64,000 nt of DNA. Source: Phytophthora sp. 'mugwort' (Eukaryota; Oomycota; Peronosporomycetes; Peronosporales; Peronosporaceae). The position numbers were made by a program, and so were the translations under genes. Positions within the stretch are counted from its first letter, which is position 1. Each line of letters begins with the position of its first letter. Where the stretch lies: positions 1,922,001 through 1,986,000 of the forward strand of contig JAUCEF010000012.1 in NCBI GenBank assembly GCA_033558025.1, read 5' to 3'. Shown in pieces: positions 1 through 64,000 of the stretch. The notes beneath the pieces are model-generated. The model saw nothing but the letters and a program-made list of their open reading frames with translations, searched no databases and was not told the origin of the DNA.

Positions 1-1
1 T

Positions 2-304
2 GAAGAAGAGTACGAGGTGGAGTTTATTGGAGCAACGCTGGGACTCATTGCCAAGCAAAGTGGCCGCTCGGTGATCGTACGCGAGTGTGTCTCTTCAAGC
101 GCAGCAGAAGCTTCGGGACGTATCGCTGCCGGTGACTGCATTCTCGCTGTGAACGGCGTGAACGTCGCTAATACGTCGCAGTTTAAATCGCTTGTAAACA
201 GGACGCCGCGACCGATTGTAGTGCGCTTTCGGACGACTGGACGCCATCTCAACGCAGCGTACGATCTCTTTGGGGAACGCAAAGCGGACAACGTCGTTGA
301 CTAG
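2..304 (+). CDS. C-terminal part of a PDZ-domain protein
   Basis: The reading frame is already open at the left edge, so only the last 100 or so codons are present. The residues form one PDZ-like fold: a GATLGL carboxylate-binding loop variant near the start, then the usual glycine/alanine-rich turn and the strand containing GDCILAVNGV, which is the hallmark GD-x-I-L-x-VNG of PDZ domains. PDZ domains bind short C-terminal peptides and act as scaffolds. The stop is at 302-304. The following IQ-motif gene starts about 100 bases downstream on the same strand; no splice pair joining the two was found, so they are treated as separate genes, but a single spliced gene cannot be excluded. Confidence 0.7.
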   Translation, partial: EEEYEVEFIGATLGLIAKQSGRSVIVRECVSSSAAEASGRIAAGDCILAVNGVNVANTSQFKSLVNRTPRPIVVRFRTTGRHLNAAYDLFGERKADNVVD

Positions 305-400
305 AGACCTGGTTTATCCAAGAAAAGAGCCATGGTTTTAGCACGTTTTGAGGGGGGTTTCGCAACAGATCGGGACGGCTTGTGACTGTTCCAGTACAAG

Positions 401-1864
401 ATGAGGAGCATAGGTGGATGTATCACACGGCTACCAGTGAGGTTTAAGTCGTCAGAACGTGGCAACACGGAAGACGGCAAGCATGTGGCAACAGCGTCGA
501 CAAACGTGACGGTACATGGCAAGCTTGAAGCGTTACGTTCCAAGCGGGTGGTGGCGTTCTTCCGAGCGAAAGCAAGACAACAAGCTGGAGTCTGTTCTCT
601 CGCTGGGATCGTTGATAGCAGTCGCAGCGCTGTGTTGTCCCTCCTGCGATCGTTACGTCAACTTGCCGTCGGGTTTGTCTCTCGAAAACGAGTACAATTG
701 GCAGCGTTCGAGTCCAAATGGCGGCGGAAGCTGCACGTGCTGCTGTCGGTTCTCACAGATGAGAGAAACTTACTGAGTTTATTGCAGAAAACGGTGGGGA
801 GAACCTTTGGTCGAAGCACAGAGAAAACCCAGACGGAACGACAGCAGCGAGTACGGATCTACCGTTGGGTGTGTCAGGCGTTGGCTCGACTGGGTCGAGC
901 AGCCGTTGCTGTTGCACACAAGCGACGCCGAGCTGAAGCTGCGACGGAACTAGCTCACGGCCTGGTGGATCGACTACTGAAGGAGATATCGATGAAGCTT
1001 TTGGCTCTGTATGACTGCGAACGCTTAACGCATCATGCACGTGTGATCCAACGACAGTGGAGACGGGTGAAGAGTAACGAGCAGGCGGCGATGGAAGCTA
1101 AAGCGCGCATGTTGAACCTGCTCACGAACTTTTCTGCACAGATTGAAGGATATCAAGAGACGCAGCACGAATGGCTCAAGACTGTACACGAAGCTAGTAC
1201 AAACTTCATTCTCTTATGTATCCGTGGCGCAGCACAGCGTCTAGCCGCACGACTTGTTCAACGTGTGTGGCGCGGTCATGTTGCACGGAAAAGGGTCCGT
1301 CGCCTTGTCCAGTGGCAACGGAGACGAATTCAGAGCCGGAAGCAACGTGAACGTCTGCGTGAAGCTCGTGCATTGCTGGAGCCTTCAGAGATGGAGCGAA
1401 GACGTCGTAAACAAGTGGAAACACGAACACTGGCACGTCAGCAAGATACGCCACTGCCAGTACCTCGTCGAGTGGAAAATCGGTATCAACAAAGACGAGG
1501 TGAACGAGTTACACTGCTGGAACCGTTGCCAGTATACTCATTACCAGCTGCTAGCCGTACCAAGGTGCAGTGTGTCCCATTTCGACGCTTTGAGAAGATT
1601 GTGGCACAAGCAGCTCACGTGAATCTGAACAATGTGTGGGTAGCTATTCCAATTGGACACCACGAGCGACAGGAAGAAGCTGGAGTGAGACGTGGAGGAG
1701 GATTGAGTCCATTGCTAGTGGGAAGAGGACGGAGAAGACACAAAGGAGGTCTACAAACGACGTACGACTGGGTACCAGCTCGTCTACTTCAGAGTCAAGA
1801 GGAGATAGAAGCTACAGCACGTCGTCAACGACCAACAAGTTCCAAGAACATTCTCAAGTGTTGA
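401..1864 (+). CDS. IQ-motif (calmodulin-binding type) basic protein
   Basis: A 487-codon open frame, strongly basic and predicted helical, rich in Arg, Gln and Glu. Two IQ-like segments are visible: one around residue 212 (VIQRQWRRVK) and a clearer one around residue 285 (VQRVWRGHVARKRVRR), which fits IQxxxRGxxxR. Such motifs bind calmodulin or myosin light chains. No motor or other catalytic domain is seen, so this could be a scaffold or cilium/flagellum-associated protein; that is inference. The first ATG is used; an upstream exon is possible. The stop lies only 12 bases before the outer edge of the inverted duplication, so the transcript probably runs into the convergent permease gene. 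Confidence 0.55.
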   Translation: MRSIGGCITRLPVRFKSSERGNTEDGKHVATASTNVTVHGKLEALRSKRVVAFFRAKARQQAGVCSLAGIVDSSRSAVLSLLRSLRQLAVGFVSRKRVQLAAFESKWRRKLHVLLSVLTDERNLLSLLQKTVGRTFGRSTEKTQTERQQRVRIYRWVCQALARLGRAAVAVAHKRRRAEAATELAHGLVDRLLKEISMKLLALYDCERLTHHARVIQRQWRRVKSNEQAAMEAKARMLNLLTNFSAQIEGYQETQHEWLKTVHEASTNFILLCIRGAAQRLAARLVQRVWRGHVARKRVRRLVQWQRRRIQSRKQRERLREARALLEPSEMERRRRKQVETRTLARQQDTPLPVPRRVENRYQQRRGERVTLLEPLPVYSLPAASRTKVQCVPFRRFEKIVAQAAHVNLNNVWVAIPIGHHERQEEAGVRRGGGLSPLLVGRGRRRHKGGLQTTYDWVPARLLQSQEEIEATARRQRPTSSKNILKC

Positions 1865-1875
1865 TTTTATCTACA

Positions 1876-3499
1876 CTACCTATTGGATCTACCTATCAGG
1901 CCAGCGAGCGACGGTAGTAGAAGCGGTAGCTGGCATAAACGACGCCCGGTACGAAGAAACCGAGCATGAAGATGGCCGACATGATGCTGCAGAAGGCGTA
2001 GAAGGTGATGTAGCCGAACATGAAGGTCGGCACGACTGCGATGGCGTAGAGCACTGGGATTCCGCCTGGCACTTTGGTTGGACGAGGGATGTAGGGCAAT
2101 TCACGCCTCAGTTTGATGACCGCGGCGATGATGAGCAGCTGGACGGCAGCCGAGTAGGCATTGGTCATGGTGAGCATACTGTCGAAATCGAGGTTGATGA
2201 GCGCCAGCATGAGCACGAGCGTCAAGAGAGCAGCATTCCGTGGACTCTGGAACTTGGCGCTACGTTTGGCCAATACATTGGGGACCAGTCGGTTCTCGGC
2301 CATGCCACTGAGGAGGAAAGTCTTGGCATGTAAAGCTGCCATACACATCCCTGCCGTCCCACAGCAAGAGGCAATCTGGACGAGTGTACGCAGGACATTT
2401 CCACCGACAAAGTACGCGAAGAAGGGGAACGAGTCGCGATCCAGTAAGAACCAGGGCAACGCGTTGGACACGATTCCAGCCGTCATTGGGACGAGATACG
2501 TGACGAGAATGAGGAGAGACGTATATGCGATGGCCCGTGCGTACGAGTGCGCTGGATTCTGCACTTCACCCCCAAAGACTGAGGCGTTGTTTATCCCCTT
2601 GAACTTGAAGAAGAGGGTATTGAGGAGCGTCGTCCATTGAATGGCCACGTCTCCTGTCGTGACGACATCGCGTGTGTCTGCGTTGTACTCGACGTGTTCT
2701 CGACGTATCTCAAAGAGGTCATCCAAGTCTTCTCCCTTGACAATTGCCCAGACGGTGAAGACGGTAAAGCAAACGATTACCACAAGAGTCACGACGATAC
2801 TTAGTCGACCCACGGTACTTGTGCCTAGAAAAGTGGGGATAGCTAACAGGATTCCAATCGTGGCCTTGATGAAATAGGTCGCAATCGACGACTGGATGTC
2901 AATGTCGTAGTATCTCGTGAGTAAAGCCAGCAACGTGCCAGGCATCAATGCTCCTCGCAACACACCAGCCACCCAGGACCAATATCCAACTTGGAATGCC
3001 CAGAAGGGACCGAAAGCGTTTAAAACCCAAACAGTGAATCCACCATCTTCAGGAAACGCAGAGCAGAGTTCAGCCACGATGTAGGCAAATGGGAAGGCGA
3101 CGAACAGAGCGTAGAGCAGAAGCCCCAAGAGACCCACGAGTGGACCTCCTGCTGAGACGACGGCCTCGGATCCGATGGGACCAGCGCACAAGTAAACGTA
3201 CAAAATGGCGACAATGCCGACAACTCCAAGACGACGGTGATTTACTACCACGACCTGCGGATGGTCGTACAAATTTGGAGACTGCTCGATCATGTCAACC
3301 TTGTCAAAGTGTCCGCTACAAAGAGGGAAAAGAGAGAAATTCAAGTCATCATTTGTCAGTCGCTGGTGTGTTGTGGAGGGCTCAAGTCAAGCGATATATT
3401 AAGTACGTTTACTCACACAAATTGTCCGAGGGGAGTCGTGTCCTCACGTGGAGCGAAGAGCGTGACATTCATTAAATGTGTGGCCCCCTTCGCGTCGTC
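1876..3499 (+). repeat. Left arm of 1,624-bp inverted duplication
   Basis: This arm is the reverse complement of 6243-7866. The two have the same length, and the parts compared base by base show no indel. The outer edge is sharp: both read through the permease stop and CTACCTATTGGATCTACC, then diverge at once. The inner edge is softer, with a few mismatches in the last 40 bases, inside permease exon 1. The spacer is 2,743 bp and holds the START/FYVE-type gene. Confidence 0.9.
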
Positions 3500-3508
3500 C
3501 TCTAGCAT
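1896..3508 (-). CDS. Polyamine/amino-acid permease (APC superfamily), left copy
   Basis: Membrane transporter of the APC superfamily, closest in pattern to the LAT/polyamine-uptake branch: early residues run GPIGSEAVVSAGGPL, then FPEDGGFTVWVLNAFGPFW, both signature stretches of that branch. About twelve hydrophobic segments are visible. Two exons are inferred: exon 1 is 3508-3417, the intron 3416-3316 (101 bp, GTGAGT...TTTGTAG) and exon 2 3315-1896. Joining them keeps frame (503 aa). The start at 3508 is chosen because the same Met opens the right copy. The exon 2 protein is identical to that of the right copy over all 482 residues of the shared frame. It is convergent with the IQ-motif gene. 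Substrate is not determined by sequence. Confidence 0.85.
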
Positions 3509-4357
3509 GAACAGGTCGAAGGCTACAATGGATACTGGGGTCAGATCGTTTGTAATGGCGACGACTGCGTTGATGCAGGCTTGTAGGAGTCAGTAGTACA
3601 TCCCCCCCCCTGCTTTACGTAGCAACTGCTTGACAGAGAATGGAGAAAGGAGGAAATGCCAAACTGGTAGTTTGCACCTTTATAGCTTAGTACTAGTAGA
3701 ACGTCTTTTCAGTATAAGGGATTGCAATGATCGACGGTGAAGGTACACCTCGCAGAGTGGTACATCTATTAATTAATACTAGTATATCTTTTGCTGTAAG
3801 CAGTTTGTTCGGATTATTGTACACTGTATTAATAATGATAGGTCTTCGGTAAAAGTGTCCCCCGTCGCATTAAGCATGCAAGTTAGGCGCTGCTTTACCC
3901 GTGCCCCAATGTCCGGATCTGACTCATGGTGATGCAGGACACAACAAAAGGAGGCTGTGCCCTCCTTGCTGGGAAATGGTGGTGCTCACGCTCGTACTTA
4001 CACTGCAGTCAGCGTGTTTCTGTGCCTCTCTTAAGTGTCCCTCGACGGTACTGTTCCATTGTAATGCTGACGAGTTCACTTAATACATGTCTACCGGTAG
4101 TATACCGGTTCTGATCACAAGACCGCTTTGCAAGTCACATGGTATTCTGGGCGTAACGTCTGTTCAATCTGAGCACACGCCACATGCCAGGACGAGTGGC
4201 GCCTACCCACTAACTCAGTGACTGAGATCTGTGCAAGTTCCCGTCAGAAGCAGATGTCACGGGGGGGGCGCCATCACCTTTCTCACAGGAAAACGGACTC
4301 ATTCTTACATTAAACCACATACACACAGGTCAGTCGGTCTTTTGCTCTACTTGCAGC
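3509..4357. promoter_or_regulatory. Shared upstream region of two divergent genes
   Basis: No supported gene. This stretch separates the starts of the left permease (leftward) and the START/FYVE-type gene (rightward), so it must hold both promoters. It contains a C run at 3601-3610, AT-rich patches around 3770-3840 and a G run at 4260. No element could be assigned with confidence. Confidence 0.4.
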
Positions 4358-5683
4358 ATGGCCGAGTCACTCCCAGACGCCTCTTCCTTCCCAGCACCAG
4401 AAACAACACGACGAGCCACCGCCCTCGAAGACCCACAGGAGCTGCTGCATCACTTAAAAGACAATCTTTCTCCACTTGAGACCCCGTTAATGCAGTTACC
4501 GGATGGCGAAGCTCAAGCATTTCGTCATCTCGCCCACAGTATCGTCTCCCGAACATTAGCGCACGAGAGCGAGTACCATCGCATGAAGCGACCGGAGATG
4601 AACCAACGTGACTGGAAGCTGCTGAAGCGTCAGCACGAGCTTCAAATCTACAAACGAAGACCATCCAAGACATTGGAACAGGGACGTGCTGCTCCACAGT
4701 CCAAGAGACCCATGGTACTTTGTGTCGGATCGATTGCTGGAGAACTTGAAGACGTGCTGTATGGTGTCCACGCCAAGAATCGCGACGAGATGCACGTGAC
4801 TTTATCATATATGACCAAAGGCTACGTGGACTGTGCCATGTTAGCCAAACTCGAAGGTGGTTCTCCTCTAGATCCATACCGGCAACTTGCACTCAAATGG
4901 CAACTTAACGACGCGCTTGTGGAGGCAAAAATCATGAAACTTCGTGACTTGTGCACACTCGAGTCGATGGGGATGAATACTGATGCTCAGGGTGAACGAT
5001 ACGCGTACTATATGCTCCAAAGTGTCGATTTTGCGGGGTGTCCAACGCCACCCGACGTTATCCGAGCCAATATGATGTTCTGCTGCATTTACCGACAAGT
5101 ACCCGGCTCACATATCGTGGACGTGTACGCCAAGGGAATGTTCGACTTGGGTGGGGACGTACCGTCCTTCCTCGTATACAACACGTCGTGTTCCTTGATG
5201 CTCTCCATTCTCGGAGCGCTGGATAGTGCTGAAGCGAAGCGTCTGACGCTCCTGGCACTAAAGAAAGCTGAGAACTCGGTCTCTTCATCAATCGACGACC
5301 TTTCGACGCTCGACTTGGACGAGTTTGACATGACAGGAGACTCCAACTCGACCTCCAGTCTCTCGGCGGACGTTACGAACGCGATGCCCTTGAGTTTGTC
5401 TCGCTTGCTGTCCAAGGGAAACCACCGCAAGTCGCGGTCTCGACGACAGCCGTCGGCTGAGCCCTGCTGCGTGTGTGATAAGCAACCAGCCATGGCGTCA
5501 ATAGCAGGCGCTAGACATCGCACCTGTGGCGTGTGTCTTCGTGGCGTCTGCAACAAGTGCCACGTCAAGCGTCGACTCTTTGCTCGACGTCAGCCCCTGT
5601 CTGTGGCTTGCTGCAAGTCTTGTCTACTGGAGGCCAAACAACTAACTGTAGACCCTCAAGACCAATGTCCCGTGTTTCCGTAG
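4358..5683 (+). CDS. START-like domain protein with C-terminal FYVE-type zinc finger
   Basis: A 441-codon gene. The C-terminus (about residues 368-425) has the paired Cys pattern CCVC...RTCGVC...VCNKC...CCKSC of a FYVE-related double-zinc finger, which binds phosphatidylinositol 3-phosphate on endosomes. The central part (about 125-300) resembles the START-like lipid-binding segment that oomycetes often join to FYVE fingers; this is from family knowledge rather than a visible motif. A Ser-rich linker with an acidic patch lies around 310-345. The basic RR/KCHV patch of classic FYVE domains is altered (CNKCHVKRRLF), so lipid binding is plausible but not certain. The gene sits in the spacer of the permease inverted duplication. 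Confidence 0.75.
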   Translation: MAESLPDASSFPAPETTRRATALEDPQELLHHLKDNLSPLETPLMQLPDGEAQAFRHLAHSIVSRTLAHESEYHRMKRPEMNQRDWKLLKRQHELQIYKRRPSKTLEQGRAAPQSKRPMVLCVGSIAGELEDVLYGVHAKNRDEMHVTLSYMTKGYVDCAMLAKLEGGSPLDPYRQLALKWQLNDALVEAKIMKLRDLCTLESMGMNTDAQGERYAYYMLQSVDFAGCPTPPDVIRANMMFCCIYRQVPGSHIVDVYAKGMFDLGGDVPSFLVYNTSCSLMLSILGALDSAEAKRLTLLALKKAENSVSSSIDDLSTLDLDEFDMTGDSNSTSSLSADVTNAMPLSLSRLLSKGNHRKSRSRRQPSAEPCCVCDKQPAMASIAGARHRTCGVCLRGVCNKCHVKRRLFARRQPLSVACCKSCLLEAKQLTVDPQDQCPVFP

Positions 5684-6233
5684 TCGAAGGATCTGTAAAT
5701 TGTCAATGTAGTCGATACCGGTAATAATCATTTTGGGTAACAGTACTTGCAGTATTTATTACTTATAATAAGGTGTCAGCAAGCACGCCCACTTCCTTTT
5801 GGTGCCCGGCCGAGATAAGAACATCAAGGGGTACATGTAACCAGCTGATGTCCATCACTAAGCCTCGCCTTTGTCACTTATCAGCACTACCGTAGTGAAG
5901 ATTAATTATAAACTAAAGCACCGTGAATCACGCACCACTACAGTACCATATACTGTAGTATAACAAAGCCCGTGCTCTATCTGATGTCCATCCAAATACC
6001 CCAAAGCTTATATTATGGTTAGGTTAATAGACAAGCACCCGCTGTTGAGTCAACGAGTGCTGATCGCTGTCAACTCCTCCCTATAGTTGCGGCAGATGTC
6101 CACATCTCTATTCTATTCATCACCAATCACTTTAATATCAAGTGGCTGCGTTCGACCAGCATCTCCAAGTCGACACATCCCATCTGACCAAGCAGATACC
6201 ATCGCTAATACCATAGCGATCCCCGACCTCCCA
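5684..6233. promoter_or_regulatory. Intergenic region upstream of right permease
   Basis: No supported gene. It is AT-rich in its middle, with a short palindromic run CACTACAGTACCATATACTG near 5935. The permease frame is open upstream to 6096, but that part has no counterpart in the left copy, so it is treated as 5' leader. Confidence 0.35.
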
Positions 6234-7846
6234 ATGCTGGGAGACGACGCGAAGGGTGCCACACATTTAGTGAATGTCACGCTCTTCGCTCCACGTGAGG
6301 ACACGACTCCCCTCGGACAATTTGTGTGAGTAAACGTACTTAATATATCGCTTGACTTGAGCCCTCCACAACACACCAGCGACTGACAAATGATGACTTG
6401 AATTTCTCTCTTTTCCCTCTTTGTAGCGGACACTTTGACAAGGTTGACATGATCGAGCAGTCTCCAAATTTGTACGACCATCCGCAGGTCGTGGTAGTAA
6501 ATCACCGTCGTCTTGGAGTTGTCGGCATTGTCGCCATTTTGTACGTTTACTTGTGCGCTGGTCCCATCGGATCCGAGGCCGTCGTCTCAGCAGGAGGTCC
6601 ACTCGTGGGTCTCTTGGGGCTTCTGCTCTACGCTCTGTTCGTCGCCTTCCCATTTGCCTACATCGTGGCTGAACTCTGCTCTGCGTTTCCTGAAGATGGT
6701 GGATTCACTGTTTGGGTTTTAAACGCTTTCGGTCCCTTCTGGGCATTCCAAGTTGGATATTGGTCCTGGGTGGCTGGTGTGTTGCGAGGAGCATTGATGC
6801 CTGGCACGTTGCTGGCTTTACTCACGAGATACTACGACATTGACATCCAGTCGTCGATTGCGACCTATTTCATCAAGGCCACGATTGGAATCCTGTTAGC
6901 TATCCCCACTTTTCTAGGCACAAGTACCGTGGGTCGACTAAGTATCGTCGTGACTCTTGTGGTAATCGTTTGCTTTACCGTCTTCACCGTCTGGGCAATT
7001 GTCAAGGGAGAAGACTTGGATGACCTCTTTGAGATACGTCGAGAACACGTCGAGTACAACGCAGACACACGCGATGTCGTCACGACAGGAGACGTGGCCA
7101 TTCAATGGACGACGCTCCTCAATACCCTCTTCTTCAAGTTCAAGGGGATAAACAACGCCTCAGTCTTTGGGGGTGAAGTGCAGAATCCAGCGCACTCGTA
7201 CGCACGGGCCATCGCATATACGTCTCTCCTCATTCTCGTCACGTATCTCGTCCCAATGACGGCTGGAATCGTGTCCAACGCGTTGCCCTGGTTCTTACTG
7301 GATCGCGACTCGTTCCCCTTCTTCGCGTACTTTGTCGGTGGAAATGTCCTGCGTACACTCGTCCAGATTGCCTCTTGCTGTGGGACGGCAGGGATGTGTA
7401 TGGCAGCTTTACATGCCAAGACTTTCCTCCTCAGTGGCATGGCCGAGAACCGACTGGTCCCCAATGTATTGGCCAAACGTAGCGCCAAGTTCCAGAGTCC
7501 ACGGAATGCTGCTCTCTTGACGCTCGTGCTCATGCTGGCGCTCATCAACCTCGATTTCGACAGTATGCTCACCATGACCAATGCCTACTCGGCTGCCGTC
7601 CAGCTGCTCATCATCGCCGCGGTCATCAAACTGAGGCGTGAATTGCCCTACATCCCTCGTCCAACCAAAGTGCCAGGCGGAATCCCAGTGCTCTACGCCA
7701 TCGCAGTCGTGCCGACCTTCATGTTCGGCTACATCACCTTCTACGCCTTCTGCAGCATCATGTCGGCCATCTTCATGCTCGGTTTCTTCGTACCGGGCGT
7801 CGTTTATGCCAGCTACCGCTTCTACTACCGTCGCTCGCTGGCCTGA
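6234..7846 (+). CDS. Polyamine/amino-acid permease (APC superfamily), right copy
   Basis: Same transporter as the left copy. Exon 1 is 6234-6325, the intron 6326-6426 (GTGAGT...CTTTGTAG, 101 bp) and exon 2 6427-7846, giving 503 aa. Exon 1 differs from the left copy at a few positions near the start (MLGDDAKGATHLV against MLEDDAKGATHLM), which shows that the two loci are real and not one locus assembled twice. An in-frame ATG at 6096 could add 46 residues, but that stretch is not conserved in the left copy. Role is uptake of polyamines or amino acids across a membrane; direction and substrate are inferred from the family only. Confidence 0.85.
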
Positions 7847-7866
7847 TAGGTAGATCCAATAGGTAG
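6243..7866 (-). repeat. Right arm of 1,624-bp inverted duplication
   Basis: Mirror image of 1876-3499. It includes the last part of permease exon 1, the intron, all of exon 2 and 20 bases of 3' flank. The parts compared by eye are identical except close to the inner edge, which points to recent duplication or ongoing gene conversion. Confidence 0.9.
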
Positions 7867-8056
7867 ATCAACACTGAAGATGTTTCTTTTGATTGGTTCA
7901 TATGGTGTATCCGTACACCACTTACACTCTTGTTCAGTATGGTGGATGTGCCCGCGCCAACCATTGGCTCGCAGCTTTCGGCTCAGACTCCCCTTGGGTC
8001 GCGACCGCGCAATACAAAAAACGTCATCAGTTCCACGAGTAGACCCGCTAAGTAGC

Positions 8057-9319
8057 ATGTCTTCGCTGACGCTGTCGCTGCCGACGCCCCCGGCGGACTT
8101 TAAAGAGTCCAAGGTGGTGCTGGGCCTGGGTGGGTACTTTACGCAGAAGCGCGTGGAGCCCGTGGGCCGCGCCTTCCACAAGCGCGCACGTAACATGGCG
8201 CGCGGCCGTTCGGCCAGCTGCGAGGAAGTGGACGAGGCCTCTAAGGCGCGCGATGCGCTGCGCAAGCAGGAGGAGTCGGTCCTTCGCAAGTACCGACGCA
8301 GTATCCGCGGTAAGAACTTCCTAGATCTGACCATGTACCAGCAGTTGGGTCTGGCCGATATTGGCTTTGACGTGACGGACGAACAGGTCAAGAAGGCGTA
8401 TCACCGCGTACTGATCGAGCACCACCCAGACAAGACGGGCAAGACAGAGAACGACCCCAACTATCTGGCTGTACAGAAGGCCTTTGCCACACTTATGGAC
8501 CCGCAAAAGAAACGCGCGTACGACTCACAGTGCGACTTTGACGAGTGGATCCCCACAGGCAACGAGAAGATCCTGGAGAACGACTCGAATGGAGAGGGCA
8601 AGAGCTTCTATAAACTCTACGGTCCCGTGTTCACAGCCAACGCCCGCTTCAGCGAGAACAAGCCTGTCCCTATGCTGGGTGACGACAAGAAGTCGATCGA
8701 TGAGGTCTACACCTTTTACGACTTCTGGAACAAGTTTGACTCGTGGCGCGACTTTACGCACGACTCGGAGCACGACGTCGACTCGGCTGAACACCGCGAC
8801 CACAAGCGCTGGATGGCCAAGAAGAACGAGGCTGCTGCTAAGAAGAAGAAGAAAAAAGAGTACGCTCGTCTTGCCAGCCTCGTGGATCGCGCGCTCGCCA
8901 ACGATCCGCGCATCCGTCGCGTCAAACAGGAGGAGAAGGACCGCAAGGCCCGTGCCAAGCGTGAGAAGGAAGAGGCCGCTCAGCGCCTCATCGACGAGGA
9001 GAACTGCAAGAAGGAGGAGGCTGAGCGTGCCGCCCAACAGGCGGAGGAGAAGGAGAAGGAGGCCCGCAAGGGCGCCAAGATGGCCAAGGAGAAGCAGAAG
9101 AAGATGCTCCGCAAGGTCAAGAAGGCGTTCCGTGAGCTCATGACGGCCGCCCACGAGCAGGAGCTGGAGGGATCCATCGACGTTATCAAGACCGAGGACT
9201 TGTGTGACTCACTCGACATGGATGCGCTGCAAGCCCTCGTGGCTGCCTGCGGCGGTTCTGCCGACCAACTGGACGCCTCTGGCCTGACCGCCGTCAACGA
9301 CGCACTGGCCAAGCTGTAA
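8057..9319 (+). CDS. ZUO1: Zuotin/DNAJC2-type ribosome-associated J-protein
   Basis: A 420-aa J-protein. The start at 8057 (MSSLTLSLP) is preferred over the far upstream Met because the extra 59 codons look like leader sequence. Around residues 92-163 there is a J domain with the HPD triad (IEHHPDKTG), which stimulates Hsp70 ATPase. It is followed by the zuotin-homology region with YDSQCDFDEWIP, then FYKLYGPVFTANARFSE and FYDFWNKFDSWRDF, which are characteristic of zuotin. A long Lys/Glu/Arg-rich charged helix (about 260-370) matches the ribosome-contacting segment. Zuotin pairs with Ssz1 at the ribosome exit tunnel. No C-terminal SANT domains are present, so this is the short, fungal-like form rather than the human DNAJC2/MPP11 form. 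Confidence 0.88.
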   Translation: MSSLTLSLPTPPADFKESKVVLGLGGYFTQKRVEPVGRAFHKRARNMARGRSASCEEVDEASKARDALRKQEESVLRKYRRSIRGKNFLDLTMYQQLGLADIGFDVTDEQVKKAYHRVLIEHHPDKTGKTENDPNYLAVQKAFATLMDPQKKRAYDSQCDFDEWIPTGNEKILENDSNGEGKSFYKLYGPVFTANARFSENKPVPMLGDDKKSIDEVYTFYDFWNKFDSWRDFTHDSEHDVDSAEHRDHKRWMAKKNEAAAKKKKKKEYARLASLVDRALANDPRIRRVKQEEKDRKARAKREKEEAAQRLIDEENCKKEEAERAAQQAEEKEKEARKGAKMAKEKQKKMLRKVKKAFRELMTAAHEQELEGSIDVIKTEDLCDSLDMDALQALVAACGGSADQLDASGLTAVNDALAKL

Positions 9320-9608
9320 GCAATTGCAGCTCATCCACTCGCTGGGCCTGTGGCGATAGACTCAAAGCGGCTAAACCAGAATAACAACTGCTTCATTAAC
9401 ATACAAAAGCATTAATGTGCAAACGTATTACCTTTGTAACTTGATTATTGTGGTATATTTAATTTCGCAAGCGTATATCCGTTCTTGCAGTGGCAAGTAT
9501 ACATTACGTAATCATCCTTTTCTAGCCTATGATTCAGCATATGGGTACAACGTTTCGAGGCCAGTGAAAAAGCACATTCGCCACTCGCAGCATCAGCAGC
9601 ACAGCACC
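9320..9608. promoter_or_regulatory. Intergenic region, promoter of LTV1
   Basis: About 290 bases, AT-rich between 9380 and 9500, with no open frame of interest. It ends in a CAGCA-rich leader just before the LTV1 start codon. Confidence 0.35.
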
Positions 9609-11318
9609 ATGGCAAGTGTTGCTAGCTAGCTCTGCGTTCTCCTTTGTCAATGACAATAGCAATACCGGCTTGCTGACATCTCTCTCTCTCTCTTCTGCTC
9701 CCCACAGGGCCGAAAGAAACAGTTTATTAACAAGAAGACGGCGCAGCACTTCCACGTGGTGCACCGCAGCCAGCGCGACCCCAAGGCCAACGACCCGGAG
9801 GCCTCCAAGTACGTGCTGCTTTCCTCGAGTCAGCACGTCGAGCTGCGATCCGACTCTGACGATGAAGACGAATCGGAGATGGATAGCGACGACGAGATGC
9901 CCGACCTCATCGACTCGAAGACCAGCAAGAGCAAGAGCCAGCCCGCCTTCCCCGTGCGCAAAGTGCGCTTCGGCGGCGTCGAGGCCGAGGACCTCGTGGA
10001 CGAGAACGGGCTGCCAAGAGATGGCTACGATTACTCGCAGCACATGAAAGAGATGGGACAGGGCAAGTTCTACTCGGCTACAAGCCGCTTTGATGCCGGC
10101 GAGGAAGCTCGCGCTTTGTCGAGGAAAGTGGATCTGCCTGAGGATGCATTGCCCAGCATGGAGGAGCAGGACCGACTGTTAGATGCCATTACGCTGACTA
10201 CTGACGTCATGGACGACGACCTGAGAGAGGCGCTTGTGAACGATGAAGCCTTTGAGGAACTGGACGACAACTTTGTGGTTCAGGCAGCCGAGGAGAATGC
10301 GGAAGGAGGCAATAGTGATGACTTTGATTACGATGCGCATATTGCCAAACTGATGGAGGCCGCGAGTGGCGTCACCCCGCTTTATCGCGGTAATATTACG
10401 GACAGCGAGGATGACGAGTTCAGTGACGACGACGAGCTCAGCGATGATGAGAGCGAGCACGACGAGGTCGACGTGAGTGAGGACCGCGACGAGGCGCAAC
10501 GTGCACTGGATGAACTGTTTGAGAAGACACTGGCGGAGGAGTACGAGGACGAGCAGCTTGGGGAGCTGGAGGAGGACGACCCGGAGACGCGCGGCAAGGA
10601 GACGCTAGACGGCGAGCTACTCGCCGCCGTCGTAGAGGATTATGCTTTCGTGCAGCAGGAACTGGCAGACGCTGAGGGTAAGCTGGGCAACCCGCTACGT
10701 ACAGGCAATCGGCTGAAGGAGGTGCTGGAAGAGTGCGATGCCGAGCGTCATGCGTACGAGTACGACGAGGATGCTGAAACAGAGGACGAGGAAGAGCCCG
10801 AGGACACGGTAGCACGCTCCGAACGCGAGAAGAAGGAGCTGCAGGAGCTCTTTGAACGCAACCAGTATCTGCAGCGCGAGGAGCGCGAGAAATGGGACTG
10901 CGAGACCATCGTGAGCACGTACTCGACACTGGACAACCACCCGACAGTGCTACGAGAGGAGGCGCCGACGCGACGCAAGAAGAAGAAACAGCCGACGATC
11001 GCCAGCATTGCCGAGGGTGACGACATCCGTAAGCAGAAGGTGACGCTGTCGCGCAAGACGGGGATGCCACTGGGGGTATTTGAGACGGCAGCGTCAGCCA
11101 AGAGCATCCCGAATAAGCAGCACAAGGAGCTACCGGAGACGAGTCGGAGGCACAAGGGCGAGACTAAGGAGCAGAAGCGCGCGCGTAAGGCCAGCGTCAA
11201 GATGGAGAAGATGGCTCGACGCGCGGAGAAGAAGGAGACCAAACTGGCGTTTAAGGACGAGGAGGCGCGTCAATCCACGCAGACGGTGGCCGGCCGCGTG
11301 TCTGTCTTCAAGTACTGA
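9609..11318 (+). CDS. LTV1: LTV1, 40S ribosomal subunit assembly factor
   Basis: Encodes the acidic factor that helps assemble and export pre-40S particles. The N-terminal signature GRKKQFINKK...VVHRSQRDP is complete only if exon 2 starts at 9708. The only Met that fits is the ATG at 9609-9611, joined through an intron 9612-9707 (96 bp; starts GCAAGT, pyrimidine-rich TCTCTCTCTCTC tract, ends CCCACAG). The first coding exon would therefore be the three bases ATG, and the intron is GC-AG. Further along are DYSQHMKEMG, acidic stretches around residues 55-70 and 235-260, and a basic C-terminus, all as expected for LTV1 (537 aa). Confidence 0.87.
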
Positions 11319-11872
11319 AACAATTAAGATACATGTAGTCCCCTAAGAAGAGGCAGCAATATACCGACCGTTTTGAGGATGCAAAATTCACGACGCGATG
11401 GTCGTTGTGTTGTCTCGCTGCAATTACTGCTACACCTTCAACGTGGGTGCCTGGTTGCCTATCCCGCGGCTCGACGACGTCCAAGGCTGAGTGTGCCATG
11501 GAGTAGGGCAATCGACACCATCATCGCCTTGCATACAACAGCATCAATCATTAGAGCTCGGTTTTTCATCGTGTTACGTTTTCTTTCATTTACTGCTGTG
11601 CTCTGCCTACATCCTACTTTACATACTACTGCGTCCTACTCCTCGCCTTAATAACTTGCTAACTTAATTCTCTCTTGCCTACATCCTACGACACTTAGTC
11701 ATAATGGGAACGACGATGATAGAAAATTGCGTGGAGCCTTGGAGGAAACTGACTTCTTGAAACGGGAGGGGACAGACTTGGGCTGAGCAGCGTCGCGTGG
11801 GGCATAAATAATCAGCATCACGGAACTTCTTCGTCTATCGGTCGGTCATCGGTAGGTTCGCAACCATATCGT
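11319..11872. other. Intergenic region between convergent LTV1 and HSF genes
   Basis: Holds the 3' flanks of two convergent genes. Pyrimidine-rich runs and a repeated CCTACATCCTAC motif (11606 and 11681) are the only structure seen. Confidence 0.4.
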
Positions 11873-13094
11873 CTAAAAGCACAGGTCCAGCCACGGCATC
11901 ATATCTTCCTCGTCGTTCAACGGCGACAGCGGCACCTCCCAAGCTCCGGGCTCTACATTAGCCAGGTCCATGAGCACCTCATCCTCGAAGCTCGCCGACT
12001 CGGCGTCTTCCTGGTTTGTCAGCACGGGCGACGACTCCATATTGTGCGGGTCGTCAAACTTGAGACAGTCGCGCGAGACCAGCGCGCACTTGGTTTGGTT
12101 CAAGCCGCCACACAGCCGGTCGTCGATCTGGCCGGGTGTGATACTGCAGTCGTCTGTGAGAAAGTCCTGGATGTCGATGTCCAGCGGCGCTGACAAGCCG
12201 CTAGACGTCTTCGAGAGTGACAAACTCGAGTCCATCAAGTCGCTGAACAGCAGCTCATTCTTCATGTTAAGCGCCGATGACAGGGGGTACGCATGGTCCA
12301 TATCCTTCTTCATCAGGGCGTCGCCCAGGTAAGAGCCGCCTAGGTCCACCGAAGGCGGACAGACTTGCACCATCGCGGGCTTCAAAGCGGGCGACATGTT
12401 GTCCAGCGCGACGGGTTTGGCCATGGGCGAGAAGCACGCGGCGAGACCCAGCGGGGTTGGGGTCATCGTTGGCGTCTGCATGCCGCTCATGGGCGTCAGA
12501 TTGGCGACAGAGGAGGACGCGTTCTGTTCGGGCGCCTTGCTGCTAGTGTTGGCCAGAGGGTCGAACCACGGATCCTTGGCCTTACCGGCTCCGCGGCGTT
12601 TAATGTGCACGAGCAGGTCGGGCCGGTCCTTTCGGAAGAACGAGTGCTGGTAGATGGTAAGCTGGCCCTCCTGGACGCGGTAAAAGCTGTAGAAGTTCAA
12701 TTGGCGGATCAGACTCGAAAAGCGCCGGTGGCGGAAATACTTGGGCAGACAGTGCTCCGCCATCATCTTGGGGTCTACGATACAGAACGCGCTGCCACCT
12801 GATGCAATCAAAAACCAACAAGCAACAACAAGTGAGTAATAGAGCTCAAGACTGTGTAAGACGGCTGGCTATAGGGGACGCACCTCGGCACCACGAGACA
12901 ATCGTGGAAGGTTCTGTGTCAACCATACGGTACAATTTGCTGACAAATGACCCGGAGCTGCAGCATTCGCCTGGCACAGAACACTTGGCGCTGAAGTGTT
13001 GCATGCTCTGTGCGCGCGGGCGGCGATTGCCTGCGGGCGGGCTGGGCGCGAGCACGCTGCTGCTGTTGCTGCTACTGGACGAGGCGTCCTTCAT
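11873..13094 (-). CDS. Heat-shock-factor-type transcription factor
   Basis: Nuclear DNA-binding protein with an N-terminal HSF domain (about residues 48-140). Exon 1 (13094-12884) encodes FVSKLYRMVDTEPSTIVSWC; exon 2 (12798-11873) begins GSAFCIVDP and continues through LPKYFRHRRFSSLIRQLNFY, the recognition helix of HSF proteins. The intron 12883-12799 is 85 bp (GTGCGT...TGCATCAG). The join interrupts a Gly codon and keeps frame (378 aa). No long leucine-zipper trimerisation region is obvious after the domain; the rest is low-complexity and acidic at the end (DDEEDMMPWLDLCF-like), suggesting an activation domain. Oomycetes have many HSF paralogues, so function in heat stress is not implied. 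Confidence 0.85.
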
Positions 13095-14974
13095 ATTGGA
13101 CGCTACGTTTGTTATGCTGATGGGAGGTGGCGTTATGCGCCGTGCTTGCTTTGCGTTGTGGGTGCTGCTGTTGCTGCTGGCTGCTTGACTGTAAGTGACC
13201 TGCGGCTCGGCTGTCTTTTTGCTAACTGAGGCCTAGTCGGCATGCCGCAAAAATTCAGTGAGCAGCTGGCGGTTTCGAGCACTTTTTGGCCTATCGCCGA
13301 GCGTTTAGCTGGGTTTCGGCCAATCGCGGGAGTGGATCGCCCATCTTCAATATCGGCTGCACCCAGCTCTGATTGGCCGAAACGATTGAAGCGATAGGGC
13401 GCGGCTTTAAATAGTAATTGCGGATACGACAGAGTAATCGCGAACTCGTACTCAGCATAGTATTTTGTGCTGGTCTAACATACTATGTCAAAACACACCA
13501 AAAATAATGCACAAATGCATCATAGCATGTCGTCGGTGAGACAGCAGTGCCTAGAAGTCCAACCGACGCATGGAAGACTTGTGGTGTTGAACGCCTTTGT
13601 GAATAGACGCTTTTTTGCGAATGGTTGCCTGGGTAGCATGGACATCAGTCAGCCTCGATGTCGCTGTAGTAGTGCAATAGCACAATAGCTGGCAAACTTC
13701 AACGCCCTAGTTCTACATGTATGACATTCTGGTAGGAGTTATTCTCGAATAGTAACAAGAGTATTATACTAATTGCATAATGGTCTGCGACATGTGTGAC
13801 ACAGATATCGTTCCATGCCAGGCGCGGATTGGTCGAAAAATCAGTGCGTACCCTCTGACACCGACCAATCGAAGCGCGTCACCTACACTCGCGGCTGCCT
13901 TTCCCAGATTGGTTCATACTTGATGTCACGCCTTAATAGAAGCAAGTGCAAACCAGCATTCTACACGGGATAGGGCTAACGTGGCAGCCGGTGCGATCAA
14001 TAGTCAAAGCAAGTCAATCGGATGGAGTATCTTCCGACCCTCTATTGTGCCACTTCGGTCGGATGGGCCTTAGATGGCTACAGCAAGTGAAGGCCAGCGA
14101 CGTCCGGATGGCCGAGTAGATAAATATTGCTGGGCAAGGCCAGTGAAGTCCGGATGAGCAAGTAGATAAGCCATCGGGAGTTCGCTGTGCTGCAACGCTG
14201 GTCGTCTTTGTCAATCCACAACGCATCATATCGCATGTCATCGAACCGCGTCTGCGTTTGACTTGGCCCCAGTATACTGGCGGTCGTTTAGCGTCGGTAA
14301 AGACGCGGTGATTGCTTGGGGATGCGCGCGGTGATGACGCAGCTGGTCGGGTCGCTCGGCGGTAGCATTTGTATGTGACCTGCTGGTTCGGCCAATCCAC
14401 AGTCTCCACATCGGCGACTTATGTGACAGGAGCCCGCCTGCACAAAGTGACGCGAAAAGTGTAGGTCGAAGCAGATCCATGTTGAAGCCGACGTGTCCCT
14501 CGCCTTTGGTCGAAGCAGAGACTGCAATGTAGTTGCTGCTACTGGTCCTCGACTGCTTATCCGGTGGATGCAACGGCGCGGATAGGCAATGTCGCCAATA
14601 TTTCAAGAAACGGCGTTTCTGCCGCGCATCACGACAAATTTGCAGTGCTGACCAGCGCATGAACCATAGCGCGCAGCGCTGGGAAAAAGAGAACTTTTTA
14701 ACACGGCGTTTTTTTATTTAGCAGCTGGCTTCGTTGACTCAAAGCCCCATCCGCGTCCAACCAATACAGACCTGCGCTGATGGCAACGCGTGAATACTGT
14801 ACGTGCCTCGTGTGACTTAACGTGTCGCAGTTGAAGTGCTCGGCCAATCAAAACGGAATGGTCTTAATGCGCGCGTTCAATTGTTCATTTTATCTTTGGA
14901 CAGGTAGCAAAAAAGTATCTTGTGCGCCTCGTCTCACTGCCAAAACGTAAGCAGTGCTCACCCTCTCTCTGAGC
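13095..14974. promoter_or_regulatory. HSF upstream region and 1.9-kb non-coding stretch with CCAAT-box pairs
   Basis: No convincing gene. It holds two inverted CCAAT-box pairs: TTTCGGCCAATC (13314-13325) with GATTGGCCGAAA (13371-13382), and GATTGGTCG (13827-13835) with CGACCAATC (13862-13870). A further ATTGG is near 13910 and a CCAAT near 14845. Between 14092 and 14178 two imperfect 32-bp direct repeats occur (GTCCGGATG...AGTAGATAA). Several overlapping frames at 14014-14660 lack any family signature and are treated as noise. Confidence 0.5.
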
Positions 14975-17620
14975 TCAATGCTGTTGCTGCTGCACGCCCT
15001 GCTCGGCCAACTCCTTGGCCAGCGCCACGTAGTCCACGTCCTTCCTTGCGCGCTTGCTCCGCGAGCGCGCCAACGGTACCGCAGCCTCGCCCTTAGTCCG
15101 CTTCTTCGTCTGCAATAGCGTCACGCCCGGGGCCGCTGGAGTCAGGTAATTAGCAAGCAGGGCGTGCTCGTGCGCGGCTTCCTTGGCAATCTCGTCGTCG
15201 TCCCAAAGTTCCTGCGCCGGGTTGATGAGCGCACGCGCGTGGGCCGCGACGCTGCGCGCGAAGGGCGAGACCATGCGGCCATGGAAGTTGTAGCCGCCCT
15301 CCAGCACTGAGATGAGCCTGCCGTCACAGCATGTGTTCGCTACCTGCTTCACGTGACCCACGAGCCACTCGTAGTCTTGCTCCAACAGCGACACGTAGCC
15401 CCAGTTCACGAGCTCCTTCTTGTGGGCGTCGAAGCCCGCCGACAAGAAAATGAGGTCCGGGTTAAACTCACGCAGCTTGGGCAGGATCCGGTCTCGAAAC
15501 GCGCTACGCCACTTGAGACGCGACGCGGACGAACCTTCGTGACAAAAGGGCAGACCTTCGTCCCAAATGACAGGAGTCTCTTTCACGGCCGAGACGCCCG
15601 AACCAGGATAGAACCAGCCTTGGGTCTCGCCCTTGGCCAACTCCTCCTTGTTCTCAGGGTCCTTGTGACCATATCCGTGTACTGAACAGAAGAAAACGTT
15701 TTCTGAGTCATCCTCGCTGCGCCAGGGCTTGTACTGATGTACAATCTGCTTGCCAGCACCGTAGGGCGTCTCGAAGACAATCTCTTTGGTGGACGGCACA
15801 AGCTGTCTAACAATCTCTTCCGTGCCATTGCCGTGATGCACGTCAAAATCCAGGATAGCTACCTTGTTAATTCCGCTGTGCTTCAGATGTGCGCGTGCGT
15901 ACGCTGCACCGATAGCCACGTTGTTAAAGAGGCAGAAACCAAGGCTTCCCTCGGGGTCATTCTCGCACACTACCTTGCCCACCGGCCCGGCGTGGTGGCC
16001 AGGTGGTCGAACGATACAGAACGCATTCCTGCACTTACCCGCCACAACCTCATCCACGGCCTTGCACACCGCTCCAGCGGCTCGGGTGGCCGCGTCGTAG
16101 GAACGAACCGACAAAGCTGTGTCCGAATCGAGTGAAAACGTAGCATGGCACTCCTCAGTGTCGTCAACACTGCTAGAAGACATCGACTTGGGCTGACCTG
16201 GAAACTGGCGGGGACTTGTTCCAACATGCTTGGAAGCGACAGGCTTCTCGCCCATAACTGAGGCGGCAAGAGGGGCACATTTCTGACGCACACAATCGAC
16301 GTAGTGGAATTCGTGCACTCGTAAAATGTCAGCAATATCTGCACGCTCAATATCATGATCCCACTTGACATTCGGTCGCTGGAACTCGTGGGATCGTAGA
16401 ATGCCAAACACTGGATCAACCAGCGTGTCAATCCGTTCCGGATTCTCCGGTGGAGGGTCTGGTCCCCCTCGACGATGATATGCCATGGGCAAATGCCTCC
16501 ACACTTCAGGGTGGAAAAAGAACCGAGTCTGGTCTTTCTGGGCAACATCTTCCGTGTGTTCGACTAACTCCGCAACGTTCTTCCCGGCTTCTGCTGCTAG
16601 CAAACGCGTCTCAAGCGCATTGAACGCACATCTGTGAGCCACTTGAGCTGCTGTGCATCCATGTGTGTCCTTTAGTGCAAAATTGGCGGCGATATTCCGA
16701 GGAGAATTGCGCAGAATGTCCACACCCTCGGCAAAATCTGCGAGCGCGGCGATATGCGCCGGTGTTTGATGCAGCGGCGTCACGGGGTTCACATCCACGC
16801 TATAGTCATTCACCAGCTTCTTTGCCGTACTAGTCGCTTGGTACTTCATGGCTTCGTGCAGCGCTCGGAACCCGACTTTGTTGCCCTTCTCCAGCAGCGT
16901 CTCGAGCTTTAGATGCTTCTTCTTGTTCTCTCCCTCCACTGCTGCACTGTCATCGGCCTCCATAGCGGCCAAGTGTCGTCTGTAAAACGACGCGAGCACG
17001 TCCATACACGCGACGAGATCGTAGCGAGCACACAGATGGAAGACCGTGTTGCCTTCTTCGTCTCTTGCCGCCACCTTTTCGAACAGCAGCGCGCGCACAT
17101 CGTCGCCGTAGAAATCTCTGTCTGTCTCCTGCTTCTTATCGGTGAATAGCTCGTTGATCAACAGCTCGCTGAACGAGGCGTTGATGGCCCCGACCCGTAG
17201 CACCAAGTGCAGGAAGGGCGTGCCGAAGTCCCCGCCCTTGAGCTGCAGCATGGCGCTCGTGAGCGCCGGTGAGTAGCGCAGCAGATGCAGCGCACAGTCC
17301 AATTGCTGGTGGATCACTGCCATATGCAGCGGAAGGAAACCCATGTCGTCCTTCTCCAGGAGACTCGTCTCGTTCGAGAGGACGCTCAGGCGTGGAGGAG
17401 GCTTCGAGCACTCGGACGGCAGCGGCAGCAGCGCGCGCAGGCGGTCTACGCGCCCTTGCTCCACTAGATTATGCAGCAGATACGCATCTTCCTCCTCATC
17501 GTAGTCGCCGTCCTCGTCTAGGGCGGCCTGAGGCGCTGCGCGCGCAGCCGCGTATGAGCTCTCCGCCATTTGCTCGGCTTCAGCGAAAGTACCGGATAAT
17601 GTGGCTTGTATACAGGGCAT
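14975..17620 (-). CDS. Class II histone deacetylase with N-terminal ankyrin repeats
   Basis: An 881-aa single-exon gene. The N-terminal third (about 45-340) contains ankyrin-like repeats (for example LPLHMAVIHQQLDCALHLL and TPAHIAALADFAEGVDIL). The C-terminal half is a zinc hydrolase of the arginase/deacetylase fold: PPGHHAG (about 539), AILDFDVHHGNG with the metal and charge-relay residues (about 590), LSAGFDAH with the second metal Asp (about 723) and EGGYN (about 773). These catalytic residues are all present, so it should remove acetyl groups from lysines. The tail is basic, with QQQQH at the end, and may be a nuclear signal. The start at 17620 is the first Met; one at MAESSY, 18 residues in, is an alternative. 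Confidence 0.9.
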   Translation of the reverse strand: MPCIQATLSGTFAEAEQMAESSYAAARAAPQAALDEDGDYDEEEDAYLLHNLVEQGRVDRLRALLPLPSECSKPPPRLSVLSNETSLLEKDDMGFLPLHMAVIHQQLDCALHLLRYSPALTSAMLQLKGGDFGTPFLHLVLRVGAINASFSELLINELFTDKKQETDRDFYGDDVRALLFEKVAARDEEGNTVFHLCARYDLVACMDVLASFYRRHLAAMEADDSAAVEGENKKKHLKLETLLEKGNKVGFRALHEAMKYQATSTAKKLVNDYSVDVNPVTPLHQTPAHIAALADFAEGVDILRNSPRNIAANFALKDTHGCTAAQVAHRCAFNALETRLLAAEAGKNVAELVEHTEDVAQKDQTRFFFHPEVWRHLPMAYHRRGGPDPPPENPERIDTLVDPVFGILRSHEFQRPNVKWDHDIERADIADILRVHEFHYVDCVRQKCAPLAASVMGEKPVASKHVGTSPRQFPGQPKSMSSSSVDDTEECHATFSLDSDTALSVRSYDAATRAAGAVCKAVDEVVAGKCRNAFCIVRPPGHHAGPVGKVVCENDPEGSLGFCLFNNVAIGAAYARAHLKHSGINKVAILDFDVHHGNGTEEIVRQLVPSTKEIVFETPYGAGKQIVHQYKPWRSEDDSENVFFCSVHGYGHKDPENKEELAKGETQGWFYPGSGVSAVKETPVIWDEGLPFCHEGSSASRLKWRSAFRDRILPKLREFNPDLIFLSAGFDAHKKELVNWGYVSLLEQDYEWLVGHVKQVANTCCDGRLISVLEGGYNFHGRMVSPFARSVAAHARALINPAQELWDDDEIAKEAAHEHALLANYLTPAAPGVTLLQTKKRTKGEAAVPLARSRSKRARKDVDYVALAKELAEQGVQQQQH

Positions 17621-18096
17621 AATGTGAAATTTGGATAATGTGATATTTAGACTTTTAAATTTTTATGAGTTGTAGCCCATGGATATCAGTGCTACTGTAC
17701 CATGCTTGCAACTACCTGCTTCTCTCTCAGTGTATACGGTCCGCGGTACGATATTTTTTCGTTAAAGAAGTACATGTACTTCTAGCGATTGCTATTGTAC
17801 TACATTTCTACAGAGATCTCTGCCGTCAATGTGTTCCCTCTTCGCGCCTCCATTAGCGATGATCGATCACGAGATGAATCGCACGCAACCAACAAATTTG
17901 TTAATTTAATTTGGCGCAGGCTGCTCGATTACATTAAAATCATCCCTTTACTCAAGGAATATTTTTATTTGGATTAAGCTGTCAATATCGTCGTCATTAA
18001 TGCAGCTTGAAGACCTCAAGGTCTCTGTGGACTCGCCAATAAAACGGAGCACTAAATTCAGATTACCGGGTGTGGATGAATATCCCAAGTCACGTA
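17621..18096. other. HDAC upstream region and left flank of Polinton copy 1
   Basis: AT-rich flank. The 97 bases before 18097 are in frame with the truncated polymerase, but they are not found in copy 2 and carry no terminal inverted repeat. This marks a truncation junction rather than a true element end. Confidence 0.5.
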
Positions 18097-20105
18097 AGCT
18101 CCGTGGAACAAGCATCACCGATGATGACTACGAGCGAGTGAAGTTCGTGTGGGGGTACTATGAGATGAAATCCTTTAAGGACCTACTGGTATGGTACAAC
18201 AGTCTCGATGTAGTTCCATTCATCAAGGCTATCAAAGCCCAGCGCGAGCTATTCATGCGTTTCGATCTGGATATGTTTGCAGATGGAGTGTCGCTACCTG
18301 GACTTAGTGAAAAGGTTATGTATCAGACCTGCTTCAACAATCTCCAATACCCGGATAAGACACCTGCTAACGCATTCCAATTCCCACCCCAGCGCATGGG
18401 CGGCTACAAGAGTCAGGATGCTAAGGCAAAGCGTGAATTTGGTATGACACTTGATCACTTGGATACATTGCTGCAAAGCAAAAGTATCTGTGTGGTTTAT
18501 GCTACTGTCAGCTGACCGTCGATACCGCTTCAGCAGACCGTATCAAAAACAAGCTTGGACACATCGATGGCAACATATTGGTTAGTTGTATCAAGTGCAA
18601 CACCGCTCGTAAGGACATGTCGCTCAAGGGATTCCGCTATAAGAAGTTGCATGAGTTCAACTCGGACAGATTGGTGTATAGCATTGATAAGGAGGAAAAG
18701 GACATCTACGCTAAGATGAAGGCCAACATTGCTGGAGGCCCATCTATTATCTTTAATCGCTACGCTAAGCGCAATGAGACAAATATTCGCGGAGGTAAGC
18801 TCTGTAAGAAAATTATCGGATACGATGCTAACGCTCTATACCTATGGGCACTTGGTAATGAGATGCCATGCGGACGATTGACTACGATCGAGGCTTATGA
18901 TGGCATTGTCGAGGACATCGTTGCTGATAAGATTTTCGGATTCCTTGAATGCGATATTCAAACTCCAGACCATCTTCAAGACTACTTCAGTGAGATGACC
19001 CCAATTTTCAAAAACACACTAATCGATTGTACTGATGAGAGCGTCATTGGTCATCACATGTACAAGTACAACGAGGCACGTAAGCAAAGCCGAGCAAAAC
19101 CAGCTCGTAAGCTTATAGGTAGCTACTTTGGTGAAAAGATTCTCATATACGCACCTTTGCTTAAATGGTATCTTTCCCACGGTTTGGAGATCACCAAGAC
19201 TTACTGCTTTATTAAGGCCAGCTCTCACAAGGCTTTTGATCCTTTTATGGAGGCTGTATCAAACGCTCGACGGGAAGGTGATGTTGATAAGTCGAAGGCG
19301 ATGATTGCTGAGATGATGAAACTTGTAGACAACAGTGCTTTTGGTCGATCTGGAATGGATATGAGCAAGCACAAAGAGGTCAAGTATGAGTCGAACGACA
19401 AAGCTATTAAGAGCAAGATCGAACACTTTACGTTCCACGGGTTGGAGGAGCTTAATGATTCTTGTGAGATTACAATGAAAAAGCGTCGCCTCAACAACAA
19501 GAACCCGATCCATTTATCGATTGCTATCTATCAGCTCGCTAAGCTACGCATGCTTCAGTTTTACTATGACTGTATCGACTTTTACTTCGATCGTTCAGAC
19601 TTTCAATATCAGGAGATGGACACGGATAGTGGCTATATCGCATTCAGCTGCGATAACCCATTCAAAGAATGCATCAAGCCTAAACTACGTGATCACTTCG
19701 ATGAGCATAAGTATGGGTGGTTCCCGCGAGACTACAACGCTGAGGTAGCCAAGTTCGACCGCCGCACGCCTGGTCTATTCAAGGAAGAGTGGCGAGGTGA
19801 TGCAATGGTCTCATTATCCTCTAAGAACTACATCTGCTACCTACCGGACGAGGAGCACAAGGTCAAAGTCAGTGCTAAGGGTATACAGCAGGGGCGTGGT
19901 CGCAATATTGATGTACTTAACCCAGATGGTTTCGAGACTTGTACGGGACCGCATCACACTTCGGGGTACTAACAAGGGTTTCAGACTATCGAAAGAAACC
20001 AAATCGATCATTACCTATACTCAAACCAAAACAGCGCTCAATTACTACTATGATAAGCGCCAGATAATGTCGGACGGTATTTCAACGATTCCGCTGAATG
20101 TCTAA
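18097..20105 (+). pseudogene. DNA polymerase B (protein-primed type), copy 1, truncated and frameshifted
   Basis: Polymerisation half of a Polinton/virus-type family B DNA polymerase. Motif A is YDANALYLWALGNEMPCG (about 18,820), motif B KLVDNSAFGRSG (about 19,320) and motif C DTDSGY (about 19,617). A Cys-rich HNH-like insert, C-x2-C...SADRI...GHIDGNIL...C-x2-C, lies between 18,485 and 18,610. The exonuclease half is missing because of the left truncation. A frame change near 18,475 is shared with copy 2. Another near 19,940 shifts the last 50 codons, which end at 20105. In motif B this copy has Asp where copy 2 has Gly (VDNS against VGNS), a change next to the conserved Asn. It is not expected to be active. 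Confidence 0.88.
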
Positions 20106-20153
20106 GGGGATATATCGAACTGATGCTTATTTTTTCCCTCTAAATATAGGATC

Positions 20154-21178
20154 ATGTCTTTTCAAGATCTACTGGAAAAACTCTACTATGATCCAAAAAC
20201 CGGTTTTATCGGCACTCAAGCTCTGTATCAGAAGGCAAAGGAGTTAGATCCTGAGATTACTATCAGAATCGTAAAGGAGTGGTATGCTAACCAGACCGAT
20301 ATTCAACGATTTCAGGATCAGAAGAAGCGATTTGATGGCTTCAAAATAGCTTCACACAACCCCAATTCGTGGCAAATGGATCTTGCGTTTTGGGAGAAAC
20401 GACCAATTTTGATGCTATCAACATCAACTCAAGGTTGGGGTACGCAAAGCTCTTATCAAACAAGACGGCAGCAACTGTATTAGCAGCGCTTAAAGCATTT
20501 GTTCACCTTCACACACTTGATATCCTGACAAGCGATAATGGAAGCGAGTTCATGAACTCACAGGCTCAAGAATTCTTCCAAACTAAGAAAATGGAGCACT
20601 ACAACAACGAACCAGGTGATCATGGAACCATGGGTAAAATCGAACGATTCAACAGGACCTTGAAGCAGAGACTAACTAAAATGTCTCCCAAGAGGATACC
20701 GCAAAAGCTTATCAGCGATGTTATCGAAAACTATAATAGCACGTTTCATCGCTCGATTAAAATGACCCCAAACGAGGCCAAAGGTAAAGTCATCGGGTCA
20801 GAGCTGGAACATAATCAAGGTGAAGCAGAGAGAGTTGAAAATGAGTTCGAAGTCGGAGCAAATGTGCTATATCGACTTAAGAAGCAGACGTTTGATAAAG
20901 AAGCTGCTCGATGGAGCAAAGTCGTCTATACGATCGTTGGAATTGATGGATACCGAGTCCAAATTCGCTCAAAAAATGGTCATACCCTCTACAAGGCACC
21001 AAACGATCTTAAAATGGTTAAATCAGAGACTACGAATGCTACTATTAATCGAGGTGATATTCTTGAGGCGGAGAAGATCTTGGATCACAAAAAGATACGC
21101 TCTGGAAAGTACAAATATCTGGTGAGATGGCTTGGTAATGAACCTGATTCCTGGAACCGCAAGATAATCTCCGATTGA
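20154..21178 (+). pseudogene. rve integrase with C-terminal chromodomain, copy 1
   Basis: Retroviral-type integrase that would insert the element's DNA. The catalytic D-D-E is visible as WQMDLAFW, TSDNGSEF and GKIERFNRTLKQ. A chromodomain follows at the C-terminus (EAEKILDHKK...KYKYLVRWLG...SWNRKIISD, about 21,054-21,178), which could steer integration to particular chromatin. One base is lost near 20,410, between the N-terminal part and the catalytic core, relative to copy 2, so the gene is split into 20154-20483 and 20369-21178. Starts just after the polymerase, same strand. Confidence 0.9.
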
Positions 21179-21357
21179 TCAACAAAAATAAGAGATCTAG
21201 CCTTGAAAAGGAGTATTGGGGTTAAAAAAAAGAGTCATAATTAGCTTGTAAATAAGTTTGATAGAGACATCCTCTGTAAGCTTTTGACTCGGTATATCAT
21301 TCGATGTATTTTTTCTAATATTTTTGTAAATATCTGACTTGATATATAGATATAATA

Positions 21358-24232
21358 ATGTGTGCAGGCTGTTTAGAGAAAGAACGTGAGCTTGCCAAGC
21401 TACAAAGGAAGCTTTGGATCATTCAGGAGGTTAGTCGTATCAAGAATGAGTTGATGAATCTTGATGCTGTCGCTAATTTCTGTTGTAAATCAGAAGTATA
21501 GAAATGAGTTGGAAGATATATTTGGAGTTCCATTCCATTGTATCAAGGATCGATATCTTAATCTTCTAAATGAGCGAAAAATCATATTTGTCATTCTTAT
21601 GCTACTTCCGACACGACTCAGTCATGCAGCGACGGGTTCGACAAGCTAACGCCAAGCGTGAGATGTATCAGAGCACATCGTGGGCGACTGATGTATCCAA
21701 TTCTTTCACTACGATAGCTAAGAAGACGACGGCAACAACCCAAACTGATACAGGTGTTGGCACTGATGAAGCAATCCCTGATGCAGTGAAGCAAAACCTG
21801 AATGATATTATTGATCAGGCGATTGCTCAATCCGACTTAACAAAAAGTCTCAGTGATGAAAACTCTGGTATAAACCCTGAGGTATCAACAACTGGAACTA
21901 ACACAGAACCTAGCGTTAGATTACTTTCCGATGTTAAACTGGATGGTGTTAGTATCCCTCCATTACAGAGACCACTATCTAATGTTTTAATAGAAGGAAT
22001 TAGTATCCCTTCAGTTGATATCGCTGTTGGGAAGGATGCATCACCAACACCTGACACTCTATTTAGCGATGATGAACAAATCTCTAAAAACGAATTTAAG
22101 AAAGCGGTTGAGGAAATATTTGAGGTTTATCCGATTCTTGCTCAAATGGGTATTCATCCTCTTGCTTCTAATGGACGTCAGCTAACAAAGTATTATATTG
22201 GAAACGGAGCTAAGACATACAGTATTAGATTGAACAAGATTGTCTCGGTTCCAAGCATTGATTGGGGAGAGACATACGATCATATTGGATTTGTCATCAC
22301 AAACGATGTTAGATTTAACAATTATATCAATGAGAAACATGAGCGAAATGAGATGGGTAAAGAGGATAAAAAATGCACTTTTTCAAGTATGGAAGCGTAT
22401 TGGATCCAAAAGAGCAAGTGCTTTTTCTTTTGACGACTATAAACAAAGCAAACAACGACTTGAGGACAGTTTTCTCTTTGATAATTCAACTTTTACAACT
22501 TCCGATCAGTCTAATAGTAAATTCAAAATGTACTTGATCATTGCTAAAAATAAGGAACTACTTGAATCTAATGGTTTAATGAAGAAGATTGTTCCTATCC
22601 TTAAAAGAACGAACAAATCAACACCATTTGATGCTAATGGTTATGTATGGATCAAGGGAAGTACTATTGGTGTTTTCGGTAAGGAAAGTAATCAAATGAA
22701 GCCGGCTATCATCAAGAAGGTCAATTGGCAACTTACGCTCAAATCATTTGTAGAGATATGGTCAGGTCGAAAGGTCTTGACTTAGAGATGATCGGTGATG
22801 AGGACAAAGAAATTGATGTTAATGATTTCACAGAAGGTGTAGGTGAGGCACGTCAAGGTATTATGGCTGGAATTGATGAAGATATGGATCAAAACCTATC
22901 CAACGCTGATAACGATGCTAAAAACATCTTAACTGATTACTATACCCAACTTCCTTCAAAGGGTATTAAAATCCCGTTTAGACTCAAACCAATCGTTGAG
23001 GTTAAAGATAGTGTTAAAACGCATACAGACTACTATTTTGGTGAGCCATCTGAGACCAGACCATTGAATATTAGAAATGGGAAACACAAGCAAGTATCTG
23101 GAGAAGCGTGGAAGGATTGATGAGGAATATCATGTGGATGGGTACATTCCTATCGTTGCTCGATGGATTTGAGGATTTGGATAAATATCTCAAGGAAGTT
23201 GAGTATTCATTCCCATCAAATGATGAGGAAGCAGCACAATTGGTTGAAAGTAAGAAACTTGATCAGCAAACGCGCAAAAATCTCGATGATAATCTTAAAA
23301 TATTGAATGAAGCAATCTTGAATACGGCTCATGATATCAGACGACAAGGTATTGAACCCTATACTCAGGTTGATAGTGAAAACCAACTACAGAAGCTTCA
23401 TGACGATTCTGAACGCGCTTACCAATCATACGGAGAAGCGCAAAAACGTTATGAAGAGGCTAAGGAAGCAGTCAAAGGAAACAACTCAAAATCAGCTCGA
23501 TCGGCACTAAAGGCAGCGGCATCAGCTATGAAGGCAACAAGAGCTGTATTTAACGCAAAAGCTAAACAATATAGCATTGTGGCTCAGGAGCAAATCAATG
23601 TAGATGGCTTTGTTGATCGTCAAGATGATAAATCGGTTCGTGGAGTTATGAATGATATGATCAATCAGGTTAGCGGAAGCGGATTGAAAGGTCGTGGCCT
23701 AAGAGGAGCAGGTGTTGCACCACTCGATGGGGTGGTCAGACGTGGAAGGACCTACAACCTAAATGAGATTCAGGGGTTAGCGACACCAAGCGCCTACGTT
23801 TATCGACAGCTCGGTAGCAAGTACATTCGTATTCCTGACCTTGATGCTAAGACTCTTGTGATTGTACAGCCGAATCGTCGCAAGTGTGGGCCGAAGTGTC
23901 AAATCAGTGATAGCCTAAAATCAATGATCAGAAGTCTCGTATATAAGAACCATATCGATCAGGGGATGTATGACAAGCTCAGCATCGAAGATAAAAAAAA
24001 AATGTTCAAAGAGATCCTTGCGATAACTCATCTTCAGTACAATTTTCACGATAAGCTCACTGATCCACTTGAAACACTTCGCGCTGAGTATGACAAGCTC
24101 AAGGCTCATATTGAGTTAGAAAATGATAATCCAAGCATCATCAAACAGCTCAAGTCTCTTACAGTGAATATGTACAGCAATCGACTCATTGATGATAAAG
24201 AATTTAAAGAAATTATAACTCGACTACTATAA
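21358..24232 (+). pseudogene. Large coiled-coil element protein, copy 1
   Basis: A long element gene, better preserved in copy 2. The N-terminus (MCAGCLEK) is followed by Gln/Lys-rich helices. The middle contains GIHPLASNGRQLTKYY, and the C-terminal part (about 23,690-24,232) has a Gly-rich hinge and then YRQLGSKYIRIPDLD...NDNPSIIKQLKSLTVNMYSNRLID. This ending is reminiscent of a domain seen at the end of large Polinton and polinton-like-virus proteins of unknown role; that is recall, not a search result. Damage: a one-base change near 21,478, a deletion of about 125 bp near 21,630, shifts near 22,370, 22,724 (shared with copy 2) and 23,115. It could originally be two genes meeting near 22,724. 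Confidence 0.7.
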
Positions 24233-24234
24233 TC

Positions 24235-24458
24235 ATGTTTTTCTTTAACCCCCGAATTATTGCAGTGATAACGCTGATAACAACGTTGCTGAGCTCAAAG
24301 CCATCATGAAGAATCTAATCATTCATGAACGCCCTCAGAAGGCTCAGGCAGCCGTATGGGCTACTGATCTCGATAAGTCCATCAGGAAGGTGGATGCATC
24401 AACGCAAACCGAGGGTGGGCGTATGTGGGCCTACCAACCCAAGAAAAAAAGACCGTGA
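24235..24458 (+). pseudogene. Small element protein, copy 1
   Basis: Starts at an ATG two bases after the stop of the large gene (MFFFNP). It changes frame in a C5 run at 24249-24253, then continues without stops as NADNNVAELKAIMKNLIIHE...ASTQTEGGRMWAYQP, ending at 24458. The second frame has normal composition for a small helical protein and is conserved in copy 2 with the same shift. Function unknown. Confidence 0.5.
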
Positions 24459-24471
24459 AGACGTTTGCTAT

Positions 24472-24708
24472 CTAAGCAATGCCACTTCGCACGAGTTTGT
24501 TTCGATATCCTCGATAAATGTTAATTTTTTTATCGCTGATACTTACTTCAAGTATGGCAGACTCACCATCAGAACTTTTGGTGGGAAGGAACACACTATC
24601 ACCAAGAACAATACTTTTGTCAGCTTGTAGCATCGTCGATCCCACGATCTGATTAGGTTCATCAGTAGTTAAATTAGTTTTGGGCTCTTTACTTGGTAGG
24701 CAACCCAT
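24472..24708 (-). CDS. Small element protein with MGC N-terminus, copy 1
   Basis: A 78-codon frame starting MGCLPSKEPK. Gly at position 2 followed by Cys fits an N-myristoylation/palmitoylation signal, so membrane attachment is possible; this is inference. It follows the DUF5754-like gene by ten bases on the same strand. The C-terminal residues differ from copy 2 because of a T-run length difference near 24,522, so the true end is uncertain. Confidence 0.5.
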   Translation of the reverse strand: MGCLPSKEPKTNLTTDEPNQIVGSTMLQADKSIVLGDSVFLPTKSSDGESAILEVSISDKKINIYRGYRNKLVRSGIA

Positions 24709-24718
24709 TGTTTTATAT

Positions 24719-24981
24719 TTAGGTCCATAAATATTTTTTCGAAAACCAATCGGCTGAGTACATCGGATGGTTGTTTTTGTGTCGCTTATAGTATCTTTCG
24801 CGCCTCGCTTTATCGCTTTGATCATACGCACGAAATGCTCTTAAAGGTGTCGAATCCTTGTATTGTTGATAAGGCGTACCATCCCGCTTGAAAGCGCCAA
24901 AAGATACAATGCTACCATCATCAAACACAGCATCATATGTTTTCCCTTTCGTTGAGAAACTCTAAACTTGAAGGCAGCCAT
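24719..24981 (-). pseudogene. DUF5754-like small protein, copy 1
   Basis: Residues VSFGAFKRDGTPYQQYKD...RRERYYKRHKNN...SADWFSKKYLW match the compact family (DUF5754 type) found in many large DNA viruses and Polintons: a short beta strand pair, an RK-rich helix with RYxxRH, and a closing W-x3-LLW. Function unknown. The likely start is ATGGCTGCC at 24981, but the first ten codons are in a different frame from the rest; the change lies near 24,953 and is shared with copy 2. Confidence 0.65.
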
Positions 24982-24994
24982 TGTCTATACTCAC

Positions 24995-26998
24995 TCAGCG
25001 ATTTTTCAACTCATCGATTTGCTTTTGCTGGTCATCTACACTATCAATCAATGCCTGAATCATTCTCACGTTATAAGTAGCTAATTTTGAATAATCTACA
25101 TGAAGCTTTACCCCCTTAGGCTCTAACCATGGATCAGAACTTTGCTCAAGTTCTGTATCATTATCAGGGATACGAGCGACTAAATCTAAGAATCCTTGAT
25201 CTAAAACATCCTGAGCGATCAGACCCAATTCTTTTGGCTTATCAGGATGTTGCTTCCATTTATATGATTTCACTTTCAAGGTCTTGTAAAGACATTCAAC
25301 ACGGCCAATAGGCACATCAACAATATCTTGCTTTAAACGACGATCTGATTGCATAACCATCGCTTCGCAACCAATATATCCGTTAAATATACCGCATACA
25401 TTTGTATATGTGATTGGTGTTCCAGTAGCAGTTTCTGTCACTCCAGAGTCACTTCTTAGTCGATACGCTGTTAATCCTACATTACCTGCACTATTCCATG
25501 TATAACTTACAGTATTAGAGACATGGAGAGGGGCTGATGGGGTGACAGTAGATAATCCAAGACGTCCAATGTTCGTTAGAGTCATACGAGTTGTCTGAAT
25601 AGTACCAAATCTTAGGTCATTAGATGTATAATTTCCAATCCAAGTAGCATTCGTAGATGTTGCATTAGTGCCATTATTGACCTCGATTTGAAACTGAACA
25701 GGTGAAATGTTCGATCCTTTAAATGCAAGCATCCTTGTATAGCTACTATCCAAATAATCCGTTCCAGATCCAGTAATAGAGAAATACTCATTTGCAGGTG
25801 TTGAATTAATGCCTAAACTCTGTTAAGCTTCCTACAGTTGTTATATTAGCTTGATTTCCATAAGCTAAAACCCCCTTTAGACTACCAGAGCACGTAATAT
25901 CACCAGATGTTGAAAGGGTTGCTGCTGATATATTTCGACTTGCATCGACGAAAGCAACACTATTGACTTGATACCCAGCGAATGCGTTCATCGTTCCGCT
26001 ACAAGCAATATTACCGATATTTTGGATATGCCTTGAGCTTGTGATAACATCAGTCCCGCTGATTCTGATCCATCCGAAGTCGCCGGGTGTCCCGCTGACC
26101 TTTATCGAACCATTCAGGTTTTGGGCATCAAGAGTGCGGATCGATGCGATATCCTTGTTGATATCAACTACGAGAGCTTTAAATGCTACAGCACCACCAT
26201 AACTGATGCCAACGAATGCCATATGATCAAATTGAGATACGATCCCAACGATGAGTTCCAGAATTTGAGGTTAGGTATTTGCAAACCAGTTCCACCAGTA
26301 TTCAGCGTGAGATTGGTTAGGATTCCAACAGCCGTAATGCCCGCTTGAGATCCTAAAACAGCTCCAGTCAGCGTTGTTGCGGATATTGATGATAAACCAG
26401 TTAGTAATCTACCTGCACCCGTGAATACAAGGTTGCCGCCAATCGTGAGCCCTGATAGCGTCCCAAGTGAAGTAATATTGGTTTGAGCTCCTGTCGATAG
26501 CGTGCCAGGTAGTGTAGCTGCCGATACAGCGCCAGAGACATTCAATGCTGAGAGAGTGCCAAGTGAAGTAATACCAGGCTGCGCCGCGGTCTTTATGGAT
26601 CCATAAATATTGGTCGCCGTTAGTGATGTAATAGTTCCGATTTCGCCAGATCCTCCAAGAACGAGAGCCTTTGAGTTTGCGGCTGATCCGGGTGTAATTC
26701 CATCTAAGAATGATGGTAGAGTCCCCACGGGAACACCTGCGACCGTCAGAGCGCTGCAACTGATAGTACCAAGCCCACTAATATCATTATTGGTTCCAGG
26801 AACAAGTGATACGCCTTGTGTAGCTATCCCGGGTGTAATCCCTGATAGGAACGTCAATCGATAATCATTCTTATCAAGATACAAAGTCTGAGCATACTCA
26901 TATGACAGATAACCAGACGAATCCAACTTTTGAAAGTAATCGGGATTATAGATGGTTGATGTGAAAATTGGCTGAGGATAATGAAAACCAGAACTCAT
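24995..26998 (-). pseudogene. Trimeric fibre protein with S74 chaperone domain, copy 1
   Basis: A long secreted-virion-type fibre. The N-terminal part (MSSGFHYPQP) leads into repeats of the type ITSLGTLSALNVSG / TNITSLGTLSGLTIGG, a beta-helical fibre pattern. The end (24995-25753) has SDRRLKQDI and GLIAQDV, the catalytic Ser-Lys dyad region and helix of peptidase S74 intramolecular chaperones, which help fibres trimerise and then cut themselves off. A terminal coiled coil (DDQQKQIDELK) follows. Likely a receptor-binding spike of the virion. Frame changes: near 26,225 (shared with copy 2) and near 25,820 (this copy only). Confidence 0.85.
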
Positions 26999-27048
26999 AG
27001 TTGTTTTTTGTCTCAAGCTATATAGAACAAGCGATTAAATACACGATC

Positions 27049-27731
27049 ATGAGCGGAATTCCAAACTATGGGGCCTCCCTCCCGAAAAAGCTCAAATCGT
27101 CAAGCATGGGTGATATACCAGCTCTTGACATTAAAAAGCTGTTCAGGATGGTTGTCCTTGGTCCATCGTTCAGTGGGAAGAACAATCTATGTATGTTCAT
27201 CCTCAAGCATTCTCCTCACGTATTTGCACACCTAACGACCATAGCTCGTAATCCTCAGCAGAATTGTATGAGTATCTCCGTGATAAGTTGGAAGATTTCA
27301 TTACTTTCGCTGACCCCGATACCCCACCGAAAGTTGATCAAGTCCGCCATACGCCAATGAGCTCCAACAAACCTGAACTTGTCATCATAGACGACTACAG
27401 TAATGATAAGCTACTCCAGAAGAATATCTTCTCACATTATTTTACAAGGGGCCGACATTTCAAGATATCCACCATATTCCTTAGCCACAGCTACTTTGCT
27501 ACTGATAAGATGATTCGCTTGAATTCAGAGTACGTGGCGATCCTAAAAGCTAATTCGAAGCGTGATTTACAGATGGTGGTCAAGGACTTCAATATCAAGG
27601 GGGTAGATGATCGCTCGATCGTCTATTACTACAACAAAGCCACTGAGCAAAAGGGACAGATGTTATTCATCGACTCGGTGAAGGGTCAAATCAGGTACAA
27701 CTTTGATAGACCTATTGCGATGGAAGAGTAA
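27049..27731 (+). pseudogene. Genome-packaging ATPase (FtsK/HerA type), copy 1
   Basis: Short viral packaging ATPase. Walker A is GPSFSGKNNL and Walker B LVIIDDYSND; the SHSYFATDKMIR segment after it fits the sensor region. It would pump DNA into the capsid. One base is missing near 27,262 relative to copy 2, splitting it into two frames. It starts 50 bases from the divergent fibre gene, so the two share a promoter region. Confidence 0.9.
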
Positions 27732-27777
27732 CTCCATTTAATCAATCAGAAATATGCTTAGCATCATATAATTAACG

Positions 27778-28643
27778 ATGTCAAGTTTCATCAAAATCGA
27801 CAGTACCAACGTCGTACAAGATGGATACAATTCCACTTGGAAATATCAATTCCCTGGATCGGCTGCTGACATCCATGAAGCTGTTTGTGCTGTTCAATCA
27901 ATCAGCATGTACAACTCGGAATATAACATAGATGCGATGCAATTTCAGAATACTTCATTCAAAATCGACGTGCCAACGGCGGCTACTACATCTACGATAA
28001 GTATTAATCTAAAGATGGTATATATCAATACACAAATATCAACGCAAGCATCCAAGCTGCTTTGATCAGCGCTGGTGCATATCTGATCGATAGCGAAGGG
28101 AATAACGTTTTCTATATCCAATTGATTCAAAACAGTGTCCATTACGCTGCTCAGATCGATTTCTCGCCTACTCCTACTTCCCTCCCATCAGGATATACAA
28201 GACCCGCTACTGGGCTTTATTCCGTTTCTGGTACTGGTTTGCCTACAATTACACGCGTGCCTCGTCTGATTATTGACAATGCTGAGTTTGGTAAGGTTCT
28301 TGGTCTTGTTTCAGGAACGTATCCCGCTGCATCGGCTACTGTTGCAAGCGCTCAGCTATCAAATATCATTCCTCAAGCTCATCCAACGAGCTCATACATC
28401 GTTCGTTGTGATCTTACAAAAAATGAGTACGTCGCCTCGGGGGATATTCTAAGTGCGTTTGATAGAGGTGATGCCCCAATTGGAAAGTTGATTAATTATA
28501 AACGAAGTCAATATGCTTGGATGAACTGCCACAATGGCTCTCGCTCTACGATCACAATTAGCATTTACAATCAGGATGATAAGAAAGTAATCTTTCGTGA
28601 TACATCAGTATCGATCATGCTTCTAATTCGTCCAAAAAAATAA
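27778..28643 (+). pseudogene. Minor capsid (penton-type) protein, copy 1
   Basis: Two overlapping frames make up one protein of about 288 residues: MSSFIKIDSTNVVQ...FPGSAADIHEAVCAV up to about 28,010, then DGIYQY...LISAGAYLID...PTSSYIVRCDL...YAWMNCHNGS...VSIMLLIRPKK. The pattern matches the penton/minor capsid proteins of polinton-like viruses (single jelly-roll fold, vertex capsomer). The frame change at about 28,012 is identical in copy 2. Follows the ATPase on the same strand. Confidence 0.82.
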
Positions 28644-28661
28644 GCTGATGATATATTTTTT

Positions 28662-29422
28662 TTAGAAAGTAAAACTTCCAGCTGCCATAGCCTTCTTTCT
28701 CATAGCTCGATTCTTAGCCATGTGATCCTTAGCCTCTTGACTACCCTTTGCAAATGTTTTGGGCTTGGCCTTGGCTACACCAACGCCGTATCGTCTCTTT
28801 ACTTCTCCACGGATAGACTTGATTAGGTTTTCATGCTCAGGCTTAGTCGCCTTGGATAGTAGGTACTTCTCTCCTGCATCAACTGCATCAGTTAGAACCC
28901 CCTTTCGTTTAGCGTAAGATAGAGCTCGCTTAGCTCCCTTCTTCACATCAGTCATAGTTAGTTTTCCTCCTTCCTTATCAGAGTCGCTGTCATAGACACC
29001 AATACCCGTCATGGAACGAATGGCTGCTCTTGCGGGGATAGCCGCCGGTGGCTGACCTGCATATGTTGCAAGAGCGGGAACTGCAAAATCAGCTGCTCTA
29101 CTAAGTAATCCTGAGTCTTTGGCGAACTTAAAAGATGATTTGATACCTCCCCATACCTTAGACCAAATACTCGCTCCGTGCATGCCTCCACCATTCATAT
29201 GCTTGAATGGATAGCCGATTTCCTTCTTTGTGATAGTCAGTCGCGTTCCTTTCCCCGCTTTAGCAGCCTTGACTGCCTTAGCGTAGCTCTCGGGATGTAG
29301 ATGTAGTGTAGCTCCGCTTCCGCTTAGATCATCTTTCGACAGCGTTAGTGTTCCTGTCTTGAACGCTCGCTTGAGCTTCGCTTCGGGGATAGCTGATGAA
29401 ACTGATAACTCCTTGAAGTCAT
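28662..29422 (-). pseudogene. pVI/pX-like basic virion protein, copy 1
   Basis: Basic virion protein. The first part reads KRAFKTGTLTLSKDDLSGSGATLHLHPESY...GTRLTITKKEIGYP, a strand-rich motif widespread in Polinton minor virion proteins. It is followed by MNGGGMHGASIWSKVWGGIKSS, an amphipathic stretch, and a Lys/Ala-rich tail. By analogy with adenovirus it may be a membrane-active or DNA-bound internal protein cut by the element's protease. The start ATG at 29422 is one frame off from the body (shared with copy 2). From 29198 downward the frame is open to the stop. Confidence 0.72.
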
Positions 29423-29424
29423 GG

Positions 29425-29799
29425 TTATATTATTTTCAGGTTTAAATCCTTCATCTTTGAAAATAATTGTGGTTTCTTGTGTTGCTTGGAATAGAGCCAA
29501 AGGATACAAAATGGTCCGCAATAATCTCCATAATGATATTGCTTGGGGTTGTATCTTCCAATTCCATACTTAGTAGGACCTGCTTCACCCATACTATTGA
29601 AATACTCACCGTTATGAACTGCCGTCCAATGGCCTACATTAAGATTAGGTGGTCGTAGTAGAATGAGGTATGATCCTTTCTTCGAAATTGGTTTCGTTAT
29701 TTCACTTGATTCATAGATATCATCAAGATGAACCCCAATTATTTTCGATAGTTCGATTAATTCATGGTCGGATGTGATGGGCTTGATAAGATGGCTCAT
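29425..29799 (-). CDS. Adenain-like (Ulp1 family) cysteine protease, copy 1
   Basis: A 124-aa maturation protease with the His of NVGHWTAV and the nucleophile Cys of YCGPFC. The third triad position, between them, is Asn in this copy (YFNSMG), where copy 2 has Asp (YFDSMG). The loop before the Cys is also two residues shorter here (QYHYGDYC against QYQGTYGDYC), which disturbs the expected oxyanion Gln. So the frame is intact but the enzyme is probably weakened. Start MSHLIKP at 29799. The stop overlaps the start region of the pVI-like gene, its likely substrate. Confidence 0.83.
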   Translation of the reverse strand: MSHLIKPITSDHELIELSKIIGVHLDDIYESSEITKPISKKGSYLILLRPPNLNVGHWTAVHNGEYFNSMGEAGPTKYGIGRYNPKQYHYGDYCGPFCILWLYSKQHKKPQLFSKMKDLNLKII

Positions 29800-29847
29800 A
29801 ATATTTAATTTCCTGAAAAGTATATTAGAAACCATATAGATTCAACG

Positions 29848-31566
29848 ATGAGTGAAACTCAACTAACCGACCAGTATTTGTACCAGAGTTCGCTCAAGAG
29901 CGATCCTGAGATCAAGGTATCTTCCGGCAAGCGTGTCCCGTTTGTTATTGATCTGAATCAGGGTTCATACCAGAATGGTGTCATTACCATTGATGCAACT
30001 GCTCAGCTTAATGGTTCTGAGGGATTCGCATGTCTTCGCGATGCTTACCTCATGCTCCCATACAAGGTATCGATGAAGAATGGTGGTACCGCTCAGACCG
30101 CTGCTGCCAATCGTTTCTGTGCTACTCTAAAGTGCGGCAACTGGAATGTCATCGATAGCATGTCGCTTGAGCTCAATGGTAAGACCATTATCAGTATGGC
30201 TGACTACAAGCTGTTTTGGAACAATATTCGTGCTCAGACAGGTTATAGTCCTCAGTACGTTGAAAAGCATGGTGCTGAGTCGTTCCTTTTCCCCGATTCC
30301 GCTCAGTCCGTTTCATACAGCTCTGCTACAAGCTCGACTACCGGTGATGGATATAGCAACACTACTGCATTCACGTCTTCTTTCGCTACCACTGGTCCCG
30401 CCGGTGGCGCCTCTATCCCCAATGATGGTCTCGTTAAGCGTCTTCTATCGAACCCTCCTACCGCTGGTGCTGATTTCTCTACTTCGTGGCCTTCGATAGG
30501 TGCGGCGGCTGCTTCTACTACCATTGCTAACCAAACTGCTCGCGGTGCTTTCGTTGCTAGCTCTAACGCTGCTGATGCGATCATGGGAACGTGGAACTAC
30601 ATGCTCAAGATCAAGCTAACTGACCTCCATCCTATCTTCAGGGATCTTGACTTGATGGCCAATCCTCAAATTCGTCTTCGCTTCCGCGTCAATCAGGGTA
30701 CTTCCGCTGTCGCTGTAAGCGCTACTAAGGGTTTGTCTCTAACAAGTACTACTCTTGCAAGTGGTAATGTATGCCCTGTTATGCTTGCGGCTACCTCCAC
30801 TGGTAATCCTATGGCTGGTGTCATCGCTAATTCCGCTCCATTCAGTATTTCCTGGGGCGCTGTAGTCAATGCCCTTGAACCCAATATTGATGGAACTTAC
30901 ATGCCTTTCACCACTTCTCGTCTGTATGTACCGTTCGTACATCTTGAGAACCCTCAGGCTATTATTTTCAAGCCTGTTAAGAAAATTCGATACAATGACT
31001 GCGATGCTCAGTGGTTCTTTCAGCGTGCTGCTGTTGGTAAGCAAGCGACTCAGCATAATGCTGCATTCGATCTCCAACTGTCGGCGTCTGTTAAAAATGC
31101 CAAATACATTATTCTTCTTCCTTTCGCTGAACAGACGGGTAGCTTTGCTTCCGCCGCTGTACAGCAATTTCAGAGTCCTTTCGATTCGGCTCCGTGGTCG
31201 CTTCACCCGGGATCGTCTATTCGCAACTTCAACGTTCGTATCGGATCTCATCAGACGTTCGATATCAGCCATGACTATGACTTCCACCACTTTTACAATG
31301 AACTGGCTAAGATTGGATCGATAAATGGTGATTTGACTCCTGAGCTGGTGGATGGTCTTCTTGACTATCAGACGTGGTCGCTAACTAACCGCGTTCTCAT
31401 TGCTGATGTCAGTCGTCTGACTGAGCGTGATATTCCTCAGGCTATTCAGGTACAAGGCATAAGCGCAGGATGCCAAGGAACAAATATGCTCGTACTGGTT
31501 GTGAGTGAGCAAGAGCTATCTTACGATCGCCTAACGGGTGAGATTTTAGATTTTACCACAGCTTAG
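29848..31566 (+). CDS. Major capsid protein (double jelly-roll), copy 1
   Basis: A 572-aa intact gene. The early region FVIDLNQGSYQNGVITID...RDAYLMLPYKV matches the start of the first jelly roll in polinton-like-virus capsid proteins. Further on are WNVIDSMSLELNGKTI, ADYKLFWNNIR and, late, the DFHHFYNELAKIG segment. It would form the hexagonal capsomers of an icosahedral virion. It differs from copy 2 at only two residues noted (A/V and F/V). It is divergent from the protease gene, with about 50 bp between start codons. Confidence 0.9.
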   Translation: MSETQLTDQYLYQSSLKSDPEIKVSSGKRVPFVIDLNQGSYQNGVITIDATAQLNGSEGFACLRDAYLMLPYKVSMKNGGTAQTAAANRFCATLKCGNWNVIDSMSLELNGKTIISMADYKLFWNNIRAQTGYSPQYVEKHGAESFLFPDSAQSVSYSSATSSTTGDGYSNTTAFTSSFATTGPAGGASIPNDGLVKRLLSNPPTAGADFSTSWPSIGAAAASTTIANQTARGAFVASSNAADAIMGTWNYMLKIKLTDLHPIFRDLDLMANPQIRLRFRVNQGTSAVAVSATKGLSLTSTTLASGNVCPVMLAATSTGNPMAGVIANSAPFSISWGAVVNALEPNIDGTYMPFTTSRLYVPFVHLENPQAIIFKPVKKIRYNDCDAQWFFQRAAVGKQATQHNAAFDLQLSASVKNAKYIILLPFAEQTGSFASAAVQQFQSPFDSAPWSLHPGSSIRNFNVRIGSHQTFDISHDYDFHHFYNELAKIGSINGDLTPELVDGLLDYQTWSLTNRVLIADVSRLTERDIPQAIQVQGISAGCQGTNMLVLVVSEQELSYDRLTGEILDFTTA

Positions 31567-31588
31567 ATTTAAAAAAAATATTTTTTTC

Positions 31589-31891
31589 TTAGCTTAACTC
31601 TTTCAGTAGCTTAGGACACTTTTCAATAACGAATTGGTTCTTGCGAAGGTAATCGATATATCCTGGATTCATTCGACTGATCTGCTTGAGGGTCTTACCT
31701 CGATACTTACCCCAAGTCATCATGTAAGAGTTATCATCAGTCAGAAACTTGCTGTGGAGGAATATCTTGATTTCATCACTAATAATTTGATTGGGTTGAT
31801 TGAAAACCCAACGACAATAGCCGGGATCACTATCATAGACCTCTTCAATGGTCTTACCTTTGTATTTTCCGAAAGTTAGTTCGTTCGACAT
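31589..31891 (-). CDS. Protein with two ExoX-C-like GKYKGKT repeats, copy 1
   Basis: A 100-aa protein built of two similar halves: LTFGKYKGKTIEEVYDSDPGYCRW and MTWGKYRGKTLKQISRMNPGYIDY. This FGKYKGKT...DPxYxxW motif is that of the exodeoxyribonuclease-X C-terminal (DUF3820-like) domain, a probable DNA-binding piece also found alone in large DNA viruses. No nuclease domain is attached. It is the last gene before the right terminal repeat, and convergent with the capsid gene. Confidence 0.75.
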   Translation of the reverse strand: MSNELTFGKYKGKTIEEVYDSDPGYCRWVFNQPNQIISDEIKIFLHSKFLTDDNSYMMTWGKYRGKTLKQISRMNPGYIDYLRKNQFVIEKCPKLLKELS

Positions 31892-31989
31892 GTTATCAGT
31901 GGGGTGTATCTATATACATACCCCCTTTTAAATTTTTGGGACTTTTTTTAATTAATTCAGAAATTACCGACAGAGCGATCTTAGTGCTT

Positions 31990-32164
31990 GAGCGGATCTG
32001 AAACCACCCTAAGATCCAAAAGGCGTTGCATTCGCTCTCAGGTGGTCGAGAGGTTGCATGGTCAAAATAGCAGCTGGTCCGAAAGAAGGTTCCAGGAATG
32101 TTCTTGGTGGTAAATTACGGAAAGTAAAAAAAACTGCCGGCGTAATGTTCCAAGTATTACTACT
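31990..32164 (+). repeat. Right terminal inverted repeat of Polinton copy 1
   Basis: Corresponds to 57177-57350 of copy 2 with a one-base longer A run. It ends in AAGTATTACTACT, after which the two copies become unrelated at once. The six bases outside are GTTATA; the matching left site is lost. Confidence 0.85.
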
Positions 32165-33566
32165 GTTATAGAACACAAACGCAACCTCAGTGAAGTGCGT
32201 CGCGCCGATGTATTCGTTGTTGCCCGCCGTTAGGACGTTGAACACGTAGCTGTAGCTCGGGTGGTCATTAGCAGCCCAAATCTCCGACACGTAGCGACGC
32301 GGGGCATGCATGACCACATCACCGCCATATGCGGCAGCGCGCTTGTACATCTTGCCATAACCCGAGTCCACCGCGGGGCGGCCGTGTAGAGTACCGGGGA
32401 TGCCGATAGCGGGGATGTCCGGGTACACTTCCGCGAGGATCGCTGCCGTCTCTTTTGTCTCGCCCATACTGTCGACCAGAAACGACATGAACTCGTCCGT
32501 GTTGTTCACTGTAGCACCACGAGCACCGAAGGCCGAACCTTCGTCGTTGTTCACACCGTGCAGAATGGGGACATGCACGAATTTGCCCTCGGTTAGCAGT
32601 GCTGGACCCACGTCTGTGAGGAAGTCGCCGTCAACAATCGGACGATACGAAGCCGAAGTTGCAACGGAGCTGTTGAAGATTGCCGAGAGCGTCTCCACTG
32701 GAACTTGACGCAGACAGTGCAGCGTGTCTGGTGCAGAGCTGCAGTTGGCCGCTGCCGTAATGTTGTTGTAGTACACATCCCACTGCGTCGTGTTCAGGTA
32801 TGTCGATGGCACCTTGGCAGGGGCACCTGACTGCATAATTGCTGAACGGTACAAACCGTCATCGCGGCCGTCGTACGCGAGAAGCTGGTAGCCAACGCTC
32901 ATGGCACCGGCACTCTCGCCCCAGATCGTGACTTTGTTCGGATCACCGCCAAAAGCAGCAATATTCTCCTGAACCCAGTGCAGCGCCAGGTGCTGGTCCT
33001 TCAGACCAAGGTTCGCGAAGTCAGCCTCTTTGACAGCGCTTCCCCACAAGAAGCCGAACGCCTGCAAACGGTAGTTAATGCTCACACCCATGAACGGCAT
33101 ACCAGCATCAGTCGCCTCCTTGATCATGTACGACTGGTTGTAACGAGGATCCCTCGATCCCTCGACCCGCCCTGGGTGAAGCCGCCACCGTGATCCACAC
33201 GGCTACTGGAAGCTCGGCCCCGTCGGAGATACTGTTGGGGCGCACTACGCTGATGGTTAAGCAATCCTCCGAGACCACGTTCCCCAGCACCCATTGGTCG
33301 CTGCCGTAACCATAACACTCCGGAGAGTACTCCGTTGCGTTCTTCGCCTCCGTCCACGTCGTATTTAAAGGCTCGGGGTTACGGAAGCGAAGATCTCCGA
33401 CGGGTGGCTGCGCGTAGGGCATTCCAAGGAAGAGGTCCTGGTCGTAGTATTCCAGGTAGACGCCGTAGTAGGATCCATTCTTGACGGCGACCGTGGGTGG
33501 GTCAGTGGCAGTGGCCAACGACACCACAAACACCGCGATGGCAAGGATTCTTGCGACCGGTCTCAT
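32165..33566 (-). pseudogene. Secreted carboxylesterase, 3' end cut off by Polinton copy 1
   Basis: Type B carboxylesterase of the alpha/beta-hydrolase fold. A signal peptide opens it (MRPVARILAIAVFVVSLATA). The nucleophile Ser is in WGESAGAMSV, the acid in NNDEGSAFG and the catalytic His in GATHFTE. The HGGGF oxyanion motif is out of frame because of an apparent one-base loss near 33,205, with a tandem GAGGGATC duplication beside it. Just after the His region (VAFVFYN) the frame runs into the element's terminal repeat and continues to a stop at 32009, so the native C-terminal segment is missing and replaced by element sequence. Confidence 0.85.
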
Positions 33567-35181
33567 TTACGAGCGGAGCAGACCGCCGAGGAAACTGTTG
33601 TAGGCACTTAGCTCCAAATTGGTTAATGTCTTCCTAAAATTGACTTACCTTAACGTCGACATAGTCGCGGAGCGATATAAAGGGCTTGGAAGCGAGAGAG
33701 CGCTAAAAAGGGCTCTAACAGTGCAGCGTCACTCGACTTTGGATCGCTCGACTTGCCGTAGAAATCCATCAATCGCTCCTGGGCGGCTGATGACTGGGCT
33801 CGCTCTACTGCAACCACGCAGGTTGAAGCGCAGCCAAAGGTAGTGCAATGTGCACTGTCAAAAATGCCCGGATCTCACTATGAAATTTGGCTAGTTGCAT
33901 GTTTTTTTAGTCGGGGCCTGGAACTGACCAAAGTGTCCGATTCTCTAACGAGTGGGCTGCAGAGAACTGGACCGCTGCTTAGGGAATGATCGCAGTGCAT
34001 CTCTTGACTTGTGTACGGTACGCGTGGTGCTTCGGCGAGAGGCGTCATTTACGGCAGCAATGAAATAACCCACCGCATAACGCCGCTATGATGCGCCTCG
34101 CACGAGTTTTATATATATAACTAGCAGTTGTGCATGTAGCTGGGCGGCCATCATGAGCGCGGGACTTAATGCCACTTGAGCACGGATCCCCTGGGCACCG
34201 GAACTTGAACTTCGAATCAAATCTGATGTCGCGAGCGCAGCGTCTTTGTGTATCTGAATGACTAATGAAAGCCTTTCATTCTGATGAGTTCGTTGCCTGC
34301 GTTAGAGTACAGTAACTGTGTGCGTTAGTCGCTTAGTGTACGTTAGTGTTGGTTAATATTGCTGCTGTCCCACCAAATTACCCGTTGTAGTAACCAAGAT
34401 GCCGTACAAAAAGCAACGGGATTTGAATGCTTCAGCGCGTCATGACCGAGGTACACGATTTAATAGCGCGTCGGAGACCGCTGGGGACGGACTGCACTAG
34501 CGAATCTGACTCCGTTCAAGCAGCTTGGCGCTGATGCTGCGCTGACGAAAGTGATGCACCCTCCTGTGCAGCGGCCAACACAAACGAAGGAGAACTCGGG
34601 TCGAGAGCATATGGCCTGATGCGTGGTTGCTGTTTGCCATGGGATCTGCGCATACAAACTCCAAGTCCAAGACGTTTACGCCTAGGGGAGACGGCCCCGC
34701 CGTATCTCGCTAGTCGGCTCATCCACGTTATCAGCGTTCAAATTGAAGTGGTCTGGCTCCCTCCCATCATCTCTGATAATACCGCTTGAAGTACGACTTA
34801 TAAATGTAGTGCAGGCCGATCTACCTGCGCGTCAAGGAGAAACAAATCAAGTCCGTGTTCCGCGGGCCTCATCATTGATGACGGCCTCCGATCCTAGCGG
34901 GCATAACGCACGCTGCAGCTACTGTACAGTACATGGACGCATGAACTGATACCCATACTATGCGCGCTTATATTGTACTGTACCTTTGACAGCATAACTG
35001 CTGCACTTCATGGGCCGGGTCAACGTATTATGCTTGCACTTCAACTTCATAATTTCAAGTTTATATTAGAAACAATACAGCAACTTTGAAAGTATTTGGT
35101 GTTTGTTGTCCCGATCGCATTCCCATTCATTCGCAAACGTGCCTCCGACTACAAACATCAACCCACTCGGAGCATCAGATC
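33567..35181. other. Intergenic region between esterase and GH3 genes
   Basis: No gene with a recognisable family. Only small frames are present, including one of 33 codons at 34399 (MPYKKQRDLNAS). The region holds both divergent promoters and otherwise shows nothing that could be assigned. Confidence 0.4.
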
Positions 35182-37827
35182 ATGGTCTCCGTCACATTTG
35201 GGGTATCGCCTTCGCTCTCTGTACGCAACTCGTTAGCGCCGGCGATCCGCTCGCCACCGTCTCCTGGCGCACGGGCAACGACAAGGTTGACGCCATCATC
35301 GAGGCCCTGACTGCCGAGGAGACGGTCAGCCTCGTCCACGGCGCTGTCGACTCAGACGGCAACCAGCAGCAGGCCGGCTACAGCGTCCCCATCACGTCGC
35401 AGGGCATCCCCTCTATCCGACTAACTGATGGTGAAGCTGGTATCAACATCGTGCAGAACGCCACGGGACCACCCACGCAGCTCAACGTGGCTGCCACATG
35501 GTCATTGAAAGCGGCTTACCAGCACGGCGTGATCACGGGCAAGGAGGCCAAGCTGTTCAACATGGCAGTAGCTCTCTCACCTCGTGTGAACATCCTGCGG
35601 GACCCCGTGGAGGGGAATTTCTGGCAGTCGTACAGTGAGGACCCATACCTGAACGCCCGTCTCGGTGTCCAAGGTGTTGAGAGTCTACAGGCTCAGGGCT
35701 CAATGGCCAACGCCAAACAGATCGGACCGTCGTCTACCGGTGCAAGTGCTGGCGATGTCAATAGCGTTGTGGACTTGCAGACGCTTCAAGAGCTGTATTG
35801 GGTTGCTCACGGCACTCTTCTGCAAGAAGGAAATGCCGCCACGCTCATGTGTTCGTACGCACAGATCAACGGCATTCCGGCCTGTGAGTACGAACCGCTA
35901 TTCAACACCATGCGAAACGACTACAACAGCTCTGCCATCGTCATGAGCGACTGGGGCGCCACGCATTCGACCGCCGAGAGCCTCATCGCCGGCATGGACC
36001 TCGAGATGCCGACAGGCTCATACTACGACGCGCTATACGACCACATCTATATCTCACAAAACCTGAGCGAGTCGTATCTGAACCGTGCCGTGGGCCACAT
36101 CCTGGCCAAGTACGACGAGTTTGGGCTACTGGGCACGACTACAGAGGGCTCGTCGCCACTGCCGCAGGATGTGGTAGAGGATCATGCCAAGATCTCGTAC
36201 GATATCGCCGTCAAGTCGGGAATTCTGCTCAAAAACCACAATGACACGCTGCCCATCAAGGCGGGCTCGTCCATCGCCGTCATCGGCCCCAACGGCGTGC
36301 AGTATACGCACGGCACGAATTTTGCTGAGCGTGCGTACGGCATTACTGAACGCCAGGTATCGACGCTTGAGGCTTTGAAATCTCGTCTAGGTCAGGACGT
36401 CGCGAACGCCGTCGGCGTGGACCAGGAGGGAACGATCATTCCGTCGACCCACCTGCGCAACCTGCTGGGGAACCCTGGGCTGAGCCGCAACGATAGCCTG
36501 GGCAGCAGGTCAGACGACGAGATCGTGTACTTCACTGGCACGTCTGCTCTACCGAGGAACGCGTCGTATACATGGCAAGGACAAGTATACGCAGAGACGG
36601 ACGGGCACTACACGTTTTCGTTCGCGCGTGCGATCCCGAGATGGGAGAACCACACGAATCCGGACTATGGCACCATCTTCGCGATCGGTGCTTTCAGCAT
36701 TAATGGAACGGAGGTCGGTGCGGGCTACCGCCTGTACGGTGATGGTGGTATGAAGCCCTGGAGTAACTCGATCGCCACTCGCGACAACTGGGACAATATC
36801 AAGTCGTACGTGTACCTGGAGGAAGGCTGGCACGACCTGGAGGCCAACATCGTGGGCCTCATCGACGAGCAGACGTCTGTGCGCTTGACCTGGGTGACTC
36901 CCGCTCAGCGTGCAGCCAACATCCAGATCGCCGTCGACGTCGCCAAGGAGGTCGATACGCCCATCGTGTTCGCGTTCGCCAATAGCCCCGCCGAGACTGG
37001 TCTGACCCTGGACGACGGCCTGGATGAGCTGGTGACGAAGGTGGCTGCTGCGAATCCGAACACTGTAGTGGTGCTGAACAACGCCGAGCCCGTGCTGATG
37101 CCGTGGCTGGACGACGTGGCTGCTGTTCTGGAGATGCTGTACCCGAACCAGGAGGGTGGGTGGGCCACGGCTGACCTGCTGCTGGGTAATAGCGTGCCCC
37201 AAGGCCGCCTGCCCGTGACGTACCCGGCAAGTCTGGACTCGACAATGACCCGCAGTCCGGAATACCCGGAGCGCGTGGCCAGGGCGTGGCCACGGAGAGC
37301 GGTAACGCGACGTTTAGCGAGGGTCTGAACAACGGCTACCGCTGGTATGTGCACACGAACACGAGTGTACTGTTCCCGTTCGGCTACGGTTTGAGCTACA
37401 CGTCGTTCGAGTACAGCAACCCGAACTTCGCGGCATCGAGCTCGTCACAGCAGCAAAGCAGTAGCAGTCTGAACTACGAGGTCTCGTGCAACCCGGACGA
37501 CACTGACGCAGTCTTCAGTGTGTCGTTCACAGTGACAAACACTGGCAGTGTGAAGGGCGTGGAGGTGCCGCAAGTGTACATTGGCCCGCCAGCGGATGCC
37601 GCGACGGCGTATCCGGACGTACAGTTCGCTTCGACGGCTCTGGTCGGTTTCGCGAATGTGGAGTTGGAGGCCGGCGCGAGCACGACAGTGAGTATCGGTA
37701 TCCGCGAGAAGCAGCTGAGCTTCTACAACGTGAACACGTCGAACTGGGAAGTGGCGAAGGTGAACGTCCCATTTACATCAGTAGGAATGCGGAGGAGGCG
37801 GTTTTCAGCGGCCAGGTGCATGTGTAA
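35182..37827 (+). pseudogene. Secreted GH3 beta-glucosidase with PA14 insert, frameshifted
   Basis: Glycoside hydrolase family 3 enzyme. The nucleophile Asp is in VMSDWGATH. The N-terminal barrel (KQIGPSS, LSPRVNILRDP) is followed by the C-terminal domain, interrupted by a PA14-type module (about 36,480-36,880: YTWQGQVYAETDGHYTFSF, EEGWHDLEANIVG), and ends in a fibronectin-III-like domain (PFGYGLSYTSFEYS). It would cut terminal beta-glucosyl residues from plant or wall glucans. Three apparent one-base losses occur: near 35,196 (between the ATG and the signal peptide IWGIAFALCTQLVSA), near 37,278 and near 37,786 (before the natural end SGQVHV). Either a young pseudogene or an intact gene with sequence errors. 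Confidence 0.85.
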
Positions 37828-38589
37828 GTGGCGAGCGAGGTGTGTGGGCTGAGTGCGACCAGACAGACTCCTTTTTAGGCTTGGTTCGGGTTGTATTGTG
37901 CTCCAGCATAAGATTGACACTCTTTAAGAAATAGTGAGAGTTTTAATCATGTAGTACATGCAACCTTTGTTTCTTGTTGTTATTAATTTTTAATTAATAT
38001 CGTCGGAACGGCAAGGTATAGTTTCCGTGAAGATCACCTCAAAGATTTGCGCGTTGGATCAGTCGACCCGGCTCATCTCCACCAAATGTAGAGAGAGAGA
38101 GAGGCAGACTTGTCTATTTGGTCTTATTGGGGACTAGAATCTCCACCAAATGTAGTCCAAGTTGAAGTCGAAGGCATCTTGTACACCGTGAAGTTGAATA
38201 GACAGTCTGATCCTCTCTCTCTTGAGGGCGAAAGCAACGGGAAGGTACTGGGGATCCAGTCGCAACAGAGACGGGTGTTTTCGTCGGGGGTGCGATCCAA
38301 GTCCCGAGCGTTTTGGAAAACGTGTTCCCTTCCATCTGCCCTGGTTGCCGTCGGATCCGACCTGGTATCTTCTGCGTGGCTGCTGCTGATAAAAGAGCCA
38401 GAGCGAACGATCAGGCCCCGAATAAATGATTGTACGGCAAATATACTGGAATATTTGTACTGAATTATTTATTCGATAAGATCGCAGACAAATACGAATA
38501 ATTTATATGGTCGTAAAACTGGCAGTGTTTTTTTTTACGTCTACAAAATAACTTTTCTGGTAATTACATTTTCATTTTTCTTTTCTGAG
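37828..38589. other. Intergenic region with short direct repeats
   Basis: No supported gene. ATCTCCACCAAATGTAG occurs twice, near 38,077 and 38,139, either side of an (AG)n run. The rightmost part is AT-rich. Confidence 0.35.
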
Positions 38590-39211
38590 CTACTGCTGCA
38601 TATCCAGACACCACAAAAGCACAGGTTGCGGATACTCCTCCATATATACAGTAGCAACCGCAATTAGTGGTGTGTAATTAGTGTGAGTGGTTCTGAGAAT
38701 TTGGTGAAGCGGGATAGGTCCGACTCTATTAATTTGCTGCCCTGGGTTCGAGCCCGCCTTCGTGGATTGGTTAGGGTCCACCACGGTAAGTGGTGCTATT
38801 GTAAAAAAAAATACGGTAGCTGCAATTGCGATACGAAGGTAGCCCAAATTCTCGAAAATAGACCAATATTTATCATAAATTGGAGCCAGAGCGTTTAATT
38901 TTACATCAGCCAGCAACCACGCGAAAGCAACAAGAAGTAGCAATGCCTTCGAGAAACGCATCGACATAGACCCCTTGCGATGGCTATGATAAACTCGTTG
39001 GAAGTGCGCACTCTTGTCCAGATTGTTCGGCGAGCATGCAGCCGTTCTACGGGACTCCCGTCGGTTCTGAAGGCTTCGGACAACCAATTCTGTGCCCAAA
39101 GTATGAACACCGTGAAGTTGTGAAGCCGACCAGCGCTTCACCAATCGTGGCCGCTTTCGCGAAAGCGCCTGTACACAATCTCCAAAAGCCGCCCACGTCT
39201 GAGCCATCATC
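38590..39211 (-). other. Open frame with hydrophobic segments next to Polinton copy 2
   Basis: A minus-strand frame of about 200 codons that runs into the element's terminal repeat, so any real gene here was cut by the insertion. It has two hydrophobic stretches (KALLLLVAFAWLLADV and IAIAATVFFFTIAPLTVV). No family is recognised and it may be non-coding. Confidence 0.2.
39206..39211 (+). other. Left target-site duplication of copy 2 (ATCATC)
   Basis: The six bases just outside the left terminal repeat. The partner at 57351-57356 is ATTATC, one mismatch. Polintons make 6-bp duplications on insertion. Confidence 0.5.
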
Positions 39212-39385
39212 AGTAGTAATACTTGGAACATTACGCCGGCAGTTTTTTTACTTTCCGTAATTTACCATCGAGAACAATCCTGGAACCTTCTTTCGGACCA
39301 GGTGCTATTTTGACGGCGCTACCTCTCGACCACCTTAGAGTGAAAGCAACGTCTTTTGGATCTTAGGGTAGTTTTAGAACCGCTC
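39212..39385 (+). repeat. Left terminal inverted repeat of copy 2
   Basis: Starts AGTAGTAATACTTGGAACAT and ends at CCGCTC. Same length as the right repeat, with about 13 substitutions and no indels. The first 55 bases are identical, as expected if the tip is bound by the integrase. Confidence 0.88.
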
Positions 39386-39587
39386 GACCGACAACATTCA
39401 AACTATATTGATAAAACAATAGATAGTTTTTTATTATCTTCTCTTAGCCACCAATCAGGAATAAGAAATCAGTCAGCGCCGCCAACTATGCTTTAAATCG
39501 CAAGCTTTGAGTTCTGCGATATGGTTAGATAGGAACTTGTCGAAGCGTAGTTGCCACACTGGATGGCTATGAGTTCACACTGGATGA

Positions 39588-40469
39588 CTATGAGTTCTCA
39601 CGCTTGGCTAAGTACTTCGAAATAGATCTCTCCTCACGGTGCCATTCAGCATGAGCAGTCCATGAATTGCGCGATCGGAATCGCTTTCTGCATCCTCGCT
39701 CTGGGCAAGTAAAATCGACTTCATCTTCTGACGACGAACCCGAATCCTGGTTCAACACCATTTCCAACACAGGTGCGCGCATCCTGAAACCAGGAAGAAC
39801 GTCGCCACCGTCAAGATCTCTCCACGCAGTGTTGTCAGAGCATTGTACGTCTCCATTGTCGTCGAGATAGTACTCATACATCCGCTGAAAGTCTGGGCGT
39901 GGGTCGATCAGCCAACCCAACTGGACGCCGTGCTGGAAATATTCATTTCGCATCTTTCGATCAAGAGCGCTGCGTTGAGAGCCTCGACCAGAGAGCTTAT
40001 CAATCTCAACAACAAAGGTGGGAACAAAGGGATCGCCACGGTACGTCCACATCTGTTCACAAGTCAAATTCCTGTCATCATCTCGCGGTGTGTATGCCAC
40101 GTCGGGCATTCTCACGTTGGGCCCTCCGGGACGCTGCTCCAGAATGAACGCCCCTTGCGAGGTTGTCACTCTGCCTCCTTTTCCAGACCACGTCGCCCAT
40201 TCATCCAAAACTCTCGCAATCTTGGCTGCCACCTTCTCATTGCCATAAACGACCATTCGAAAGGGGATGAAGCGACCTTCGTCGATGAAGAACGCCGGCT
40301 GCTCGCCAAAAACGGGGTTCACCAGTGGACCGAGCTTCTTCACGTGATAATTCAACTGCTTCAGCTCCACTCCAGGATAGTCCTTGACGTAGCACAAAGT
40401 CGCCTTCGTTTCCAAGTCGCGCATGAGTCGCGTAAGGACGTCTTCGTGAGTTTTTTGCTTGTCCGCCAT
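39588..40469 (-). CDS. Uma2-type PD-(D/E)XK nuclease with C-terminal C2H2 zinc finger
   Basis: A 293-aa intact protein. Residues 120-200 have the Uma2 (DUF820) nuclease pattern: MPDVAY (Asp123), FVVEIDK (Glu155), DRKMRNEYFQHGVQLGWLIDP with Lys172 and the GWLIDP signature. The C-terminal segment (251-277) is a C2H2 finger: Cys255, Cys260, His273, His277. It would be expected to cut DNA, with the finger adding DNA contact. It lies between the left terminal repeat and the polymerase of copy 2 and reads outward, so it appears to be cargo of the element. Copy 1 lacks this region, so its link to the element rests on the terminal repeats. Confidence 0.8.
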   Translation of the reverse strand: MADKQKTHEDVLTRLMRDLETKATLCYVKDYPGVELKQLNYHVKKLGPLVNPVFGEQPAFFIDEGRFIPFRMVVYGNEKVAAKIARVLDEWATWSGKGGRVTTSQGAFILEQRPGGPNVRMPDVAYTPRDDDRNLTCEQMWTYRGDPFVPTFVVEIDKLSGRGSQRSALDRKMRNEYFQHGVQLGWLIDPRPDFQRMYEYYLDDNGDVQCSDNTAWRDLDGGDVLPGFRMRAPVLEMVLNQDSGSSSEDEVDFTCPERGCRKRFRSRNSWTAHAEWHREERSISKYLAKRENS

Positions 40470-40838
40470 CGCTGCTCTTTCTCACTGGTTGCTTTTCGAC
40501 CGAGTTGCTTTTTGACCGAGAAATTACACGATGTGGTCCACACTTTTTAAGGTCGGTAGTCGTCGGACTTTCGGGTGATTTTCAAGTTTGGAGGAGGCTG
40601 ACAAAAATGTGGAGCCAAGGCCTCATTGCAGAGAGCAAGCGACAAGCTTAATGCGGCAAAGGATGCCGGAGTTGTTTGAAAAGCGTGGCATACTGTTCGC
40701 CGTAAGACCGCAGGGGTGCAAGCGATATGTAGATTAGTAATACGCTTCGAAGTAGGCATAAAAAGTAATGAATGCGGAGCTTTGCCTTCTATTATAATAT
40801 TTTATTCCTGATAAATATGAAGTTAGTAATATACAAAG
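40470..40838. promoter_or_regulatory. Divergent promoter region inside copy 2
   Basis: Separates the leftward Uma2-like gene from the rightward small Lys-rich gene. Very AT-rich from 40,785 to 40,838. No gene seen. Confidence 0.4.
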
Positions 40839-41108
40839 ATGACGTACTCACCTGAACAATACGAACTTAACAAAGAGCGAATCAAAGCCGCTCAAAAGCG
40901 GTACTATCTAAAAACAAGGGAAACGCGACTGGCTAAGCAGCGAGAATATGATGAGAAGAATCGCGAAGAAATTTGTGCCCGTAAGAAGAAGAATTACTTA
41001 AGTAAATCAGAACTTAGCCAAAGCGAACTTAACCAAAGCGAACTTACTAATTATTTTTTTTTTCTCAGATATAAAGTCAGCCCCAATATAAAGTCGATCC
41101 TGATATAA
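40839..41108 (+). CDS. Small Lys/Glu/Tyr-rich helical element protein
   Basis: An 89-codon frame (MTYSPEQYELNKERIKAAQK) with regularly spaced Tyr and charged residues, a pattern typical of short coiled proteins in large DNA viruses. A short repeat at 41,010-41,045 encodes SELSQSELNQSEL. The frame after that, with a phenylalanine run, is probably read-through of a broken end. Function unknown. Confidence 0.45.
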   Translation: MTYSPEQYELNKERIKAAQKRYYLKTRETRLAKQREYDEKNREEICARKKKNYLSKSELSQSELNQSELTNYFFFLRYKVSPNIKSILI

Positions 41109-41169
41109 GGTCCGATAATTATAAAGTCGATTCTCACCAGATTAATATCGACAAAGATATATAGGCAAT

Positions 41170-44100
41170 ATGTTTGCATACGAACTCGCAAGATTAAAGA
41201 GATTAAATATCCAAGCTGTCAAATGGGGTAGCAGCTACAGGGTTAAGGTTCGAGGTAGAACTGGTAAGATGGTATATGTTAGCAACATTTCACGCTCAAT
41301 GAACAAGAAATTGGTGGCTAAGCAGTACAATGTTTCAGTTGAAACCCTTGAGAAGCATATGTCGCCTGACTATAAGGCTGATCCCAAGTACCGTTTTTAC
41401 ACTGGTAATCACATGGAATCACACCTATATGTGGGTATCGAGGCTACTGATTTCTACGATAAGCTCGAGAACGTTCTTTCGACCCAGGCAAGTGCTTTTA
41501 AGGTAATATTGCTCTTGGGTACGAACTTGTGAGCAACACTGATCCTGATGACACTCGCTACTTCTACCCAAATCTCGCTAACACTTATGTATTCAATAAG
41601 CCTGTCGCAATCAACAGCAAGGCGGATATTCGAAAGAAGGTGATTTCGGAAATTCGGTCTATGGAGCTGGCTGACAAGCTGAACTACCCCAGCTCCGGAT
41701 ATAAGCTTAAGGCGATCACTGCATTCAAGATTTTTGTCTATCATCGCGACCATGCTCTTGGGGATAGCGATGCTGTTATTCCTAAGGTTATCCGCGAAAA
41801 CAAGCATGTAATTAACTTCCCTAAGACCAACAACAAGTGCGTCTTCCACTGCATCGCCTGGCACACATTCCAGAGCGCTAAGAAGGATCCTCGCAGAATT
41901 CAGGCTCAAGTGAAGGAGGCATTCAAGCGCTACTGCTCTTTCAAGGGGGTTAATTATACGTTGAGCCTATTTAGAAGCTTCAAGCCTATTGACCTACTAC
42001 AGCTCGATGAGAGTGAGGACTGCTTCCAACTCGGTATCAACGTATATAGCATGGATGTAGCTACCGGAAATGTGGAATACATTCGTAGGTCGGACAAGGG
42101 GTATGAAGCGATGGATATTCTATCACACGAGAATCACGCTCTCTACATCAGGAGCATCGATATGCTTCACTCTAAGTATTAGTGCCCCAAGTGTGAAATG
42201 ATTTTCGTGAGTGGTGAAAGATTTAAAAATCACAAGAAAAATCAGTGCGAGCTTGTTAATATTGAGAGCTTCCCCGCTGAGCCAACTATCTACAAGCCAG
42301 CTCCTAACGCGATTCGATCACTGCTTACAAAGTATTCCGTTAAGGATGCTAACCAGTACATCGACCACTTCATTGTTTATGACTTTGAGGCAATCCTTAA
42401 GCCTACGGCGACTCAACACGGGGAGAATACTGTCTTCACGAACGAACACATTCCGGTGTCTGTATCCGTAGCTGATAGCTTAACCGAGGAGGTGCGCTGT
42501 TTGTAAATGACGATCCAAAGATGTTGCTTATGGATATGTTCAAAAACATTGGTGATGTATCGGTGAAGATCCAACAGTACAATGCCGATAAGTATAAGTC
42601 GCTTCTGCAAAAAATCATCAATGCCCACGGTCTGACAGGTATGGAAATTCCAGGCGTCAAGCTTGGTAAAAAGTACAAGATGTCTGATGTGGAGAGTTGG
42701 ATAAAGAAAGGAAGTATGATAGCTTCTTTCACTTCCATAGCAGTCTTGGCTTTCGTAAGCAGAGGTCCGACTACGGAAGACTTAAACAGCAGATTGATCA
42801 GGTACCAGTATTCGGCTTCAATTCGGGTCGATACGATATCAACTTGATTAAGAGCGACTTATTCACCATCATTGGTACTGACAACATCAAATCTGTTATC
42901 AAGAACCCCAGCTACATGTGCATCGCTACATCGAACATGAAAATGCTCGATATTAGCAACCTATGTACCAGCTGGTACCAGCTACGATAAGTATCTTACG
43001 ACATATCTCGGTGGCTGCAAATGTGACGACAAAATTAGATGTGTCTGTGGTCTTGGCAAGGTTCTTTTCCCGTATGAGTACATCACCGCGTTCAATGTAC
43101 TCAACCAGACTACTATCCCGCCTAAGTCAGCTTTTGACAGCAAGCTCCGTGGAATAAGCATCACCGATGATGACTACGAGCGAGTGAAGTTCGTGTGGGG
43201 GTACTATGAGATGAAATCCATCATGGACCTACTGGTATGGTACAACAATCTCGATGTAGTTCCATTCATCAAGGCTATCAAAGCCCAGCGCGAGCTATTC
43301 ATGCGTTTCGATCTGGATATGTTTGCAGATGGAGTGTCGCTACCTGGACTTAGTGAAAAGGTTATGTATCAGACCTGCTTCAACAATCTCCAATACCCGG
43401 ATAAGACACCTGCTAACGTATTCCAATTCCCAGCCCAGCGCATGGGCGGCTACAAGAGTCAGGATGCTAAGGCAAAGCGTGAATTTGGTATGACACTTGA
43501 TCACTTGGATACATTGCTGCAAAGCAAAAGTATCTGTGTGGTTTATGCTACTGTCAGCTGACCGTCGATACCGCTTCAGCAGACCGTATCAACAACAAGC
43601 TTGGACACATCGATGGCAACATATTGGTTAGCTGTTTCAAGTGCAACACCGCTCGTAAGGACATGTCGCTCAAGGGATTCCGCTATAAGAAGTTGCTTGA
43701 GTTCAACTCGGACAGATTGGTGTATAGCATTGATAAGGAGGAAAAGGACATCTACGCTAAGATGAAGGCCAACATTGCTGGAGGCCCATCTATTATCATT
43801 ATTCACTACGCTAAGCGCAATGAGACAAATATTCGCGGAGGTAAGCTCTGTAAGAAAATTATCGGATACGATGCTAACGCTCTATACCTATGGGCACTTG
43901 GTAATGAGATGCCATGCGGACGATTGACTACGATCGAGGCTTATGATGGCATTGTCGAGGACATCGTTGCTGATAAGTTTTTCGGATTCCTTGAATGCGA
44001 TATTCAAACTCCAGACCATCTTCGAGACTACTTCAGTGAGATGACCCCAATTTTCAAAAACACACTAATCGATTGTACTGATGAGAGCGTCATTGGTCAT

Positions 44101-45152
44101 CACATGTACAAGTACAACGAGGTACGTAAACAAAGCCGAGCAAAACCAGCTCGCAAGCTTATAGGTAGCTACTTTGGTGAAAAGATTCTAATATACACAC
44201 CTTTGCTTAAATGGTATCTTTCCCACGGTTTCGAGATCACCAAGACTTACTGCTTTATTAAGGCCAGCTCTCACAAGGCTTTTGATCCTTTTATGGAGGC
44301 TGTATCAAACGCTCGCCGGAAGGTGATGTTGATAAGTCGAAGGCGATGATTGCTGAGATGATGAAACTTGTAGGCAACAGTGCTTTTGGTCGATCTGGAA
44401 TGGATATGAGCAAGCACAAAGAGGTCAAGTATGAGTCGAACGACAAAGCTATTAAGAGCAAGATCGAACACTTTTTACGTTCCACGGGTTGGAGGAGCTT
44501 AATGATTCTTGTGAGATTACGATGAAAAAGCGTCGCCTCAACAACAAGAACCCGATGCATTTATCGATTGCTATCTATCAGCTCGCTAAGCTACGCATGC
44601 TTCAGTTTTACTATGACTGTATCGCTTTTACTTCGATCGTTCAGACTTTCAATATCAGGAGATGGACACGGATAGTGGCTATATCGCATTCAGCTGCGAT
44701 AACCCATTCAAAGAATGCATCAAGCCTAAACTACGTGATCACTTCGATGAGCATAAGTATGAGTGATTCCCGCGAGACTACAACGCTGAGGTAGCCAAGT
44801 TCGACCGCCGCACGCCTGGTCTATTCAAGGAAGAGTGGCGAGGTGATGCAATGGTCTCATTATCCTCTAAGAACTACATCTGCTACCTACCGGACGAGGA
44901 GCACAAGGTCAAAGTCAGTGCTAAGGGTATACAGCAGGGGCGTGGTCGCAATATTGATGTACTTAACCCAGATGGTTTCGAGACAGTTGTACGGGACCGT
45001 ATCGCACTTCGGGTACTAACAAGGGTTTCAGACTATCGAAAGAAACCAAATCGATCATTACCTATACTCAAACCAAAACAGCGCTCAATTACTACTATGA
45101 TAAGCGCCAGGTAATGTCGGACGGTATTTCAACGATTCCGCTGAATGTCTAA
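41170..45152 (+). pseudogene. DNA polymerase B (protein-primed type), copy 2, multiply broken
   Basis: Near full-length Polinton-type polymerase. The N-terminal domain includes NNKCVFHCIAWHTF, a Cys-containing motif usual in these enzymes, then a C2H2-like finger (CPKCEMIF...HKKNQC). Exonuclease motifs DFEAIL (about 42,380) and GFNSGRYDINLIK (about 42,820) follow, then the HNH-like Cys insert, motif A YDANALYLWA, motif B LVGNSAFGRSG and motif C DTDSGY. An in-frame TAG replaces a codon at 42,180. Shifts lie near 41,505, 42,495, 42,700, 42,963, 43,522 (shared with copy 1), 44,320, 44,473 and 44,628, and there is a TGA near 44,765. It cannot make a full enzyme as written. Confidence 0.9.
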
Positions 45153-45200
45153 GGGGATATATCGAACTGATGCTTATTTTTTCCCTCTAAATATAGGATC

Positions 45201-46225
45201 ATGTCTTTTCAAGATCTACTGAAAAAACTCTACTATGATCCAAAAACCGGTTTTATCGGCACTCAAGCTCTGTATCAGAAGGCAAAGGAGTTAGATCCTG
45301 AGATTACTATCAGAATCGTAAAGGAGTGGTATGCTACCAGACCGATATTCAACGATTTCAGGATCAGAAGAAGCGATTTGATGGCTTCAAAATAGCTTCA
45401 CACAACCCCAATTCGTGGCAAATGGATCTTGCGTTTTGGGAGAAACGACCAATTTTGACTGCTATCAACATCAACTCAAGGTTGGGGTACGCAAAGCTCT
45501 TATCAAACAAGACGGCAGCAACTGTATTAGCAGCGCTTAAAGCATTTGTTCACCTTCACACACTTGATATCCTGACAAGCGATAATGGAAGCGAGTTCAT
45601 GAACTCACAGGCTCAAGAATTCTTCCAAACTAAGAAAATGGAGCACTACAACAACGAACCAGGTGATCATGGAACCATGGGTAAAATCGAACGATTCAAC
45701 AGGACCTTGAAGCAGAGACTAACTAAAATGTCTCCCAAGAGGATACCGCAAAAGCTTATCAGCGATGTTATCGAAAACTATAATAGCACGTTTCATCGCT
45801 CGATTAAAATGACCCCAAACGAGGCCAAAGGTAAAGTCATCGGGTCAGAGCTGGAACATAATCAAGGTGAAGCAGAGAGAGTTGAAAATGAGTTCGAAGT
45901 CGGAGCAAATGTGCTATATCGACTTAAGAAGCAGAGGTTTGATAAAGAAGCTGCTCGATGGAGCAAAGCCGTCTATACGATCGTTGGAATTGATGGATAC
46001 CGAGTCCAAATTCGCTCAAAAAATGGTCATACCCTCTACAAGGCACCAAACGATCTTAAAATGGTTAAATCAGAGACTACGAATGCTACTATTAATCGAG
46101 GTGATATTCTTGAGGCGGAGAAGATCTTGGATCACAAAAAGATACGCTCTGGAAAGTACAAATATCTGGTGAGATGGCTTGGTAATGAACCTGATTCCTG
46201 GAACCGCAAGATAATCTCCGATTGA
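45201..46225 (+). pseudogene. rve integrase with C-terminal chromodomain, copy 2
   Basis: Same integrase as 20154-21178. Here the catalytic core, DDE residues and chromodomain are in one frame (45326-46225), but one base is lost near 45,333, after KEWYA, separating the first 45 or so codons. The two copies are thus broken at different places, so the parent gene was intact when they separated. A start inside the long frame could still give the core and chromodomain. Confidence 0.9.
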
Positions 46226-46404
46226 TCAACAAAAATAAGAGATCTACCCTTGAAAAGGAGTATTGGGGTTAAAAAAATGAGTCATAATTAGCTTGTAAAT
46301 AAGTTTGATAGAGACATCCTCTGTAAGCTTTTGACTCGGTATATCATTCGATGTATTTTTAATGATATTTTTGTAAATATATGACTTGATATATTGATAT
46401 AATA

Positions 46405-49400
46405 ATGTGTGCAGGCTGTTTAGAGAAAGTACGTGAGCTTGCCAAGCTACAAAGGAAGCTTTGGATCATTCAGGAGGTTAGTCGTATCAAGAATGAGTTG
46501 ATGAATCTTGATGCTGTCGCTACTTTCCGTAAAACTGTTGTAAATCAGAAGTATAGAAATGAGCTGGAAGATATATTTGGAGTTCCATTCCATTGTATCA
46601 AGGATCGATATCTTAATCTTCTAAATGAGCGAAATCATATTTGTCATTCTTATGCTACTTCCGACACGACTCAGTCATGCCGAGTTATTGTTAATTTGAG
46701 TACTCATTTTTTTTATGATTCGCAACATATAGATACGATGTTCCCAAATTTCACATCCCGCGCTCAGAGAGAGCAGAAACGTCAGGAGCTACTTGAAAAA
46801 GCTCAGCGACGGGTTCGACAAGCTAACACCAAGCGTGAGATGTATCAGAGCACATCGTGGGCGACTGATGTATCCAATTCTTTCACTACGATAGCTAAGA
46901 AGACGACGGCAACAACCCAAACTGATACAGGTGTTGGCACTGATGAAGCAATCCCTGATGCAGTGAAGCAAAACCTGAATGATATTATTGATCAGGCGAT
47001 TGCTTAATCCGACTTAAAAAAAAGTCTCAGTGATGAAAACTCTGGTATAAACCCTGAGGTATCAACAACTGGAACTAACACAGAACCTAACGTTAGATTA
47101 CTTTCCGATGTTAAACTGGATGGTGTTAGTATCCCTCCATTACAGAGACCACTATCTAATGTTTTAATAGAAGGAATTAGTATCCCTTCAGTTGATATCG
47201 CTGTTGGGGAGGATGCATCACCAACACCTGACACTCTATTTAGCGATGATGAACAAATCTCTCAAAACGAATTTAAGAAAGCGGTTGAGGAAATTTTTGA
47301 GGTTTATCCGATTCTTGCTCAAATGGGTATTCATCCTCTTGCTTCTAATGGACGTCAGCTAACAAAGTATTATTTTGGAAACGGGGCTAAGACATACAGT
47401 ATTAGATTGAACAAGATTGTCTCGGTTCCAAGCATTGATGGGGAAGAGACATACGATCATATTGGATTTGTCATCACAAACGATGTTAGATTTAACAATT
47501 GTATCAATGAGAAACATGAGCGAAATGAGATGGGTAAAGAGGATAAAAATGCACCTTTTCAAGTATGGAAGCGTATTGGATCCAAAAGAGCAAGTGCTTC
47601 TTCTTTTGACGACTATAAACAAAGCAAACAACGACTTGAGGACAGTTTTCTCTTTAATAATTCAACTTTTACAACTTCCGATCAGTCTAATAGTAAATTC
47701 AAAATGTACTTGATCATTGCTAAAAATAAGGAACTACTTGAATCTAATGGTTTAATGAAGAAGATTGTTCCTATCCTTAAAAGAACGAACAAATCAACAC
47801 CATTTGATGCTAATGGTTATGTATGGATCAAGGGAAGTACTATTGGTGTTTTCGGTAAGGAAAGTAATCAAATGAAGCCGGCTATCATCAAGAAGGTCAA
47901 TTGGCAACTTACGCTCAAATCATTTGTAGAGATATGGTCAGGTCGAAAGGTCTTGACTTAAAGATGATCGGTGATGAGGACAAAGAAATTGATGTTAATG
48001 ATTTCACAGAAGGTGTAGGTGAGGCACGTCAAGGTATTATGGCTGGAATTGATGAAGATATGGATCAAAACCTATCCAACGCTGATAACGATGCTAAAAA
48101 CATCTTAACTGATTACTATACGCAACTTCCTTCAAAGGGTATTAAAATCCCGTTTAGACTCAAACCAATCGTTGAGGTTAAAGATAGTGTTAAAACGCAT
48201 ACAGACTACTATTTTGGTGAGCCATCTGAGACCAGACCATTGAATATTAGAATTGGGAAACACAAGCAAGTATCTGGAGAAGCGTGGAAGGGATTGATGA
48301 GGAATATCAGGTGGATGGGTACATTCCTATCGTTGCTCGATGGATTTGAGGATTTGGATAAAAAAAAAATATATATCTCAAGGAGTTGAGTATCCATTCC
48401 CATCAAATGATGAGGAAGCAGCACAATTGGTTGAAAGTAAGAAACTTGATCAGCAAAGGCGCAAAAATCTCGATGATAATCTTAAGATATTGAATGAAGC
48501 AATCTTGAATACGGCTCATGATATCAGACGACAAGGTATTGAACCCTATACTCAGGTTGATAGTGAAGACCAACTACAGAAGCTTCATGACGATTCTGAA
48601 CGCGCTTACCAATCATACGGAGAAGCGCAAAAACGTTATGAAGAGGCTAAGGAAGCAGTCAAAGGAAACAACTCAAAATTAGCTCGATCGGCACTAAAGG
48701 CAGCGGCATCAGCTATGAAGGCAACAAGAGCTGTATTTAACGCAAAAGCTAAACAATGTAGCATTGTGGCTCAGGAGCAAATCAATGTAGATGGCTTTGT
48801 TGATCGTCAAGATGATAAATCGGTTCGTGGAGTTATGAATGATATGATCAATCAGGTTAGCGGAAGCGGATTGAAAGGTCGTGGCCTAAGAGGAGCAGGT
48901 GTTGCACCACTCGCTGGGGTGGTCAGACGTGGAAGGACCTACAACCTAAATGAGATTCAGGGGTTAGCGACACCAAGCGCCTACGTTTATCGACAGCGCG
49001 GTAGCAAGTACATTTGTATTCCTGACCTTGATGCTAAGACTCCTGTGATTGTACAGCCGAATCGTCGCAAGTGTGGGCCGAAGTGTCAAATCAGTGATAG
49101 CCTAAAATCAATGATCAGAAGTCTCGTATATAAGAACCATATCGATCAGGGGATGTATGACAAGCTCAGCATCGAAGATAAAAAAATGTTCAAAGAGCTC
49201 CTTGCGATAACTCATCTTCAGTACAATTTTCACGATAAGCTCACTGATCCACTTGAAACACTTCGCGCTGGGTATGACAAGCTCAAGGCTCATATTGAGT
49301 TAGGAAATGATAATCCAAGCATCATCAAACAGCTCAAGTCTCTTACAGTGAATATGTACAGCAATCGACTCATTGATGATAAAGAATATAAAGAAATTAT

Positions 49401-49416
49401 AACTCGACTACTATAA
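46405..49416 (+). pseudogene. Large coiled-coil element protein, copy 2
   Basis: Longer version of 21358-24232; it keeps the segment of about 125 bp lost from copy 1 (FPNFTSRAQREQKRQELLEKAQ). A TAA at about 47,006 replaces a Gln codon of copy 1. The frame changes near 47,900 as in copy 1, and again near 48,360 in an A run where copy 1 differs. The last 350 codons (48340-49416) are open and end with NDNPSIIKQLKSLTVNMYSNRLID. Probable virion or DNA-associated protein; function not known. Confidence 0.7.
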
Positions 49417-49418
49417 TC

Positions 49419-49642
49419 ATGTTCTTCTTTAACCCCCGAATTATTGCAGTGATAACGCTGATAACAACGTTGCTGAGCTCAAAACCATTATGAAGAATCT
49501 AATCATTCATGAACGCCCTCAGAAGACTCAGGCAGCCGTATGGGCTACTGATCTCGATAAGTTCATCAGGAAGGTGGATGCATCAACGCAAACCGAGGGT
49601 GGGCGTATGTGGGCCTACCAACCCAAGAAAAAAAGACCGTGA
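49419..49642 (+). pseudogene. Small element protein, copy 2
   Basis: Counterpart of 24235-24458, with the same frame change in the C5 run (49433-49437) and only a few substitutions. Ends MWAYQPKKKRP. Function unknown. Confidence 0.5.
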
Positions 49643-49651
49643 AGACGTTTG

Positions 49652-49891
49652 CTATCTAAGCAATGCCACTTCGCACGAGTTTGTTTCGATATCCTCGATA
49701 AATGTTAGTTTTTTATCGCTGATACTTACTTCAAGTATGGCAGACTCACCATCAGGACTTTTGGTGGGAAGGAACACACTATCACCAAGAACAATACTTT
49801 TGTCAGCTTGTAGCATCGTCGATCCCACGATCTGATTAGGTTCACCAGTAGTTAAATTAGTTTTGAGCTCTTTACTTGGTAGGCAACCCAT
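49652..49891 (-). CDS. Small element protein with MGC N-terminus, copy 2
   Basis: Counterpart of 24472-24708 (MGCLPSKELK). The C-terminal 12 or so residues differ from copy 1 because the T run near 49,710 is one base shorter, so one of the two ends is wrong or broken. Confidence 0.5.
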   Translation of the reverse strand: MGCLPSKELKTNLTTGEPNQIVGSTMLQADKSIVLGDSVFLPTKSPDGESAILEVSISDKKLTFIEDIETNSCEVALLR

Positions 49892-49901
49892 TGTTTTATA
49901 T

Positions 49902-50164
49902 TTAGGTCCATAAATATTTTTTCGAAAACCAATCGGCTGAGTACATCGGATGGTTGTTTTTGTGTCGCTTATAGTATCTTTCGCGCCTCGCTTTATCGCT
50001 GTGATCATACGCACGAAATGCTCTTAAAGGTGTCGAATCCTTGTATTGTTGATAAGGCGTACCATCCCGCTTGAAAGCGCCAAAAGATACAATGCTACCA
50101 TCATCAAACACAGCATCATATTTTTTCCCTTTCGTTGAGAAACTCTAAACTTGAAGGCAGCCAT
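49902..50164 (-). pseudogene. DUF5754-like small protein, copy 2
   Basis: Counterpart of 24719-24981, with the conserved SFGAFKRDG...RRERYYKRHKNN...WFSKKYLW core and the same early frame change (near 50,136). Confidence 0.65.
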
Positions 50165-50177
50165 TGTCTATACTCAC

Positions 50178-52182
50178 TCAGCGATTTTTCAACTCATCGA
50201 TTTGCTTTTGCTGGTCATCTACTCTATCAATCAATGCCTGAATCATTCTCACGTTATAAGCAGCTAATTTTGAATAATCTACATGAAGCTTTACCCCCTT
50301 AGGCTCTAACCATGGATCAGAACTTTGCTCAAGTTCTGTATCATTATCAGGGATACGAGCGACTAAATCTAAGAATCCTTGATCTAAAACATCCTGAGCG
50401 ATCAGACCCAATTCTTTTGGCTTATCAGGATGTTGCTTCCATTTATATGATTTCACTTTCAAGGTCTTGTAAAGACATTCAACACGGCCAATAGGCACAT
50501 TAACAATATCTTGCTTTAAACGACGATCTGATTGCATAACCATCGCTTCGCAACCAATATATCCGCTAAATATACCGCATACATTTGTATATGTGATTGG
50601 TGTTCCAGTAGCAGTTTCTGTCACTCCAGAGTCACTTCTTAGTCGATACGCTGTTAATCCTACATTACCTGCACTATTCCATGTATAACTTACAGTATTA
50701 GAGACATGGAGAGGGGCTGATGGGGTGACAGTAGATAATCCAAGACGTCCAGTGTTCGTTAGAGTCATACGAGTTGTCTGAATAGTACCAAATCTTAGGT
50801 CATTAGATGTATAATTTCCAATCCAAGTAGCATTCGTAGATGTTGCATTAGTGCCATTATTGACCTCGATTTGAAACTGAACAGGTGAAATGTTCGATCC
50901 TTTAAATGCAAGCATCCTTGTATAGCTACTATCCAAATAATCCGTTCCAGATCCAGTAATAGAGAAATATTCATTTGCAGGTGTTGAATTAATGCCTAGC
51001 TCTGTTAAGCTTCCTACAGTTGCTATATTAGCTTGATTTCCGTAAGCTAAAAAACCCTTTAGACTTCCAGAGCACGTAATATCACCAGATGTTGAAAAGG
51101 TTGCTGCTGATATATATTTCGACTTGCATCGACGAAAGCAACACTATTGACTTAATACCCAGCGAATGCGTTCAACGTTCCGCTACAAGCAATATTACCG
51201 ATATTTTGGATATGCCTTGAGCTTGTGATAACATCAGTCCCGCTGATTCTGATCGATCCGAAGTCGCCGGGTGTCCCGCTGACCTTTATCGAACCATTCA
51301 GGTTTTGGGCATCAAGAGTGCGGATCGATGCGATATCCTTGTTGATATCAACTACGAGAGCTTTAGATGCTACAGCACCACCATAACTGATGCCAACGAA
51401 TGCCACATGATCAAATTGAGATACGATCCCAACGATGAGTTCCAGAATTTGAGGCTAGGTATTTGCAAACCAGTTCCACCAGTATTCAGCGTGAGGTTGG
51501 TTAGGATTCCAACAGCCGTAATGCCCGTTTGAGATCCTGAAACAGCTCCAGTCAGCGTTGTTGCGGATATTGATGATAAACCAGTTAGTAATCTACCTGC
51601 ACCCGTGAATACAAGGTTGCCGCCAATCGTGAGCCCTGATAGCGTCCCAAGTGAAGTAATATTGGTTTGAGCTCCTGTCGATAGCGTGCCAGATAGTGTA
51701 GCTGCCGATACAGCGCCAGAGACATTCAATGCTGAGAGAGTGCCAAGTGAAGTAATACCAGGCTGCGCCGCGGTCTTTATGGATCCATAAATATTGGTCG
51801 CCGTCAGTGATGTAATAGTTCCGATTTCGCCAGATCCTCCAAGAACGAGAGCCTTTGAGTTTGCGGCTGATCCGGGTGTAATTCCATCTAAGAATGATGG
51901 TAGAGTCCCCACGGGAACACCTGCGACCGTCAGAGCGCTGCAACTGATAGTACCAAGCCCACTAATATCATTATTGGTTCCAGGAACAAGTGATACGCCT
52001 TGTGTAGCTATCCCGGGTGTAATCCCTGATAGGAACGTCAATCGATAATCATTCTTATCAAGATACAAAGTCTGAGCATACTCATATGACAGATAACCAG
52101 ACGAATCCAACTTTAGAAAGTAATCGGGATTATAGATGGTTGATGTGAAAACTGGCTGAGGATAATGAAAACCAGAACTCAT
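50178..52182 (-). pseudogene. Trimeric fibre protein with S74 chaperone domain, copy 2
   Basis: Counterpart of 24995-26998. The repeat region (51370-52182) and the S74 chaperone end (50178-50936, SDRRLKQDI) are intact. The join from the middle part to the chaperone part is in frame here, unlike copy 1. Damage in this copy is a two-base insertion near 51,115 and a TAA near 51,155, plus the shared frame change near 51,410. Confidence 0.85.
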
Positions 52183-52231
52183 AGTTGTTTTTGTCTCAAG
52201 CTATATAGAACAAGCGATTAAATACACGATC

Positions 52232-52915
52232 ATGAGCGGAATTCCAAACTATGGGGCCTCCCTCCCGAAAAAGCTCAAATCGTCAAGCATGGGTGATATA
52301 CCAGCTCTTGACATTAAAAAGCTGTTCAGGATGGTTGTCCTTGGTCCATCGTTCAGTGGGAAGAACAATCTATGTATGTTCATCCTCAAGCATTCTCCTC
52401 ACGTATTTGCACATCTAACGACCATAGCTCGTAATCCTCAGCAAGAATTGTATGAGTATCTCCGTGATAAGTTGGAAGATTTCATTACTTTCGCTGACCC
52501 CGATACCCCACCGAAAGTTGATCAAGTCCGCCATACGCCAATGAGCTCCAACAAACCTGAACTTGTCATCATAGACGACTACAGTAATGATAAGCTACTC
52601 CAGAAGAATATCTTCTCACATTATTTTACAAGGGGCCGACATTTCAAGATATCCACCATATTCCTTAGCCACAGCTACTTTGCTACTGATAAGATGATTC
52701 GCTTGAATTCAGAGTACGTGGCGATCCTAAAAGCTAATTCGAAGCGTGATTTACAGATGGTGGTCAAGGACTTCAATATCAAGGGGGTAGATGATCGCTC
52801 GATCGTCTATTACTACAACAAAGCCACTGAGCAAAAGGGACAGATGTTATTCATCGACTCGGTGAAGGGTCAAATCAGGTACAACTTTGATAGACCTATT
52901 GCGATGGAAGAGTAA
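52232..52915 (+). CDS. Genome-packaging ATPase (FtsK/HerA type), copy 2
   Basis: Intact 227-aa packaging ATPase. Walker A GPSFSGKNNL (about residue 37) has Asn where most P-loops have Ser or Thr after the Lys. Walker B is LVIIDDYSND (about 112). Function as in copy 1. It heads the capsid-building block, divergent from the fibre gene. Confidence 0.92.
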   Translation: MSGIPNYGASLPKKLKSSSMGDIPALDIKKLFRMVVLGPSFSGKNNLCMFILKHSPHVFAHLTTIARNPQQELYEYLRDKLEDFITFADPDTPPKVDQVRHTPMSSNKPELVIIDDYSNDKLLQKNIFSHYFTRGRHFKISTIFLSHSYFATDKMIRLNSEYVAILKANSKRDLQMVVKDFNIKGVDDRSIVYYYNKATEQKGQMLFIDSVKGQIRYNFDRPIAMEE

Positions 52916-52961
52916 CTCCATTTAATCAATCAGAAATATGCTTAGCATCATATAATTAACG

Positions 52962-53827
52962 ATGTCAAGTTTCATCAAAATCGACAGTACCAACGTCGTA
53001 CAAGATGGATACAATTCCACTTGGAAATATCAATTCCCTGGATCGGCTGCTGACATCCATGAAGCTGTTTGTGCTGTTCAATCAATCAGCATGTACAACT
53101 CGGAATATAACATAGATGCGATGCAATTTCAGAATACTTCATTCAAAATCGACGTGCCAACGGCGGCTACTACATCTACGATAAGTATTAATCTAAAGAT
53201 GGTATATATCAATACACAAATATCAACGCAAGCAACCAAGCTGCTTTGATCAGCGCTGGTGCATATCTGATCGATAGCGAAGGGAATAACGTTTTCTATA
53301 TCCAATTGATTCAAAACAGTGTCCATTACGCTGCTCAGATCGATTTCTCGCCTACTCCTACTTCCCTCCCATCAGGATATACAAGACCCGCTACTGGGCT
53401 TTATTCCGTTTCTGATACTGGTTTGCCTACAATTACACGCGTGCCTCGTCTGATTATTGACAATGCTGAGTTTGGTAAGGTTCTTGGTCTTGTTTCAGGA
53501 ACGTATCCCGCTGCATCGGCTACTGTTGCAAGCGCTCAGCTATCAAATATCATTCCTCAAGCTCATCCAACGAGCTCATACATCGTTCGTTGTGATCTTA
53601 TAAAAAATGAGTACGTCGCCTCGGGTGATATTCTAAGTGCGTTTGATAGAGGTGATGCCCCAATTGGAAAGTTGATTAATTATAAACGAAGTCAATATGC
53701 TTGGATGAACTGCCACAATGGCTCTCGCTCTACGATCACAATTAGCATTTACAATCAGGATGATAAGAAAGTAATCTTTCGTGATACATCAGTATCGATC
53801 ATGCTTCTAATTCGTCCAAAAAAATAA
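52962..53827 (+). pseudogene. Minor capsid (penton-type) protein, copy 2
   Basis: Counterpart of 27778-28643, with the same frame change near 53,195 and only a few substitutions (for example SKLL/TKLL, SGTG/SDTG). Both halves are open. Confidence 0.82.
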
Positions 53828-53845
53828 GCTGATGATATATTTGTT

Positions 53846-54604
53846 TTAGAAGTAAAACTTCCAGCTGCCATAGCCTTCTTTCTCATAGCTCGATTCTTAG
53901 CCATGTGATCCTTAGCCTCTTGACTACCCTTTGCAAATGTTTTGGGCTTGGCCTTGGCTACACCAACGCCGTATCGTCTCTTTACTTCTCCACGGATAGA
54001 CTTGATTAGGTTTTCATGCTCAGGCTTAGTCGCCTTGGATAGTAGGTACTTCTCTCCTGCATCAACTGCATCAGTTAGAACCCCCTTTCGTTTAGCGTAA
54101 GATAGAGCTCGCTTAGCTCCCTTCTTCACATCAGTCATAGTTAGTTTTCCTCCTTCCTTATCAGAGTCGCTGTCATAGACACCAATACCCGTCATGGAAC
54201 GAATGGCTGCTCTTGCGGGGATAGCCGCCGGTGGCTGACCTGCATATGTTGCAAGAGCGGGAACTGCAAAATCAGCTGCTCTACTAAGTAATCCTGAGTC
54301 TTTGGCGAACTTAAAAGATGATTTGATACCTCCCATACCTTAGACCAAATACTCGCTCCGTGCATGCCTCCACCATTCATATGCTTGAATGGATGGCCGA
54401 TTTCCTTCTTTGTGATAGTCAGTCGCGTTCCTTTCCCCGCTTTAGCAGCCTTGACTGCCTTAGCGTAGCTCTCGGGATGTAGATGTAGTGTAGCTCCGCT
54501 TCCGCTTAGATCATCATTCGACAGCGTTAGTGTTCCTGTCTTGAACGCTCGCTTGAGCTTCGCTTCGGGGATAGCTGATGAAACTGATAACTCCTTGAAG
54601 TCAT
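53846..54604 (-). pseudogene. pVI/pX-like basic virion protein, copy 2
   Basis: Counterpart of 28662-29422. It has the shared start-frame problem at 54604, a further one-base loss near 54,333 (in VWGGIKSS) and a one-base loss at the end, so the tail reads through to 53755. Confidence 0.7.
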
Positions 54605-54606
54605 GG

Positions 54607-54986
54607 TTATATTATTTTCAGGTTTAAATCCTTCATCTTTGAAAATAATTGTGGTTTCTTGTGTTGCTTGGAATAGAGCCAAAGGATACAAAATGGTCCG
54701 CAATAATCTCCATAAGTCCCTTGATATTGCTTGGGGTTGTATCTTCCAATTCCATACTTAGTAGGACCTGCTTCACCCATACTATCGAAATACTCACCGT
54801 TATGAACTGCCGTCCAATGGCCTACATTAATATTAGGTGGTCGTAGTAGAATGAGGTATGATCCTTTCTTCGAAATTGGTTTCGTTATTTCACTTGATTC
54901 ATAGATATCATCAAGATGAACCCCAATTATTTTCGATAGTTCGATTAATTATGGTCGGATGTGATGGGCTTGATAAGATGGCTCAT
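54607..54986 (-). pseudogene. Adenain-like (Ulp1 family) cysteine protease, copy 2
   Basis: Counterpart of 29425-29799. All expected active-site residues are kept: His in GHWTAV, Asp in YFDSMG, Gln and Cys in QGTYGDYCGPFC. However, one base is missing near 54,950 in the N-terminal part, so no full frame exists. This is the reverse of copy 1, which has the frame but an altered active site. Confidence 0.82.
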
Positions 54987-55034
54987 AATATTTAATTTCC
55001 TGAAAAGTATATTAGAAACCATATAGATTCAACG

Positions 55035-56753
55035 ATGAGTGAAACTCAACTAACCGACCAATATTTGTACCAGAGTTCGCTCAAGAGCGATCCTGAGATC
55101 AAGGTATCTTCCGGCAAGCGTGTCCCGTTTGTTATTGATCTGAATCAGGGTTCATACCAGAATGGTGTCATTACCATTGATGCAACTGCTCAGCTTAATG
55201 GTTCTGAGGGATTCGCATGTCTTCGCGATGCTTACCTCATGCTCCCATACAAGGTATCGATGAAGAATGGTGGTACCGCTCAGACCGCTGCTGCCAATCG
55301 TTTCTGTGCTACTCTAAAGTGCGGCAACTGGAATGTCATCGATAGCATGTCGCTTGAGCTCAATGGTAAGACCATTATCAGTATGGCTGACTACAAGCTG
55401 TTTTGGAACAATATTCGTGCTCAGACAGGTTATAGTCCTCAGTACGTTGAAAAGCATGGTGCTGAGTCGTTCCTTTTCCCCGATTCCGCTCAGTCCGTTT
55501 CATACAGCTCTGCTACAAGCTCGACTACCGGTGATGGATATAGCAACACTACTGCATTCACGTCTTCTTTCGCTACCACTGGTCCCGCCGGTGGCGCCTC
55601 TATCCCCAATGATGGTCTCGTTAAGCGTCTTCTATCGAACCCTCCTACCGCTGGTGCTGATTTCTCTACTTCGTGGCCTTCGATAGGTGCGGCGGCTGCT
55701 TCTACTACCATTGCTAACCAAACTGCTCGCGGTGCTTTCGTTGCTAGCTCTAACGCTGCTGATGCGATCATGGGAACGTGGAACTACATGCTCAAGATCA
55801 AGCTAACTGACCTCCATCCTATCTTCAGGGATCTTGACTTGATGGTCAATCCTCAAATTCGTCTTCGCTTCCGCGTCAATCAGGGTACTTCCGCTGTCGC
55901 TGTAAGCGCTACTAAGGGTTTGTCTCTAACAAGTACTACTCTTGCAAGTGGTAATGTATGCCCTGTTATGCTTGCGGCTACCTCCACTGGTAATCCTATG
56001 GCTGGTGTCATCGCTAATTCCGCTCCATTCAGTATTTCCTGGGGCGCTGTAGTCAATGCCCTTGAACCCAATATTGATGGAACTTACATGCCTTTCACCA
56101 CTTCTCGTCTGTATGTACCGTTCGTACATCTTGAGAACCCTCAGGCTATTATTTTCAAGCCTGTTAAGAAAATTCGATACAATGACTGCGATGCTCAGTG
56201 GGTCTTTCAGCGTGCTGCTGTTGGTAAGCAAGCGACTCAGCATAATGCTGCATTCGATCTCCAACTGTCGGCGTCTGTTAAAAATGCCAAATACATTATT
56301 CTTCTTCCTTTCGCTGAACAGACGGGTAGCTTTGCTTCCGCCGCTGTACAGCAATTTCAGAGTCCTTTCGATTCGGCTCCGTGGTCGCTTCACCCGGGAT
56401 CGTCTATTCGCAACTTCAACGTTCGTATCGGATCTCATCAGACGTTCGATATCAGCCATGACTATGACTTCCACCACTTTTACAATGAACTGGCTAAGAT
56501 TGGATCGATAAATGGTGATTTGACTCCTGAGCTGGTGGATGGTCTTCTTGACTATCAGACGTGGTCGCTAACTAACCGCGTTCTCATTGCTGATGTCAGT
56601 CGTCTGACTGAGCGTGATATTCCTCAGGCTATTCAGGTACAAGGCATAAGCGCAGGATGCCAAGGAACAAATATGCTCGTACTGGTTGTGAGTGAGCAAG
56701 AGCTATCTTACGATCGCCTAACGGGTGAGATTTTAGATTTTACCACAGCTTAG
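55035..56753 (+). CDS. Major capsid protein (double jelly-roll), copy 2
   Basis: Intact 572-aa capsid gene, the counterpart of 29848-31566 with two residue changes noted (DLMVNPQ, QWVFQ). See copy 1 for motifs. Its preservation contrasts with the decay of most neighbours. Confidence 0.9.
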   Translation: MSETQLTDQYLYQSSLKSDPEIKVSSGKRVPFVIDLNQGSYQNGVITIDATAQLNGSEGFACLRDAYLMLPYKVSMKNGGTAQTAAANRFCATLKCGNWNVIDSMSLELNGKTIISMADYKLFWNNIRAQTGYSPQYVEKHGAESFLFPDSAQSVSYSSATSSTTGDGYSNTTAFTSSFATTGPAGGASIPNDGLVKRLLSNPPTAGADFSTSWPSIGAAAASTTIANQTARGAFVASSNAADAIMGTWNYMLKIKLTDLHPIFRDLDLMVNPQIRLRFRVNQGTSAVAVSATKGLSLTSTTLASGNVCPVMLAATSTGNPMAGVIANSAPFSISWGAVVNALEPNIDGTYMPFTTSRLYVPFVHLENPQAIIFKPVKKIRYNDCDAQWVFQRAAVGKQATQHNAAFDLQLSASVKNAKYIILLPFAEQTGSFASAAVQQFQSPFDSAPWSLHPGSSIRNFNVRIGSHQTFDISHDYDFHHFYNELAKIGSINGDLTPELVDGLLDYQTWSLTNRVLIADVSRLTERDIPQAIQVQGISAGCQGTNMLVLVVSEQELSYDRLTGEILDFTTA

Positions 56754-56775
56754 ATTTAAAAAAAATATTTTTTTC

Positions 56776-57078
56776 TTAGCTTAACTCTTTCAGTAGCTTA
56801 GGACACTTTTCAATAACGAATTGGTTCTTGCGAAGGTAATCGATATATCCTGGATTCATTCGACTGATCTGCTTGAGGGTCTTACCTCGATACTTACCCC
56901 AAGTCATCATGTAAGAGTTATCATCAGTCAGAAACTTGCTGTGGAGGAATATCTTGATTTCATCACTAATAATTTGATTGGGTTGATTGAAAACCCAACG
57001 ACAATAGCCGGGATCACTATCATAGACCTCTTCAATGGTCTTACCTTTGTATTTTCCGAAAGTTAGTTCGTTCGACAT
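56776..57078 (-). CDS. Protein with two ExoX-C-like GKYKGKT repeats, copy 2
   Basis: Identical protein to 31589-31891. Intact, last gene before the right terminal repeat. Confidence 0.75.
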   Translation of the reverse strand: MSNELTFGKYKGKTIEEVYDSDPGYCRWVFNQPNQIISDEIKIFLHSKFLTDDNSYMMTWGKYRGKTLKQISRMNPGYIDYLRKNQFVIEKCPKLLKELS

Positions 57079-57176
57079 GTTATCAGTGGGGTGTATCTAT
57101 ATACATACCCCCTTTTAAATTTTTGGGACTTTTTTTAATTAATTCAGAAATTACCGACAGAGCGATCTTAGTGCTT

Positions 57177-57350
57177 GAGCGGATCTGAAACCACCCTAAG
57201 ATCCAAAAGGCGTTGCATTCGCTCTCAGGTGGTCGAGAGGTTGCGTCGTCAAAATAGCAGCTGGTCCGAAAGAAGGTTCCAGGAATGTTCTTGGTGGTAA
57301 ATTACGGAAAGTAAAAAAACTGCCGGCGTAATGTTCCAAGTATTACTACT
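57177..57350 (+). repeat. Right terminal inverted repeat of copy 2
   Basis: Reverse complement of 39212-39385 with about 13 mismatches, and nearly identical to the right repeat of copy 1. Ends CCAAGTATTACTACT; flanked by ATTATC. Confidence 0.88.
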
Positions 57351-57589
57351 ATTATCGAGCACTGATGTCCCGCCTCCGGCGCCAGTTATCCCCATCATGG
57401 GCGAAAACAGAAACATCACCGCACGTCGCGCGGCGCAAATCGTCAGTATGGTTAAACAGCGAGCGAAAGTGGTAAGGTGGATAGTTTTTGGATGGTGATA
57501 AAGGGCAGAATCAAGTGCCTTTTCGCTCAAGCGGTTGACGAATTCCCGTAGATATTCAGGTCTAAGACGCGCAGCGCAAACCTCACCAA

Positions 57590-58920
57590 GGCGATGAGGT
57601 GGTGGAAGCAGCGGGAGAAATGGCTCCACCTGTCCAGAGGGGTGCGAGAGCTCTCGGCAAAGTGCGAGCAAGGACGCTGGCGTGTGAACAAGAAGGCTCA
57701 AAGGGCGTGGAAGACAGCGGAGCGAATGGGTGGCATGACTGTATTCACAGCTGCTTGATGAGTTTGACCGCCTGCGCAAACTTGGATTGAAATTCGATGC
57801 GTCGATGCTGCTTCAGCTTGCTGTGCGGCTTTTGAAAACGAGCGCCGGGTCATTTAACAGTACGTCAGCTGGCAAAGCTGGAGCGGCCATGCGGAGGAAA
57901 TATCTCCAAGGTGGATTCAGACGTTTATGGAGGCTCATCGAATTGTCCTTCGCACCCAGTCCGGTAAGAACCAGGTCAGCCCCGAGAAAAAAGAGGCAAT
58001 CGAGCGTGAAGTTGCAGTCCATCTTGGAGAGCTGAAGCGGGGGGGGGGGGAGAGAGAGTCGGGACGTCTAAACGAGGACAACACAACGGCAAGATGCTCC
58101 GTTTTGCTAGCGAGAAGTGCGTTAAGTATGCAGACGTTGTATCTGGTGGAGAGGGAATGACAATGGTTGTGAGAATTTCTGGTGGTGCAAGCGGCCGATT
58201 TTCACCCGCCCATGATGATCTTCCAAAACGCGTCATCAAGCTATGCTATCCGTGGGATCCTGGACAAGACACCAGAGTATGCTATCGAACGGGACCTAAC
58301 GGGTGGATGAGCAAGCGAGTGTTTAGGCAGTATCTCGGTGAGAGGAGGGCAATGAGCGCTGATCCTCGTGGGCGCGAAAAGCACATTTATCTCGACAACT
58401 GCTCGTCACACCTAGACGAAGACGAGTGCAAAGATGAGTTATCTCAATTGAATGCCCGTCTCATTTACCTTCCACCCAACGCGATCGATTTATGTCAGCC
58501 TGCTGACTCATTTGTGATCGCCAAGATCAAAGATGACTGGCGCCGTAAATGGAACGAGAAAAAGATAGCGCTTATTGAGGGTGGTAAATGGCAGAAACCG
58601 AAATGATAAGACAGCTCGTGGTCAGGGAAGCTCAAGAACCCAGGCTAGAAGTTCTTTTTGTCCTTGACTGCTGAATGCGCTCGTGAGGTAAACGCGCGCC
58701 GCGCCAGAAATGGCGTCAACTATGCCAAGAAGGCAAATAATCAATTGTGGGCTTTCGCTTAATATTGACGGTTGTTGGAGCCCAAAGCAGCTTTCCCTCA
58801 TCTCCGGGAAATTATCAAGATGTACTCAGGTGAGATTGGCGGCAAGACTGCTGCTGAGTCGGCAGATATGAGCTTGTGCGAGGGTAGCAGCGCTGCTGAA
58901 GATGTGGACTGCATCGCCAG
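57590..58920 (+). pseudogene. DDE_1 (pogo/Tc1-related) transposase remnant
   Basis: Several frames together give a typical oomycete DDE_1 transposase. An N-terminal helical part (LKFDASMLLQLAVRLLK) precedes VKYADVVSGGEGMTMVVRISGG, then the catalytic strand HIYLDNCSSH and the LIYLPPNAIDLCQPADSFVIAKIKD region. The longest open piece is 58094-58606. A G run near 58,040 and stops after 57,750 break it. It abuts the right end of Polinton copy 2. Confidence 0.78.
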
Positions 58921-59136
58921 TGTGGTTGTCTAGAGCGTATAACCAAAATTAGTGAGAGTGTCCCTAATTTTGCCACACTCAAATTAGTATCAGTTCAAAA
59001 ATAGCGACACCCCCACTAATTTCCGTGAAGACAATCAAAAACACCTTACATAAGTTAGTATCGACGACATTAATTGCGGTTACTACTGTACCAGAACTCT
59101 CGCACCTTTCATCTTAAGCCTCATTTTCGAATCTAG
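58921..59136. other. AT-rich spacer between transposon remnants
   Basis: Contains several ACTAATTT / AAATTAGT words, possibly the end of a DNA transposon. No gene. Confidence 0.3.
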
Positions 59137-59345
59137 ATGGCAGCAAGCAACCCCTTCAGCACCCATCAAATGTACAACTATTTTTTTAAGTGATTCTGGA
59201 CAAACATGATGATCCGACACAATACTTTCAGTGCCAGTGCTCTGCTGTGCGCAAGCAAGCGCACAAGCCTGGGTACACCAATATACTTGACCATGTCCTC
59301 AAGCGGCACCCTGACTGCGCCGCAACAATGATGGCCATGGCATCA
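59137..59345 (+). pseudogene. BED zinc-finger fragment of a hAT transposase
   Basis: Starts MAASNPFSTHQMYNYFFK, is interrupted by a stop, then continues in another frame with FQCQCSAVRKQAHKPGYTNILDHVLKRHPD, a C-x-C...H-x4-H pattern of BED fingers at the start of hAT transposases. The rest of the gene is absent. Confidence 0.6.
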
Positions 59346-59712
59346 ACACTGTAACGGGGTTACATGAAGAGTGCCAAGTCAATCTTCAGAACAGGTGTAC
59401 CCAAGTACACTAAGTGATGTAGGTAAACATCACTATGACGTCACGGATAGGTACCACACATACGGTACAAAGACCTCAGAGCCACCCAATAGGATAACAT
59501 CTAGGGTACTTTATAGGTGACTAATAGTTAGAATGTAGACGCATTAAAAGGGGTCACCTATAAATATATTCAGTCTTGTATTACCTAATTTTCGTACAGT
59601 CCCCTCTGACCAAGGACTTGTGAACTGCCGTTCACTGTGAGTTTGTATACTCTCCGGAATTCACACTTCCTGTGCGCAAGGTGTTGTGTGCCCTGTCACA
59701 CTTTGGTAGCAC
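59346..59712. other. Probable retrotransposon promoter/LTR-like sequence
   Basis: Contains the palindrome TGATGTAGGTAAACATCA (59,414) and a TATA-like CCTATAAATATATTC (59,558). It may be part of a long terminal repeat, but no second copy is in the window. Confidence 0.3.
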
Positions 59713-60045
59713 TTGCAGTCTATCCACGACTACGCGGGTTACTACCTGAAACCTCTGGGTCCTAGCAACATGGACCCGAACGAGTTTCCTCATCTGAACG
59801 ACTCACAGTTTCAGTCCGTTCGTAAGATGGCTGGCAGCTTTGGTATGGATGCCTTGCACAACATGGCGGCGTCAACGCAAGCTGAGCAGGTCGAACGCGG
59901 TCACGCGTTCGACATGTATGAGCAGGGAATCATCGAACATGTTCGGAGCAAAAAACCAGCAGGTTCTGGCCGCAGAGCCGAAACAGGTATACCCCAAGCC
60001 GTTGAGGCTGAAGGTAAACCCTTCGCGTCTGGGTGCGAGAAGTAG
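59713..60045 (+). pseudogene. Gag-like retrotransposon fragment
   Basis: A 110-codon frame with NEFPHLNDSQFQSVRKMAGSF and ALHNMAASTQAEQVERGHAF, helical and without stops. It precedes a Gypsy RNase H region on the same strand and is best read as a gag fragment; the match is from memory of oomycete elements. Confidence 0.4.
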
Positions 60046-60094
60046 AGCTCGCATGGATGCGGCTCTTATCTCTTCCGAGCACCTCCGAGTGGCT

Positions 60095-60395
60095 AGCGTC
60101 GAATAAGAATCTCAAACCCCGTGGCACCGAGCCGATCTGCGAGACAGGTGAAAGAAATCAACCAGAGGACAACTGATAGGGGGCGGAAAGCGAGTTTGAC
60201 GGCGACCCAGGTTGGAGATCACACACAGAACGAAGATCAGGTGAAGGACGAAACTCACCAGCGATTGGCAGATCGTGACCGATATACTCTTTATATGACC
60301 ATAGTCACTCCCGGTCGATCCTCGGTCACGGCCGATCTTAGACCAGATTCGGGCAAGGGATGAAGATCAAGACTGATCGGCGACATGCGGATCGG
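60095..60395 (+). repeat. Direct repeat A flanking the Gypsy fragment
   Basis: About 300 bp repeated in the same direction at 62288-62586 (for example AGGACAACTGATAGGGGGCG against AGGACAACTGACAGGGGGCG). Roughly 85% alike by eye. Confidence 0.75.
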
Positions 60396-60659
60396 AGATC
60401 CGGAATTTGACCAGACACTCGACGTTGGCTTGGGTCTTCAGATCGCCCGGTCTCCAAGGACGGTTAGGTCAGTGGGCCGCACTCCTGTCGCCATGGACGC
60501 TCGAGGTCGGGAAATGTACTAAGGGAGAAGACGAGATCTTGGGGGCGATCGCCGCTAGTATTACACCTAGGTCCAAGGTGGACGAAGCATTGATCGCGAT
60601 CGCACCCAGCAAAGAGTCACGCCGTCAGATCCAAGCACTGATCCCAGTGGTAGGCGCGG

Positions 60660-62005
60660 GCGAGGAGGGTTTGTGGTGGGTTTTGACGGATCTGCACGGG
60701 TAAAACGAGGCGGCGGAGCCTATAGTGCGATCTTGTGGAAGTTACCTGAGTGGACGGTCTTGAAGGCCCGGTCCGGTTATGCCGAGGCTCCGACTGTGAA
60801 CGAGGCAGAGTACAATGAACTCCTGTTGTGTTTGACTTGTTTGAAGGTATGACGCAGGGACGACTGGTGATTTGCGGTGATTCAAATCTGTTAATCAGAC
60901 AAGTTCGAGGCGTGATCGACTGCAAAGCACCCGAACTGACGCTATTGAGGCAGAAGGCCCTGGATCGGCTGCAGGTCTGGCCAGATCACGAGCTGTTGCA
61001 CGTGAAGCGCGACTGGAATGCTATTGAGGACAGTCTGACCAGGTCTGCCTTACAGCGGCAGCAAGGAGTGATCGTCAATGAGGAAGAGGCGTATCAGGAT
61101 CTGCCCACGCTGAATCGCTTAGATGAGATCCTAATGGTCAGATCGGAAGACTCTGTGGTGCGAGTCTCACCAGTGGCTACTAGATACGGAACCAGATCCG
61201 TACACTGTCCGACGGGTTTGAACGAAAGTTTTATAAGAGATCTCCGGGTAGATCGCGTCCGGCAAGCCCAAGACGAGGAAGTGTGGATATCAAGTCTGAA
61301 AACGTATCTGACCAGAGATGTGACCGATCTCACACAAGATCAGGCTAGCCTGTGTGGCAAAATAGCGTCAGATTATGAAGTCGACGGTAACGATCTACTA
61401 TTCTACTATCCTCCCACCAAGAGATCGGAAGCAGATCGGGACGGATCGATGAGACTTGTCGCGCCCGAGTCACTCCACCTCGACATCCTACATCACTATC
61501 ACGCGAGCGTTGAAAGTGGTCATCAGGGATTGGTCGTACATATTAACGGATCAGGGATCATTTCCTTTGGAGAGTCTTATGGGATACGGCCGGAAGCTGG
61601 CGCACCGGTAGCCCCGTCCTTTCCGAGTTGCTAATCAAAGATCACCGGAACGGAGTATCAGCTCTTCCCGATTGTGATGTGTCTAAATTAAAGCTGGTCA
61701 AGGAATTCCCAGATCGGTCACAGATCGAGTTGACTGTACCAATCTCGGATCGACTGGATTTTGACGAAACTCTGCTGCCCGAGGATAGCTGGACACCGGA
61801 TCTTGGAGCAGACGAATACGAAGTGGAGAAGATCACCGACCTGACGACCGCAGATAAACACGATATGGCCGGATCTATCGGGAATTTCTGGTATATTGGA
61901 AGGGATATGAAGACTCCAGCTAGGTTGATAAACCCAATCTCAACTGCGGAGAACTCCTCCACGATTTCCTTCGGGGACAGGCTAACCGGAATCGTTTCCG
62001 TGTGA
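60660..62005 (+). pseudogene. Ty3/Gypsy retrotransposon fragment: RNase H and start of integrase
   Basis: RNase H residues are FDGSAR, EAEYNELLLC and ICGDSNLLIRQV, followed by HVKRDWNAIEDSLT. These are the D-E-D-D acids that cut RNA in RNA-DNA hybrids. After it comes MRLVAPESLHLDILHHYHASVESGHQG, the start of the integrase zinc-binding region (H-x3-H), then an abrupt change at 61,550; the rest of the integrase is missing. Another open piece (61628-62005) reads LIKDHRNGVSALPDCDVSKL. One frame break lies near 60,845. No protease or reverse transcriptase is present. Confidence 0.72.
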
Positions 62006-62287
62006 TGCAGTCCCACGAGGAATAGCGTGATTGAGGGGATCGCGGCGAGTTGGTCACTACGATGACGGATCGGAAGAAGGATCTATGGGAAGGCCACAGA
62101 TCGGAGGAAATGGGATGTATATGTGAAGTTATGTATATTTGTGCAAGCTCGAAGAGATGAAAATGAGATCTAGGTGGATCCGAGTTCCGGTAACGAGTAG
62201 TCCGGCCTAAATAGGCGGATTAAAGAGTGTGACCGAAGTGGGGCCGCTGTACGGCGACGACTTCAGACAGGGGGCGGTTGTGGAGAA

Positions 62288-62586
62288 GCGTCGAGTAAGA
62301 ATATCAGACCCCGTGGCAACGAGCCGGATCCGCGAGATAGGTGGAGGAGATCAGCAAGAGGACAACTGACAGGGGGCGGAAAGCGAGGTTGACGGCGACC
62401 CAGGTTGGATGGCGATTATGCAAAGGACGAAGATCAGGTGAAGGACGAAACTTACCGGCGATTGGCAGATCGTGACCGATCTACGCTGTATATGACCATA
62501 GTCACTCACTCACGGTCCTCGATCACGGCTGATCTTAGACCAGATCCGGACAAGGGATGAAGATCAAGACCGGCGACATGCGGATC
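62288..62586 (+). repeat. Direct repeat B flanking the Gypsy fragment
   Basis: Second copy of the 60095-60395 sequence, 2.2 kb downstream. The pair could be remnants of the element's terminal or subterminal repeats. Confidence 0.75.
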
Positions 62587-63020
62587 GGACTACACGGCCG
62601 ATCGGCCCAGATTGTATCGGCGCTGGACATCAAGATTGTAGTCAAGGGGCGTGGATCAAGACCGATCGGTGACATGCAAATCGTAGCCGACCTGGATCGA
62701 CTCTGATCGGTATTCAGCGGACCGTAATCGATCAAGATCAGATCAGCCCTGATCGGATCGGACACGCTTTCTGGCGGATCGGCATACAAGTTCGGACATA
62801 CGGGATCGGGCAGATCGGATCGACTTTGCAACCGAGATCGAGCCGATCGATAGGGGGATCTGGCAGATAGGGCCGATCGGTATTCGCCGATCGGCATACG
62901 GGTTCCGGCTTCCTCGATCTGGTAGATCGGTATACGCATTCTGACACACGCGATCTGGTAGATCGGAATACATGTTCGGACATCTGCGATGTGGCAGATC
63001 GGGATTCGATCAGCAATCAT
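62587..63020. repeat. GATC-rich degenerate tandem array
   Basis: A run of loosely repeating units of about 45 bp built around GATCGGCATACG / GATCTGGTAGATCGGTATAC. GATC occurs every 10-25 bases. Open frames here are by-products of the repeat. Confidence 0.65.
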
Positions 63021-64000
63021 CCTCGGGGATGGGCAAGTTTGAAGACGGTACGTGTTGAGTGGTTGGAGAAGGGCCAGATTCAGGAGATCTAGATGGTACG
63101 AGATAGGGTTCAGGATGGGAGGATAGGACAAGAAATGGATAAACGACAATCAGACTCGAATTTGTATTGGACGACTTAAGTGAAGTACCACAAGAAGGGG
63201 GATCTACATTGGCCCTCCGAGATGTTAACTAGTCTAAGGTAACCGATGTAACGTCGCGGTGAGAGGATCGGATCATATATTGGCCAGTTTCCCCCACGCT
63301 AGCGAACTTTTGCCACATGCCTCGATCGATCGGCATTCAGTGCGTGGCCGACGATCGCTTCGACTCTCAACTCGCAGATCCCGCTAAAGTAAGCGGCAAG
63401 AAACCAAGGAAAGGAAAGGAACAACGCCACCCGGTAACCTCGGTCTCGGATCAAGTCCAGGCCGCCGATCGAAGCGTCGACTACCTCAGATCGGAACCAA
63501 TATCGGCAGCAGAGCGAAGACTTCCGCGCTGCTTCACACATCCCCGCGTCTCACCAGGACGTTCGAGACCTTACATCGCACTCTGCAAATTCCTCGGGAA
63601 CCGGAACGAGGATTGGCCACAGAGGAACCCAGCTCGCCCTGCAAGCGGATCTGTTGAGCCATTCTGATCGAAGCAGGCGTTACAGCGACGCCGGCAGTAT
63701 GGAATCAACGCCTCCACCGGAAAGGGGGGGGGATCACAACCTCCTGGGGCCACGGGCAGCGGCACAAGCATGAACGGAGAATGAACGGAGACGAGTGCCG
63801 TTCCCCGTCCGACGGAACCCTACGACCACCCGTAGCCACGGAAAGGCTTGGTGGTCCACACCAACTTCGATCGAACATACATAATACCACGGAGCCTTCA
63901 ACCTCGCAAATGACGACACCATCGGACGCATATGGGGGGGGGCAAGAAGAGCTAAGTACGGAGTCAACAAGATTCACAGCGCGTGGGCACGCCACTGACA
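63021..64000. other. Unassigned repeat-rich DNA to window end
   Basis: No supported gene. A 116-codon frame at 63317 (MPRSIGIQCVADD) is Arg/Pro-rich and may be a retrotransposon leader or gag piece. G runs at 63,723 and 63,935. Confidence 0.3.

What the first reader, a model, noticed from the sequence alone, without database searches (positions are those of the whole stretch)
39212..57350. Full-length Polinton carrying both polinton-like-virus capsid proteins and a PolB/integrase replication set
Seen: 174-bp terminal inverted repeats of equal length, a near-perfect 6-bp target duplication, polymerase B, DDE integrase, packaging ATPase, cysteine protease, two capsid proteins, a pVI-like protein and a fibre. 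Known: the capsid and penton sequences look like those of polinton-like viruses, while PolB plus rve integrase is the Polinton hallmark. Inference: this is an integrated virus of an oomycete that could have formed virions.
Basis: partly seen in the sequence, partly recalled or inferred. Interest (0 to 1): 0.82.

Follow-up and report, generated by a model that had tools for sequence, protein, structure and literature searches.

The report
Decayed oomycete virus with shuffled nuclease
This is a worn-out copy of a known kind of virus-like mobile element built into the genome of a Phytophthora water mould; the unexpected part is one gene at its edge, a DNA-cutting-type protein with a zinc finger, that stays intact and carries a different mix of interchangeable segments in most copies.

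Summary
39212-57350 is an 18.1-kb Polinton with 174-bp inverted repeats and a 6-bp target duplication, mismatched once here but perfect at five other insertion sites of the family. Predicted capsid and penton folds match virophage, adenovirus and giant-virus capsids, mavirus first by Foldseek. The host is a Phytophthora. The kind is already described: Gossevirus-group Polinton-like viruses of oomycetes, some with PolB plus rve. The copy is decayed: PolB, protease, penton and fibre frames are broken.

It is intact in 20 of 20 left-end copies fetched. Its core is nearly invariant, but two short islands differ by up to about 25% between copies of the same insertion whose flanks differ by about 0.3%. 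The alternative segments recombine with one another and recur in other Phytophthora species. Compared with six other full-length copies, the finger island is on average the most divergent stretch of the element. I read this as a combinatorially diversified DNA-targeting gene. Its function is inferred, not shown. My literature searches found no description of it.

The parts
39212..39385 (+). left terminal inverted repeat
   Evidence: 174 nt, 93% complementary to 57177-57350; 21 left-type repeats among the 40 matches scored in the genome, a lower bound
39588..40469 (-). Uma2 (PF05685) nuclease + C2H2 finger, 293 aa, intact
   Evidence: Uma2 1.5e-11, above cut-off; C2H2 0.018, below cut-off, finger ligands present; open in 20 of 20 left-end copies
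39600..39801 (-). hypervariable C-terminal island (V2, finger V3, V4)
   Evidence: divergence up to 0.25 between copies of one insertion, core mean 0.003
40162..40235 (-). hypervariable island V1 (about residues 86-93)
41170..45000 (+). protein-primed-type PolB, broken into several frames
45326..46225 (+). rve (DDE) integrase with weak chromo match
   Evidence: Pfam rve 2.4e-9; a sibling copy's frame matches retroviral integrases of the PDB
46405..49416 (+). large structural-type protein region, several frames, no Pfam family above cut-off; an open frame of at least 656 aa in one copy
50178..52182 (-). fibre with Peptidase_S74 chaperone, split frames
   Evidence: Pfam 6.9e-11; 673 aa in one sibling copy; PHROG tail fibre 4.2e-6
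52232..52915 (+). FtsK/HerA-type (Pox_A32) packaging ATPase
   Evidence: Pfam 1.6e-8, above cut-off
52962..53827 (+). penton (minor capsid), split in two frames here
   Evidence: relative P0121, 294 aa, folds as a penton
53755..54380 (-). pVI-like minor protein, altered frame
   Evidence: named pVI-like by position and composition only, no family match
54607..55025 (-). adenain-like cysteine protease, broken here (ends approximate)
   Evidence: sibling copy open, 138 aa; 140-aa stop-free frame in 6 of 6 other full-length copies
55035..56753 (+). major capsid protein, 572 aa, intact here
   Evidence: double jelly roll, mavirus MCP top Foldseek match
56776..57078 (-). 100-aa protein with two ExoX-like C-terminal motifs
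   Evidence: Pfam 6.6e-21
57177..57350 (-). right terminal inverted repeat
18096..32165 (+). second, left-truncated copy of the same element
   Evidence: 98-99% identical to 43142-57350

Best explanation
A decayed endogenous copy of a Gossevirus-type Polinton of Phytophthora. The ancestor integrated by an rve integrase making 6-bp duplications (shown by the duplications), copied its linear genome from the ends by protein-primed PolB (inferred from family), and built a double-jelly-roll capsid with penton, packaging ATPase, protease and S74 fibre (folds and families shown, assembly inferred). This copy cannot act alone, because PolB, protease, penton and fibre frames are broken. Copies also multiplied by segmental duplication on contig C12. 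At its left end it carries a Uma2-type nuclease with a C2H2 finger that is open in all 20 left-end copies fetched. Two segments of it, one holding the finger, are exchanged between copies as old alternative modules. I think it is a sequence-specific nuclease aimed at rival or host DNA whose target is changed by module exchange (this function is inferred, about 0.3; the confidence below is for the identity of the element).
Against: Pfam has no model that recognises this capsid or penton at E 0.1 or better and above cut-off, and PolB scores weakly. The capsid model is of moderate confidence (pLDDT 71). Two scans of the viral contig collection found no relative, so no free virus was seen here. 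No capsid tree was built. For the nuclease, no activity or target is known, the pooled pN/pS of 0.49 is not above one, and the presumed catalytic D123 is replaced in 3 of 21 aligned relatives.
Confidence: 0.92

Rival explanations
1. A transposon that has lived without a particle stage: capsid genes are relics and copies move only by integrase and polymerase.
For: Most genes are broken in most of 7 full-length copies; many copies come from segmental duplication.
Against: The capsid frame has the fewest non-triplet length changes per kb of the nine regions counted (0.39); capsid relatives at 47-92% identity stand in contigs from jgi, lgn and ena sources without an organism name, probably metagenomes.
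Confidence: 0.15
2. The nuclease islands are neutral traces: ectopic gene conversion or unequal crossing-over among copies that came from several diverged viral lineages, without selection.
For: Copies recombine; pN/pS inside the islands is 0.57-1.07, not clearly above one; conversion of the nearly identical core would be invisible, so the tracts need not be confined to the islands.
Against: Outside the nuclease gene the mean divergence exceeds 0.03 in only 5 of 101 windows of 180 bp, at most 0.046, so diverged donors would have to differ at these islands only; zinc ligands are unchanged and frames open in 20 of 20; the same alternatives occur in other species.
Confidence: 0.3
3. The mosaic of nuclease alleles is an assembly or polishing artefact of a repeated family.
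For: Near-identical repeats are hard to assemble; one genome assembly of unknown technology was used.
Against: Frames are open in 20 of 20; in proteins of other species both finger types also occur with different neighbouring segments.
Confidence: 0.07

Closest known systems
Gossevirus (GKS1) group of Polinton-like viruses, oomycete members (Bellas & Sommaruga 2021, PMC7805220; Bellas et al. 2023, PMC10120064; passages read)
   Same: Oomycete host, TIRs in some, 5-7 bp duplications in three, RVE plus pPolB in four of their oomycete elements, high copy number (up to 299 MCP copies in one oomycete genome)
   Different: The words Uma2 and zinc do not occur in the main texts held (supplements not searched); an endonuclease cluster (PC_0013) is mentioned and cannot be excluded as the same gene
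Polinton/Maverick
   Same: PolB, rve, ATPase, protease, MCP, penton, TIR, 6-bp duplication
   Different: Capsid sequence is not found by Pfam; the capsid type assigned in print for P. infestans is the Gossevirus one
Mavirus virophage capsid (PDB 6g44/6g45, 6g41/6g42)
   Same: Predicted folds of MCP and penton
   Different: About 10% sequence identity; no link to a giant virus tested
Restriction-system specificity subunits such as HsdS (recalled)
   Same: Conserved frame with exchangeable DNA-recognition-type segments
   Different: Here nuclease and finger are one protein of a eukaryotic element; no methylase was found among the gene products scanned

Membership tests
Polinton/Maverick | terminal inverted repeats | tested here: met
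   174 nt, 93%
Polinton/Maverick | 6-bp target-site duplication | tested here: met
   5/6 here; perfect at 5 of 5 other insertion sites read
Polinton/Maverick | protein-primed PolB | tested here: met
   DNA_pol_B_2 over cut-off in the family; motifs in window, frame broken; the priming itself is not testable here
Polinton/Maverick | rve integrase | tested here: met
Polinton/Maverick | packaging ATPase | tested here: met
   Pox_A32 over cut-off
Polinton/Maverick | cysteine protease | tested here: inconclusive
   recalled motif in a sibling's open frame, broken here; no Pfam match and no clear PDB match
Polinton/Maverick | double-jelly-roll MCP and penton | tested here: met
   (penton from the relative P0121)
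Gossevirus (GKS1) group | capsid protein in the group's cluster or clade | tested here: inconclusive
   P. infestans capsid relatives at 62-76% identity, and the paper assigns the P. infestans capsid to the group; no tree was built
virophage (Maveriviricetes) | virophage-type capsid by sequence | tested here: inconclusive
   fold match only; no convincing PDB sequence match
virophage (Maveriviricetes) | dependence on a giant virus | not testable with these tools
   no infection data
Uma2 nuclease (PF05685) | profile score above cut-off | tested here: met
   44.5 bits against 27
Uma2 nuclease (PF05685) | conserved catalytic-type residues (roles recalled) | tested here: inconclusive
   D123, E155, K172 do not vary among 17 copies; E155 invariant, K172 nearly so, D123 replaced in 3 of 21 aligned proteins
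Uma2 nuclease (PF05685) | DNA cleavage activity | not testable with these tools
   needs protein

The most novel reading that the evidence does not exclude
A eukaryotic mobile virus carries a combinatorially diversified DNA-targeting nuclease: a conserved Uma2 core with exchangeable recognition segments, kept intact in otherwise decaying copies and reshuffled even between duplicates of one insertion, working like a restriction specificity subunit in conflict between elements, co-infecting viruses or host.
Probability: 0.35. Interest if true: 0.8.

Novelty: new variant of a known kind. Interest (0 to 1): 0.55.

Why it matters
The Polinton itself adds one more member to a published group. The nuclease matters more: if its islands set DNA specificity, then Polinton-like viruses have an evolving DNA-targeting weapon or immunity gene comparable in logic to bacterial restriction specificity genes, and the many natural alleles in one genome make that directly testable in vitro. 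It would also suggest a reason why decayed viral copies persist in oomycete genomes: one gene may still be useful.

Tried and rejected
Dating by repeat divergence: rejected. The window's left repeat matches the 19 right-type repeats of the genome at 91-93% but 20 of 21 left-type repeats at 96-100% and one at 90% (for the 20 fetched), so the left-right difference predates dispersal. Free viral relatives in the viral contig collection: 2 scans, none. PDB sequence matches for capsid and PolB: none convincing. Uma2 against the PDB: zinc-finger hits and a weak 3ot2 match, E 0.94. Isolated donor cassettes elsewhere in the genome: the protein search gave 30 matches, namely the 20 left-end copies, two 75-76% copies on C17 and 8 fragments, so no separate cassette store was seen (the search scores only its best candidates). 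Blastn gap counts in Uma2 (10 non-triplet gaps in 6 copies) looked like frame shifts; global alignment of the open coding sequences showed none in 19 of 19 (they were picked as open frames, so triplet length is partly built in), and I treat the gaps as alignment artefacts of the islands. In one search the first 60-base bin (0.105) is also high, since it takes in 10 flank bases, and the bins beyond 41422 (0.04-0.11) are probably raised by copy L031, whose match ends there; I did not recompute without it, but one search shows 0.01-0.03 there in other copies. A block at about 47.3-49 kb is divergent in one copy (C5) only. PHROGs gave nothing for capsid or nuclease. Literature: Uma2 with polinton, 0 papers; Uma2 with transposon, zinc finger and endonuclease, 0; 'Uma2 family' with eukaryot, 5; restriction endonuclease with zinc finger and polinton, 1. 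These 6 were seen as listings only, and no title concerns this gene. One search was too broad to tell. The words Uma2, zinc (or zinc finger) and hypervariable have no occurrence in the main texts of PMC7805220, PMC10120064 and PMC12220804. Only open-licence PMC papers are held, and supplements were not open to me.

Full report
What is there. The reported coordinates are right. One inverted pair of 40 nt or more lies in 38500-58000: 39212-39385 and 57177-57350, 174 nt and 93% complementary; it bounds 18.1 kb. The flanks ATCATC and ATTATC agree at 5 of 6 positions. Reading the ends of six other full-length copies in the same genome gave perfect 6-bp duplications at five (CCGATG, CAAGTC, GACCGA, GCCACT, GTTATA) and, by eye, the same 5/6 in the sixth, which is a duplicate of the present insertion. 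A 6-bp duplication is the Polinton rule (recalled).

Genes. Pfam finds Uma2, rve, Peptidase_S74, Pox_A32 ATPase and ExoX-like C motifs above cut-off, and DNA_pol_B_2, chromo and C2H2 below it. PolB is in several frames; motif A and motif C lie in the window, and DNA_pol_B_2 passes its cut-off in family members elsewhere in the genome, though a scan of the open 1328-aa frame of one sibling did not list it. The protease is broken here but open in a sibling copy. The penton is split; 288-294-aa relatives exist. The fibre is split; one sibling has 673 aa.

Host and copy number. Among the 120 capsid homologues listed of 190, the named ones are Phytophthora proteins and one from Plasmopara halstedii. 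The window's genome (86 Mb, 154 contigs) gave 94 capsid matches, about 75 places after merging pieces by eye, and 137 integrase matches; both are lower bounds.

Known or not. Bellas & Sommaruga 2021 (passages read) retrieved 15 complete elements from oomycetes, found Gossevirus-group capsid genes in integrated oomycete elements, four of the elements having both RVE and pPolB, and assigned the missing P. infestans Polinton capsid to that group. Bellas et al. 2023 (passages read) count up to 299 capsid genes in one oomycete genome. The element is thus a member of a known kind. I built no tree, so the group assignment rests on P. infestans relatives at 62-76% identity.

Decay. In the window and six other full-length copies, stop-free frame tables show PolB whole in one copy and nearly whole in another, penton whole in one of seven, capsid in two of seven, ATPase in three of seven, and the nuclease in seven of seven. 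Non-triplet length changes against the window number 199 in about 87 kb of the other coding regions, though only 4 in 10.3 kb of the capsid gene, so the capsid is also relatively well kept. Part of these could be assembly error.

The nuclease gene. At 39588-40469 (minus), next to the left repeat, lies a 293-aa protein: Uma2 family and one C2H2 finger. Of 21 left-type repeats found, 20 have this gene beside them; all 20 frames are open, 292-298 aa. Ten further matches in the genome are two 75-76% copies and eight fragments, several with stops.

Hypervariable islands. In 17 distinct left ends, diversity is 0-0.009 in the core of the gene (39802-40161) and 0.12-0.15 in two islands, about 39622-39801 and 40162-40221. 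In 180-bp windows across all 18.1 kb, against six other full-length copies (and the partial copy of the window where it reaches, which is not the nuclease), the window at 39572 averages 0.133, the highest; its neighbour has 0.049. Outside the nuclease gene 5 of 101 windows exceed 0.03, the highest 0.046.

Same insertion, different alleles. Five copies share the flank of this insertion (flank divergence mean 0.003) yet have five different nuclease sequences, with mean divergence 0.13 in each island and 0.003 in the core. Nine copies share the other flank (mean 0.002) and have six different sequences. Most simply, the islands were exchanged during or after the duplications.

Modules. Island V1 has four main protein forms; V2 and V4 come in two linked forms (17 of 17), while the finger V3 between them comes with either. 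All four combinations occur for two V1 forms (RVLDEW, ELLGEW) with the two V2 forms, and for the two finger types with the two V4 forms. Zinc ligands C255, C260, H273, H277 and the presumed catalytic D123, E155, K172 do not vary in the 17 (roles recalled), though D123 is replaced in 3 of 21 wider relatives. Islands have silent divergence 0.17-0.34 against 0.024 in the core; pN/pS is 0.57-1.07 in the islands and 0.29 in the core. Whole old segments differ, not single sites.

Across species. Of 119 external homologues, 33 could be parsed (86 could not); both finger types occur with both V4 types, and by my reading of that table 20 of 21 proteins of the two V2 types keep the V2-V4 linkage. A P. 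lilii protein has a C-terminal part 99% identical to copy L017 with an 89% core, while copies within this genome fall to 67% in the C-terminal part with cores of at least 94%. The alternatives thus look older than the species, or have moved between them.

Interpretation. Shown: conserved nuclease-type core, exchanged islands, one of them the DNA-binding-type finger, open frames. Inferred: the islands set DNA target choice; exchange happens by gene conversion or crossing-over between copies; selection keeps the pool diverse. The most likely use is conflict with other DNA (rival elements, co-infecting viruses or host), but a role in the element's own processing is not excluded.

Surroundings. 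Two insertions 7.0 kb apart, with a carboxylesterase and a GH3 glycosidase gene between them, have been duplicated together: five copies of the spacer at 99-100% identity stand on C12 in both orientations, each bounded by the two repeats. The left-hand insertion lies in the 3' part of the esterase frame.

Limits. One assembly; no transcription data; nuclease not modelled; only open-licence PMC papers searched.

Noticed in passing
window 18096-32165: Second copy of the same element, left part missing, right end in the 3' part of a carboxylesterase frame (site GTTATA).
   Followed up: partly
window 32200-39100; G000 C12 near 1.99, 2.53, 2.69 and 2.74 Mb: A 7-kb host segment with esterase and GH3 genes, bounded by Polinton repeats, is present five times at 99-100% identity in both orientations; Polinton copies may drive segmental duplication of host hydrolase genes.
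   Followed up: partly
G000 C12 2.33-2.53 Mb: Repeated units with capsid-gene pieces at about 26.4-kb and 29.3-kb spacing.
   Followed up: no
window 1876-3508 and 6234-7866: Inverted pair of 1.63 kb, 99.7% identical, each with an amino-acid permease gene.
   Followed up: no
window 40488-40520: 16-bp tandem repeat just upstream of the nuclease gene; blast offsets suggest its length varies between copies.
   Followed up: no
window 56776-57078: Small protein with two ExoX-like C-terminal motifs at the right end of the element.
   Followed up: no
L044 (G000 C17 176500-186400): Two nuclease genes in an inverted pair (97.6% DNA identity) around retrotransposon-like pieces, beside host coding sequence.
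   Followed up: partly
window 58094-58606: Fragment of a DDE_1 transposase.
   Followed up: no
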